From: Azoarcus sp.
GTDB taxonomy: Bacteria > Pseudomonadota > Gammaproteobacteria > Burkholderiales > Rhodocyclaceae
Length of the DNA stretch: 54,858 nucleotides
Reading direction: 5' to 3'
Assembly: GCA_031268195.1 (NCBI GenBank)
Contig: JAIRXQ010000022.1
Coordinates: forward strand, 1-54,858
The stretch's first letter is position 1. Every line of letters starts with the position of its first letter. The position numbers and the translations under genes were made by a program. Under the pieces are notes generated by a model. The model saw only the letters and a program-made list of their open reading frames with translations, was not told the origin of the DNA and did no database searches. Below are positions 1-54,858 of the stretch, one piece after another.

Positions 1-2
1 AT

Positions 3-110
3 GGAGAACCCGGCGTTAAAACCCTCTGGATCGGCTTGCAGCGTGTCACTGACTTCGCTACAGGGCTGCGGTACGCACGCGAATCGGGAGGGCTGCTGAC
101 TTGTGGGTAA
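3..110 (+). pseudogene. 3' end of a probable IS4-family transposase (partial at window edge)
   Basis: Frame 3 is open from the window edge to a TAA at 108-110 and encodes about 35 residues. They include GVKTLWIGLQRVTDF, which resembles the C-terminal tail I associate with IS4-type DDE transposases (GxKTLWxGLQR...DF). Only the tail is in the window, so I cannot say whether the element is intact upstream. It directly abuts an effector-like fragment that starts in the same frame after the stop, which suggests the insertion sequence landed in or beside that gene. No terminal inverted repeat could be verified because the other end lies outside. The family call rests on one short motif and is moderate to weak. 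Confidence 0.45.
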
Positions 111-134
111 TCGGATGGGTTAGACCTTAACGAA

Positions 135-431
135 ATGAATTATAACCAATTTGCGGAAATAGCAAACTGCCTCCAACGTGATGTGTTTAATATAAGTGTC
201 GTTGCGAGACATCTCCGGAACATTATTGAGCACGACAAGCTTCCAGAACCTCTTTCCGACGAAAGCATCATTATCATAGGTGCCCGATATAACGGAGGAA
301 TGGACAATTCGGGATATATTACACTGGAGAACCTCAAGAACAAACCAAAAGCCATGGATTACGGCAGGGCTGTATTGCGTCGAATGCGAGGAGAAGGCCG
401 GTTCAGTAATTTCCGTAATCTTCTCTTCTGA
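135..431 (+). pseudogene. Fragment resembling the C-terminus of a lysozyme-like effector/endolysin
   Basis: This 98-codon frame encodes a soluble sequence with IIIIGARYNGG near residues 46-56 and DYGRAVLRRM near residues 75-84. These resemble the tail of lysozyme-like domains in secreted effectors and phage endolysins, where GARYNxG and a late YGxxxL(R/K) motif recur (from memory, not searched). It lacks the catalytic N-terminal part, has no clear ribosome-binding site, and the frame opens just after the transposase stop at 108-110. I therefore read it as a 5'-truncated remnant. Base composition is lower in GC than the housekeeping genes to the right. It could instead be a small intact gene of unknown function. 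The downstream membrane protein could be its former immunity partner, which is speculative. Confidence 0.35.
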
Positions 432-456
432 CCTCGGAAAAAAGGCGAACATTACA

Positions 457-888
457 ATGCTGTCTGTTTCAATTGGAACCGTTTTTATTCTTCTGATTGC
501 CGCGGTCGTTATACGGATATGGCAGCTGCGATGTCTGGGCGGAAACATCGGAGAACAGGATGCCAAAAGACGGGCTCTTACGCCGCGTAAGGTGTTCCGT
601 ATTACTGTTCATTGCGTCGTTCTGACCGGAATATTTTTCCTGTTATTAACACCAGATACCCCATATGACTGGATGTGCGGCGAAGAAGAATGGAACGGTA
701 CACCGTCTGCGTCTTGCTCTGTTCCAGACGATTCATCTGGTGATAGTGGTGTATTGTTCGCCGGTGTATTGTTGGCGATGATGATTGCGGTTCAACTGAT
801 TCTTGCGGCGCGGGCCAATAATGGAAGAGAAGTGGCACTGCCAGCTATTTTCATCGTTTTAGCGATATGTGCGTGGTGGGTGGCGTGA
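457..888 (+). CDS. Small polytopic membrane protein, unknown function
   Basis: Predicted 143-residue protein from the ATG at 457. The frame is open further upstream, but the extra 59 residues overlap the preceding frame and look non-coding. Four hydrophobic stretches are visible, at about residues 4-22, 50-64, 98-118 and 125-142. A basic cytoplasmic-type loop (residues 23-49) lies between the first two, and an acidic, cysteine-containing loop (about 65-97) between the second and third. I recognise no family. Its position right after an effector-like fragment, its size and its lower GC would fit a membrane immunity protein of a cell-wall-targeting effector, but nothing in the sequence proves that. 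Confidence 0.5.
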   Translation: MLSVSIGTVFILLIAAVVIRIWQLRCLGGNIGEQDAKRRALTPRKVFRITVHCVVLTGIFFLLLTPDTPYDWMCGEEEWNGTPSASCSVPDDSSGDSGVLFAGVLLAMMIAVQLILAARANNGREVALPAIFIVLAICAWWVA

Positions 889-978
889 TCGGATAACCTT
901 ATTGATGCGGATTGAACAGCCATTGACGCAGAACAGCCATTGGATGCAGGTTCGGAAGTGGTTATGTGGGTTCCATCT

Positions 979-1470
979 CTATACCGCCAGCGCCAGCCGC
1001 CTCGCCCCCACCACCAACCACACGCCAAGCACGCTTTGCGCCAGATAGATCGCGCTCGATACTCCATGCAGTATGGTGAATTTGTCGCGCGCGGCGCTCT
1101 CCATCACGTCCATCGAACCCACACCCGCCTTGAGCGCGACCATCTCCGCCTGGATCCCGAAGTAGCCCACCATCACGCAGGCGAGCATCGCAACGATCAC
1201 CCCGAAAAGTTTGTCGCGCAGAACCGCCCTGCCCCACCGCGCAGCCATGAAAGCGAGCAGGTAAACCGCCGTCCCCATGCCTGTCCATGCGATGACCGTG
1301 AAAAGCCGTCCGGCGATGTTGCCCGCCAGCATGCGGTCGTCGAGCATGGCGAAGAGCACGGGCGCGGCGAGATAGCCGACCGCCCACATGCCGCCAACCC
1401 AGAGCGTAATGAGCACGCGCGCGACAGCGCTGGCGAGGCACGATGTCGAGACGGGGCAGCGCTCAGACAT
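979..1470 (-). CDS. DUF4149 domain-containing membrane protein
   Basis: Predicted 163-residue integral membrane protein with four hydrophobic segments (about residues 14-38, 50-75, 84-106 and 137-160) and the conserved stretch [19 protein letters not shown]. This matches the DUF4149 (TMEM205-like) family of unknown function. The start codon overlaps the end of greA by 8 bases (ATGTCTGA), so the two are translationally coupled at the end of the carAB-greA transcription unit. This gene commonly follows greA in Betaproteobacteria and is usually followed by the divergent yhbY-rlmE-ftsH genes. Here those are absent and foreign-looking DNA begins within 100 bases of its stop. Function is unknown; a role in the cytoplasmic membrane is inferred from topology only. 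Confidence 0.85.
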
Positions 1471-1939
1471 AGGCGACTTCGATGATTTCGAATTCGCGCA
1501 GGCCGCCGGGGGCTTGCACCTCGGCGATGTCGCCCGCGTATTTGCCGATCAGGGCGCGAGCGACCGGGGAGTTGACGGAAATCTTGCCGACTCTGATGTC
1601 GGCCTCGTCGTCGCCGACGATTTGGTAGGTGACATGGGCGCGGGAATCCGCATCCTCCAGCGTCACCGTGGAACCGAAAACGCAGCGGCCGTCGGCGTCG
1701 AGCAGTTTGGGGTCGATGATCTGGGCGTTGCCGAGTTTGCTTTCGACTTCGAGGATGCGGCCCTCGATGAAGCCCTGTCGCTCCTTGGCCGCGTCGTATT
1801 CGGCGTTTTCGGACAGGTCGCCGTGCGAGCGCGCCTCTGCGATGGCGGCGATTACGCTGGGACGCTCAACGGTTTTGAGGCGGTGCAATTCGGCGCGCAG
1901 TGCCTCCACGCCGACGATGGTCAAGGGAATTTTTTTCAT
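1463..1939 (-). CDS. greA: Transcription elongation factor GreA
   Basis: 158 residues, the usual GreA length. The N-terminal antiparallel coiled coil spans about residues 1-77, with the acidic tip motif [16 protein letters not shown] at 38-53. Asp41 and Glu44 are the residues that enter the RNA polymerase secondary channel and promote cleavage of backtracked RNA. The C-terminal FKBP-like domain (about 80-158) binds polymerase. The gene starts 4 bases after the carB stop and overlaps the DUF4149 gene by 8 bases, so it probably shares the carAB transcript. The carB-greA link is conserved in many Betaproteobacteria. No anomalies are seen. Confidence 0.97.
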
Positions 1940-1943
1940 CGGT

Positions 1944-6331
<4,388 letters not shown>

Positions 6332-6435
6332 GGGAGAACTCCTGAACAGTTGAATGGGCGAGCGCCCACGCGGGCTCGCTCCATATGCGAAAAAACGGGA
6401 CGACCGATGGCCGATCCCGCTGATTTGTGGGCGCG

Positions 6436-6464
6436 ATTCTAGCGTTTCGGCGGCAGGCTGGCAA
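6436..6464 (-). promoter_or_regulatory. Probable sigma70 promoter of the carA-carB-greA operon
   Basis: On the minus strand, TTGCCA (6464-6459) and TAGAAT (6441-6436) are separated by exactly 17 bases, close to consensus at both hexamers. Transcription would start near 6430, giving a leader of about 100 bases before the carA GTG. The leader contains a GC-rich inverted repeat at about 6355-6385 (GCGAGCC...GGGCGCTCGC with a bulge), which could influence carA expression. I saw no recognisable ArgR box. Confidence 0.65.
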
Positions 6465-6627
6465 ACCCACAGGCGGAGAGCGGGTTTGCGGACGCTCCGC
6501 AGTGGCCTGGGCAACGGTGGGGCGATAAGGCGGGGAAGGACGAATGCTTCAATCGCACGCAGGAAAACAGACGCCGCGAGGCTTGAAAACGCACGGTGAA
6601 AATCCCGGCGGGCAGGCGCGGATCGAA

Positions 6628-7383
6628 TCAGGTGGCGTTCTTGTGCCGCCCGCGCCGCGCCAGATGTCGCCGCCAATCGGCAACTTCGGCGCTTTCCGGC
6701 GCGCAATCCAGGTAAGCCGCGAGCATGATTCCGGCGTCGTCTTCGCCCAAGCCGTGCGCACGGCGGAAAAACTGGTCGAGATCGCGGCAACGGTCGTAGC
6801 GGCCGAGCAGCAACGGGCGAACTTTTTCGAGGTCGATCAGGCAAGCCTCGAACGTGTCGCCGCCATCGCGCAAAAACACATGTTTGGGGTAAAAGCAGCC
6901 GTGGAGCATGCCTGCCGCGTGGAGGCGGCCGGCAAGTTTGCCGCAGGCCGCGAGCAGGCGGGCGCGTACGGGTTCGGGATGAGCCGGCCAATCGGGGAGC
7001 CAATGAGCCAGCGGCTGCCAGCCGTCGAGGGCGTGCGTGAGCAGGATGGCGCAATCGCCCATCCGTTCAAGCCGACGGCGGGCGAAGAACGCGGCGGTAA
7101 GCGCCGGAATGGCCAAGGATTCGAAACGGCGGATATTGCGGAATTCGCGGGCGAAGGTCGGTTCCCCGAACGGCGCGGTCAAGCTGCGCGTCCGGTGGTT
7201 GCACTGGCGTTTCAGGTAATAGCCGCGCCCGTCGAGATCGAGGCGGCAAACCGTGCTCCAGCCGCCCCGCCCGAGATTGGGCACATCGACGCGATCGAGC
7301 TGCGCCGCCCATAGCGCATCGAAACTGGCAAGGCCGTGGCGCGCCAGAATGGTACGGTCGGCAGGGGCGATGAAACCTTCCAC
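6628..7383 (-). CDS. WaaP/InaA-family lipopolysaccharide kinase-like protein
   Basis: 251 residues from a GTG start 12 bases after the dapB stop; no clear ribosome-binding site. The fold is a small protein-kinase-like domain: glycine-rich GRGGWSTV at 38-45, Lys58 as the ATP-binding lysine candidate, Glu80, [11 protein letters not shown] at 161-171 and LIDLEK at 182-187 with Asp184 in the DFG position. This matches the Kdo/WaaP and InaA group (PF06293). The aspartate expected in the HxD catalytic loop is Cys163. The InaA branch, as I recall, also lacks it, so phosphotransfer activity is uncertain. Related proteins phosphorylate LPS core sugars or respond to weak acids. Its neighbour dapB gives no functional hint. 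Confidence 0.75.
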
Positions 7384-7395
7384 GCGGACGGCGGT

Positions 7396-8208
7396 TCAGC
7401 GCAACCCGAGCACGTCCTGCATGTCGAACAGGCCCGGTGCACCGCGGGCGGCGAGGAAACGCACCGCCCGCAACGCGCCGAGCGCATACGGCATGCGGCT
7501 GCCGGCTTTGTGGGTGATTTCGATGCACTCTCCAATGCCCGCGAACAGCACGGTATGCTCACCCACGATATCGCCGCCGCGAATGGCGTGAAATGCGATG
7601 CTCTGGCTGTCGCGCTCGCCAGTGACACCTTCGCGCCCGTAGATCGCGCATTGTTTGAGGTCGCGCCCAAGCGCCTGCGCGAGCACTTCGCCCATGCGCA
7701 GCGCAGTGCCGGAAGGCGCATCGACCTTGAAGCGGTGATGCGCCTCGATGACTTCCACATCGTAGCCTTCGGAGAGAATGCGCGCCGCCACATCGAGCAG
7801 GCGGAACACGGCATTGACGCCCACCGCCATGTTGGGCGCGAAAACGATGGGAACGACGCGCGCCGCCTCGGCAATTTCGGCCTTGCTCGCGGCATCGAAC
7901 CCGGTGGTGCCGATCACGGCGGCTTTGCCCAATCGCACCACATGCGCCAGATGCGCGATCGTGCCTTCGGGCCGTGTAAAGTCGATGAGGCAATCGGCGG
8001 CGGCGATGGCAGCGGCGGCGTCACTCGTGATCGTGACGCCGGTGACCACACCCGCGGCCGCTCCCGCGTCGCGCCCGATGACGGGCGAACCGGGCCGGTC
8101 GAACGCCGCCGCGAGGCGCACCCCCTCGCCGGCATGCGCCGCTTCGATCAACATTTCGCCCATGCGCCCGGACGCACCGGCGACCGCCACCCGAATCGGA
8201 GTCGTCAT
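7396..8208 (-). CDS. dapB: 4-hydroxy-tetrahydrodipicolinate reductase
   Basis: 270 residues from the ATG at 8208. The frame is open further upstream but runs through bamE sequence. DapB reduces hydroxytetrahydrodipicolinate with NAD(P)H on the way to diaminopimelate and lysine. The N-terminal Rossmann motif is VAGASGRMG (about 9-17), with GTTGF at 100-104. The catalytic/substrate-binding segment [16 protein letters not shown] has His157, His158 and Lys161 plus the PSGTA loop. The gene sits 25 bases downstream of bamE on the same strand and 12 bases upstream of the InaA-like gene, so the three may be cotranscribed. Confidence 0.97.
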
Positions 8209-8233
8209 GATTGCCTGTCCCGAAAAAACGAAG

Positions 8234-8656
8234 TTAGTCTTTGACCTTCGGCACTTCGATGACGCGGGGCAGGTTCTGTGTCGCCGCCTCCCCCTTGAGC
8301 TCGCCCATGTCGCCTTCGATACGCTCGAACAGGCCGTCAATGAAAAAAACCGAAATCGTGCGCTGCTGCACATCGCCATGACCGGACTTGAAGCGATAGA
8401 TGTAATCCCAACGGTCGGTACGGAACACATCGACCACGAGCGGCGAGCCGAGCACGAAGCGCACCTGATCGCGCGTCATGCCGGGTTTGAGTTGCGCCAG
8501 CATGATCTGATTGACGAAATTGCCCTGCCGCACATCGATGCGGTAAGGCGCGAAAAACGAGCACGCGGACAGCAAAACGGCGGTGACGACAGTGACGGCG
8601 GCCGCGCGCATGGGTGCGGAGAAGCGAATGGGCGCGGAGAAAAACGGGAAATGCAT
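8234..8656 (-). CDS. bamE: Outer-membrane assembly lipoprotein BamE (SmpA/OmlA)
   Basis: 140 residues. A hydrophobic lipoprotein signal ends in the lipobox LLSAC with Cys32 as the lipidated residue. The mature part has the BamE core: [19 protein letters not shown], then QVRFVLGSP and a WDYIYRF strand. BamE belongs to the beta-barrel assembly machine in the outer membrane. The start at 8656 is one choice; an internal ATG at residue 16 would still leave a complete signal peptide, and neither has a strong ribosome-binding site. It is transcribed divergently from fur across about 80 bases, an arrangement common in Beta- and Gammaproteobacteria. Confidence 0.92.
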
Positions 8657-8737
8657 GGGAAAGAGCCTTTGCCGGTTCTCAGTGAAGGTCGAAGAATATA
8701 ACATAGCACCACTAACAGCACGGCCACCGATTCGACC

Positions 8738-9229
8738 ATGGCAGATAACTCCCTCAGTCTCAAAAGCATTGGCCTCAAAGCCACCCATCCTCGCCTCAAG
8801 ATCCTCGAACTGTTCCAGACCACCGAACAGCAGCATCTTGCCGCCGAGGACGTCTATCGCCTGTTGATCGAAGAAGACATGGACATCGGCTTGGCGACCG
8901 TCTATCGCGTACTCACGCAGTTCGAGCAGGCGGGCCTGCTGGAGCGCCACTTTTTCGAGAACGGCAAGGCGGTGTTCGAACTGAACAAGGGTGAGCACCA
9001 CGACCATCTGGTGTGCCTGCAATGCGGCCGCGTCGAGGAGTTCTACGACGCCGAAATCGAACGCCGCCAGAACGCCATCGCCAAGAAGCGCGGCTTCGCC
9101 ATCAAAGATCACGCGCTCTATCTTTACGCCGATTGCCTGCGCAAGAACTGTCCGCACCGAAATAGCCATCAGCGCGATTTGATACACGCCTCCGCGGCGG
9201 GCGTGTCCTACGACGACGAACCCGCTTGA
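8738..9229 (+). CDS. fur: Ferric uptake regulator Fur
   Basis: 163 residues, the typical Fur length. The winged-helix DNA-binding domain (about 1-83) contains the recognition helix segment [15 protein letters not shown] near residue 52. The metal-binding region follows with GEHHDHLVC at 85-93, a CxxC at Cys93/Cys96 and a second pair at Cys133/Cys138. With Fe(II) it represses iron-uptake genes. The bamE-fur intergenic region contains a TATAAC hexamer near 8697-8702 that may be the fur -10. I did not find a convincing Fur box there. Confidence 0.96.
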
Positions 9230-9310
9230 GCGCTTCCGGTTCCAGCGCCTGCCCATCATTCCTGGAAAGCGGCGCACCCCGTTTGCGCGTCCGACGACCG
9301 TCCCAATAGG

Positions 9311-9377
9311 TTCGGCGTGCGAGTGGAGCCCGGCGTGCGAGGGGGGCTCGGCATGCGCAGGGAGCTCGGCGCGCGAA
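9311..9377. repeat. Degenerate 18-bp tandem repeat between fur and recN
   Basis: Three consecutive 18-base units at 9324-9341, 9342-9359 and 9360-9377 share the pattern gggagctcggcgtgcgag with a few substitutions each. A partial unit (ttcggcgtgcgag) precedes them at 9311-9323. They lie in the roughly 200-base gap between the convergent genes fur and recN, which otherwise shows no open gene. Function unknown; possibly slippage-generated low-complexity DNA. Confidence 0.6.
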
Positions 9378-9432
9378 TGCGCGGGCGGCCCTCCCCGGTT
9401 GCATCAAGGATCAGCGCGGGATCGATGCGGAA

Positions 9433-11094
9433 TCAGCTCGCCCGCCACTTCAGCATCTCCGCCGCGTGCTTGCGTGTCGTCTCGGTGATATTCAGCCCGC
9501 CCAGCATACGGGCGATCTCCTCGATACGGGCGGCTTCGTCCAGCGGCGCGACGGTGCTCAGGGTTTGGCCAGCGTGGGTTTCCTTGGCAATCTGCCATTG
9601 CCAGTCGGCGCAGGCGGCGACTTGTGGCAGATGGGTCACGCACAGCACTTGCCGGTCTTTGCCAAGGCGATGCAGCAATTGACCGACGATTTCCGCAACC
9701 CGGCCGCCGATGCCGACGTCGACTTCGTCAAAGATCAGCGTGGGCGTGGCGGAATCACGGCTGGTCATCACCTGAATGGCGAGGCCGATGCGGGAGAGTT
9801 CGCCGCCGGAGGCGACTTTGGCGAGGCCGCGCAGCACCTGTCCCTGATTGGCGGCGACCCGGAATTCGACCGCTTCGTTGCCGTGCGCGGACGGCTCGCC
9901 GGGCATCAGGGCCGCCTCGAATCGGCCTCCTGCCATCGCCAGCGATTGCATGGCTTCGGTGATGTCGGCGGAGAGCGCCGCCGCCGCCGCGCGACGAGCC
10001 TCCGTAAGGCGCACGGCAGCGGTGGCATAGGCTTCCCGCGCCGTGTGTTCGGCGGCAGCGAGGCCCACGGGGTCAGCGCTCGCTTCGAGCGCATCGAGCC
10101 GCGTGCGCCAGTCGACGGCGAGCGCGGGCAAATCTTCCGGCGCAACGTGGTGTTTGCGCGCCATGTCCATCACGGCGGCAATGCGGCGTTCGATCTCGGC
10201 CAAGCGTTGCGGGTCGAGGTCGAGCCGGTCGCGGTAGCGGCGCAGGGCGTGGACGGCCTCGTCGGTCTGGATCGCCGCCGCGTCGATGAGTTCGCACACC
10301 TCGGCAAGCGCCGGGTCGATAGCCGCCATCGCTGCCAAGCGGTTGGCGCAATGGCCAAGAACGGCGCGCACCGCCTGCTCGCCTTCGCCAAGACTGTCGA
10401 GCATCTCCTCCGTGCCGCTCACCAGATCGGCGGCATGCGCCAGTCGTCCGTGTTCGGTTTCGATCTCGCGCCACTCGCCAGCCTCGAACGCGAGCTCGTC
10501 CAGCTCCCCGAGCTGCCAGCCGAGCAGTTCGCGTTCGCGCGCCGAAGCCGCCGTGTCGCGTTCCGCTGCTTGTCGCAGTGCGAGCAGGCGTTGCCATTCG
10601 CGCCAGTGCGCGGCCACTTCCGCCGCAAGGCCACCCGCGCCCGCATGGGTGTCGAGCAGCGCGCGTTGCGTTTCGGCGCGCAGCAGGGCGTGATGGGCGT
10701 GCTGGCCGTGAATGTCGGCCAGCCATTGCCCCATCGTGCGCAATTGCGCCTGCGTGACCGGCGTGCCGTTGATCCACGCCTTGCCGCGCCCGCTGGCATC
10801 GACCACGCGGCGCAGGATGAGCGCGCCCTCGTCGGCATCCAATTCCTGTTCGGAGAGCCACGCGGCCAGCGCTTCGCCCGACGGCAGATCGAATTCGGCC
10901 ACGATGTCGGCCTTATCGCACCCCATGCGCACCACGCTGGCCTCGGCGCGCTCGCCCAGCGCAAGGCTCAGGGCATCGAGCATGATCGACTTGCCCGCGC
11001 CAGTCTCGCCGGTGAGCGCGCCGAATCCGGCACTGAAATCGAGTTCGAGCCGCTCGACGATGACGAAATCGCGGATGGAAAGACGCCGAAGCAT
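9433..11094 (-). CDS. recN: DNA repair protein RecN
   Basis: 553 residues, the normal size for this SMC-like ATPase of recombinational double-strand-break repair. The N-terminus has the Walker A motif GETGAGKS at 29-36 following the typical start MLRRLSIRDFVIVE. A long alpha-helical coiled-coil centre (about 150-360) separates it from the C-terminal ATPase half, where the signature region KVASGGELSRIGLAIQ and Walker B LIFDEVDVGIGG are intact. It is cotranscribed with nadK, 16 bases upstream; the nadK-recN pair is conserved. The reading frame is uninterrupted. Confidence 0.97.
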   Translation of the reverse strand: MLRRLSIRDFVIVERLELDFSAGFGALTGETGAGKSIMLDALSLALGERAEASVVRMGCDKADIVAEFDLPSGEALAAWLSEQELDADEGALILRRVVDASGRGKAWINGTPVTQAQLRTMGQWLADIHGQHAHHALLRAETQRALLDTHAGAGGLAAEVAAHWREWQRLLALRQAAERDTAASARERELLGWQLGELDELAFEAGEWREIETEHGRLAHAADLVSGTEEMLDSLGEGEQAVRAVLGHCANRLAAMAAIDPALAEVCELIDAAAIQTDEAVHALRRYRDRLDLDPQRLAEIERRIAAVMDMARKHHVAPEDLPALAVDWRTRLDALEASADPVGLAAAEHTAREAYATAAVRLTEARRAAAAALSADITEAMQSLAMAGGRFEAALMPGEPSAHGNEAVEFRVAANQGQVLRGLAKVASGGELSRIGLAIQVMTSRDSATPTLIFDEVDVGIGGRVAEIVGQLLHRLGKDRQVLCVTHLPQVAACADWQWQIAKETHAGQTLSTVAPLDEAARIEEIARMLGGLNITETTRKHAAEMLKWRAS

Positions 11095-11110
11095 GATGGT
11101 CGCGGGGCGA

Positions 11111-11998
11111 TCAGGAGCGCGGCATACCGGCGCTCCAATGGAGTTTTTCGCGCAGCATGGCGAAATAGCTGTGCCCTTCCGGGTGCAGCAGCCGCACTTC
11201 CATGGGCGAGCGCACGATGCATAAAGTGTCGCCCGCGCTCACGTCGCAGAAAGCCACACCATCGAAGTGGATACGCGCATCGTGTGGCGGCTTGAGCACG
11301 ATTTCGATGCGCGCGCTGTCGGGCAATGTCACCGGGCGCGCGGTGAGCGCGTGCGGACACAGCGGCACGAGCGCGATGCCGCCGACGCCCGGATGCAGGA
11401 TGGGGCCGTTGGCCGCCATCGCGTAGGCAGTGGAGCCGGTGGGCGTCGCGACGATCATGCCGTCGGAGCGCAGGGAGTAGACGAATTCGCCATCGACCAG
11501 CAACTCGAATTCGATCATGCGGCCAAGACTGCCGCGATTGACCACCACATCGTTCAGGGCCAGCGTCTGAAAAATGCGCTCGCCGCCGCGAGCCACTTCA
11601 GCGTGAAGCATGAACCGCGACTCGGCCCGGTAGTGCCCATCGAGAATCTCGCCCAACTGACGGCGCGCATGGACGCGCGACAAATCGGTGAGAAAACCGA
11701 GACGGCCCAGATTGATTCCGACCAACGGCACGGAGCGTTCCGCCAGCATGCGCGCGGCGTTGAGCAAGGTGCCATCGCCGCCGACCACCACGGCGAGCTC
11801 GGCCTTGTCCGCGATTTCCCCATAAGTGACGGTCGTGAAGTCGTCCGCCACCTTGCCTATCGCGGCGGCAGTGCCTTGTTCGATCCACGGATCGATTCCG
11901 CGCGCGCGCAGATAACGCGCCAAGTCAAGCACCGTTTCGGTACCGTCCGCGCTCTGGAATTTGCCGATCAGGGAGATTTTGTCGAGTTTTCGCGCCAT
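11111..11998 (-). CDS. nadK: NAD kinase
   Basis: 295 residues, normal for the bacterial enzyme that phosphorylates NAD to NADP in the cytosol. Signature motifs are present: [11 protein letters not shown] at 73-83 (catalytic GGDGT), [11 protein letters not shown], and the second domain motif [16 protein letters not shown]. It is transcribed divergently from hrcA, with about 77 bases between start codons, and runs into recN. No anomalies. Confidence 0.97.
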
Positions 11999-12075
11999 GG
12001 CGAGCGATTAAACCACAACCATCGATATCCTGCGCATCGGTGGCGACCCTAAAGAGGCTGCTAGAATCAGTATCC

Positions 12076-13119
12076 ATGCCCGAGTTCGCCATGCACCCGC
12101 TCGACACCCGCTCCCGTATCCTGCTCAAAACGCTGATCGAACGCTACATCACCGACGGCCAGCCGGTCGGCTCGCGCGCGCTGTCGCGCTCGTCGGGGCT
12201 CGAACTCTCCCCGGCCACGGTGCGCAACGTGATGAGCGATCTGGAGGAGATGGGCTACATCGCCAGCCCGCACACCTCGGCGGGGCGGGTGCCAACGGCG
12301 CTCGGCTACCGCTTTTTCGTCGACACCCTGCTGACCGTACAGCCGATGGCGAGCGGGCGCGTACAGGAATTGCAGACCCAGTTCCGCCCCGACCAACCGC
12401 AGCGGCTCATCAATTCCGCCTCGCACCTGCTCTCGAAACTGACCCGTTTCGCGGGCGTGGTGGTCGCGCCGCACCGCGGAACCACGCTCATCCGCCAGAT
12501 CGAATTCGTCGGGCTGGCCGAAAACCGCATCCTGCTCATCATCGTCACCACCGACGGCGACGTGCAAAACCGCATCCTGCTCACACGCCGCGCATACTCG
12601 GCGGCGGAACTGGCCACCGCCGCCAGCTGCCTGAACGAGCACTACGCGGGGCTGGCCTTCGATGAAATCCGCCTGCGCGTACAGGCCGAGCTGCGCCAGT
12701 TGCACAGCGACATGAGCGAACTCATGACCGCCGCCGTCGAAGCCGGTTCCGCCGCCGCCGAGGAAACGGCGGCCGAATACGTGATCTCCGGCGAAACCAA
12801 CCTGCTCGACGTGGAAGACTTGTCTTCCAACATGGCGCGCCTGCGCGAGCTGTTCCGCCTGTTCGAGCAACGCACCGGCCTGATGCAGCTGCTCGACGTC
12901 TCCCGCCACGCCGAGGGCGTGCAGATTTTCATCGGCCACGAATCGGGACTCTCTCAACTCGACGGTTGCAGCGTCGTGACCGCCCCCTACGAGCTCGACG
13001 GCCACATCGTCGGCTCCGTCGGCGTCATCGGTCCCACGCGCATGGCCTACGACCGCGTGATTCCCATCGTCGATATCACCGCACGTCTGCTCTCCAACGC
13101 ACTCTCCAGCAATACCTGA
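12076..13119 (+). CDS. hrcA: Heat-inducible transcription repressor HrcA
   Basis: About 347 residues from the ATG at 12076. The frame is open to 12040, and a second ATG at 12091 ([12 protein letters not shown]) matches the start used by many homologues, so the exact start is uncertain. HrcA binds CIRCE operators upstream of groESL/dnaK. The N-terminal winged helix includes [11 protein letters not shown] and [19 protein letters not shown], followed by [11 protein letters not shown] and the C-terminal GAF-like domain with [22 protein letters not shown] -10-like hexamer at 12062-12067 would place the transcript start almost on the first ATG, favouring 12091 or leaderless translation. hemH follows one base after the stop. 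Confidence 0.95.
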
Positions 13120-13120
13120 C

Positions 13121-14152
13121 ATGGCGCGCTACGCATCCGAACCCACCCCGCATCCCGCCCACGCCGGCCGCATCGGCATCTTGCTCGTCAACCTCGGCAC
13201 CCCGCGCGCGCCCACCGCGCGCGCCGTGCGTCCGTTCCTGCGCCAATTTCTCTCCGATCCGCGCGTGGTCGGGCTCCCGCGCTGGCTGTGGTGGCCGATC
13301 CTCAACTTCGGCGTGCTTGCGACGCGCCCCACGAAATCCGCGCGCAAATACGCCAGCATCTGGACGAAAGAAGGCTCACCGCTAAAGGTTCACACCGAAC
13401 GGCTCGTTTTCGGCCTTACCGCCGCGCTCAACCGCGAAAGTTTGCCGGGCAAGGAAATCGATGTCGGCTGGGCAATGCGCTACGGCGCGCCCGCCATCGA
13501 TACCACGCTGCACGCTCTGCGCGCCCGCGGCTGCGCCCGCCTCCTCGTCGTGCCGCTCTACCCCCAGTTCGCGGGCAGCACCACCGCGAGCACGATGGAC
13601 GAAGTCGCCCGCACCCTGCAACGTTTGCGCAACCTGCCCGAGCTGCGCTTCGTGCGCAGCTACCCGGACGCCCCCGGCTACATCGCCGCACTCGCCGCGA
13701 GCGTGCGCGAACACTGGGTCGCGCACGGGCAAGGCGACTGTCTGGTGATGAGTTTCCACGGCCAGCCCCAACAAACCGACGCCGCGGGCGACCCCTACCG
13801 CGCCGAATGCTTCGTGACCGCGCAACGGCTTACTGAAACGCTCGCACTGCCCCCGGAAAAAGTCCGCGTCACCTTCCAGTCCCGCTTCGGCAACGAAGCC
13901 TGGCTACAACCCTACACCCTGCCCACACTCGAAACACTTGCCGATTCCGGCCTGAAACGCGTCGACGTCCTCTGCCCCGGCTTCGCCGCCGACTGCCTGG
14001 AAACTCTCGAAGAAATCGCCCAATTCAACCGCGACGCCTTCCTCGCCCACGGCGGCGAAACCTTCCACGCCATCCCCTGCCTGAACGAGCGCCCAGACTG
14101 GATCGAGGCGCTGGCGGGAATCGTTTGGGAGCATCTGGCCGGGTGGGTGTAA
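13121..14152 (+). CDS. hemH: Ferrochelatase
   Basis: 343 residues. It inserts Fe(II) into protoporphyrin IX, the last step of haem b synthesis, at the cytoplasmic membrane face. Visible features are GILLVNLGTPRAP near residue 19, the SKY-equivalent stretch around residue 80, the catalytic His213 in VMSFHGQP, and the FQSRFGNEAWLQPYT region that carries conserved metal/porphyrin-site residues. It starts one base after hrcA and is surely cotranscribed; the hrcA-hemH order is typical of Betaproteobacteria. It has a short N-terminal extension of about 15 residues rich in Pro and His. Confidence 0.97.
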   Translation: MARYASEPTPHPAHAGRIGILLVNLGTPRAPTARAVRPFLRQFLSDPRVVGLPRWLWWPILNFGVLATRPTKSARKYASIWTKEGSPLKVHTERLVFGLTAALNRESLPGKEIDVGWAMRYGAPAIDTTLHALRARGCARLLVVPLYPQFAGSTTASTMDEVARTLQRLRNLPELRFVRSYPDAPGYIAALAASVREHWVAHGQGDCLVMSFHGQPQQTDAAGDPYRAECFVTAQRLTETLALPPEKVRVTFQSRFGNEAWLQPYTLPTLETLADSGLKRVDVLCPGFAADCLETLEEIAQFNRDAFLAHGGETFHAIPCLNERPDWIEALAGIVWEHLAGWV

Positions 14153-14163
14153 GTAAGGCCGCC

Positions 14164-15591
14164 TCACTCCTCCACCAGGCGTAATTCGAACCGCTCCGTC
14201 GCCAGCCCCGTTGTGGTGTGCGGGGTACCCTGCGTGGCGGGCGGACAGTGCTCGGCGTGGACGGCGGCGAGAGCGCCGAGGCGGTGAGCAACGACGGAGG
14301 CGACTTCCCGGCGGAAAGATTCCTGTACCTCGTCGGTCGCCAGCGCGAGCGCGGCGGGGTTGATTTCGAGATAGATAAGCGGTTCCAGCGACACCACGGC
14401 CATCGACTGACAGTGCTTGAGGCTGTCGAGCCACGCCAGCTCACCGAAGATGGTGCCGGGGCCGAGCTCCATCACCCGTCTGCCGGCAACGGACAGTTCG
14501 ACGCGGCCTTCCAGCAGGACGCCGAAGCGCTGCTCGTAGTCGCCCTCGTCCGCCAGCTTCACATAAGGACCGACCCGCCGCCATGCGCCAATGCGCAGCA
14601 CCTCCCAGAGTTCGATGTCGTCGAATTCGGTGAAAAACAATTGCTTGCGCAACATGGAGAAGCGCGAAGTGTCGAGCGACGCGCCTTCGTCATTGAGAAT
14701 CTTGTAGCGCACCGCCGAAAGATCCTTGGCAAACTCCGCTCCGTTTTTGTAGCGCGAATAGAGGTCTTTCTCCATCGCCTTGCGCACCACGGCATCCATC
14801 TGTTCGCTGACGTCGGGGTTGAGCTGCGTCACCGAAGGCGGGTCGGCGTTGATGATCTTGTAGACCAGTTGCGCCGGATTGACGGCGCGAAACGGTAGCC
14901 GCCCGGTGAGCATGTGGAACATCACCACGCCGAGCGAATAGAGGTCGGTCTTCTGGTTGAGCGGATAGCCCTTGATCTGTTCGGGGCTCATGTAGGCGGG
15001 CGAGCCGACGCCCATGATGAAAGTCGAATCCGTCGCGATGGACTTGTTGACGTTTAACGCCAGACCGAAGTCGGTAATGCGTACATCATCATTATCATCG
15101 ACCAGGATGTTGGCGGGCTTGATGTCACGATGCACGATACCCTGACGGTAGGCATAGTCGAGCGCCATGCAGCATTTGAAGAGAATACCGATGATGCGAT
15201 GCACCGGCAGGCGATTCTCGAAGCTGCAGAATTTTTCGAGCGTCGTGCCGGGGAAAAACTCCATGACGACATAAGCCTGTTCCGACTCGATCACCACCTC
15301 ATAGATGCGGATGATGTTGGCGTGATCCAGCCGCTTCGAGACGGCTTCCTCGGCGCGCAGCAGCTTGAGCAGTCGCCGGTTGAGCCTTGCACCGTCGTGA
15401 CTCTCGTCACCGAAGCGAATGAGCTTGACCGCGACCGAGCGGGACAGTTTGGGATGCCGCGCCTCGTAGACGGTCGCGGTCGCACCGCGGCCGACTTCGC
15501 GCACGATCTGATATTCACCGATTTTCGCGGGCATCTGCACCATGGCACTTTGCACTGTCTCTTCAACATTACGACATTGCGACCTTGACAT
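14164..15591 (-). CDS. Serine/threonine protein kinase with C-terminal cyclic-nucleotide-binding-type domain
   Basis: 475 residues. The N-terminal Hanks-type kinase (about 26-290) is complete: P-loop GRGATATVY at 34-42, Lys56, Glu82, HRDIKPAN beginning at 154, DFG at 174-176 and an activation-segment SPAYMSPEQ. After a linker, a cNMP-binding/Crp-like beta-barrel covers roughly 335-450, with FGVLLEGRVELSVAG and GTIFGELAWLDS. The PBC-type arginine segment is not obvious, so ligand binding is uncertain. No transmembrane segment is seen, so it is likely a soluble sensor kinase. Alternative starts at residues 17 and 20 are possible. It converges with hemH (11 bases apart) and diverges from the deaminase gene. 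Confidence 0.9.
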   Translation of the reverse strand: MSRSQCRNVEETVQSAMVQMPAKIGEYQIVREVGRGATATVYEARHPKLSRSVAVKLIRFGDESHDGARLNRRLLKLLRAEEAVSKRLDHANIIRIYEVVIESEQAYVVMEFFPGTTLEKFCSFENRLPVHRIIGILFKCCMALDYAYRQGIVHRDIKPANILVDDNDDVRITDFGLALNVNKSIATDSTFIMGVGSPAYMSPEQIKGYPLNQKTDLYSLGVVMFHMLTGRLPFRAVNPAQLVYKIINADPPSVTQLNPDVSEQMDAVVRKAMEKDLYSRYKNGAEFAKDLSAVRYKILNDEGASLDTSRFSMLRKQLFFTEFDDIELWEVLRIGAWRRVGPYVKLADEGDYEQRFGVLLEGRVELSVAGRRVMELGPGTIFGELAWLDSLKHCQSMAVVSLEPLIYLEINPAALALATDEVQESFRREVASVVAHRLGALAAVHAEHCPPATQGTPHTTTGLATERFELRLVEE

Positions 15592-15740
15592 CGTACTGCG
15601 CCAAACCCGCGCAATGACTGCACCACTGAGGATTTCATCACGCTCGCCCGCATTTCGGAACCCGGCCCGGATGAAACGCCGTCATATGTCACCGTAAGGG
15701 TGAGGGTGATGTACACTCGCGCCGTCCTTCACGTCCCGAC

Positions 15741-17075
15741 ATGAGCACGGAGCACGGTTTGAGCGCCACGGTCGATCTTCTCGTCCATCCCCGCTGGCTG
15801 GTGCCAGTCGAGCCCGACCGCACGGTGCTCGCCGGGCACAGTGTCGCCGTGCGCGACGGGCGCATCCTCGATATCCTGCCGCAAGCCGACGCCCGCGCAC
15901 GCTACGAGGCGGCCGAAGTCTTCGAGCTGCCCGATCACGTTCTGATTCCCGGCCTCGTCAATCTGCACTGCCACGCAGCCATGAGCCTGATGCGCGGCCT
16001 CTCCGATGACCTGCCACTGGCGCGCTGGTTGAACGAGGCGATCTGGCCCGCCGAAAAACGGCACGTCTCGCCCGCTTTCGTGCGCGACGGCACTTTGCTC
16101 GCCATCCGCGAGATGCTGCGCGGCGGCATCACCACGTACAACGACATGTATTTCTTCCCGGACGACGACGCGGAAATCGCCGCGCAAACCGGCATTCGCG
16201 CCGTCATCGGACTGATCGTGCTCGATTCTCCGAGCGCCTGGGCGAACGACCCCGACGACTACCTGCGCAAAGGATTGGCCGTGCGCGACAAATGGCGCGG
16301 CCATCCGCGCATCGGCTTTTCCATCGCGCCGCACGCGCCCTATACGGTTTCCGATCCGGGCCTGGAACGCGCCGCCTGCCTCGCCGCCGAGCTCGACCTG
16401 CCCCTCCACATCCACGTACACGAAACAGCGGGCGAAGTCACCGATTCCCTCGCCGCACATGGCGTGCGGCCCATCGCACGGCTGGAGCGCGTCGGGCTGC
16501 TCGGCCCCAACGTCACTGCCGCCCATGCCATCTACGCCGACGAGCGCGAACTGGCGTTGTTCGCGCATCGCGGCTGCCACATCGCCCACTGCCCGAGCTC
16601 CAACATGAAACTGGCCAGCGGCATCGCGCCCGTGCCCGCCATGCTCCGGCACGGCATCAACGTCGGCCTGGGCAGCGACGGCGCCGCCGCCAACAACCGG
16701 CTCGATCTGTTTCAGGAAATGCGGCAGGCCGCGCTGCTCGCCAAAGTCGCCAGCCTAGACGCCACGGCGCTGCCCGCGCACACCGCGCTGCGCATGGCCA
16801 CGCTCGGCGGTGCGCGCGCGCTGGGGCTCGACGGCCTGATCGGATCGCTCGAAACCGGCAAGTGCGCAGATATGTGCGCCGTCGCCCTCGGTGACCCCAT
16901 CACAAATCCGTGTTTCGATCCGGTTTCCCATTTAATATATGTGTGTGATCGGCAGCAGGTTTCGCATGTCTGGATAGAGGGCGAAATCCGCGTCAGAGAA
17001 GGCAAAACCCTGTTGCGATTTGGCGACAACGAATTGCTTGCTCTTGCATCACTATGGCAAACTAAGCTCGTTTAA
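15741..17075 (+). CDS. mtaD: TRZ/ATZ-family amidohydrolase, 5-methylthioadenosine/S-adenosylhomocysteine deaminase type
   Basis: 444 residues. The metal-dependent amidohydrolase barrel shows GLVNLHCHAAMSL (His76 and His78), LHIHVHETAGE as the third metal ligand region, the HCPSSNMKLASG strand and GLGSDGAAANN with the catalytic Asp. Members deaminate 5'-methylthioadenosine, S-adenosylhomocysteine or adenosine; older annotations call them chlorohydrolases. In Betaproteobacteria it is often found with ubiG, an SAM-dependent methyltransferase, which would fit removal of the by-product SAH. Here ompA lies between them. The enzyme subtype is inferred from family and context, not proven. Confidence 0.88.
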   Translation: MSTEHGLSATVDLLVHPRWLVPVEPDRTVLAGHSVAVRDGRILDILPQADARARYEAAEVFELPDHVLIPGLVNLHCHAAMSLMRGLSDDLPLARWLNEAIWPAEKRHVSPAFVRDGTLLAIREMLRGGITTYNDMYFFPDDDAEIAAQTGIRAVIGLIVLDSPSAWANDPDDYLRKGLAVRDKWRGHPRIGFSIAPHAPYTVSDPGLERAACLAAELDLPLHIHVHETAGEVTDSLAAHGVRPIARLERVGLLGPNVTAAHAIYADERELALFAHRGCHIAHCPSSNMKLASGIAPVPAMLRHGINVGLGSDGAAANNRLDLFQEMRQAALLAKVASLDATALPAHTALRMATLGGARALGLDGLIGSLETGKCADMCAVALGDPITNPCFDPVSHLIYVCDRQQVSHVWIEGEIRVREGKTLLRFGDNELLALASLWQTKLV

Positions 17076-17102
17076 CTGAGTTGGATTTCTGCTCAAAGAC
17101 GT

Positions 17103-17130
17103 TGCCGGATAACAAATAAGGCATCCGGCA
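17103..17130. promoter_or_regulatory. Inverted repeat in the ompA leader
   Basis: TGCCGGAT at 17103-17110 and its exact complement ATCCGGCA at 17123-17130 flank an AT-rich 12-base centre. The repeat lies 28 bases downstream of the mtaD stop and about 45 bases upstream of the ompA start codon. It could be an operator, a 5'-UTR stem stabilising the ompA mRNA, or a terminator for mtaD, although no T-run follows. Confidence 0.45.
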
Positions 17131-17173
17131 TAGTTCTGGCGGCATTGTCTCGCCCATCACCACTGAGGAAACC

Positions 17174-17896
17174 ATGACCAAACACAACCAGAAGCTGCTC
17201 GCGCTGGCCGCCATTGCCTCGCTCGGCCTGTCCGCTTCCACTGCTCTCGCGGAAGATATCGTCGTCAACGGGACGGGCGAGATTCCCTATCTGGTCGACG
17301 CTCGCAATGTCGTCTCCCGTAGCGGGTTCGATCTGTGCTGGCGCACCGGCTACTGGACTCCGGCCGCCGCTGAAACCGCCCTCGCCGGCGAATTGCCGGT
17401 CGGCTGCGGCTGCGACGCCGACATCGTCCCGAAGGACAAGTGCGAAATCGCGCCACCGCCTGTTGCCGAAGCACCGGCTCCCGAAGCGCCTCCCGTTGCA
17501 GCCCCGTCGCTTGCTGGCGAAAAAGTTCGCCTGAACGCCGACTTCCTGTTCGACTTCAACAAGGCGGATCTGAAAGCCGAGGGCAGCACCACACTTGACG
17601 GCGTCGCCGCCCAAGCGCAAGAACTTCAACTCGAAGTCGTCATCGTGACTGGCCATACCGACTTCCTGGGATCGGACACCTACAACCAACGCCTCTCCGA
17701 ACGCCGCGCCGCCACGGTGAAGGGCTATCTGGTCAGCAAGGGTATCGATGCTTCCCGTATCTATACCGAAGGCAAGGGCGAAGCCCAGCCCGTGACCGGC
17801 GGCCAGTGTAACGACGTCAAGCCGCGCTCCGCGCAGGTTGATTGCTTGCAGCCGGATCGTCGCGTCGATATCGAAATCATCGGTACGCGCAACTAA
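17174..17896 (+). CDS. ompA: OmpA-family outer-membrane protein
   Basis: 240 residues, preceded by a good ribosome-binding site (GAGGAAA). A signal peptide of 26 residues ends ...TALA before Glu27. The short N-terminal part contains a cysteine at 55 in SGFDLCWRTGYWTP and a CGC cluster; this is the betaproteobacterial type of OmpA, not the eight-stranded-barrel E. coli type. A Pro/Ala-rich linker (about 97-116) leads to an OmpA C-terminal peptidoglycan-binding domain with FDFNKADLKAEG, TGHTDFLGSDTYNQRLSERR and the closing Cys-containing PDRRVDIE segment. It likely anchors the outer membrane to peptidoglycan. A strong terminator follows. Confidence 0.93.
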   Translation: MTKHNQKLLALAAIASLGLSASTALAEDIVVNGTGEIPYLVDARNVVSRSGFDLCWRTGYWTPAAAETALAGELPVGCGCDADIVPKDKCEIAPPPVAEAPAPEAPPVAAPSLAGEKVRLNADFLFDFNKADLKAEGSTTLDGVAAQAQELQLEVVIVTGHTDFLGSDTYNQRLSERRAATVKGYLVSKGIDASRIYTEGKGEAQPVTGGQCNDVKPRSAQVDCLQPDRRVDIEIIGTRN

Positions 17897-17914
17897 CCGG
17901 TCACGCAGTCATGC

Positions 17915-17946
17915 AAAAGGCCCTGCTCCGGCAGGGCCTTTTTGTT
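17915..17946 (+). terminator. Rho-independent terminator of ompA
   Basis: A 12-bp perfect stem (AAAAGGCCCTGC / GCAGGGCCTTTT) with a TCCG tetraloop is followed by further T residues. It begins 18 bases after the ompA stop, a classical intrinsic terminator. Confidence 0.92.
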
Positions 17947-18045
17947 TGCACTTTTTTCCGTTTACGCTTCTTTTTCCTTTGCCGCTTGCGTTTAGCAGCG
18001 TCCATTGCGTAGCCTTAAGCGTCTCGTCTCAACCGTCACCGAACC

Positions 18046-18750
18046 ATGACCGCACTCAACGCCGACCCCGCCGAACTGCAAAAATTCAGCGACCTCGCCC
18101 ACCGCTGGTGGGACCCTTCTTCCGAATTCAGGCCGCTGCACGAGATCAACCCGCTGCGCCTCGGCTGGATCGACGCACTGGCCAGCCTCGCAGGGAAAAA
18201 AGTGCTCGACATCGGCTGTGGCGGCGGCGTGCTCGCGGAGGCCATGGCCTCGCGCGGCGCGGACGTGACCGGCATCGACTTGTCGGAAAAGGTGCTCAGC
18301 GTCGCACGCCTGCATTTGTACGAGAGCGGCCTGAAAGTGAATTACCAGCAAATCGCCGCCGAAGCCCTGGCCGAAACGCACGCGGGCCAGTTCGATGTCG
18401 TAACCTGCATGGAAATGCTCGAACACGTCCCCGAGCCCACCAGCACCGTTGCCGCCTGCGCAAAACTGGTCAAACCCGGCGGACAAGTATTCTTCGCCAC
18501 GCTGAACCGCAATCCGAAGTCCTATCTCTTCGCCATCGTCGGCGCTGAATACGTGCTGAAGCTCCTGCCGCGCGGCACGCACGATTACTTCAACTTCATC
18601 AAACCGTCCGAACTCACCCGTTTCTGCCGCACCGCCGGGCTCTCCCCCGCCGCCCTGCGCGGTCTGTCGTACAACCCCTTCACCCGCACCTACAGTCTCG
18701 GCGGCGACACCTCGGTCAACTACATGCTGCAAAGCACGCGCGACCGCTGA
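18046..18750 (+). CDS. ubiG: Bifunctional ubiquinone O-methyltransferase UbiG
   Basis: 234 residues. SAM-dependent class I methyltransferase that performs both O-methylations in ubiquinone synthesis. It opens with the family-typical [19 protein letters not shown] and has motif [14 protein letters not shown] near 53-65, the membrane-binding insertion region near [17 protein letters not shown], and the C-terminal [21 protein letters not shown]. In relatives gph often follows ubiG; here the tmRNA gene follows instead. Confidence 0.96.
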
Positions 18751-18819
18751 GCACCGCGCCACAATTGCCGCCACCCACCGCACAAAGGGGTTGAATTCGC
18801 GCTGCAACGCCCCCACAAT

Positions 18820-19102
18820 CGCGGGCATGGTTGTAACTCCGGCGAGTCGGAGACGTTCTGGACAGGGGTTCGATTCCCCTCACCTCCACCAAAGTGCATC
18901 CGGTGGGTGTGGTTTGGTGGGGGGTGTCCCGGTTTCGACAGGGCGAGCGATGGCAAGCAGGCAACCCGAGAGGCGACGGACGTAATCCGCGCAAATCCAT
19001 AAACGCCAACGATGAGCGTTTCGCGATCGCTGCTTAAGCTGACCGCCGGGGCCGCTGAAGCCTTGTAACCCAAGACAGCCGATGGGGACTTCGGTCCCCA
19101 TC
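18820..19102 (+). ncRNA. ssrA: Permuted (two-piece) transfer-messenger RNA
   Basis: The 3' acceptor part comes first: T-arm AGGGG-TTCGATT-CCCCT then CACCTCC-A-CCA ending at 18891. After a 28-base spacer the 5' coding part follows: acceptor strand GGGGGTG at 18920-18926, D-loop-like GGTTTCGAC, then the tag frame at 19005-19034 with stop at 19035-19037, encoding ANDERFAIAA. The 7-bp acceptor helix pairs 18920-18926 with 18881-18887 and includes the G3-U70 wobble that marks alanine identity. A second helix pairs CAGGGCG (18939-18945) with CGTTCTG (18854-18860). A UUCG-capped 9-bp hairpin ends the region (19081-19102). Outer boundaries of the transcript are estimated. It rescues stalled ribosomes with SmpB. 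Confidence 0.93.
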
Positions 19103-19134
19103 GTCATTGCAGCGCAACCTGCGGGGCATGTACA

Positions 19135-19224
<90 letters not shown>

Positions 19225-19425
19225 GCTCGAAGCCCGGCATTATAGGGAAATCGACGGAAAAAGACAGCTAACGTGCGGTATTCGGTGGCGGGCGCAAGTT
19301 GCAGGATCTACATTGACGTCACGGTTCCGCATCATCCGGTAACGCATGTCGCCCACCCTGCGGCGTAATGCATTGCAGCGTGCGCCCCGGCCGCGAAGCG
19401 GGCAAAATCTATAAGTCTCAACCGG

Positions 19426-22240
<2,815 letters not shown>

Positions 22241-22477
22241 TCATGCAGTTGGAGGATAGCGCTCAAGCGTCGCGCGCAATTCGTCTCCCAAGCAGCGGAT
22301 TCGACAGCATTTTCCATCGGAAAGGAAGTAAAAAGCGGGCATCATTTTGATTAGTTCAAACAATGGTTTACGCAAAACACGTATAAATTCTTTTCTTGCA
22401 TTCGTCCAGACTTGTCGTAGCCTTAAAGAAGGCTCGGAGAAAGGGCTGGTTTTTGAAAAAACGGGGGGGAGTTCGAC

Positions 22478-22741
22478 ATGCTATCCATGCGCGATTGTCT
22501 TGACTACTGCGATCTCACCGATGACGAGGTCGCCCTGATAGCCGAATATGAAGGGATACCCGACATCATGGCCGCGCAAGTGCTTTGCGGCCTCGTACAA
22601 ACCGACGACGGCGTGCAGTTGTTGGCACGCTGGCTGCGCGAGCTGATCGAGTATGCCGACGCCGCCGGAATGCCGGACAAAGCCGCGCGCGCGCGCGCCG
22701 AGTTCGGCCGTTTTTCCACGGCATACCATTTGCCGCAATAA
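22478..22741 (+). CDS. Conserved small helical protein, unknown function
   Basis: 87 residues with a strong purine-rich ribosome-binding site (GGGGGGAG) six to twelve bases before the ATG; a second ATG three codons in is also possible. The sequence is acidic and mostly predicted helix: MRDCLDYCDLTDDEVALIAEYEGIPDIMAA reads like a small family found in several Proteobacteria (from memory, unnamed). No catalytic motif or membrane segment. The roughly 285 bases upstream contain no gene. An AT-rich stretch there with TATAAA at 22382-22387 may hold its promoter. It converges on rarA with a shared hairpin between them. Confidence 0.7.
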   Translation: MLSMRDCLDYCDLTDDEVALIAEYEGIPDIMAAQVLCGLVQTDDGVQLLARWLRELIEYADAAGMPDKAARARAEFGRFSTAYHLPQ

Positions 22742-22743
22742 CG

Positions 22744-22764
22744 CGGCTCCCTTTTCGGGAGCCG
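22744..22764. terminator. Hairpin between convergent small gene and rarA
   Basis: CGGCTCCC and GGGAGCCG form an 8-bp perfect stem around a TTTTC loop, two bases after the stop of the 87-residue gene. No long T-run follows on either strand, so it is a weak or factor-assisted bidirectional terminator. Confidence 0.5.
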
Positions 22765-22805
22765 TCCTCAGAGGCCGGGAGGCCGCGACGACGAAGCGCC
22801 CCCAT

Positions 22806-24191
22806 TCAGGGCGCTCCGTCGTCTTTGACGCGTGTGCGTCTCGCCTTGGCGTCGAGCTCGCGCAGGTGGGCGAGTTTTTCCGCGATCTTGCCTTCCATGC
22901 CGCGCGGCGTGGGCTTGTACCAGCCCGGCGGCGCGACACCGTCGGGGAAATAACACTCGCCCGCCGCGTAAGCCTCCGGTTCGTCGTGTGCGTAGCGGTA
23001 GGCATCTCCGTAGCCCAATTCCTTCATCAGCCTGGTCGGCGCGTTGCGCAGATGGAGCGGCACTGGCAGGGAACCGCTCTCCTCGATGAAGCGCCGCGCC
23101 GCGCCGTAGGCGGTGTACACCGCATTGGACTTGGCGGCGCAAGCCATGAATACCACGGCTTCGGCCAGCGCGAGTTCGCCTTCCGGCGAGCCGAGGCGCT
23201 CATAGGCGGCGCAGGCGTTCAGTGCAAGTTCGAGCGCGCGCGGGTCGGCCAGCCCGACGTCTTCGCACGCCATGCGCACGATGCGCCGCCCGAGTTGGAG
23301 CGGCGCGGCCCCGCCGTCGAGCATGCGGCAGAACCAATAGAGCGCCGCGTCGGGGTCGGAGCCGCGCACCGATTTGTGCAGCGCCGAGATTTGGTCGTAG
23401 AACGCTTCGCCGCCCTTGTCGAAGCGGCGCAGGTCGCGCGAGAGCGCCTGCTCGACGAAGGCCACTGTCACCGGATTCACCTTGGCGGTCGCCGCGGCAA
23501 TCTGCATCTGTTCGACGAGATTCATCAGCCGCCGCGCGTCGCCGTCCGCAAAACCGATCATGCGTTCGCGCGCCTCATCGCCGAACACCAGATCCGGACA
23601 GGCGCTCACGCGGGCACGCTCGAACAGCCCCGCCATTGCCTGCGAATCGAGTGACTCCAGCACATAAACCGAGGCGCGCGAGAGCAGCGCGGCGTTGACC
23701 TCGAAGGACGGATTTTCCGTGGTCGCGCCGATGAAGGTCAGCAGCCCCTGCTCCACGTAAGGCAAAAAGGCGTCCTGCTGCGCCTTGTTGAAGCGATGCA
23801 CCTCATCGACGAACAGAATCGTGCGGCGGCCCAGTTCGCGGGCGGCCTGGGCACGGGCCACCGCCGCACGGATTTCCTTCACGCCGGAGAACACCGCCGA
23901 TACCGCGATGAAATCGGCGTCAAACCCTTTGGCCATCAGGCGCGCGAGCGTGGTCTTGCCCACCCCCGGCGGCCCCCACAGGATCATCGAATGCGGCTTG
24001 CCGGACTCGAATGCCAGCCGCAGCGGTTTGCCCGATCCGAGCAGATGCATTTGTCCGGCCACTTCGTCGAGCGTGGCCGGGCGCAGGCGCTCGGCCAACG
24101 GCACGGCACCCGGGTCGACGGACGCACTCCGATGGGACGGTTTGTGCGACGGCGCAGCGGCTTCACTTGCGCCGAACAGGTCATCGCTCAT
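22806..24191 (-). CDS. rarA: Replication-associated recombination protein A (RarA/MgsA, AAA+ ATPase)
   Basis: 461 residues from the ATG at 24191, which overlaps the lolA stop as ATGA. The frame is open further upstream, but that part lies within lolA. The AAA+ module has Walker A GPPGVGKT at 73-80, Walker B ILFVDEVHRF and the sensor GATTENPSFEVN. The C-terminal tetramerisation part carries SDPDAALYWFCRML and the MACEDVGLADP segment typical of the family. It acts at stalled replication forks with SSB. The ftsK-lolA-rarA(-serS) order is conserved in Beta- and Gammaproteobacteria. Confidence 0.96.
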   Translation of the reverse strand: MSDDLFGASEAAAPSHKPSHRSASVDPGAVPLAERLRPATLDEVAGQMHLLGSGKPLRLAFESGKPHSMILWGPPGVGKTTLARLMAKGFDADFIAVSAVFSGVKEIRAAVARAQAARELGRRTILFVDEVHRFNKAQQDAFLPYVEQGLLTFIGATTENPSFEVNAALLSRASVYVLESLDSQAMAGLFERARVSACPDLVFGDEARERMIGFADGDARRLMNLVEQMQIAAATAKVNPVTVAFVEQALSRDLRRFDKGGEAFYDQISALHKSVRGSDPDAALYWFCRMLDGGAAPLQLGRRIVRMACEDVGLADPRALELALNACAAYERLGSPEGELALAEAVVFMACAAKSNAVYTAYGAARRFIEESGSLPVPLHLRNAPTRLMKELGYGDAYRYAHDEPEAYAAGECYFPDGVAPPGWYKPTPRGMEGKIAEKLAHLRELDAKARRTRVKDDGAP

Positions 24192-24856
24192 TGCTGGGGC
24201 GATGGCACACCGAGGATGTCCGCCCCCGCAGGTGGCTCGAAATGGAACGTGGCCGCATCGAGCTTCGGATTCAGGCGCAGGCGGACGAATTCGATGAGCG
24301 TCGTTTGCCCGAAGTTGTCGCGCAACACCATGCGTTGCAGGCGCTCGCCCTCGAAGCCGAAGCGGATCGTCTGAAAGCCGCCGCTGCCCTCGCCCACCGG
24401 CTGGCGCGGATGCGCCTCGATCCATGCAAGTTTCAGAGCGGCTTCGGCGTCGTTGGCGGGCACGCCCTCGGAGAGTGTGAAATCGCGGTCGACCCTGTCC
24501 TCGCCGAACAGGATGGCCGCGGGGGTCGCGCCCAGCGCGCTGCCGATCGGGCGCACCGTGACCTGATTGAGGTCGCGATCCCACGACCACAGTTGCTTGC
24601 CGTCGCCGACGAGCAGTTGTGGATACGGCAAATCGTACTCCCAACGGAATTTGCCGGGACGCGCGAAGGCAAATTTGCCGGACGCCTGTTGTGGCGGACG
24701 GCCCGATTCACCGATGACGGTCTGTTTGAACTCCCCCTCGGCGCTGCGCGCGGAGGTGACGAACTGCTGCAAGCGCCCCACCGCGCCCACGGCAGCGGCG
24801 GCACTGCCGGCCAACGACAACAAAATCACTGCGAGCAATACGCGCATCCCTTTCAT
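24188..24856 (-). CDS. lolA: Outer-membrane lipoprotein carrier protein LolA
   Basis: 222 residues from the ATG at 24856, chosen because GGAGGA lies at a proper distance; an ATG two codons upstream overlaps the ftsK stop but sits directly on the Shine-Dalgarno sequence. The signal peptide (MKGMRVLLAVILLSLAGSAAA) precedes the LolA beta-barrel, recognisable by LQQFVTSARSAEGEFKQTV, GKFAFARPGKFRWEYDLPYPQLLVGDG and WSWDRDLNQVTVRP. It ferries lipoproteins through the periplasm from LolCDE to LolB. It is coupled on both sides: four-base scale contacts with ftsK and an ATGA overlap with rarA. Confidence 0.94.
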   Translation of the reverse strand: MKGMRVLLAVILLSLAGSAAAAVGAVGRLQQFVTSARSAEGEFKQTVIGESGRPPQQASGKFAFARPGKFRWEYDLPYPQLLVGDGKQLWSWDRDLNQVTVRPIGSALGATPAAILFGEDRVDRDFTLSEGVPANDAEAALKLAWIEAHPRQPVGEGSGGFQTIRFGFEGERLQRMVLRDNFGQTTLIEFVRLRLNPKLDAATFHFEPPAGADILGVPSPQQ

Positions 24857-24858
24857 CC

Positions 24859-27150
24859 TCATTCCTCCGCTCGCGGCGGCACGAGCACTTCGCGGTTGCC
24901 GTTCGCGCCCAGGGGCGAGACGACACCGCTGCGTTCCATTTGTTCGATCAGGCGCGCGGCCCGGTTGTAGCCGATCCGCAGGTGGCGCTGCACCAACGAA
25001 ATCGAGGGCCGCCGCGTCTTGACCACGGTTTCGACGGCCTTGTCGTAGAGCTCGTCGGCCTCGCCATCGCTGTCGCCATCGAGCCCAAGTTCGTCGGAAT
25101 CCTCGTCGGCGGGCGTCAGGATGCCTTCGATGTAATCGGGCGGGCCGTTCTTCTTCAATTGATCGACGACCTTGTGCACCTCGCCGTCCGCGACGAACGC
25201 GCCGTGCACCCGCACCGGCAGCCCGGTGCCCGGCGCGAGATAGAGCATGTCGCCCATGCCGAGCAGGGCTTCGGCCCCCATCTGGTCGAGGATGGTACGC
25301 GAATCGATTTTGCTCGACACCTGAAAAGCGATGCGCGTCGGCACATTGGCTTTGATCAGGCCAGTGATGACATCCACCGAGGGCCGCTGCGTGGCGAGGA
25401 TCAGGTGAATGCCCGCCGCGCGCGCCTTTTGCGCCAGGCGAGCGATGAGCTCTTCCACCTTCTTGCCCACGACCATCATCATGTCGGCGAGCTCGTCTAC
25501 CACCACTACCACGTAGGGCAACAGGTCGAGCGGCTCGGGGTTCTCCGGCGTGATCGTAAACGGATTGGTGAGCGGTTCGCCCGCCTTTTTGGCATCGGTC
25601 ACCGCTTTGTTGAACCCGGCAAGATTGCGCACGCCAACGGCGGCCATCAGCTTGTAGCGCTTGTCCATTTCGCCCACGCACCAGTTAAGCGCGTTGGCAG
25701 CGTGTTTCATGTCGGTGACGACCGGCGCGAGCAGGTGTGGAATGCCTTCGTAGATCGACAGCTCCAGCATCTTGGGGTCGACCATGATGAGGCGCACCTG
25801 TTCGGGCGTGGCCTTGTAGAGCAGCGACAGAATCATGGCGTTGATGCCCACCGATTTGCCGGAGCCGGTAGTCCCCGCCACCAGCAGGTGCGGCATCTTG
25901 GCGAGGTCGGCGCACACCGGCTGGCCGCCGATGTCCTTGCCGAGCGCCACGGTGAGCACGGCGCTCGTGTCATTGAAAACCTTGGAACCGAGGATTTCAG
26001 ACAGGCGCACCATCTGGCGCTTCGGATTGGGCAGCTCCAGCGCCATGCACGACTTGCCGGGCACGGTTTCCACGACGCGAATCGACACCAGCGACAGCGC
26101 GCGCGCCAAGTCCTTGGCGAGATTGACCACCTGCGCACCCTTGACCCCCACCGCCGGTTCGATTTCGTAACGGGTGATGACCGGCCCTGGATAGGCGGCC
26201 AGCACCTTGACTTCGACGCCGAACTCGCCCAACTTGGTTTCGATCAGGCGCGAGGTGTATTCCATGATTTCGGGCGACGGCGGTTCGCCGTTGTTGCCGG
26301 GCGCATCGAGCAGGACGAGCGAGGGCAGCCCGCCGCTGCCCTCGACGAACAGCGTGCGCTGGCGCTCTTTTTCGGCGCGGTTCGAGCGCGGCACCTCGGG
26401 CGCCGAAGGTTCGATGCGCAGCCCGGACCCGGAAGAGGACGCCGTCTGCACGGTTTTCCTGCGGCGGCTCTGCACGGCTTCCTCGCGCCTGCTGGCGACC
26501 CGCCGCCCGACGAGGCGGTCGCGGCAGGCTTGCACGAATGCGAACGCGCCCAGCACGAGCCGCTCCAGCGCCCCGCCGATGCGCTCGGCAATGGACAGCC
26601 ACGAGATGCCGGTAAACAGCGACAACCCCGCCGCCAGCAAAGCCAGCAGCAACAAGGTGCCGCCGGTGTAGCCAAAATAACGTTGCGCCGCCTGCCCGAG
26701 TGAAATACCGAGCCAGCCGCCGGGCTTGTCCGGCAAGAGGAAATCAAAGTTGTGAAAACGCAGGTTTTCGAGCGCGCTGCTGGTGAGCAGCACCACCAAA
26801 AAACCGGACAGGACGACGAAAAACGAATGGCGGTCGAGCGTCGAGCGGTCGCGGAGCCGCCGAAATCCCCACACCAGTGCATAGCCGAGGAACACCACCC
26901 ACCACCAGGCCGAAATGCCGCTCAGCGCAAACAGCAAATCAGCGAGCCAGGCGCCGAAGCTCCCGCCGGGGTTGATGACGTCCGCATCACTCACCTCCAA
27001 GGCATGTACCCAGCTGGGATCGGCTTTGTCGTAGCCGAACAGCACCATACCGATATAGAGCGACATCACGCCGAGAATCAACCAGCGCGCTTCCCGCAAC
27101 AGCAGGGAAATTCTTTCAGGCAGGGGGCGGGACGAAGAACGGGATGCCAT
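24859..27150 (-). CDS. ftsK: DNA translocase FtsK
   Basis: 763 residues, within the shorter FtsK class. The N-terminal membrane domain has about four helices (roughly 20-42, 68-95, 107-125 and 158-185), followed by a short basic linker. The motor domain includes Walker [15 protein letters not shown], Walker B-type [13 protein letters not shown] and [22 protein letters not shown]. The C-terminal gamma winged helix ([31 protein letters not shown], about 695-745) recognises KOPS sites. It pumps chromosome termini through the septum. The lolA start codon is nested at the ftsK stop. Confidence 0.97.
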
Positions 27151-27303
27151 CGGGGGAAAGACTCGAACGGAAACGAAGCGTGGAATTATAGCGCCTCGTT
27201 CCGGCGGCTCCCCCTGCCTTGGCGAATCAGCAACATGCGCGAACCGGGCCGCGCCGCCGCGCCGCTCCGGCCCGGAAAGCGGCGGCGGACGGGCAATGCC
27301 CGC

Positions 27304-27978
27304 TCAGGCGTCCGCGCCCAGACGCTCGTGCAGGACGATGCCGCGCGTCGTCTCTTCGATCAGACCTTGCTGACCGAGGTCTTTCATCACCCGGCTGACC
27401 ATTTCGCGCGAAGCGCCGATCATGCGGGCGATGTCCTGCTTGGAAATCTTGTGCGCGACGATGGATTCGCCGTTGATGTCCTCGGCCATCTCGATCAGCA
27501 GCCCGGCCACGCGTCCGTAGACATCCATGAGCGCGAGGCTTTCGATCTTGCGATCGGCGTTGCGCAGCCGCTCGGCCAGATTGCACATGATGCGCCAGGC
27601 CACCTCGAAGTGGTCCTGCATCAACTGGCGGAACGATTGCTTGGTGATCGTTACCAGATCGGCGGCGACCACCGGCACCACCGAGGCCGAGCGCGGCTGA
27701 TCTCCGAACATCCCCATCTCGCCGAAGATTTCGCCCTGGCCGAGAATGGAGAGAATCACTTCACGTCCATCTTCGTCGCTCACCACGACCTTGAGGCTGC
27801 CGGTGAGTACGAAATAGACGTAATCGGTACGCTCTCCCGCGCGCACCACCGATTGTCCGCGCGGATAGTGCCGCATCATCGCCACCTGGGCGATCGAGCT
27901 GAGCACATCGTCGGTCAATCCGGCGAACAGTGGAAAAGTTTTCAGCGCGGTAGTCGAAACTAGGGCAGGCCGGTTCAT
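27304..27978 (-). CDS. Crp/Fnr-family transcriptional regulator
   Basis: 224 residues. The N-terminal cNMP-type beta-barrel (about 10-125) has GSLKVVVSDEDGREVILSILGQGEIFGEMGMFGD followed by RSAS, so the glutamate and Arg-Ser of the cAMP pocket are retained. A dimer helix leads to a C-terminal HTH with ISKQDIARMIGASREMVSRVMKDL, in which REMVSRV resembles the CRP recognition helix. There are no clustered N-terminal cysteines, so it is CRP-like, not an FNR-type oxygen sensor. It lies between ftsK and trxB, divergent from trxB. Targets cannot be told from sequence. Confidence 0.92.
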   Translation of the reverse strand: MNRPALVSTTALKTFPLFAGLTDDVLSSIAQVAMMRHYPRGQSVVRAGERTDYVYFVLTGSLKVVVSDEDGREVILSILGQGEIFGEMGMFGDQPRSASVVPVVAADLVTITKQSFRQLMQDHFEVAWRIMCNLAERLRNADRKIESLALMDVYGRVAGLLIEMAEDINGESIVAHKISKQDIARMIGASREMVSRVMKDLGQQGLIEETTRGIVLHERLGADA

Positions 27979-29204
<1,226 letters not shown>

Positions 29205-29218
29205 AAATCCGGCGGCGT

Positions 29219-29767
29219 ATGGCATCACCGACTGAAAACGACCGCGCCTTGTTCCTTCGCGCCGTCGCGGGCACGCGCCCGCTGCCGGCGGCGAACCGCG
29301 TCGAAGCCTCGCTGCCGCCGCCGCCCGAACCGCGCCAGCGCCGCCTGGACGAATCCGCCGCGCTCGACGCTTCGCTCACCGCCGCACCCAGTCTTGAGGA
29401 CCGCCTCGACAGCGGCGAGGAAAGCGCCTTCCTGCGTCCGGGCCTGCGCCGCCGCGTGCTGGTCGACCTGCGCCGCGGCCGTTGGGCGACACAGGACAAA
29501 ATCGACCTGCACGGACTCACCCGCGACGAGGCGCGTGCCGCGCTATCGGCGTTCGTCGCCGCAGCGCTCGCGCAAGGCAAGCGCTGCGTGCGCGTCATTC
29601 ACGGCAAGGGGCTCGGTTCGCCGGGCGGCGTGCCAGTGCTCAAGCAGCTGTCGCGCGGCTGGCTCGCGCAACGCGAGGACATTCTCGCCTTCTGTCAGGC
29701 CAACCCGCACGAAGGCGGTTCGGGCGCCTTGCTGGTGCTGCTGCGCGCCGCCGGCGCGGGACGATAA
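29219..29767 (+). CDS. Smr-domain protein (MutS2 C-terminal-like nuclease domain)
   Basis: 182 residues from the ATG at 29219, just after trxB; the frame is open into trxB but that part is non-coding. The N-terminal half is Arg/Pro-rich. The C-terminal Smr domain (about 98-180) has KIDLHGLTRDEAR, CVRVIHGKGLGSPGG and the closing GGSGALLVLLR. Smr domains of this kind show DNA- or RNA-nicking activity in some members and DLHG is the key motif. Small Smr proteins near trxB are common in Betaproteobacteria. Cellular role not established. Confidence 0.9.
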   Translation: MASPTENDRALFLRAVAGTRPLPAANRVEASLPPPPEPRQRRLDESAALDASLTAAPSLEDRLDSGEESAFLRPGLRRRVLVDLRRGRWATQDKIDLHGLTRDEARAALSAFVAAALAQGKRCVRVIHGKGLGSPGGVPVLKQLSRGWLAQREDILAFCQANPHEGGSGALLVLLRAAGAGR

Positions 29768-29797
29768 AAAGGCCCGCCGGGCGCACCGGCGAGCCTT
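29766..29797 (-). terminator. Rho-independent terminator of glnB
   Basis: On the minus strand AAGGCTCGCCGG and CCGGCGGGCCTT form a stem with one mismatch around a TGCG-type loop, followed by TTTTT. It starts about 20 bases after the glnB stop. It also lies just past the convergent Smr gene, so it may serve both. Confidence 0.75.
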
Positions 29798-29815
29798 GCC
29801 GCAAAACCGGAACGT

Positions 29816-30235
<420 letters not shown>

Positions 30236-30344
30236 TCACACAACGCCCCGCCGAATGCCCGCCAGGGCGTCAACCCCGCCGTACGCACGCCGATATAGCA
30301 GATAAACAAAACCAAATATCCCCAGCCCCGACAGAGAGACCCAC

Positions 30345-30620
30345 ATGAACACGCCGCGACATCTTGCCCTGCTTCAAGGCGGACGCCAGGACAGTCTCGC
30401 CACCACGAGCCGCTCGGCCAATATCGAGCATGCCATCTCCAACGCCATCCACGCGGGCTATCACATCGGCAGACTGGTGCGCATCGGACAGGTAGACGGC
30501 GCCATCGTCGGCTACAACATCGGCCACTTCGGACTGTTCAGCGGCAAGGACTATCCCCTGCTGGTGCGCACACGCTACGGCATCACCAAGTGCAGTCTGG
30601 CCGAAATCGACACAGGTTGA
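30345..30620 (+). CDS. Conserved small protein, unknown function
   Basis: 91 residues, preceded by AGAGAG as a ribosome-binding site. The soluble sequence has a Ser/Ala-rich helical segment (residues 17-38) and a glycine-rich beta-like segment HIGRLVRIGQVDGAIVGYNIGHFG (given in parts: residues 40-49 and 50-63). I recognise no named family; similar proteins may exist in related Betaproteobacteria. No signal peptide, membrane span or cysteine-rich site (one Cys near the end). It is isolated between divergent glnB and convergent ppa. Confidence 0.65.
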   Translation: MNTPRHLALLQGGRQDSLATTSRSANIEHAISNAIHAGYHIGRLVRIGQVDGAIVGYNIGHFGLFSGKDYPLLVRTRYGITKCSLAEIDTG

Positions 30621-30687
30621 CCCGGCCGGCGCGGCATCACGAGCCGCGCCGGCCGCCCTGCACTGATGCGCTGACTCACTGACGCGC

Positions 30688-31218
30688 TTACTTCTTCGCG
30701 GCGTTGGCCACGCCTGCGAGGATTTCTTTTTTCGCCTCATCGAGCGTGCCCCAGCCCAGAATCTTCACCCACTTGCCCGCTTCCAGATCCTTGTAGTGCT
30801 CGAAGAAATGCACGGTCTGCTTCATCAGCAGTTCGGGGAGATCTTCGATGCCTTTCACCTCGTCGTAAAGCGGCGTGAGCTTGGAAACCGGCACCGCGAT
30901 GATCTTGGCGTCGATGCCTCCATCATCTTCCATCTTCAGCACGCCCACCGGCCGCACCCGGATGACCGCACCCGGAAAGAGCGGAAACGGCGTCGCCACC
31001 AGCACGTCCACCGGGTCGCCGTCGCCGGAAATCGTTTGCGGCACATAGCCGTAATTGAGCGGGTAGCGCATCGAGGTGCCCATGAAGCGGTCGACGAACA
31101 CCGCGCCGCTCTCCTTGTCCACCTCGAACTTGATCGGATCGGCCTGCGCCGGAATTTCGATGATGACGTTGACATCGTTGGGCACGTCCTTGCCGGCCTT
31201 GACGAGATCCAGTCCCAT
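30688..31218 (-). CDS. ppa: Inorganic pyrophosphatase (family I)
   Basis: 176 residues, the hexameric bacterial type. It hydrolyses pyrophosphate with Mg2+. The metal-binding signature DGDPVDVLV has Asp66, Asp68 and Asp71; NYGYVPQT and [11 protein letters not shown] are also conserved. CAGGAG ribosome-binding site upstream. The gene diverges from ribF, with a TATAAT on the minus strand at 31259-31254 as a possible -10. Confidence 0.97.
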
Positions 31219-31253
31219 GAATGGCTCCTGTTGGGTTTGTGGGAAAGGAGGGG

Positions 31254-31318
31254 ATTATAAGCCGCTGCGCCGGACGGGACGGCAAGCGAAGGCACCCCGC
31301 CGCCTTTGCCAGTATAAT
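31254..31318. promoter_or_regulatory. Divergent -10 elements for ppa and ribF
   Basis: A perfect TATAAT occurs on the minus strand at 31259-31254 (towards ppa) and another on the plus strand at 31313-31318 (22 bases before the ribF ATG). Neither has a good -35 hexamer at 16-18 bases, so assignment rests on the -10s and position. Confidence 0.45.
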
Positions 31319-31340
31319 TAGCGCCTTTTTTCGAGCGCTC

Positions 31341-32285
31341 ATGCAGGTTCTTCGCGGCCATTCCAACCCCTCCGGGCAGCCCTGCGTGCTTTCCATCGGC
31401 AACTTCGACGGTTTGCACCTTGGACACCGGGCATTGCTACGGCTGCTTGTCGATAAGGCAAGCGCGCTGGGACTGCCCGCGTCGGTGCTGACCTTCGAGC
31501 CGCATCCACGCGAGTATTTCGCGCCGGACGACGTCCCGGCGCGGCTCACTTCCCTGCGTGAAAAGCTGCTGCTGCTCGCGGATTGCGGCGTGGAGCGCGT
31601 GCATGTGCAGCGGTTCGATGCATCGCTCGCACGACTGTCCGCGCAGGCGTTCATCGACAGCGTGCTGGTGCGCGGCCTGCGGGCGCGGCATGTGTTCGTG
31701 GGCGACGATTTTCGCTTCGGAAGCGGGCGCGATGGCAATTTCGCCATGTTGCAAGCGGCGGGCAGCAGGCACGGCTTCGAGGTCGAATCCATGCCAACCC
31801 TGACCATCGCCGGGGAGCGGGTGTCGAGTTCCGCCTTGCGGCAGGCGCTCGCAGCGGGCGAGATGGAACACGCCACACGGCTGCTCGGGCGGCCGTACAG
31901 CCTCGCCGGGCGGGTGAGACATGGGGCGCGGCTTGGGCGCAAACTCGGCTTTCCCACGCTCAATGTGCCGTTCTACCATCGCCGCCCGGCCTTGAGCGGC
32001 GTGTTCGCGGCAGCCGTCGAGGGGGTGGCGGCGACGCGGCAAGCGGCCGTGGTCAACATCGGCTGGCGTCCGAGCGTCACGAAAACTCCGCAACCGCAAC
32101 TCGAAGCCCATCTCATCGACTGGGCGGGCATATGCTACGGCGCGTTCGTTCGGGTGCATCTTTTCCACAAACTGCGCGACGAAATCTGCTTTCCGTCGCT
32201 CGATGCGCTCAAAACCCAGATCGGACGCGACCGGGAGGCGGCCCGCGACTGGCTTACCCAACACCCCGACGCCCTGCGCGGTTGA
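31341..32285 (+). CDS. ribF: Bifunctional riboflavin kinase/FAD synthetase
   Basis: 314 residues from the ATG at 31341. The N-terminal FAD synthetase (nucleotidyltransferase) domain has SIGNFDGLHLGH at 18-29 and FVGDDFRFGSGRDGN; the C-terminal riboflavin kinase domain has RVRHGARLGRKLGFPTLN. It makes FMN and FAD from riboflavin. It is the first gene of the ribF-ileS-lspA-fkpB-ispH unit, an order conserved widely in Proteobacteria, with ileS 18 bases downstream. Confidence 0.96.
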   Translation: MQVLRGHSNPSGQPCVLSIGNFDGLHLGHRALLRLLVDKASALGLPASVLTFEPHPREYFAPDDVPARLTSLREKLLLLADCGVERVHVQRFDASLARLSAQAFIDSVLVRGLRARHVFVGDDFRFGSGRDGNFAMLQAAGSRHGFEVESMPTLTIAGERVSSSALRQALAAGEMEHATRLLGRPYSLAGRVRHGARLGRKLGFPTLNVPFYHRRPALSGVFAAAVEGVAATRQAAVVNIGWRPSVTKTPQPQLEAHLIDWAGICYGAFVRVHLFHKLRDEICFPSLDALKTQIGRDREAARDWLTQHPDALRG

Positions 32286-32303
32286 AACGATCAGGAACAG
32301 GCC

Positions 32304-35192
32304 ATGACCCATTACCGGCAAACACTCAATCTTCCCGACACGCCGTTTCCGATGCGCGGCGACTTGCCCAAACGCGAACCGGGCTGGATCGCGGACTGGC
32401 AGAAGAAAAAGCTCTACGAACGCATCCGCGCCGCCAGCGCCGGACGGCCCCGCTACATCCTGCACGATGGCCCGCCCTACGCCAACGGCATCCTGCATCT
32501 GGGCCACGCGCTCAACAAGATTCTGAAGGACATCATCATCCGCGCCAGAACGCTGGCCGGGTTCGATGCGCCCTATATCCCCGGCTGGGATTGCCACGGC
32601 CTGCCGATCGAACACAAGGTGGAAGTCACGCACGGCAAACATCTGCCCGCCGACAAGGTACGCGAACTGTGCCGCGCCTACGCGGCGGAACAGGTGGACA
32701 TCCAGAAGGCCGATTTCATCCGCCTCGGCGTGCTGGGCGATTGGGACAATCCGTATCTGACGATGGATTTCGCCAACGAAGCGAATGAAATCCGCGCGCT
32801 GGCGCGCATGGTGGCGGGCGGCTACGTCTTCAAGGGTCTGAAACCGGTGAATTGGTGCTTCGACTGCGGTTCCGCCCTGGCCGAGGCTGAAGTCGAATAC
32901 GCCGACAAGCCCTCGCCCGCCATCGATGTCGCGTTCCCGGTGAGCGAGGCGGACGCGGGCAAGCTCGCGGCGGCTTTCGGGCTGCCAGACCTGCCCAAAC
33001 CGGCAGCGGCGGTGATCTGGACGACGACACCGTGGACGATTCCCGCCAATCAGGCCCTGAACATGCATCCCGACTTCGACTACGTGTTGGTCGATGCCGG
33101 CGAGCGCCTGCTGGTGCTGGCAAAGGAGCTGGCCGCGGACGCCCTCCAGCGCTACGCGCACTTCCGCCGTCACGCCTCGCGTGCCACCTCCCCCGAAGGG
33201 GAAGGCTCACAGAAAGGCCCCCGCCTCGAAGGGGCCGCCGGCGGCGCGGACGACCAGGGGGGCACGGTGCTGGCCGAAGCGAAGGGCCGGAGGCTTGAGA
33301 AGATCGAATTCCGCCATCCGTTCTATGACCGCGCCGCGCCCGTGTATCTGGCCGATTACGTCAGCGCGGATGCGGGCACCGGCATCGTACACTCGGCGCC
33401 GGCGCACGGCATCGACGACTTCAATTCATGGCTCGCCTACGGCGGCGGACGCGACGAGATTCTCTCCATCGTGCGCGGCGATGGCCGCTACGTGGACGAT
33501 CTGCCCTTTTTCGGCGGCATGAACATCTGGAAGGCGAACGAGGCCGTGCTCGCCAAGCTGGCCGACGTCGGCGCCCTGCTCTCTCACAGCAAGATCACCC
33601 ACAGTTACATGCACTGCTGGCGGCACAAGACACCGCTCATCTATCGCGCCACGGTGCAATGGTTCGTGGGCATGGATCGCAAGGCGGCGGACGGCTCCAC
33701 CTTGCGCGAACGCGCCCTGCACGGCGTCGAGGCCACCGAGTTCTTCCCCGCCTGGGGACAGGCGCGGCTGCACGCAATGATCGCCAGCCGCCCCGACTGG
33801 TGCATCTCGCGCCAGCGCAACTGGGGCGTGCCCATTCCGCTTTTCGTCCACAAGCAGACGGGCCAGATGCATCCGCGCACCGTCGAATTGATGGAGGAAG
33901 TCGCACAGCGCGTGGAAAAGGAAGGCATCGAGACATGGTTCAAGCTCGACGCCGCCGAGCTGCTCGGTAACGAAGCGGCGGAGTACGACAAGATCAATGA
34001 CACGCTCGATGTGTGGTTCGACTCCGGCACGACGCACTGGCATGTGCTGCGCGGCTCGCATCCGGTGGCACACGCGAGCGGCCCGGCGGCAGATTTGTAC
34101 CTCGAAGGCTCCGACCAACATCGCGGCTGGTTCCACTCGTCGCTGCTGACCGGCGCGGCCATCGATGGGCATCCGCCCTATCGGGCACTGCTGACGCACG
34201 GTTTTACCGTCGACGGACAGGGCCGCAAGATGAGCAAGTCGCTCGGCAATGTTGTGTTGCCGCAGGAAGTCTCCGGCAAGAACGGCGCGGAAATCCTCCG
34301 TTTGTGGGTGGCCTCCACCGATTATTCCGGCGAATTGGCGCTGTCGGACGAAATCCTCAAACGTGTCATCGAAGCGTACCGCCGCATCCGCAACACGGTG
34401 CGGTTCCTGCTCGCCAACACAGCCGATTTCGACACCGGGACCGATATGCTGCCGGTCGCGGAGTGGGTGGAAATCGACCGCTACGCCCTCGTCTTGCTGC
34501 GAAAACTACAAGCGCAGGCGGAAATCGACTACGAGCGCCACGAGTTCCACCGTGTCGTGCAGGCGCTGCAAACCTTCTGCTCCGAGGATTTGGGCGCGTT
34601 CTACCTCAACATCCTGAAAGACCGCCTCTACACCACGGCGGCGAACTCGCGCGCGCGCCGTTCGGCGCAGAGCGCGCTCTGGCACATCACGCAAACGCTC
34701 ACCAGATTGATGGCGCCGATCCTCGCTTTCACCGCCGAAGAAATCTGGCAGACGATCACCCGGGACGAAAACGAATCCGTGATGCTGCATACATGGCATG
34801 TGCCACCGCAAGCACCGGACGAGGCGGCGCTCGCCGCACGCTGGGCGCACATCGGCGCGACGCGCCTCGATGTGCTGAAGGCGCTGGAGGCCCTGCGCAT
34901 CGAAGGCAAGATCGGCGCGGACTTGCAGGCCGCCGTCACCGTGACGGCGGAAGGCGAACAGTTCGACGCCCTCGCCTCGCTTGGCGATGACCTCAAATTC
35001 GTCTTCATTACCTCGGCGGCCACGCTGAAGAAAGGCCCGTTCAAGGTCGAAGTCAGCATCGCCCCCGGCACGAAATGCGAACGGTGCTGGCATATGCGCG
35101 AAGACGTGGGGCAGGACGCCGAACACCCCGAAATCTGCGGACGCTGCGCAAGCAACCTGTTCGGTGCGGGCGAGAGGCGCGAGCATGCCTGA
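32304..35192 (+). CDS. ileS: Isoleucyl-tRNA synthetase with an unusual insertion
   Basis: 962 residues. Class I synthetase: HIGH-type motif [15 protein letters not shown] near residue 60, KMSKS in [10 protein letters not shown], the CP1 editing domain between them with [14 protein letters not shown] and [16 protein letters not shown], an anticodon-binding C-terminal domain and a final zinc finger with CERC and CGRC. Within CP1, between RYA and VLAEAKG, about 36 residues rich in Gly, Arg, Pro and Glu (nt about 33157-33264) replace the few expected from homologues I remember. The DNA there is GC-palindromic. The frame stays open, so the protein is probably functional with a disordered loop. Confidence 0.95.
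33157..33264. repeat. In-frame GC-rich palindromic insertion inside ileS
   Basis: This stretch of about 108 bases contains CCCCGAAGGGG-type and GGCCCC...GGGGCC inverted repeats and encodes low-complexity Gly/Ala/Arg-rich residues within the editing domain of IleS. The character resembles intergenic palindromic repeats; a multiple of three keeps the gene open. Boundaries are estimated from conserved IleS residues on both sides. Confidence 0.5.
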
Positions 35193-35700
35193 TCGCAGAG
35201 CAGGCTTTTTCGCGGCGATGGCCCCCTGGCTGACGATCATCGTCATCGTGGCGGCGCTCGACCAGGCGACGAAGGAGATGGCGCTCAAAAGTTTCCTGCC
35301 CGGCGAACGGCTCACGCTCACGCCTTTCTTCGATCTCGTACTCGCCTTCAATCCCGGCGCGGCGTTCAGCTTTCTCGCCGAACACTCGGGCTGGCAGCGC
35401 TGGTTCTTCACCGGGCTGGCGACGCTCGTCTGCGCGTGGCTGCTGGTGATGATCTGGCAACACCGCGAAACGCGCCTGCTGCCGCTCGCCTTCTCGTTCG
35501 TCGTCGGCGGTGCGCTTGGCAACGTCATCGACCGCGTCCGGCTCGGCCACGTGGTCGATTTCCTCTCCTTCCACGCCGGAGAGCACTACTGGCCCGCGTT
35601 CAACCTTGCGGATTCGGCCATCACCCTCGGCGTCATCCTGATGCTCGCCAGCCAGTTCGGCGGCAAACCCAAAACCGCCCCCCCGGAGCCGCCCGCGTGA
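35185..35700 (+). CDS. lspA: Lipoprotein signal peptidase (signal peptidase II)
   Basis: 171 residues from the ATG at 35185, which overlaps the ileS stop by 8 bases. Four membrane helices are visible (about 12-28, 70-90, 97-115 and 136-156). The aspartyl-protease pair is Asp125 in GHVVDFL and Asp143 in [17 protein letters not shown] and NPGAAFSFL are also conserved. It removes signal peptides of prolipoproteins such as BamE and NlpD encoded in this window. Confidence 0.96.
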
Positions 35701-36128
35701 GCCAGCCCAACGTCGCCGCCGACAGCCTCGTCACCCTGCACTACCGCATCACGCTGCCCAACGGCCAGCCGCTGCTCTCGACTTTCGAGTCGACGCCCGC
35801 CACGCTGAAACTTGGCGCGGGCGAAATGCTCCCGGCGATGGAACGCCTGATCGTCGGTCTGCCCGTCGGCGCGCGTCAAACCTTCGAGCTCGCCCCCGAT
35901 GAGGCTTTCGGCCCGCACCGCCCCGAGCTCGTGGAGCGCGTCCGCCGCGCGCACATGCCCGATGAGGAAATCGAGCCCCTGAGCGTCATGGAATTCCTCG
36001 CCCCCGACGGCTCGAAGTATTCCGGCCTCGTGCGCGAAATCGACGCCGAATCGGCGTTGGTCGACTTCAACCATCCGCTCGCGGGGAAAGCGATCCGGCT
36101 GGAAGTGGAAATCGTCGGGGCGGCGTGA
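35697..36128 (+). CDS. fkpB: FKBP-type peptidyl-prolyl isomerase (FkpB/SlpA)
   Basis: 143 residues from a GTG that overlaps the lspA stop (GTGA), with GGAG upstream. The FKBP barrel is interrupted by an insert-in-flap domain, as in SlyD/Slp[44 protein letters not shown], then [14 protein letters not shown] and the closing [17 protein letters not shown]. It lacks the His-rich metal tail of SlyD. A cytoplasmic folding helper; its place between lspA and ispH is the conserved one. Confidence 0.93.
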
Positions 36129-36132
36129 GGCC

Positions 36133-37071
36133 GTGGCGGACACCGAAATCCTCCTTGCCAGTCCGCGCGGCTTTTGTGCCGGGGTGGAACGCGCCATCGA
36201 GATCGTCGAGCATGCGCTGACCCGTTTCGGCGCGCCGATCTACGTGCGCCACGAAGTCGTGCATAACCGTTACGTGGTCGATGGGCTGCGCTCGCGCGGG
36301 GCGATCTTCGTCGAGACGCTGGACGAAGTGCCCGACGGTGCAACGCTCATTTTCAGCGCGCACGGCGTGCCGCGCGCGGTGCGCGACGAGGCGGCGCGGC
36401 GCGGCCTGCGGACGTTCGACGCCACCTGTCCGCTCGTGACCAAGGTACATCTGGAAGTAGCGCGCATGCATGCGCAGGGCCGCGAAGTAGTGATGATCGG
36501 CCATCGCGGACACCCGGAAGTCGAGGGCACGATGGGACAGATCGACGACGGCATTCATCTGGTCGAGAACGCCGCCGATGCCGCGCATCTGCAAACCGCC
36601 CGTCCCGAAGCGCTTTCCTACGTGACGCAGACGACGCTTTCGGTCGATGACGCTTCGAGCATCGTCGCCGCCCTGCGCACACGCTTTCCATCGCTGGCCG
36701 GGCCGAAGAAGGACGACATCTGCTACGCGACGCAGAACCGGCAGGATGCCGTGAAGCATCTGGCTGGAGAAGCCGACATCGTCCTGGTCGTCGGCTCAAG
36801 GAACAGTTCCAACTCCAACCGCCTGCGCGAAGTCGCGGCGCTGCGCGGCGTGCCCGCGCACCTCGTCGACGACGCCCGTGACATCGACCCCACATGGCTC
36901 GCTGGCAAACACAAGATCGGCGTCACCGCGGGCGCCTCCGCCCCGGAAGTGCTGATCGCGGAAGTCATCGCGCACTTGCAGGAACTCACCGGCGCAACGG
37001 TGCACGAACTCGCGGGCGTCCCGGAAAAAACGGTGTTTCCGCTGCCGAAGGAGCTACAGCAGCGCAGTTGA
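36133..37071 (+). CDS. ispH: 4-hydroxy-3-methylbut-2-enyl diphosphate reductase
   Basis: 312 residues from a GTG at 36133 with TGAGG four bases upstream. The last enzyme of the MEP isoprenoid pathway, giving IPP and DMAPP. The three [4Fe-4S] ligands are Cys15 (RGFCAGV), Cys99 (DATCPLV) and Cys197 (ICYATQNRQ); HEVVHN and the SFSN-type NSSNSNRL loop are intact. It ends the ribF operon. dxs and ispA of the same route lie 2-4 kb downstream. Confidence 0.97.
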
Positions 37072-37280
37072 GTCGCCGGGTCATTTTCGCCCGCAGACGA
37101 TGCGACCGTGAAAACTTCCCACAGCTCCCCGAAAAGGGGGCGCGAGCGTATCGTAATGCACTCGAATCACGTAAAACCACGTACTGCACAGGGCCTCCGC
37201 AGCCCCTATATTCTGGGAACCCAAGACCCAATGAGCGCAGAAAACAAGAATGCGCACCCAACCAGAGGCAGGTATAGGTC

Positions 37281-37490
37281 ATGCGCATCAAAGTAACGAT
37301 AGACGACACATTGATCGATGAAGTGCTAGGCGCGACCGGCTTGAAAACCCGGCGCGAAGCGGTGGAGCTCGGATTGAGGACGCTCCTTCGCGTGCAACGG
37401 CAGACAGATATTGGCACGCTGTTGAGCGAAATCGAGTGGCAGCGATGCCTGGTTGCCCTGCAAAGGGATAACAGCCCGGCTTTGCAGTAA
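37281..37490 (+). CDS. VapB-type antitoxin without an adjacent toxin
   Basis: 69 residues. The N-terminal ribbon-helix-helix-like segment MRIKVTIDDTLIDEVLGATG is followed by KTRREAVELGLRTLLRVQRQ, the pattern of the VapB family (DUF2191). VapB represses its own operon and neutralises a VapC PIN-domain ribonuclease. No vapC follows: the stop is succeeded after about 28 bases by a strong terminator and then a decayed oxygenase gene. It is therefore an orphan, either a remnant or a stand-alone regulator. The 200 bases upstream show no gene. Confidence 0.8.
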   Translation: MRIKVTIDDTLIDEVLGATGLKTRREAVELGLRTLLRVQRQTDIGTLLSEIEWQRCLVALQRDNSPALQ

Positions 37491-37518
37491 CGAGTGATGT
37501 CGAAAAATTAGGGTGTGG

Positions 37519-37552
37519 CCGGCAGAGTGTTCAGGCTCTGCCGGTTTTTTTT
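37519..37552 (+). terminator. Rho-independent terminator after the vapB-like gene
   Basis: CCGGCAGAG (37519-37527) and CTCTGCCGG (37536-37544) make a perfect 9-bp stem with an 8-base loop followed by eight T residues: a strong plus-strand intrinsic terminator. Confidence 0.93.
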
Positions 37553-37560
37553 GCGACGCC

Positions 37561-37863
37561 CTACGCGGCGATGTGCGACCCGACGATGCGGCAATAAAAC
37601 TCGTGGAAGTGCTGCATCCCGTCCTCGAACGGCAACGGGTGCGGCCCGACTTCGTTGCGGCCTTCCTTGAGCAGTGCCAGGCGGCCACGATCCATGCGCT
37701 CGCCGATGTCGTCCTCCTCGATGGCGGTTTCCATGTCGATGAAGGTTTTCCAGTTGTAGCGGCATGCGCGGATTTCGACGCGATCGAGCCTGAAGCCGGA
37801 AAAACATATGCATCGCAGCGGTAATGGTTTGACCGCCAGCGGCGCGATCGGGTATTTTCCCAC
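37561..37863 (-). pseudogene. Internally deleted remnant of a Rieske ring-hydroxylating oxygenase alpha subunit
   Basis: The 100-codon frame joins two distant parts of an aromatic-ring-hydroxylating oxygenase. LDRVEIRACRYNWKTFI normally precedes the catalytic-domain iron ligands, and METAIEEDDIGERMDRGR...GPHPLPFEDGMQHFHEF is the C-terminal end as I recall it from intact homologues. The entire Rieske domain and the central catalytic part with the His-His-Asp site are missing, so it cannot be an active oxygenase. In other Betaproteobacteria an intact copy lies beside and divergent from xseB, where this one sits. The junction lies at NWKTFID-METAI. Translation may still occur, but the product would be non-functional. 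Confidence 0.72.
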
Positions 37864-37921
37864 ATCTTGAAGGCGAGTCGCTTTCGCCCGCCGTTTTCCA
37901 TCTTTCGCGTTTCACGCATTC

Positions 37922-38182
37922 ATGACCAAATCGGCCTCCGCATCCCTTCCCAAGACTTTCGATGCCGCCGTATCGGAGCTGGAAGCCATCGCCCGACAAA
38001 TGGAAACCGGCAGCCTGTCGCTCGAACAGGCGCTCGAACAATATCAGCGCGGCCTTGTCCTGCTGCGGCACTGTCAGGACAAGCTCGGCGCAGCCGACCA
38101 GCAGATCAGGATTCTCGAAGGCGAGACGCCCGTCCCATTCGGGGCGGATGATCCCGGCGTCGGCAACGGCGCGCGTAGCTGA
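37922..38182 (+). CDS. xseB: Exodeoxyribonuclease VII small subunit
   Basis: 86 residues, the usual length. The core FDAAVSELEAIARQMETGSLSLEQALEQYQRGLVLLRHCQDKL (residues 13-55) is the two-helix XseB fold with the conserved SLEQALEQY(Q/E)RG turn. It joins several copies per XseA to degrade single-stranded DNA. It is the first gene of xseB-ispA-dxs-folE2, and ispA starts 12 bases later. Confidence 0.95.
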   Translation: MTKSASASLPKTFDAAVSELEAIARQMETGSLSLEQALEQYQRGLVLLRHCQDKLGAADQQIRILEGETPVPFGADDPGVGNGARS

Positions 38183-38194
38183 GGCTCGATCGAC

Positions 38195-39082
38195 ATGAAA
38201 TTTTCAGACTGGCTGACCTACATCCAGCAGCGCACCGAGGCAGTGCTCGAAGCCACGCTGCCCGCCGCCGGCGTCGCCCCCGATCGCCTGCACGAAGCCA
38301 TGCGCTACGCCGTGCTCGGCGGCGGCAAACGGATGCGGGCGCTTCTGGTGCACGCTTCGGGCAGCCTCACGCACGCGCGGCCGGAACAGCTCGATCATGC
38401 CGCCTGCGCGGTGGAATTGATCCACGCCTACTCCCTCGTCCATGACGACATGCCGTGCATGGACGACGACAAGCTGCGCCGGGGCAAGCCCACCGTGCAT
38501 GTCGAGTACGACGAAGCCACCGCGCTGCTCGTGGGCGATGCCCTGCAAACGCTGGCCTTTCAAGTGTTGGCCGAATCCCCGGCAAGCACCACCGCATCGG
38601 GCGAGCTGGAGGTGATTCGCCTGCTGGCCGAGGCTGCCGGATCGCGCGGCATGGCGGGCGGACAAGCCATCGACATCGCCGCCGCCGGGCGCGAGCTGAC
38701 GCGCGAAGAACTCGAAACCATGCACGTCCATAAAACCGGCGCGCTCGTCCGTGCCGCCATCCTCATCGGCGCGCGCTCGGGCGAAGGCGTCAGCGAGGAG
38801 CGCCGCCGCCGGCTCGATCAATACGCCAAGCGCATCGGACTGCTCTATCAGGTGGTCGACGACATCCTCGATGCCGAAGCCGACACCGCCACCCTTGGCA
38901 AAACGGCGGGCAAGGATGCCGCGCAAAACAAACCCACCTACGTGAGCGTGATGGGCGCCTCCGAAGCGCGCCGTTTCGCCGAAGATTTGCTTGCTGAAGC
39001 CATTGATACGCTGGCCCCGCTCGGTGGGCGCGGCGCACGCCTGCGCGAAGTGGCCGAGTTCATCGCGCATCGCGCTTTCTGA
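38195..39082 (+). CDS. ispA: Farnesyl diphosphate synthase (short-chain polyprenyl synthase)
   Basis: 295 residues. The first aspartate-rich motif DDMPCMDDD starts at Asp84 (FARM, followed by the RRGKPT), and the second is DDILDAEAD near residue 225. [15 protein letters not shown] binds the homoallylic IPP. The residues before FARM (HAYSLVH) fit a farnesyl-length product. It makes FPP for ubiquinone and undecaprenyl phosphate. Eight bases separate it from dxs. Confidence 0.95.
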
Positions 39083-39090
39083 TTCGCACG

Positions 39091-40953
39091 ATGGCCTATC
39101 CCCTGCTCGGACGCATCGATTCCCCCGCCGACCTGCGCACCCTCGAACGCGCCGAGCTGCCCGCGCTCGCCGCCGAATTGCGCGCCTTTCTGATCGACTC
39201 GGTATCGCAGACCGGCGGCCATCTGTCTTCCAACCTCGGCACGGTGGAACTCACCATCGCGCTGCACTACGTGTTCAACACCCCCGAAGATCGCATCGTG
39301 TGGGACGTGGGGCACCAGGCTTACAGCCACAAGATTCTCACCGGGCGGCGCGAGGCGATGCGCGGCCTGCGTCGCAAGGGGGGCATTTCCGGCTTTCCGA
39401 AACGCGCCGAGAGCGAATATGACACTTTCGTCGCCGGGCATTCATCGACCTCGATTTCCGCCGCGCTCGGCATGGCGGTGGCGGCACGCGACAAGGGTGA
39501 GCGCCGCGCTGCGATCGCGCTGATCGGGGACGGCGCGATGTCGGCGGGCATCGCGTTCGAGGCGCTCAACAACGCCGGAGACATGAAGGACGTCAACCTG
39601 CTGGTGATCCTGAACGACAATGAAATGTCGATCTCGCCCCCGGTCGGCGCACTCTCCAACATCCTCGCCCGCCTGATGACACCCTACGGCGCGGCGCGAA
39701 AGCTCGGCAAAAAGGTACTCCGCGCCGCACCGCCGCCGGTGGCCGAACTCGCGCGCAAGATGGAAGAATACGCCAAGGGCATGATCGCTCCCGGCTCGCC
39801 CGGCACGCTGTTCGAAGAATTCGGCTTCCACTACTACGGCCCGGTCGATGGCCACGACCTCGAACTGCTCGTGCCGATGCTGCAAAACCTGCGCGGCTAC
39901 GAAGGTCCGCAATTCCTGCACATCGTCACCCGCAAGGGACAAGGCTACAAGCTTGCGGAAGCCGATCCCGTGCTCTATCACGGCGTCGGGCAGTTCGATG
40001 CCCGTATCGGCATCGCGGCGCAGCCCCCCGGCGGCAAGCCCACTTACACGCAGGTGTTCGGAGACTGGTTGTGCGACGAGGCGGCGCGCGATGCGCGCGT
40101 GGTGGGCATCACCCCCGCAATGTGTGAAGGCTCCGGCCTCACCCGCTTCGCGCGCGAATTTCCGGCGCGCTATTTCGACGTCGGCATTGCGGAGCAGCAC
40201 GCGCTCACCTTCGCGGCGGGCATGGCCTGTGAGGGCATGCGCCCAGTGGTGGCCATCTATTCCACCTTTCTGCAACGCGCCTACGACCAGCTGATCCACG
40301 ACATCGCGCTGCAAAACCTGCCCGTGCTGCTGGCCATCGACCGCAGCGGCATCGTGGGCGCGGACGGCTCCACGCATCAGGGCGCGTTCGATCTATCCTT
40401 CCTCGCCTGCGTGCCCAACATGGTGGTGATGACGCCCGCCGACGAGAACGAATGCCGCCAGATGCTGCACACCGCGCTCCAGCACGATGGCCCCGCCGCC
40501 GTACGCTACCCGCGCGGCAAAGGGCCAGGCGTTGCGCCGCAGGCCGAACTGCGCGCGCTGCCGCTCGGCCAGGGCGAAATCCGGCGGCGCGGCCAAAAAA
40601 CGGCGCTGCTCGCCTTCGGCGGCATGCTCGCCCCGGCGCTGGAAGCAGGCGAAACGCTGGATGCGACGGTCGCCAACATGCGTTTCGTGAAACCGCTCGA
40701 TGCGGCGCTCGTCGCGGAACTGGCGGCCCATCACGAGCTGCTCGTCACCATCGAAGAAAACACGCTCATCGGCGGAGCGGGCTCCGAAGTCGCGCGCCTG
40801 CTCGATGCCCTGCCTCAGCGTCCCCGCCTCATCCGACTCGGCCTGCCCGACCGCTTCATCGAACACGGCGAGCAGCACCAGACGCTCGCCGAACTGGGGC
40901 TGGATGCCGCCGGGATCATCAGCGCCGTACGCAGTACGCCGCAAAACAACTAG
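39091..40953 (+). CDS. dxs: 1-deoxy-D-xylulose-5-phosphate synthase
   Basis: 620 residues, full length. Thiamine-diphosphate enzyme condensing pyruvate and glyceraldehyde 3-phosphate, the first step of the MEP pathway. Motifs: [18 protein letters not shown], the ThDP/Mg motif [19 protein letters not shown] ending in [18 protein letters not shown] with the cofactor-activating glutamate, and [18 protein letters not shown]. With ispA and ispH it covers much of isoprenoid synthesis in this window. Confidence 0.97.
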
Positions 40954-40979
40954 AATACGTTCCCCCCCGTGAGACAGAC

Positions 40980-41792
40980 ATGAACAAACCGGAAAAAGCC
41001 AGCGCCATCCCCGACGTGCAAGGCAGCCTCGATCGCCGCCACATCGCCATCGACAAGGTCGGCATCAAGGACATCCGCCACCCCATCCGCATCCGCGACA
41101 AATCTGTCGGCACCCAACACACGGTCGCCACATTCAACATGTACGTGAGCCTGCCCCACAACTTCAAGGGCACGCACATGTCGCGTTTCGTCGAAATCCT
41201 CAACCGCCGCGAGCGCGAAATTTCGGTGGAATCCTTCGAGCCGATGTTGCGCGAAATGGTGCAAAGGCTGGAAGCGAAAAGCGGCCATCTCGAAATGTGT
41301 TTCCCGTACTTCATCGCCAAAACCGCGCCCGTTTCCGGCGTGCAAAGCCTGATGGATTACGAAACCACGTTCATCGGCACGCTCGCCGAGGATGGCCAGT
41401 ACGAATTCACCGTCAAGGTGATCGTCCCCGTCACCAGCCTGTGCCCGTGCTCGAAAGAAATCTCTGCCTATGGCGCGCACAACCAGCGCTCGCACGTCAC
41501 CGTCACCGTCGTCACCCGCCGCCTGATGTGGATCGAAGAAATCGTCCAACTGGTGGAAAGTCAGGCATCGTGCGAAGTCTACGGTTTGCTCAAGCGCCCC
41601 GACGAGAAATTCGTCACCGAGCGCGCCTACGACAACCCCAAATTCGTGGAAGACATGGTGCGGGACGTGGCGGCGTTGCTCAACGCGGAACCGCGCATCG
41701 ACGCCTTCGTGGTCGAATCGGAGAATTTCGAATCGATCCACAACCACTCGGCCTATGCGCTGATCGAACGGGACAAGCGCAAGGCGGACTGA
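40980..41792 (+). CDS. folE2: GTP cyclohydrolase IB (FolE2)
   Basis: 270 residues from the ATG at 40980; the frame open further upstream is an overlap with dxs. FolE2 converts GTP to dihydroneopterin triphosphate for folate synthesis and, unlike FolE, does not strictly need zinc. Catalytic-site region [10 protein letters not shown] has Cys155 and Cys157; [22 protein letters not shown] and [13 protein letters not shown] are family hallmarks. It ends the xseB operon, 26 bases after dxs, and its stop is three bases from convergent rpoS. Confidence 0.95.
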
Positions 41793-41795
41793 CGC

Positions 41796-42734
41796 CTAGA
41801 GCAACGCTTCCTTCGTAATCCCGCGCCGCTTCAGAATTTTGCGCAACTGCCCCAGCGCCTCCAGTTGAATCTGGCGCACACGTTCGCGCGTGATATCGAG
41901 CTGCCCGGCGAGTTCTTCCAGCGTGAGCACTTCGCTATCGTCGATGCCGTAGCGATGGCAGATGATATGACGCTGTTTCTCGGTCAGCGTGTCGATCCAG
42001 CGGCGCAGCAGGATTTCGACCTCGGCGTTCTGGATGACCAGATCGGGCGGCGCGACACTTTCGTCCGCGAGCGATTCGCCCACCGAGAGCGTCGGGTCGA
42101 TGTCCAGCGGCGCATCCAGCGACACCGAGTGCTCGCCGAACGCGAGAATGGCCAGCACGTCGTCGACCGATTTATCCAGGCTGGACGCGATCTCCGATGG
42201 GGTGGAAGTCCCCTGTGTGCTCGCCTCGATGCGCCGCTGCGCGCGCACGATCTGGTTGAGTTCCTTGGAGACATGCACCGGCAGACGGATGGTGCGCGCC
42301 TGATTCATGATCGCGCGCTCGATGTTCTGGCGTATCCACCACGTCGCGTAGGTGGAGAAGCGGAAACCGCGTTCCGGCTCGAATTTCTCCAGCGCATGAA
42401 TCAGGCCGAGGTTGCCCTCCTCCACCAGATCGAGCAGCGGAATGCCGCGATTCAGGTAATGCTTGGCGATGTTGACCACGAGGCGCAGGTTGCGCTCGAT
42501 CATGGTCTGACGCGCCTCGAAATCGCCTTTGCGCACGCGGCGGGTGAGCGCGGCCTCTTCTTCGGGACTCAGCAGCGGATTGGCGCCGATTTCGCTCAGG
42601 TAGCGTTGCGTGGCATCGCTAAGGGGATCGTTCTCGACAGGCGCGTCCTGAGCAGCCCCCGAGAACACTTCCACCTCGGGGGGAAGATCCAACTCTTGAC
42701 GCTCGATGTCGTCAGATTCGTCCGGATCTTCCAT
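41796..42734 (-). CDS. rpoS: RNA polymerase sigma factor RpoS
   Basis: 312 residues. Region 1.2 (DATQRYLSEIGANPLLSPEEE), region 2 (NLRLVVNIAKHYLNRGIPLLDLVEEGNLGLIHALEKF and FRFSTYATWWIRQNIERAIM), region 3 and region 4 (LTLEELAGQLDITRERVRQIQLEALGQLRKIL) are complete. Lacking the long N-terminal region 1.1 of RpoD and lying downstream of nlpD, it is the stationary-phase/general-stress sigma factor. In other Proteobacteria rpoS promoters lie within nlpD; I did not identify one by eye here. Confidence 0.96.
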   Translation of the reverse strand: MEDPDESDDIERQELDLPPEVEVFSGAAQDAPVENDPLSDATQRYLSEIGANPLLSPEEEAALTRRVRKGDFEARQTMIERNLRLVVNIAKHYLNRGIPLLDLVEEGNLGLIHALEKFEPERGFRFSTYATWWIRQNIERAIMNQARTIRLPVHVSKELNQIVRAQRRIEASTQGTSTPSEIASSLDKSVDDVLAILAFGEHSVSLDAPLDIDPTLSVGESLADESVAPPDLVIQNAEVEILLRRWIDTLTEKQRHIICHRYGIDDSEVLTLEELAGQLDITRERVRQIQLEALGQLRKILKRRGITKEALL

Positions 42735-42744
42735 GGCCGTCCCG

Positions 42745-43761
42745 TCATTGCGCGGGCAGATACAGGAGCGGATCCAACGGCGTCCCGTCCTTGCGCAATT
42801 CGAAATGCAGCTTGGGCGTGGGGTCGCTGCCGATGGTGCCGACTTCCCCGATCTTCTGCCCCTGCCGTACCGTGTCGCCTTTTTTCACCAGCACCTTGCT
42901 GTTGCTGCCATAGGCGGAAATGTATTTGTCGTCGTGCTGGACGATGACCAGCAAGCCATAGCCCGCGAAATTGCTGGCGATGACCGCGACGGCGCCATTC
43001 GCGGCGGCCAGTACCGGCGTGCCCTTGGGCGCTTTGATGTCGATGCCCCGGTTGCGCACCTTGGTTTCCGCATTCGTGGACTCATCGAAGCGGCTGATGA
43101 TCTGTCCCTTGACCGGCCATATCCAGTTTCCGCCAACGACGGGCGTCGGCGCGACAGGTGGCTGCACCGCGGGTGGCGGCACAGCGGATGACGGCTCGGC
43201 AGACGGCAGCGCGACTGGCGGCGGCACGCCCGCATCCGGCGCGGAAGGCGCGCTGATCGTGGCGGACGGCACGTATTGCTGCGGCGTTTGCAAGCGCGCC
43301 CAGGCTTCGTCCGAATACGCTTCCCTGCCACCAAGCGGCTCACGCTTGATGTCGACGATGTCGTTCGCCGGGGCGGAGGGCGAAGGCGCATAAACGCCCG
43401 CCGGTGCATCGGAGGGCAAAGCAATCGGCACCGTCTCCGCGCCCACCAGCGGCATACCGGCATCGGGCGAGACTTTCAACACCTGCCCGATTTCGATCCG
43501 ATTGCCGGTCAGCCCGTTCCATGCCACGAGATCTTGCACGGAGGCGCCATACAGGCGCGAAATGGCGTACAGCGTCTCTTTCGGCTGTACCACATGCTCG
43601 CCCGCGCGGGCGACCGGCGGCCTTGCTTGCGTCCGGGCCGTCATCAACGGACGGGCATCGCGCACAGGCGTCTCGCGGGTATGGGTGCACCCCGCCATCA
43701 ACACAAAAAACCCGGCCAGCCCAAGCAGGACGGCATGCTTTGCGAAAAACTTCTCGTTCAT
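42745..43761 (-). CDS. nlpD: Murein hydrolase activator lipoprotein NlpD
   Basis: 338 residues. Lipoprotein signal with lipobox VLMAGC and lipidated Cys25; LysM domain (about 55-100) with [19 protein letters not shown]; a Pro/Ala/Val-rich linker; and a C-terminal LytM/M23 domain (about 222-335). The M23 metal site is degenerate: [14 protein letters not shown] has Asn in place of the first His, and YGSNSK replaces the usual His, so it should activate amidases and not cut murein itself, as known for NlpD. It overlaps pcm by ATGA at 43758-43761. Confidence 0.95.
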
Positions 43762-44402
43762 TCTGTCCCCGTTAGCAATGGCACGAAACGCACGGCATCA
43801 TGCCAAGTCTCCCTAAAAATATTGCCTTGCCGCTCGATCAGCAACAACCGTTGTTCGGCGTCTCCGACCGGAATCAGCAGTCTGCCTTCCGGCGCAAGCT
43901 GCTCTTTCAACCCCGGCGGCACAGCCAAACCACCCGCCGCAACGACAATGGTATCGAAAGGCGCGGCTTCCGGCAGCCCTTGTGTGCCATCGGCGCACTT
44001 CAAACGCAAATTGGGCAGCCGCAGCGGCCGTAAATTCTCGCGCGCCCGGTCGAGCAGCGCCTTGAGGCGTTCGATCGCGTAGACCTCTTTCGCCACCCGC
44101 GAGAGTACCGCAGCCTGATAGCCGCAACCCGCGCCAATTTCGAGCGTTCGCCCCAATTCGCGCCTTTCATGCAATATTTCTATCATGCGCGCCACCACGA
44201 AGGGCTGCGAAATCGTCTGCTGCAAGCCGATTGGCAACGCACTGTCATCGTAGGCGCTGAACGCCAAACCCTTTTCAACGAACTGGTGGCGCGGAATCAT
44301 GGCCATCGCCGCCAGCACTTTTTCATCGCGAATGCCCTGCTCCCGCAGGCGCTCGACCATCCGCGCGCGCGCGCGGGCGGCATCGGGTATACGCGGAGTC
44401 AT
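43758..44402 (-). CDS. pcm: Protein-L-isoaspartate O-methyltransferase
   Basis: 214 residues. It repairs isoaspartyl residues using SAM. The family opening [27 protein letters not shown], the [11 protein letters not shown] substrate region, and SAM motif [16 protein letters not shown] are present. It lies in the conserved surE-pcm-nlpD-rpoS unit: ten bases after surE and overlapping nlpD. No anomaly. Confidence 0.97.
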
Positions 44403-44412
44403 CGCATCGAAC

Positions 44413-45156
44413 TCATTGCAACAACCACTCTCCCACCGCGCCGATCTGCGCAGTGTGGGTCAGATCGATCTGAAGCGGTGTGATCGACACCACACCGTTG
44501 GCCACGGCACGAAAATCCGTGCCCTCGCCCGCTTCGGCGGCAGCTCCCGCCGCACCGACCCAATAAACGGTTTCGTTGCGCGGCGTCGTGGAGCGCACCA
44601 CCGGCTCGGCCTTGTGGCGACGGCCCAAGCGCGTCACCTGCACCGCGCCCAACTGCGCAAAGGGCAGATCGGGAACGTTGACATTGAGCAACACCGGCTC
44701 GCGCCACGGCTGCCGCACGCAGCGCTCGACCAGATCGAGCGTCACCCGCGCCGCCGCCGAAAAATCGCTCGCGGCATGACTCACCAGCGATACCGCAAGC
44801 GACGGAATCCCAAGCAGATAGCCCTCGGTCGCCGCCGCGACGGTGCCGGAATAGATCGTGTCATCGCCCATGTTGGCCCCAAGGTTGATGCCAGAGATCA
44901 CCATATCGGGCAAAACCTCGAACAGCCCCGTGACCGCCAGATGCACGCAATCGCTCGGCGTGCCGTTGACGAAGTAAAAACCGTTACCCGCGCGGCGCAA
45001 AGTGAGGGGCCTGTCGAGCGTAAGCGAATTGCTCGCGCCGCTGCGGTCGCGCTCCGGCGCGACCACCGTCACATCCGCCACCGCTGCCAACGCCTGCGCG
45101 AGCGCCGCGATACCGGGGGCAAAATAACCGTCGTCGTTGCTGACCAATATGCGCAC
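44413..45156 (-). CDS. surE: 5'/3'-nucleotidase SurE
   Basis: 247 residues from a GTG start at 45156; no obvious Shine-Dalgarno sequence. SurE is a metal-dependent nucleoside monophosphate phosphatase linked to stationary-phase survival. The metal-binding NDDG follows the first strand ([14 protein letters not shown], Asp8-Asp9); [22 protein letters not shown] and [19 protein letters not shown] are intact. First gene of the surE-pcm-nlpD-rpoS block; about 200 bases upstream contain no recognisable gene and form the boundary with the glycan cluster. Confidence 0.97.
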
Positions 45157-45354
45157 TTGTGTAAAGGATCGATACAGAAAGGGAGAATGCTAGCACAGCC
45201 CGCTTATCGGGACGAACACGTCAATACGCGCAGCGCCCGCACAGGCGGTGTGCAGGCCATGCGCCGGGAAGACTGGGCAAGGCTTGCCGCGGATGCGCCG
45301 CAGGCTGTGCTGGCTGGCTGACCACGCGCCGCGGCTGGCGACCGGCTTGGCCGG

Positions 45355-46572
45355 CTACAGGAATTCAGGTGACGTCTTTTCCAGGTAACGCGCCGCTGCG
45401 GCGGAATGGCCGTTTTTCAGAAATTCCTTGCCGATCATCGTCAGGAAATCACGCCTTTCCGGTGCCAATGCCAGCGCATGCGCAATCAGGGCCTCGGCCT
45501 GTTCTATTTGGGAAATGCGCACGCAAACGAGCGCCATATGAACATAAATGATGGGATTGTCCGGTTCGAACCTCACGACCTGGTTCAGATAATAGATGGC
45601 TGTTTCGTTTTCCCCGCGATTGAATGCCTGAATGGCAAGCAAAAGCGTCATCCTTATCACCAGGCGAGGGAATTCATGCGACGGCAGTGGCGCACTGCCG
45701 GCCAAAGCGATTTCCTGTGCGGCAGTCTGTGTCTTGCGGATGAAATGCGGCAGTTGTGACTGAAAAAAATGATGATTTCCAGCCCGGATCGTATCCAGGA
45801 TTTTCGGGAGATGTAGACGCGCCTGTTCGATTTCCTCCGGCGTGTCGGAAAAAGTATAGCCTTTGCCAGGATATACCGCGAGATGGGCGGCAGTGTGTCC
45901 TAACTGCCTGTACTGCGGATGTTCCAGAATGAGCACCGGGCAGCCGCACAACATCGCCAGGACATTGGTGCCGGAAAACTCGTAGGTGTAGAGGACGGAA
46001 GCACCCTGCAATATTTCGGCGAGCTTTGGCAAAGGCACAGGCCGTTGGTTGGAAAGTATTTCAATATCCAGCGGTAATGCAGAGAAATCGATAGCTGCTT
46101 CCGGAATCCGGTTGATGTAAAGAAAAGGCTTCAGATGGGTACGCCGTGGATCGGGCTTGAACAAATCGAGATCATATAGCGGTGGGGAGAGGAAATCGAA
46201 CTCTCCTTGCGGTTCGGGCGTGCATGCCCTGCTATAGTAAAAAAACAAATCGCCATCTTCAGCGTTGACTTTGCTGCCGGTTATCAAGCCTTCCTTATTG
46301 AGCAGGTAATGCACACAAACAGGGGTGCGCAGCAGGTTTTCACCGATGGTTTCCGGATAGACGCCGATGGCCGCGCGTCCGTCCGTTTCGTGCTGCCGGC
46401 ACAGGTCGAGGGTCAGTTTGGGCGTGGCGAGTTTTGGGTCGACTTTGTCCGCGAAAAAAATCCAGGCTTCCTGACCCGCCGTGTTCAGGGCATGGCAGAG
46501 GTGGTGCAGGGCCACTTTGCCTTCGGAACTGGAAGTGTAGCCGGGGGCGAAAATGTAGTAGGGGTGGTTCAC
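45355..46572 (-). CDS. Glycosyltransferase-like protein with C-terminal TPR repeats
   Basis: 405 residues from a GTG start. The N-terminal part (about 1-270) looks like a GT-B-type glycosyltransferase: YYIFAPGYTSSSEGKVALHHLCHALN resembles the acceptor-side opening of GT4 enzymes. Between residues about 180 and 240, LAEILQGASVLYTYEFSGTNVLAMLCGCPVLILEH has the donor-side pattern of an acidic residue, a small-residue loop and a hydrophobic strand. Residues about 305-405 form two to three TPR-like helix pairs (NRGENETAIYYLNQVVRFEPDNP). GT-TPR proteins often glycosylate proteins such as flagellins. Last gene of the cluster, lower in GC than the housekeeping genes beside it. Substrate unknown. Confidence 0.65.
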   Translation of the reverse strand: MNHPYYIFAPGYTSSSEGKVALHHLCHALNTAGQEAWIFFADKVDPKLATPKLTLDLCRQHETDGRAAIGVYPETIGENLLRTPVCVHYLLNKEGLITGSKVNAEDGDLFFYYSRACTPEPQGEFDFLSPPLYDLDLFKPDPRRTHLKPFLYINRIPEAAIDFSALPLDIEILSNQRPVPLPKLAEILQGASVLYTYEFSGTNVLAMLCGCPVLILEHPQYRQLGHTAAHLAVYPGKGYTFSDTPEEIEQARLHLPKILDTIRAGNHHFFQSQLPHFIRKTQTAAQEIALAGSAPLPSHEFPRLVIRMTLLLAIQAFNRGENETAIYYLNQVVRFEPDNPIIYVHMALVCVRISQIEQAEALIAHALALAPERRDFLTMIGKEFLKNGHSAAAARYLEKTSPEFL

Positions 46573-46624
46573 GTCATGATTCCGCAGGTGGCGACACGGT
46601 CAGACAAAGTATTGTTTCATGACA

Positions 46625-46798
46625 TTATCTTCCGTTCAGATGCTGCATGTACCACCGGCCAAAGTGCGCCAGACACTGCTCACTGTCGCCCAGTACGCCA
46701 ACCGTGGGTGCAGTGTATCGACCGGAGAGCTTTTCCCGCTCCAGGTCGAACCAATGTCGTTCGGTGTAGCAGGCGGGCGGCAGGGTGGGGTGGGGCAT
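46625..46798 (-). pseudogene. 57-codon remnant of a second Rieske oxygenase (N- and C-terminus fused)
   Basis: Read on the minus strand, residues 1-28 (MPHPTLPPACYTERHWFDLE and following) match the first 28 residues of the intact Rieske oxygenase at 48720-49913. Residues about 30-55 (TVGVLGDSEQCLAHFGRWYM plus QHLN) match its last 27. About 340 residues, including the Rieske centre and the catalytic iron site, are absent, yet the frame is open to TAA. It begins two bases after the fkbM-like stop in the same TGACCATG context seen at the intact gene, so it is a decayed paralogue in the operon. After the stop, ATGAAACAATACTTTGTC then TGA may be the beginning of a second deleted downstream gene. 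Confidence 0.85.
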
Positions 46799-46800
46799 GG

Positions 46801-48012
46801 TCAGTAAAAATACAGGCAGGTATCAAAGCGGTCTTCCCCTTGGTGGCGTAAACCGATTCGATAGTCGTCGCACAAGGCGCCAACATAATCCGTCAGCGTG
46901 AGTATGTCCTCTGCGCGGTGGTAAGCGGATGCGCAGATTTTCGGACGATACCTGGAAATGAGTCCGCATCCCCCTTTCAGCGCGTCGAGTTCCGCGCCTT
47001 CGATATCCAATTTAATGAGCGTGGGCGCGCCATCGATGAGTTTGTCAAGTGTCCTGACCGGCACCAGACTGTCCGGGTCGGTTTTTTCGGTGCAGGCCAG
47101 TAAATGCCCATCGTAGCCTCCAAGGTGTGCGAAGGGCAATGAACATTCTTCTTTTCCAAGCGCACATGCATGTAGCTGGATGCGGCCCGGAAGGGTTTTG
47201 TGAAGATTGGAAATAAATTTATTCAGCGTTTCAACATTCAAACGATCCGGCTCGATCATCCAGATTTTTTTGAAATTGCCACCCGTCAAATCGACCAGGG
47301 CGGTCGTCGATTCTCCGCTGGATGCGCCGCAGTCGACGAAACTCTCGTTGCGGCCAGGACTCCACAAGCCGCTGCGGAAGTATAGGGTAGAGTAAGGGCG
47401 TGCCACATGTAGATGCCATTCTTTGTTGCAGGTTAGATGAAACAGCAGGACACAAAGCAGGGTATCCCGGGAATAGCCGTCAACAAGTTTGTCCAGAAGG
47501 TTGAAGTAAGCATCAGCATGGGATGCGATGTGCTGGCCCCAGTCGGCACTCCTGTGGTCTCTACAGCGAATGCCGGACAGGCGCACGGCCTGTTCAAAGT
47601 TGAGCACGTTGATGCTGTTGTATCTGCACAGTTCCTCAAAATAACGACGAGAATAGTCAAAACGACATCCGTTGATGGCGAGCAGGGATTTGTCTCCCGC
47701 ACGCTTGGAAAACTCCCGTGATGTGATGATCGGCAGACCACAGAACTGGAACCCCTTGCCGTGGCGGAAGTCGTCCACTACGGCTGAAATCTTGAATGCT
47801 TCACCCAGTTCCAGTGCGACGGCTTGGGAATAGTTGGTCGTACCGAGAAGGATAACCTCTCCACTCCCTCGTGCGAACCATTCCCGTACAGCAGGAGACA
47901 ACGCAAATGCAGGGTCTGCCCGAAAAGCCGTTAGTGCATTGTGGAAGTGGACTTTCAGATCAGCATTTTCCATGCTTATGATCTGGATTGTTTCTTGGAG
48001 GGAAGGTTTCAT
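46801..48012 (-). CDS. FkbM-family methyltransferase
   Basis: 403 residues. The C-terminal 200 residues are an FkbM-type SAM methyltransferase: FVDCGASSGESTTALVD (motif I), IEPDRLNVETLNKFI, and TLIKLDIEGAELDALKGG followed by RPKICASAYHRAEDI. The N-terminal 180 residues resemble a Rossmann-like sugar-modifying domain (GEVILLGTTNYSQAVALELGEAF, then FCGLPIITSREF), so it may be a two-domain tailoring enzyme. FkbM enzymes O-methylate sugars or polyketides. In this cluster a sugar O-methyl group is the likely product. GC is lower than in the upstream cluster genes. Confidence 0.82.
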   Translation of the reverse strand: MKPSLQETIQIISMENADLKVHFHNALTAFRADPAFALSPAVREWFARGSGEVILLGTTNYSQAVALELGEAFKISAVVDDFRHGKGFQFCGLPIITSREFSKRAGDKSLLAINGCRFDYSRRYFEELCRYNSINVLNFEQAVRLSGIRCRDHRSADWGQHIASHADAYFNLLDKLVDGYSRDTLLCVLLFHLTCNKEWHLHVARPYSTLYFRSGLWSPGRNESFVDCGASSGESTTALVDLTGGNFKKIWMIEPDRLNVETLNKFISNLHKTLPGRIQLHACALGKEECSLPFAHLGGYDGHLLACTEKTDPDSLVPVRTLDKLIDGAPTLIKLDIEGAELDALKGGCGLISRYRPKICASAYHRAEDILTLTDYVGALCDDYRIGLRHQGEDRFDTCLYFY

Positions 48013-48100
48013 GATTTTCTTCTCGCAGCATATTGAGACGAGTTTAGGAAAACTTCGGCAGGCGGGAGAATTGTTATCTGGAGCACAGCGGAAGTTTCCA

Positions 48101-48727
48101 TCAGGAGGTCAGTACGCGGACCGGATTTTCAAACATCGGTGAATAGAAAGTGCAGTCCGGTATTTGTCCCATGTATTGCCGCGCCAGATTGAGGTAACAA
48201 TGCGCGCCGACCGTGGTCGAGCGCAGGAGGCTGGCATTGGCGCAGACCGTGGCGAAGTCACCGACGTTTGCCAGTTCCCGGATGGAAACGTTCGCTTCCA
48301 GCGTGACGTAAGCGCCGACCGTGACCTCTTCGCCGACGAAGACGTTGGGGCGCAATACGGCATGATGCCCGATGACGCTTCCCGCGCCGACGAATACGCC
48401 AGCATGAATGTGGACGTTTTCGCCAATTTTCGCGCCCGGATCGACGCTGGCCCTGGGCGAAATCAGGGAAACGCTCCGGTATCCCCGCCTGGCGGTCGCT
48501 TCGTGGAATGCGCGGCGCACGTCATTGATGTAAAACTCATTGACCGCGATGGAAATTTCCCATTCGGCAGGCGGAAAGGCGTCCAGGCTGGAGAGGTCGA
48601 ACAGATAGTAGTCCGTCACGGGAACCAGAAGCCGTTCGATACGGCGTTGCGGGAAAGCCTCTTGCGCGAGCGCGAAGGCGCTGTTGACGGAAATGTCGGG
48701 CCCGGTGACCAGTAAAGGTTTACTCAT
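48101..48727 (-). CDS. Hexapeptide-repeat (LbH) acyltransferase
   Basis: 208 residues. The N-terminal 85 residues form a PglD-like alpha/beta domain. From about 90 to 190 isoleucine-patch hexapeptides run: SPRASVDPGAKIGENVHIHAGVFVGAGSVIGHHAVLRPNVFVGEEV in successive six-residue turns (positions about 90-135), then TVGAYVTLEANV. The VIGHH histidine is a candidate catalytic base. Such enzymes O- or N-acylate sugar nucleotides with acyl-CoA or acyl-ACP. The start overlaps the Rieske oxygenase stop by eight bases (ATGAGTAA), indicating coupling. The acyl donor may be the product of the ACP/KAS III/SDR genes upstream. Confidence 0.83.
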   Translation of the reverse strand: MSKPLLVTGPDISVNSAFALAQEAFPQRRIERLLVPVTDYYLFDLSSLDAFPPAEWEISIAVNEFYINDVRRAFHEATARRGYRSVSLISPRASVDPGAKIGENVHIHAGVFVGAGSVIGHHAVLRPNVFVGEEVTVGAYVTLEANVSIRELANVGDFATVCANASLLRSTTVGAHCYLNLARQYMGQIPDCTFYSPMFENPVRVLTS

Positions 48728-49913
48728 GGCATTCCCCTTCGTTCAAATGTTGCATGTACCATCGGCCAAAGTTCGCCAAACAGTATTCGTTGTCGCCAAA
48801 TATGCCAACCGTGGATGCACTGGACAAGGTTTTTTGTACCTGCTCGAACACGACGACGTCTTCGTCTACCACTCGTTTTTCCGCATGATGGATGCCCCAC
48901 AGCAAATGTGGTATGGACGATGTTCCTTCTTTTAGCCTGGCCGTGAAAACCCATGAATGATATTCCGTGCGATCCGGTGCGAGCGGGACGAATTGCTGCA
49001 AGAAGAAATGCTCGCCGTGGATGGAACCGAAGTTGACGTTGGGAAAAACTGGACAAGCGAAAAAACTCCCTCGATCCAGGGAGTTTTCCAGTAACGCCGA
49101 AAACCAGCGGGAAGCATAGTGCAGGGGAATCCGCCGGATTGTGCTGATGTCGCGGGTCGCGACAGACCCACCGTTGGAGGGGTTGGTGGGCTTCGGCTCC
49201 AGGAAATGGATATCGGCAAGTGGCGAGCCCGGAGAAAAAATCAAACTGCCTTCCTCTGGCGGTACCGCGAAGCTGCCATCCTCACGTGTTCCCAAGGCCG
49301 GTGCGAGAGTGTATTTATGTACAACCGGGATGTGTGATATCTCGTCTTCGGAAATATTCTCGAAATTGAGTTTCCAGTTGTAGTTTCCGGTGAAGGTCGT
49401 GCAGGAGACTTCCGGCGCGAAATGTGTTGAAACCACGGTCAGCAGGTACAGCAGGTCTTTCGGAAATTGTTCCGCTATCGGCAAGGGCTTTTCGGCGAGA
49501 TTGACGAAGACGAAATTGCCGACCGTCTCCAGCGCGTAGGGGTGCAGATCCATGCAGGCTTTGTCCGCGCCGGACAAGCCGTAGAACTTTTCGCCGGGAA
49601 TGCCGCGCAGCTTGCCGTCGTGCCCGAAGCTCCAGCCGTGATAGGGACAGAGCAACTTGCGGTTGCCGCAAGGTTCGATCTGGATGGGGCAGGCGCGGTG
49701 GGGACAGGCGTTGCGGAAGGCGCGCAATGTGCCGCCGCAGTTCTGGATCAGCACGGGAATGCCCGCCAGCGTGCGGGTGATGAAGCTGTTGTCGGCGCGA
49801 AGCTGTTGCGTCAGACCGGCCAGCAGCCAGTATCGGTTAAACAGTTTTTCACGCTCCAGATCGAACCAGTATTGCTGGGTGTAACAGGCAGGCGGCAGGG
49901 CGGGCTGAATCAT
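48720..49913 (-). CDS. Rieske non-haem iron oxygenase, ring-hydroxylating alpha-subunit family
   Basis: 397 residues from the ATG at 49913 with AAGGAGG upstream. The [2Fe-2S] Rieske ligands are Cys70-x-His72 and Cys89-x2-His92 (CPHRAC and CPYHGWS). The catalytic domain has NWKLNFEN starting at 179 and the ExxHxxxxH iron motif Glu191-His194-His199. The carboxylate ligand should lie in the C-terminal part, where NVNFGSIHGEHFFLQQF fits the usual strand. No ferredoxin or reductase gene is adjacent. Members hydroxylate or demethylate aromatics, amines, choline-like or other small molecules. Its location within a sugar/acyl cluster suggests oxidation of a sugar or acyl group. Substrate unknown. Confidence 0.9.
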   Translation of the reverse strand: MIQPALPPACYTQQYWFDLEREKLFNRYWLLAGLTQQLRADNSFITRTLAGIPVLIQNCGGTLRAFRNACPHRACPIQIEPCGNRKLLCPYHGWSFGHDGKLRGIPGEKFYGLSGADKACMDLHPYALETVGNFVFVNLAEKPLPIAEQFPKDLLYLLTVVSTHFAPEVSCTTFTGNYNWKLNFENISEDEISHIPVVHKYTLAPALGTREDGSFAVPPEEGSLIFSPGSPLADIHFLEPKPTNPSNGGSVATRDISTIRRIPLHYASRWFSALLENSLDRGSFFACPVFPNVNFGSIHGEHFFLQQFVPLAPDRTEYHSWVFTARLKEGTSSIPHLLWGIHHAEKRVVDEDVVVFEQVQKTLSSASTVGIFGDNEYCLANFGRWYMQHLNEGECHE

Positions 49914-49938
49914 GGTCAAACCTCCTTGGCATGGCACG

Positions 49939-50592
49939 TTATGGCGTATTGATGCTGATGACGCGGGCGGGGTTGCCGAAGACAGTGGCGTTGGGGGGCA
50001 CATCCTTGACGACGACCGAGCCGATGCCGATCGTGGCGCCGTCGCCGACATGTATGTTTTTGGCGATGACGGCGCGCGGGTGGATGGCGACACCGTTGCC
50101 GATCCTGACGCCTCCGGCAAGAAAGCTCATGGCGCCGATCATGCAATGTTCGCCGATTTCGACGTCATGGCCGACGATGACGCCCGTGTCGAGGTAGGCG
50201 AACGCGCCGATGCGGCAATCGGTGGAGACGACGCAGCCGGGCGTGAGAAAGCTGCCTTGTCCGACGTGTGTGCGGGAGGCGATCGAGACGGCGCTGGTAT
50301 AGCTGAAAAACCGCGCGCCCCGCGCCGCAAGCGGCGCGATGAGCCTGTTGCGCCAGTGGGGATTGCCCACGGCGGGAATGTAGCGGTCTTCCGGGTTGGG
50401 TTGCCAGGTCAGCGGATTGCCCAGAACGGGAACATCCAGTTCGGGCGGCAAGACCAAGTCGGCGCGGGTGTCGAGAAAGCCGCCGAGCCGGAATTGCCCG
50501 AAGAGGGCGGCATCGCGCGCAAGCACGTCATAGACGATGCGCCCCAGGCCGCCCGCGCCGATGATGATGAGTTTTAGGGGCGTGGCGCGCAT
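49939..50592 (-). CDS. PglD/NeuD/VioB-like sugar acyltransferase
   Basis: 217 residues from the ATG at 50592. The N-terminal Rossmann-like domain begins LKLIIIGAGGLGRIVYDVL and binds the nucleotide sugar in PglD. The left-handed beta-helix follows from about 105, with the catalytic-histidine motif VIVGHDVEIGEH (His142) and AIHPRAVIAKNIHVGDGATIGIGSVV. The family N-acylates UDP- or dTDP-amino sugars (bacillosamine, viosamine, sialic acid O-acetylation). It lies four bases after the SDR gene and 25 before the oxygenase. With a sugar aminotransferase at the operon head, N-acylation of a 4- or 3-amino sugar is the likely job. Confidence 0.88.
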   Translation of the reverse strand: MRATPLKLIIIGAGGLGRIVYDVLARDAALFGQFRLGGFLDTRADLVLPPELDVPVLGNPLTWQPNPEDRYIPAVGNPHWRNRLIAPLAARGARFFSYTSAVSIASRTHVGQGSFLTPGCVVSTDCRIGAFAYLDTGVIVGHDVEIGEHCMIGAMSFLAGGVRIGNGVAIHPRAVIAKNIHVGDGATIGIGSVVVKDVPPNATVFGNPARVISINTP

Positions 50593-50596
50593 GGGT

Positions 50597-51352
50597 TCAG
50601 CGGGTTGCCGTGTAACCGCCGTCGAGGACGAGGGTCGTGCCGGTGATCCAGCGGCTCGCGTCCGAGAGGAAGAAAATCGCCGCGCATGCCACGTCTTCGG
50701 GATGGCCGGGCCCCAGCGGGTAACGTGCCAGGGTGTCTTCCAGTCCGCCCACGGTCTGGCGGGCCGCTTCGAGCATGGGGGATTCGACCATGCCAGGGGC
50801 AAGGCAATTGGCGCGGATCTTCTTTCTGGCAACTTCCGTGGCGAGGCAGCGGGCCACGGCTTCCAACGCGGCCTTGCTGGCGGAGTAGGCGGCAACGCCC
50901 GCCACGCCGATGTGCGCCGAAATGGAGGAGACGAATACGATGGCCCCGCCGGACTGGATGGCGTTGGCGAGCAGCAATTGCCGGGTCAGGCGCATCGGGG
51001 CGACGGTATTGACGGCAAGCTGCTCGTCGATGTGTTGATTCGTGGCCATGCGCAGCGGTGCGAGCAGGGAAATCCCCGCGCAATGGACGAGCCCATGGAG
51101 CTTGCCCGCCTGTTTGGCGAGCGCCTCGATCTGGCCGCTGTCGCCGAGATCGCAGGCGAGGGAGCGATGCGCGCCGGGCGGGAGTTCATCGATCAGGCTG
51201 GCCAGCCGCGCTTCATTGCGGCCGCTGGCGACGATGTCGGCGCCCGCCTGGGCGCAGTGCAGCGCGATCTGGCGTCCGATGCCGGAGGATGCGCCTGTCA
51301 CCAGCACGGTTTTTCCGGCGAGGCTGAAGGGGTTGAAAGGGGTGTCGCTCAT
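50597..51352 (-). CDS. Short-chain dehydrogenase/reductase, 3-oxoacyl-ACP reductase type
   Basis: 251 residues from the ATG at 51352, overlapping the KAS III stop as ATGA. Classical SDR: cofactor motif TGASSGIG at 19-26, NAG-equivalent HCAG near 90, catalytic Ser142/143, Tyr156 and Lys160 (YSASK), and the C-terminal ITGTTLVLDGGY. Directly following an acyl carrier protein and a ketoacyl synthase, it is most simply a FabG-like ketoreductase giving a 3-hydroxyacyl-ACP. A nucleotide-sugar reductase is the alternative. Confidence 0.9.
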   Translation of the reverse strand: MSDTPFNPFSLAGKTVLVTGASSGIGRQIALHCAQAGADIVASGRNEARLASLIDELPPGAHRSLACDLGDSGQIEALAKQAGKLHGLVHCAGISLLAPLRMATNQHIDEQLAVNTVAPMRLTRQLLLANAIQSGGAIVFVSSISAHIGVAGVAAYSASKAALEAVARCLATEVARKKIRANCLAPGMVESPMLEAARQTVGGLEDTLARYPLGPGHPEDVACAAIFFLSDASRWITGTTLVLDGGYTATR

Positions 51353-52389
51353 GATTCGATCAGGTCCGGAAAGAGCGCGCCTTCGATCTCCAGCAGGCAG
51401 CTTCCCCATGACAGGCCGACGCCGAAACCGGAAAGCAGCAACCGTTTTTTACCTTGTTCGAGTTCGGCGCGAATCCGCGCGGTCATGGTCAGGGGCAGGG
51501 AGGCGCTGCTGGTATTGCCGAAATCGCGCAGGGTGGAAGGGACTTTTTCCGCCGGCAGGCCGAGTTTCTTGCGGATCGTTTCGTTGATCATGTGGTTGGC
51601 CTGATGGAAAACGTAATAGTCGACGTCCTCCTTGGCGGTCTCCGCGTATTCGAGCAGCCTCTTTATCGCCGGCGGCACGCGCTGCGTCGAAAAACTGAGT
51701 ACCGTCAGGCCGTCGAGCCGCAGCTCGCCGGGCCAATGCCAGTGGTCGTTTTCATTTTCTCGCCGGGGGATCATGTGTTGGAGGCCGAACGGTTCCCGGT
51801 GTCCGCCGATCGGCAGGCAAATGGCTTTGTAACCGCTGCCGTCGCTGTTGAGATCGCAGTGGATCGGCGGCGCGGCGGGGTCGAATTCCAGCGCGGTGGC
51901 GGTGCCGGCGTCGGAAAAAATCGGGTCGTTATAACTGGCGCAACGGTCACCGACCAGCAGCAGCCCTTTTTTGACGCCTCCCGCCGCGATCATGCTGCCG
52001 AGAAGGTTGATACCGAACGGGTAGCCCGAACAGCCGAGGTTGACATCGAAGGCGGCGGTTGCCTGCGAAAGGCCAAGGCGATCTTGCAGGATGATGGCGG
52101 TGGCCGGAATCAGGTAATCGGGCGACTGGGTGACGACGACCAGGGCGTCGACTTCCTCGCGCCGCCAGGCAAGCTTTTCCAGCAGGGTCTCGGCGGCGGC
52201 GAAGGCGAGATCGGAAAAACACTGCCATTCGGGACAGAGCCGCCGCTGCTCGATGCCGATGTTGCGCACCAGGCGTTCGCGTTCGCCCCGGATTTGCGGA
52301 CGGCAGTCCGTGAGATTGGAGACGATCTGCCGGGGAACACAGCTCGCCATCCCCGCAAAGCGAACCTTGTGCAATGTGGATGACGGCAT
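51349..52389 (-). CDS. 3-oxoacyl-ACP synthase III family protein (KAS III/FabH-like)
   Basis: 346 residues, a complete thiolase-fold condensing enzyme with the Cys-His-Asn triad: Cys120 (NLGCSGYPFG), His262 (FHQANHMIN) and Asn292 (FGNTSSAS). It differs from housekeeping FabH in its long insertion with ENENDHWHWPGE near 211-222. FabH-type enzymes start chains by joining acyl-CoA to malonyl-ACP. With the neighbouring ACP and reductase, it could make acetoacetyl-ACP and then 3-hydroxybutyryl-ACP as a sugar acyl donor. Related genes occur in flagellin-glycosylation and O-antigen loci. Product length is inferred. Confidence 0.9.
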   Translation of the reverse strand: MPSSTLHKVRFAGMASCVPRQIVSNLTDCRPQIRGERERLVRNIGIEQRRLCPEWQCFSDLAFAAAETLLEKLAWRREEVDALVVVTQSPDYLIPATAIILQDRLGLSQATAAFDVNLGCSGYPFGINLLGSMIAAGGVKKGLLLVGDRCASYNDPIFSDAGTATALEFDPAAPPIHCDLNSDGSGYKAICLPIGGHREPFGLQHMIPRRENENDHWHWPGELRLDGLTVLSFSTQRVPPAIKRLLEYAETAKEDVDYYVFHQANHMINETIRKKLGLPAEKVPSTLRDFGNTSSASLPLTMTARIRAELEQGKKRLLLSGFGVGLSWGSCLLEIEGALFPDLIES

Positions 52390-52393
52390 GATT

Positions 52394-52621
52394 TCAGTCG
52401 TCCAGCAAACGGAAGAGATCGCCGACGGTGGCGGCGGAGTTCAATTGCATGCCGGCGATGCTTTTGCCGTATTCGGTATCGAACATGACGATGACGCCCA
52501 ACATGGCGAGAGAATCCCACTGCGGCAGGTTTTTGAGTTCGGTATCCGCATCGACTTCCATCGGATCGGTGAAATCGCAGGCGGCGAGAAAGTCCGCAAT
52601 GAACTTGTCAATACTGTTCAT
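52394..52621 (-). CDS. Acyl carrier protein
   Basis: 75 residues from the ATG at 52621, overlapping the aminotransferase 3' end by 14 bases. Acidic four-helix ACP with the phosphopantetheine site Ser37 in WDSLAML. It is shorter and less FAS-like than AcpP (which has DSLDTVELVM), so it is a dedicated carrier for the cluster. It probably carries the acyl chain built by KAS III and the SDR and hands it to one of the two hexapeptide acyltransferases. Confidence 0.88.
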   Translation of the reverse strand: MNSIDKFIADFLAACDFTDPMEVDADTELKNLPQWDSLAMLGVIVMFDTEYGKSIAGMQLNSAATVGDLFRLLDD

Positions 52622-53840
52622 GGAGAAGCGTTTCCTTCGTGCGGAAGGGCTGGGGCGGCGGGATCGGCACGCGGTTTTCCGGCGATCCGCCCAAGTGAGC
52701 GCGCGCGGGGGCGCGGACGTGCGGGTTGCGGATAATTGCCGCAATCCGGGCGATGGTTTTTCGGTCGATGTCCGCGCCGGTCGGCAGCACCAGGATGCGG
52801 GCCGCCACCTCGATCGTGTTCGGCAAGTCCCGGTCGGCGTGCGGAAACAGGTCCCGATACGGCCGCATGGCGTGTACGCCCGGCCAGAAGTAAGGCCGGG
52901 CGAGGACGTTATGCCGATGTAATGCAGTCAGGATTTCGTCGCGGTTTGCGCGGGGGGGGGCTTTGGGGTCTTCCCGGATTTCGATGACGACGTATTGGAA
53001 ATTGCTGCGCTCGCGCGCATCGTGGGGCAGCAGCGCGACGCCCGGCACATTGCCGAGAGCATCGGCATAGTCCCGGTAATTGGCTTGGTTGACAGCGATG
53101 ACTTCATTCAGGCTTTCCAGGCTGGTCAGGCCGAAAGCCGCATGTATTTCGGACATTTTGCCGTTGATGCCGACACAGACCGCGCCGTCGGCGTTCCGAA
53201 AGCCGAAATTGCGCATCGACCGCGCGCGTTCGGCGAGATCGTCGTCGTTGGTGGCGATGGCACCGCCTTCGATGGTGCTGAAGGCTTTCGTCGCGTGAAA
53301 GCTGAATACTTCGCAAGCGCCGAAGTTGCCAATGCCGCGTCCCTTGCAGGTGTTGCCGAAGGCATGGGCGGCATCGAACATCAATTTCAGGCCGTATTCG
53401 TCCGCGATGGCTTGCAGGGCATCCACCGGCGCGGGGCGTCCCCACAGATGCACGCCGACAATGCCGGTGGTGCGCGGAGTGATCTTGCGGCGCACGGCTT
53501 GCGGGGAAAGATTGTGAGTTTCGGAGTCGATGTCGGCGAATACCGGCGTGATGCCCTGCCAGTAGAGGGCATGCGCGGTAGCGGCAAACGTCCATGAGGG
53601 AACGATGACTTCGCCGGACAAATCCAGGGCGCGGGCGGCGACTTCTAGCGCCGTGGTGCCGCTTGCCAGGGCGACGCAATGCCTGACGCCGATGTACTGC
53701 GCGATGCGCCGCTCCAGTTCGCGCACCATCTGGCCGTCATTGGTCAGCCAGCGGCTGTCGAGAATCTGTTCGACACGGCGCAAAAATGCGGCGCGATTGC
53801 CGATCCCGGGACGCCCGACATGCAGGGGATGAGAAAACAT
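52608..53840 (-). CDS. DegT/DnrJ/EryC1/StrS-family sugar aminotransferase
   Basis: 410 residues from the ATG at 53840; the frame is open to 54071, but the extra part is atypical and no clear ribosome-binding site decides the start. PLP-dependent fold-type I enzyme: ALASGTTALEVAARAL (57-72), Asp156 in LMFDAAHAFGNT contacting the pyridine nitrogen, and the Schiff-base Lys185 in FHATKAFSTIEGG. Such enzymes aminate 3- or 4-keto-6-deoxy nucleotide sugars (VioA, FdtB and PglE type). About 35 extra Pro/Arg-rich residues form the C-terminus. No rmlA/rmlB-type gene is in the window, so the keto sugar must come from elsewhere. First gene of the cluster. Confidence 0.9.
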   Translation of the reverse strand: MFSHPLHVGRPGIGNRAAFLRRVEQILDSRWLTNDGQMVRELERRIAQYIGVRHCVALASGTTALEVAARALDLSGEVIVPSWTFAATAHALYWQGITPVFADIDSETHNLSPQAVRRKITPRTTGIVGVHLWGRPAPVDALQAIADEYGLKLMFDAAHAFGNTCKGRGIGNFGACEVFSFHATKAFSTIEGGAIATNDDDLAERARSMRNFGFRNADGAVCVGINGKMSEIHAAFGLTSLESLNEVIAVNQANYRDYADALGNVPGVALLPHDARERSNFQYVVIEIREDPKAPPRANRDEILTALHRHNVLARPYFWPGVHAMRPYRDLFPHADRDLPNTIEVAARILVLPTGADIDRKTIARIAAIIRNPHVRAPARAHLGGSPENRVPIPPPQPFRTKETLLHEQY

Positions 53841-54140
53841 GGCAGCGAAAAACGCAATGAAAATCGATGGATTGTAGCCGATTCCAGTGTAGCCGGTTGT
53901 CTTGACAATGATGTTTGCAGGGAACACATATCGAAGGAAGTGCTGATAAATCGGCTGGGCTCGCCGCGCCCCGACAGGGGCGGGCCATGATCCGAATTCG
54001 GAGCGTTCGCGGAAGCGGTCTCGACGCGGAGGGCGGCAGGCTGTTGTGCTCATGATCTCCACATTAATCATTAAAAATAGACTGACGCCTACGTTTGCCT
54101 TTGCGTTCGCCGCCGAGCTAGGACAGCCCCAAAAGTAATG
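53841..54140. other. Intergenic region between the glycan cluster and the toxin module
   Basis: No gene is supported here. On the minus strand the stretch just before the aminotransferase contains TTGTCA (about 53907-53902) and TACAAT (about 53875-53870), but their spacing of about 26 bases is too long for one sigma70 promoter. They flank an imperfect direct repeat GGCTACA. Near 54060 the DNA becomes AT-rich, marking the change to lower-GC foreign DNA. Confidence 0.4.
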
Positions 54141-54344
54141 CTATTTTTTTGGTATTGATTGAGTTTTTATCCATACCTCACGCGCATGGTTCAAACTCAT
54201 TTGATTAGCACCGCCCGCATAATCCGGTTCGTTAGATTGAACAGGATCATCCTCCCAGTGACAAATTGGGCAAATTTCATACCCGCCCTGTTCTGCAAAA
54301 ACTTGATTTTTACAACAAGGGCATTCAAATAATTCATTACTCAT
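54141..54344 (-). CDS. CPCC-family cysteine-rich protein, probable immunity protein
   Basis: 67 residues. Two zinc-knuckle-like cysteine sets, CPCC at 8-11 and CPIC at 25-28 followed by HWEDD, match the cysteine-rich CPCC family (PF14206). Many of these are found directly downstream of polymorphic toxins and are regarded as immunity proteins. Its ATG overlaps the toxin stop (ATGA, 54341-54344), the usual toxin-immunity coupling. The segment is clearly lower in GC than the chromosome around it. Immunity function is inferred from family and context. Confidence 0.82.
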   Translation of the reverse strand: MSNELFECPCCKNQVFAEQGGYEICPICHWEDDPVQSNEPDYAGGANQMSLNHAREVWIKTQSIPKK

Positions 54345-54858
54345 TGTTTATTCCAATAATTTATCCCATCCACCGGACGGAACATGGTTCTAGGTGCGCC
54401 CAATGAATTTTTAATAGCGAAAGTATTGCTGGCAGGGTCGTAAAGCAAAACATCGCCATTCGGCCTAGTTTTTGTCAACACATTCGCAGACGGATTGCTA
54501 ACAAAATTTTGCGCACTCTCAACGTATTGAGATGCGTTGCTAAACTCTGGAAACTCCCCTCCATGCTTAGACCAATGAGCCCCTGCGTTTTCTGGGGCGG
54601 TCAGCGTCTTTGTGGCCGACCAATCACCAACCAAAGCATTACCTTTTGAGTCAACAATAATAGTTTTACCTGGATTGGCGGTATTGACCGCCGCTTCACC
54701 TGCGGGGGTGAAGGTGGGTTCGCCTGTTGCTTGCTGAAGCCAGATGTATTTGCCCAGGAAGGTGGACAGATCGCGCTGGAGGGCGGCATCGTCGTGAATG
54801 CCCGGATTCGAGTAGCGCTGGTTGATTGTGTTGCCCAGCCAGCGCATGTCGTCGTAGC
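54341..54858 (-). CDS. C-terminal part of a polymorphic toxin (partial at window edge)
   Basis: The frame is open to the window end (it reads YDD before the first ATG at 54847), so this is the last 172 or so residues of a larger protein, likely of the hemagglutinin/CdiA or Rhs type. The C-terminal 80 residues have AHWSKHGGEFPEFSNASQY, then VLTKTRPNGDVLLYD and a closing NTFAIKNSLGAPRTMFRP. These resemble BECR-fold ribonuclease toxin tips (His-Lys near the start; Thr and aromatic residues at the end). The preceding part, DNA-encoding PAGEAAVNTANPGKTIIVD, looks like a pre-toxin linker. RNase activity is inferred. The adjacent CPCC gene supports a toxin-immunity pair. Confidence 0.72.
   Translation of the reverse strand, partial: YDDMRWLGNTINQRYSNPGIHDDAALQRDLSTFLGKYIWLQQATGEPTFTPAGEAAVNTANPGKTIIVDSKGNALVGDWSATKTLTAPENAGAHWSKHGGEFPEFSNASQYVESAQNFVSNPSANVLTKTRPNGDVLLYDPASNTFAIKNSLGAPRTMFRPVDGINYWNKQ

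What the first reader, a model, noticed from the sequence alone, without database searches (positions are those of the whole stretch)
45355..53840. Compact cluster coupling a sugar aminotransferase to a private ACP/KAS III/ketoreductase set and a Rieske oxygenase
Seen: ten minus-strand frames, several overlapping by 4-14 bases, with intact catalytic residues in the aminotransferase (Lys185), ACP (Ser37), KAS III (Cys120/His262/Asn292), SDR (Tyr156/Lys160), PglD-like enzyme (His142) and Rieske oxygenase (Cys70/His72/Cys89/His92, His194/His199). Known: ACP, KAS III and ketoreductase genes occur beside sugar aminotransferases in some flagellin-glycosylation and O-antigen loci, where 3-hydroxybutyryl amino sugars are made. 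Inferred: this cluster builds an acyl-ACP, transfers it to an amino sugar and tailors it by oxygenation and O-methylation. I do not recall a described pathway that places a Rieske oxygenase between two hexapeptide acyltransferases in such a set. The oxygenase could act on the sugar or on the acyl chain.
Basis: partly seen in the sequence, partly recalled or inferred. Interest (0 to 1): 0.85.

Follow-up and report, generated by a model that had tools for sequence, protein, structure and literature searches.

The report
Xanthomonas-type flagellin sugar island with Rieske
An unnamed bacterium carries a nine-gene operon, matching a gene set known from the flagellar regions of Xanthomonas, that probably makes an unusual acylated amino sugar for flagella or another cell-surface glycan; the one really unexplained step is what its Rieske oxygenase does.

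Summary
In detail: nine intact minus-strand genes plus one gene remnant lie at 45355-53840, with the stated catalytic residues. The tenth frame is a remnant of a second Rieske gene. The claimed novelty is not right. The same run (aminotransferase, ACP, KAS III, one or two SDRs, VioB-type acyltransferase, Rieske, second hexapeptide protein, FkbM) occurs in Xanthomonas and Pseudoxanthomonas next to rpoN and fleQ. It is tabulated in PMC3826837 and is probably the gigX flagellin-glycosylation island of X. oryzae. Of 12 order-level genomes with this KAS III (own included), 11 have a related Rieske gene in the same 20-kb stretch, 10 in the same run. The 22 cassette Rieske proteins form one clade apart from 45 others. 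Best reading: a probably horizontally acquired GigX/viosamine-type island making a nucleotide-linked 4-amino-4,6-dideoxyhexose, N-acylated from a private ACP, then oxygenated and otherwise tailored. Flagellin is the likeliest acceptor, but here the island is not beside the flagellar genes, and some genomes without flagellin carry relatives of it. I found no statement in the held papers of what the Rieske enzyme does. That step is the open question, testable by gene removal plus mass spectrometry.

The parts
52608..53840 (-). DegT/DnrJ sugar aminotransferase (410 aa), DesI/VioA-like: probably makes dTDP-4-amino-4,6-dideoxyglucose
   Evidence: PF01041 361.7 bits; TIGR04427 461.3 bits, under its 650 cut-off; nearest solved chain 2po3, E 1.1e-108; Lys185
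52394..52621 (-). private acyl carrier protein (75 aa), Ser37 in WDSL
   Evidence: motif; 47-63% identical to ACPs at the same place in the 11 canonical loci; no curated cut-off passed
51349..52389 (-). KAS III-like synthase (346 aa), Cys120/His262/Asn292
   Evidence: PF08541 and PF08545 over cut-off; below the FabH cut-offs; 65-77% identical to KAS III of the 11 canonical loci
50597..51352 (-). SDR ketoreductase (251 aa), Tyr156/Lys160
   Evidence: PF13561 180.7 bits; residues
49939..50592 (-). VioB/PglD/NeuD-type sugar N-acyltransferase (217 aa), His142
   Evidence: TIGR03570 176.2 bits, over 160.8; nearest solved chain VioB 7txp
48720..49913 (-). Rieske non-haem iron oxygenase alpha subunit (397 aa), member of the cassette-associated clade; two-residue insertion at the bridging acid
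   Evidence: PF00355 and PF00848; tree; ligands kept in 22 of 22; fold matches Stc2 and CntA among the best
48101..48727 (-). second left-handed beta-helix (hexapeptide) acyltransferase-like protein (208 aa)
   Evidence: PF00132 56.4 bits; TIGR03570 75.7 bits, under cut-off; such a gene follows Rieske in 13 of 15 sub-clade-2 rows; lacks a His that 6 of the 10 aligned proteins have
46801..48012 (-). FkbM-type methyltransferase (403 aa)
   Evidence: PF05050 51.1 bits, TIGR01444 60.5 bits, both over cut-off
46625..46798 (-). remnant of a second Rieske gene (57-aa frame; about 339 codons of the middle lost)
45355..46572 (-). glycosyltransferase-like protein with C-terminal TPRs (405 aa, GTG start)
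   Evidence: no GT family passes; weak GT-B fold matches; its nearest relative among 80 genomes (48%, G708) lies one gene from fliC and fliD

Best explanation
This is a (probably horizontally acquired) glycan-biosynthesis operon of the Xanthomonas GigX / Pseudomonas viosamine kind. Proposed order of work: (1) the DegT enzyme aminates dTDP-4-keto-6-deoxyglucose (inferred; the genome has RmlB); (2) KAS III plus SDR on the private ACP make a short 3-hydroxyacyl-ACP, by analogy 3-hydroxybutyryl (inferred from VioS/VioR); (3) the VioB-type protein moves it to the 4-amino group (inferred from the family); (4) the Rieske enzyme, probably alpha-only and monooxygenase-like, oxygenates the product, most likely an aliphatic C-H of the acyl group or sugar, creating a hydroxyl; (5) FkbM and perhaps the second hexapeptide protein cap hydroxyls by methylation and acylation; (6) the sugar is attached to a cell-surface acceptor, most likely flagellin, whose genes in this genome sit beside a GT41-family glycosyltransferase gene. 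Shown here: gene content, catalytic residues, recurrent synteny, a single Rieske clade, flagellar neighbourhoods in some relatives. All chemistry is inferred.
For: Same run in 6 of 6 Xanthomonadaceae loci found, each beside rpoN and fleQ, and in L031, L138-L141. KAS III survey: 12 of 300 order genomes, own included; a Rieske gene in the same stretch in 11 of 12. The 22 cassette Rieske rows form one clade, 100/99, ligands kept 22 of 22. Of the 10 other order genomes with this KAS III and a flagellin match, 3 have the KAS III gene 3.6-6.6 kb from a flagellin gene. Own genome: two flagellins, fliD and a GT41 gene together on contig C56; RmlB. The last gene's best relative lies one gene from fliC. 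PMC3826837 Table 5 scores exactly ten of the 14 genes XCV2000-XCV2013 in X. oryzae PXO99A, matching the ten-gene gigX island reported to determine flagellin glycosylation (read only as cited in PMC6859632 and PMC8657755); PMC4875605 cites an acetyltransferase of that flagellar region as required for it (passage). Remnant versus intact Rieske: dN/dS 0.16 over 54 codons, so both copies were probably under constraint before the loss.
Against: The window's island is not beside flagellar genes: it sits between surE and the contig end. Three genomes with more distant KAS III relatives (37-41%) have no flagellin match (G682, G137, G074), and Flavobacterium has a variant (L040), so such cassettes also serve other glycans. 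In 7 of 10 order genomes the flagellin is on another contig or, in G669, over 450 kb away. The aminotransferase is below the DesI cut-off and 26-42% identical to those of the Xanthomonadaceae loci, L031 and L141 (best 59%, in L143, on the other strand). The Rieske is 32-37% identical to those of the canonical loci (KAS III there: 65-77%) and has an insertion at the bridging acid. The second hexapeptide protein lacks a His that 6 of 10 aligned proteins have. No reductase gene was sought. By sequence the best solved Rieske matches are ring-hydroxylating types. The GT call is weak. One Chthoniobacter locus has Rieske-LbH2-FkbM with no KAS III or ACP found in the stretch held (L041).
Confidence: 0.66

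Rival explanations
1. The same enzymes build an acylated amino sugar of an O-antigen, capsule or exopolysaccharide, not of flagellin.
For: In F. psychrophilum, wfpC-G (two KAS, ACP, reductase, PglD homologue) are predicted to make the 3,5-dihydroxyhexanoyl group on Qui2NAc4N of the O-antigen and transfer it (PMC6519341, passages). Related cassettes occur in genomes without a flagellin match and in Flavobacterium sp. Root901 (L040). The window's island is away from the flagellar genes.
Against: 6 of 6 Xanthomonadaceae loci found lie beside rpoN and fleQ, three order genomes have it near a flagellin gene, and the window's GT-like protein has its nearest relative one gene from fliC. Among the frames between surE and the contig end I saw no polymerase, flippase or exporter candidate, but no search for one was made and the contig ends 1 kb beyond the aminotransferase.
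Confidence: 0.3
2. The Rieske enzyme acts on the acyl group while ACP-bound or sugar-bound, adding a hydroxyl to a short 3-hydroxyacyl chain.
For: In one sub-clade the Rieske gene lies directly beside a KAS III or SDR gene in 5 of 7 rows (L040, L122, L143, two in L144), with no neighbouring second hexapeptide gene or FkbM found by BLAST. Flavobacterium L040 has wfp-like activities plus a Rieske gene between SDR and the second KAS III. Among the nearest folds are enzymes of aliphatic C-H (Stc2, CntA; chemistry recalled).
Against: L041 has Rieske-LbH2-FkbM without KAS III or ACP found in the stretch held. In sub-clade 2, which holds the window, LbH2 follows Rieske in 13 of 15 rows, which fits a sugar hydroxyl equally well. 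Gene order is not chemistry. The sub-clade split is weakly supported (83/82 and 82/77).
Confidence: 0.45
3. The Rieske enzyme works on the sugar ring, or removes an N- or O-methyl group as Stc2-type demethylases do.
For: The top fold hits are a quaternary-ammonium demethylase, with CntA among the next; best NCBIfam score is GbcA, far below its cut-off. FkbM is next to Rieske in L137 and L142.
Against: Sub-clade-1 loci with no FkbM found have no obvious methyl donor for demethylation.
Confidence: 0.35
4. The island is decaying in this lineage and makes no complete product.
For: A second Rieske gene is reduced to 57 codons. In sister genome G001 a 95%-identical KAS III piece follows what looks by eye like an aminotransferase tail, with no ACP between and a shifted start. 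The intact Rieske has an unusual insertion, and the second hexapeptide protein lacks a common His. KAS III is in 2 of 21 genus genomes.
Against: All nine remaining frames are open and the stated catalytic residues are there; dN/dS 0.16 between the two Rieske copies.
Confidence: 0.13

Closest known systems
GigX flagellin-glycosylation island of Xanthomonas (XCV2013-XCV2005 and XCV2000; probably gigX1-10 of X. oryzae)
   Same: Same activities in the same order, including Rieske between two hexapeptide genes, and FkbM
   Different: Window has one SDR, not two; a DesI-like aminotransferase 37-42% identical to theirs; a Rieske 34-37% identical; no BLAST match to the window's last gene in those loci; it lies beside surE, not fleQ
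Viosamine island of P. syringae pv. tabaci (vioA, vioM, vioT, vioS, vioB, vioR, acp)
   Same: Aminotransferase, KAS III, ketoreductase, ACP, sugar acyltransferase, methyltransferase (PMC3927599, passages)
   Different: No Rieske and no second hexapeptide gene among its seven listed ORFs; methyltransferase 241 aa versus a 403-aa FkbM protein. Its sequences were not compared here
F. psychrophilum O-antigen R1-group genes wfpC-G
   Same: KAS, ACP, reductase and PglD homologue predicted to make and transfer a hydroxyacyl group to an amino sugar (PMC6519341, passages)
   Different: Two KAS genes; the word Rieske or oxygenase does not occur in the main text (supplements not read); the product is O-antigen
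Stc2 / CntA / GbcA Rieske monooxygenases
   Same: Fold and ligands
   Different: Act on quaternary amines (recalled); window is far below the GbcA cut-off (89.9 versus 670 bits). They were not rows in the tree, so their place relative to the cassette clade was not tested

Membership tests
Rieske non-haem iron oxygenase, alpha subunit | [2Fe-2S] ligands CxH...CxxH and mononuclear-iron His, His, Asp | tested here: met
   C70 H72 C89 H92 H194 H199 D352, kept in 22 of 22 cassette rows
Rieske non-haem iron oxygenase, alpha subunit | Rieske and catalytic domains over curated cut-offs | tested here: met
   PF00355 55.9 (20.3), PF00848 56.0 (24.9)
Rieske non-haem iron oxygenase, alpha subunit | bridging Asp/Glu in normal spacing before the first His | tested here: inconclusive
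   Acid residues are present, but of 22 rows only the window has a two-residue insertion there
Rieske non-haem iron oxygenase, alpha subunit | electron-transfer partner (reductase) | not tested
   None among the cassette genes; the rest of the genome was not searched for one
GigX-type flagellin-glycosylation island | aminotransferase-ACP-KAS III-SDR-acyltransferase-Rieske-hexapeptide in this order | tested here: met
GigX-type flagellin-glycosylation island | location inside the flagellar gene cluster | tested here: not met
   Window lies between surE and the contig end; flagellins are on contig C56
GigX-type flagellin-glycosylation island | mutants change flagellin glycan | not testable with these tools
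   Reported for Xoo gigX, seen only as cited
DesI/VioA aminotransferase | TIGR04427 cut-off | tested here: not met
   461.3 versus 650 bits; best of its kind, works-like only
NeuD/PglB/VioB sugar acyltransferase (P0005) | TIGR03570 cut-off and catalytic His | tested here: met
   176.2 versus 160.8; His142
NeuD/PglB/VioB sugar acyltransferase (P0007) | TIGR03570 cut-off | tested here: not met
   75.7 versus 160.8
KAS III / FabH (P0003) | Cys-His-Asn triad and KAS III Pfam domains | tested here: met
KAS III / FabH (P0003) | FabH cut-off | tested here: not met
   TIGR00747 170.4 versus 292.1; NF006829 207.9 versus 249: a specialised KAS III
Acyl carrier protein (P0002) | a curated ACP model over cut-off | tested here: not met
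   No Pfam hit; NCBIfam best 17.8 versus 84 bits; carrier Ser motif and place only
Glycosyltransferase (P0009) | a GT family over cut-off or a confident GT fold | tested here: inconclusive
   No GT Pfam hit; model pLDDT 64.5, pTM 0.53; weak GT-B hits, E 2e-3 to 4e-3, behind TPR hits

The most novel reading that the evidence does not exclude
There is a distinct clade of Rieske oxygenases, spread over Pseudomonadota, Bacteroidota and perhaps Verrucomicrobiota, dedicated to surface-glycan biosynthesis. It hydroxylates the short acyl chain that a private ACP/KAS III/SDR set builds for an amino sugar, and the new hydroxyl becomes the handle for a second hexapeptide acyltransferase or the FkbM methyltransferase. 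That would be a new kind of step in flagellin and O-antigen sugar assembly.
Probability: 0.35. Interest if true: 0.65.

Novelty: new member of a known kind. Interest (0 to 1): 0.45.

Why it matters
The island ties an oxygen-dependent iron enzyme to flagellin/O-antigen sugar tailoring in at least two phyla. In the held library the Rieske gene of this set was found only as a table row, with no stated function; the gigX paper itself is not held. If the substrate is the acyl group, glycan structure would depend on oxygen and iron supply and on an acyl-tailoring step I know no assignment for, and part of the diversity of xanthomonad flagellin glycans might be read from these genes. For the window itself it is one more, diverged, member.

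Tried and rejected
Considered and dropped. A secondary-metabolite sugar cluster (the aminotransferase is closest to DesI and 2po3): no scaffold genes seen, and the synteny is with flagellar loci. Housekeeping FabH/FabG: KAS III and SDR fall below those cut-offs. Loss of the bridging acid in the window's Rieske: acids are present despite the insertion. Reading sister surE neighbourhoods as empty sites: 18 sister surE loci from 17 genomes came back and 0 of 18 had DNA similar to the window's within the 99-1500 bases held upstream, but upstream contents differ and some flanks are short, so I claim only that the island is not seen there. G010's partial Rieske (L007) matched no other cassette protein in the 2.4 kb held. 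A first dN/dS run aligned the wrong stretch and was discarded; one search replaces it. The alignment of second hexapeptide proteins failed to take a useful sequence from L139, so 10 of 11 count. Searches without use: Rieske + flagellin glycosylation + acyl carrier protein, 0 papers, one paper with no link to this set in its title or abstract start, three likewise (none of the four opened). An 80-locus Rieske scan: 6 Xanthomonadaceae loci carry the full set, the Flavobacterium and Chthoniobacter loci part of it, and 72 only Rieske or Rieske and SDR matches.

Caveats. The tree label CASSETTE includes L041 (no KAS III found) and two L146 rows (about 10 kb from KAS III). Rows from L137-L146 had to resemble cassette Rieske references at E 1e-10. 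Only the first 45 of 71 other rows were used. L147 ends at a contig edge just after SDR, so its Rieske status is unknown. The tree program warned of long branches, the window among them. Being on another contig in a fragmented assembly does not prove distance from flagellin.
Full report
What is there. At 45355-53840, on the minus strand, nine intact genes follow each other: a DegT aminotransferase, an ACP, a KAS III-like synthase, an SDR, a VioB/PglD-type acyltransferase, a Rieske oxygenase, a second hexapeptide protein, an FkbM methyltransferase and a protein with C-terminal TPRs that may be a glycosyltransferase. Overlaps of 14, 4 and 8 bases and gaps of 2-88 bases suggest one operon. Between the last two genes lies a 57-codon frame: the first 28 codons and the last part of a second Rieske gene, with about 339 codons missing. 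Over 54 comparable codons dN/dS against the intact gene is 0.16, so both copies were probably in use before the loss; the sample is small.

Is it conserved? Yes. A Rieske gene is somewhere in the stretch in 19 of 21; the exceptions are L145, which has none in the 12.4 kb read, and L147, which is cut off. With KAS III as the query, and so without choosing on Rieske, 12 of 300 genomes of the order have it at E up to 1e-60, own genome included; 11 of the 12 have a Rieske gene in the same stretch of up to 20 kb, in 10 of them in the same run and in G682 about 10 kb away. In the class survey 3 of 369 have this KAS III at E up to 1e-65: own, G137 (with Rieske), G074 (contig ends).

One Rieske clade. 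Twenty-two cassette rows form one side of a fully supported branch against 45 other Rieske oxygenases (100/99; one label change against 18.8 in shuffles). All 22 keep the metal ligands. Rows were found partly by similarity, so the clade is not an unbiased sample; rows brought in through KAS III still fall inside it. Two weakly supported sub-clades differ in neighbours. In one (15 rows) a second hexapeptide gene follows Rieske in 13. In the other (7 rows) it does so in none, and Rieske sits directly beside KAS III or SDR in 5. The window belongs to the first, on a long branch, with an insertion of two residues at the bridging acid. Its second hexapeptide protein lacks a His found in 6 of 10 aligned proteins, so its activity is uncertain.

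Known counterpart. Table 5 of PMC3826837 (section 22, part 1, and passages read) lists XCV2013 to XCV2005 as aminotransferase, ACP, 3-oxoacyl-ACP synthase, two SDRs, acetyltransferase, Rieske and two hypothetical proteins, between fleQ and fliE. The Rieske gene is scored present in 12 of 15 genomes, and exactly ten of the 14 genes XCV2000-XCV2013 are scored in X. oryzae PXO99A. A ten-gene gigX island is reported to determine flagellin glycosylation there; I saw that only as cited in PMC6859632 and PMC8657755 (passages), because the paper is not held. That gigX is this set is my inference from the count and the place. In all 6 Xanthomonadaceae loci rpoN and fleQ homologues lie upstream (L043 copies confirmed by Pfam). 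The Pseudomonas viosamine island (PMC3927599, passages) has the same core without Rieske; there vioA, vioB, vioT and vioR mutants lack the modified viosamine, and a vioM mutant has it demethylated. The F. psychrophilum O-antigen genes wfpC-G (PMC6519341, passages) are predicted to use the same logic to put 3,5-dihydroxyhexanoyl on an amino sugar.

Likely acceptor. The genome has two flagellins, with fliD and a GT41-family gene beside them, on contig C56. The window's last protein has its best relative among 80 genomes, 48% over residues 2-292, in G708, with one TPR/GT41 gene between it and a flagellin gene and fliD. Of the 10 other order genomes with this KAS III and a flagellin match, 3 have the KAS III gene 3.6 (G533), 3.9 (G457) and 6.6 kb (G698) from a flagellin gene; in the other 7 flagellin is on another contig or, in G669, over 450 kb away. 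G682, G137 and G074 have no flagellin match. So flagellin is likely but not certain, and other glycans use related cassettes.

Chemistry. RmlB is present, so dTDP-4-keto-6-deoxyglucose is probably available. The aminotransferase is closest to DesI but below that cut-off. The nearest solved structure to the acyltransferase is VioB. The Rieske model (mean pLDDT 69, residues 213-282 unreliable) matches Stc2 best, with CntA and ring-hydroxylating enzymes among the next hits; by sequence ring-hydroxylating enzymes lead and CntA is fifth. With no beta-subunit gene in the set, I favour a monooxygenase-type step that makes a hydroxyl for later tailoring. Whether on the acyl chain or the ring is not settled.

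History. Within the genus KAS III is found in 2 of 21 genomes: the window's, and G001, where a 95%-identical piece follows what looks by eye like an aminotransferase tail, without an ACP and in a shifted frame, at a contig end; an assembly fault is possible. None of 18 sister surE loci has similar DNA upstream in the stretch held. FkbM and the last gene are lower in G+C (0.52-0.54) than surE (0.65). This fits a mobile, partly eroding island, by inference.

Verdict. A real, conserved, functional-looking operon; ordinary as a kind, diverged as a member; its Rieske step is the part worth an experiment.

Noticed in passing
window 54141-54858: At the contig edge upstream of the island lie the end of an open frame without Pfam hit and a 67-aa CPCC cysteine-rich protein (PF14206) of low G+C; by look, possibly a polymorphic toxin and immunity pair.
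   Followed up: partly
L186 (G001:C143) 2909-3568: Sister genome with a KAS III piece 95% identical in DNA, preceded by an apparent aminotransferase tail, no ACP, shifted frame: a broken copy of the island at another site, or an assembly fault.
   Followed up: partly
L120 (G000:C56) about 1650-11630: Own flagellar region: two flagellins and fliD beside a TPR-GT41 gene and a large frame with methyltransferase and GT41 domains, that is, a possible flagellin-glycosylation region apart from the window's island.
   Followed up: partly
L144 4900-9800: G497 has two separate KAS III-Rieske pairs in one locus, on opposite strands.
   Followed up: no
L041 9599-13004: Chthoniobacter MAG with Rieske-hexapeptide-FkbM but no KAS III or ACP found in the 14 kb held: the tailoring part can occur without the acyl-making part nearby.
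   Followed up: partly
L145 4300-10500: G496 carries DegT-ACP-KAS III-SDR-acyltransferase and a relative (25%) of the window's last protein, without a Rieske gene: a natural comparison set.
   Followed up: no
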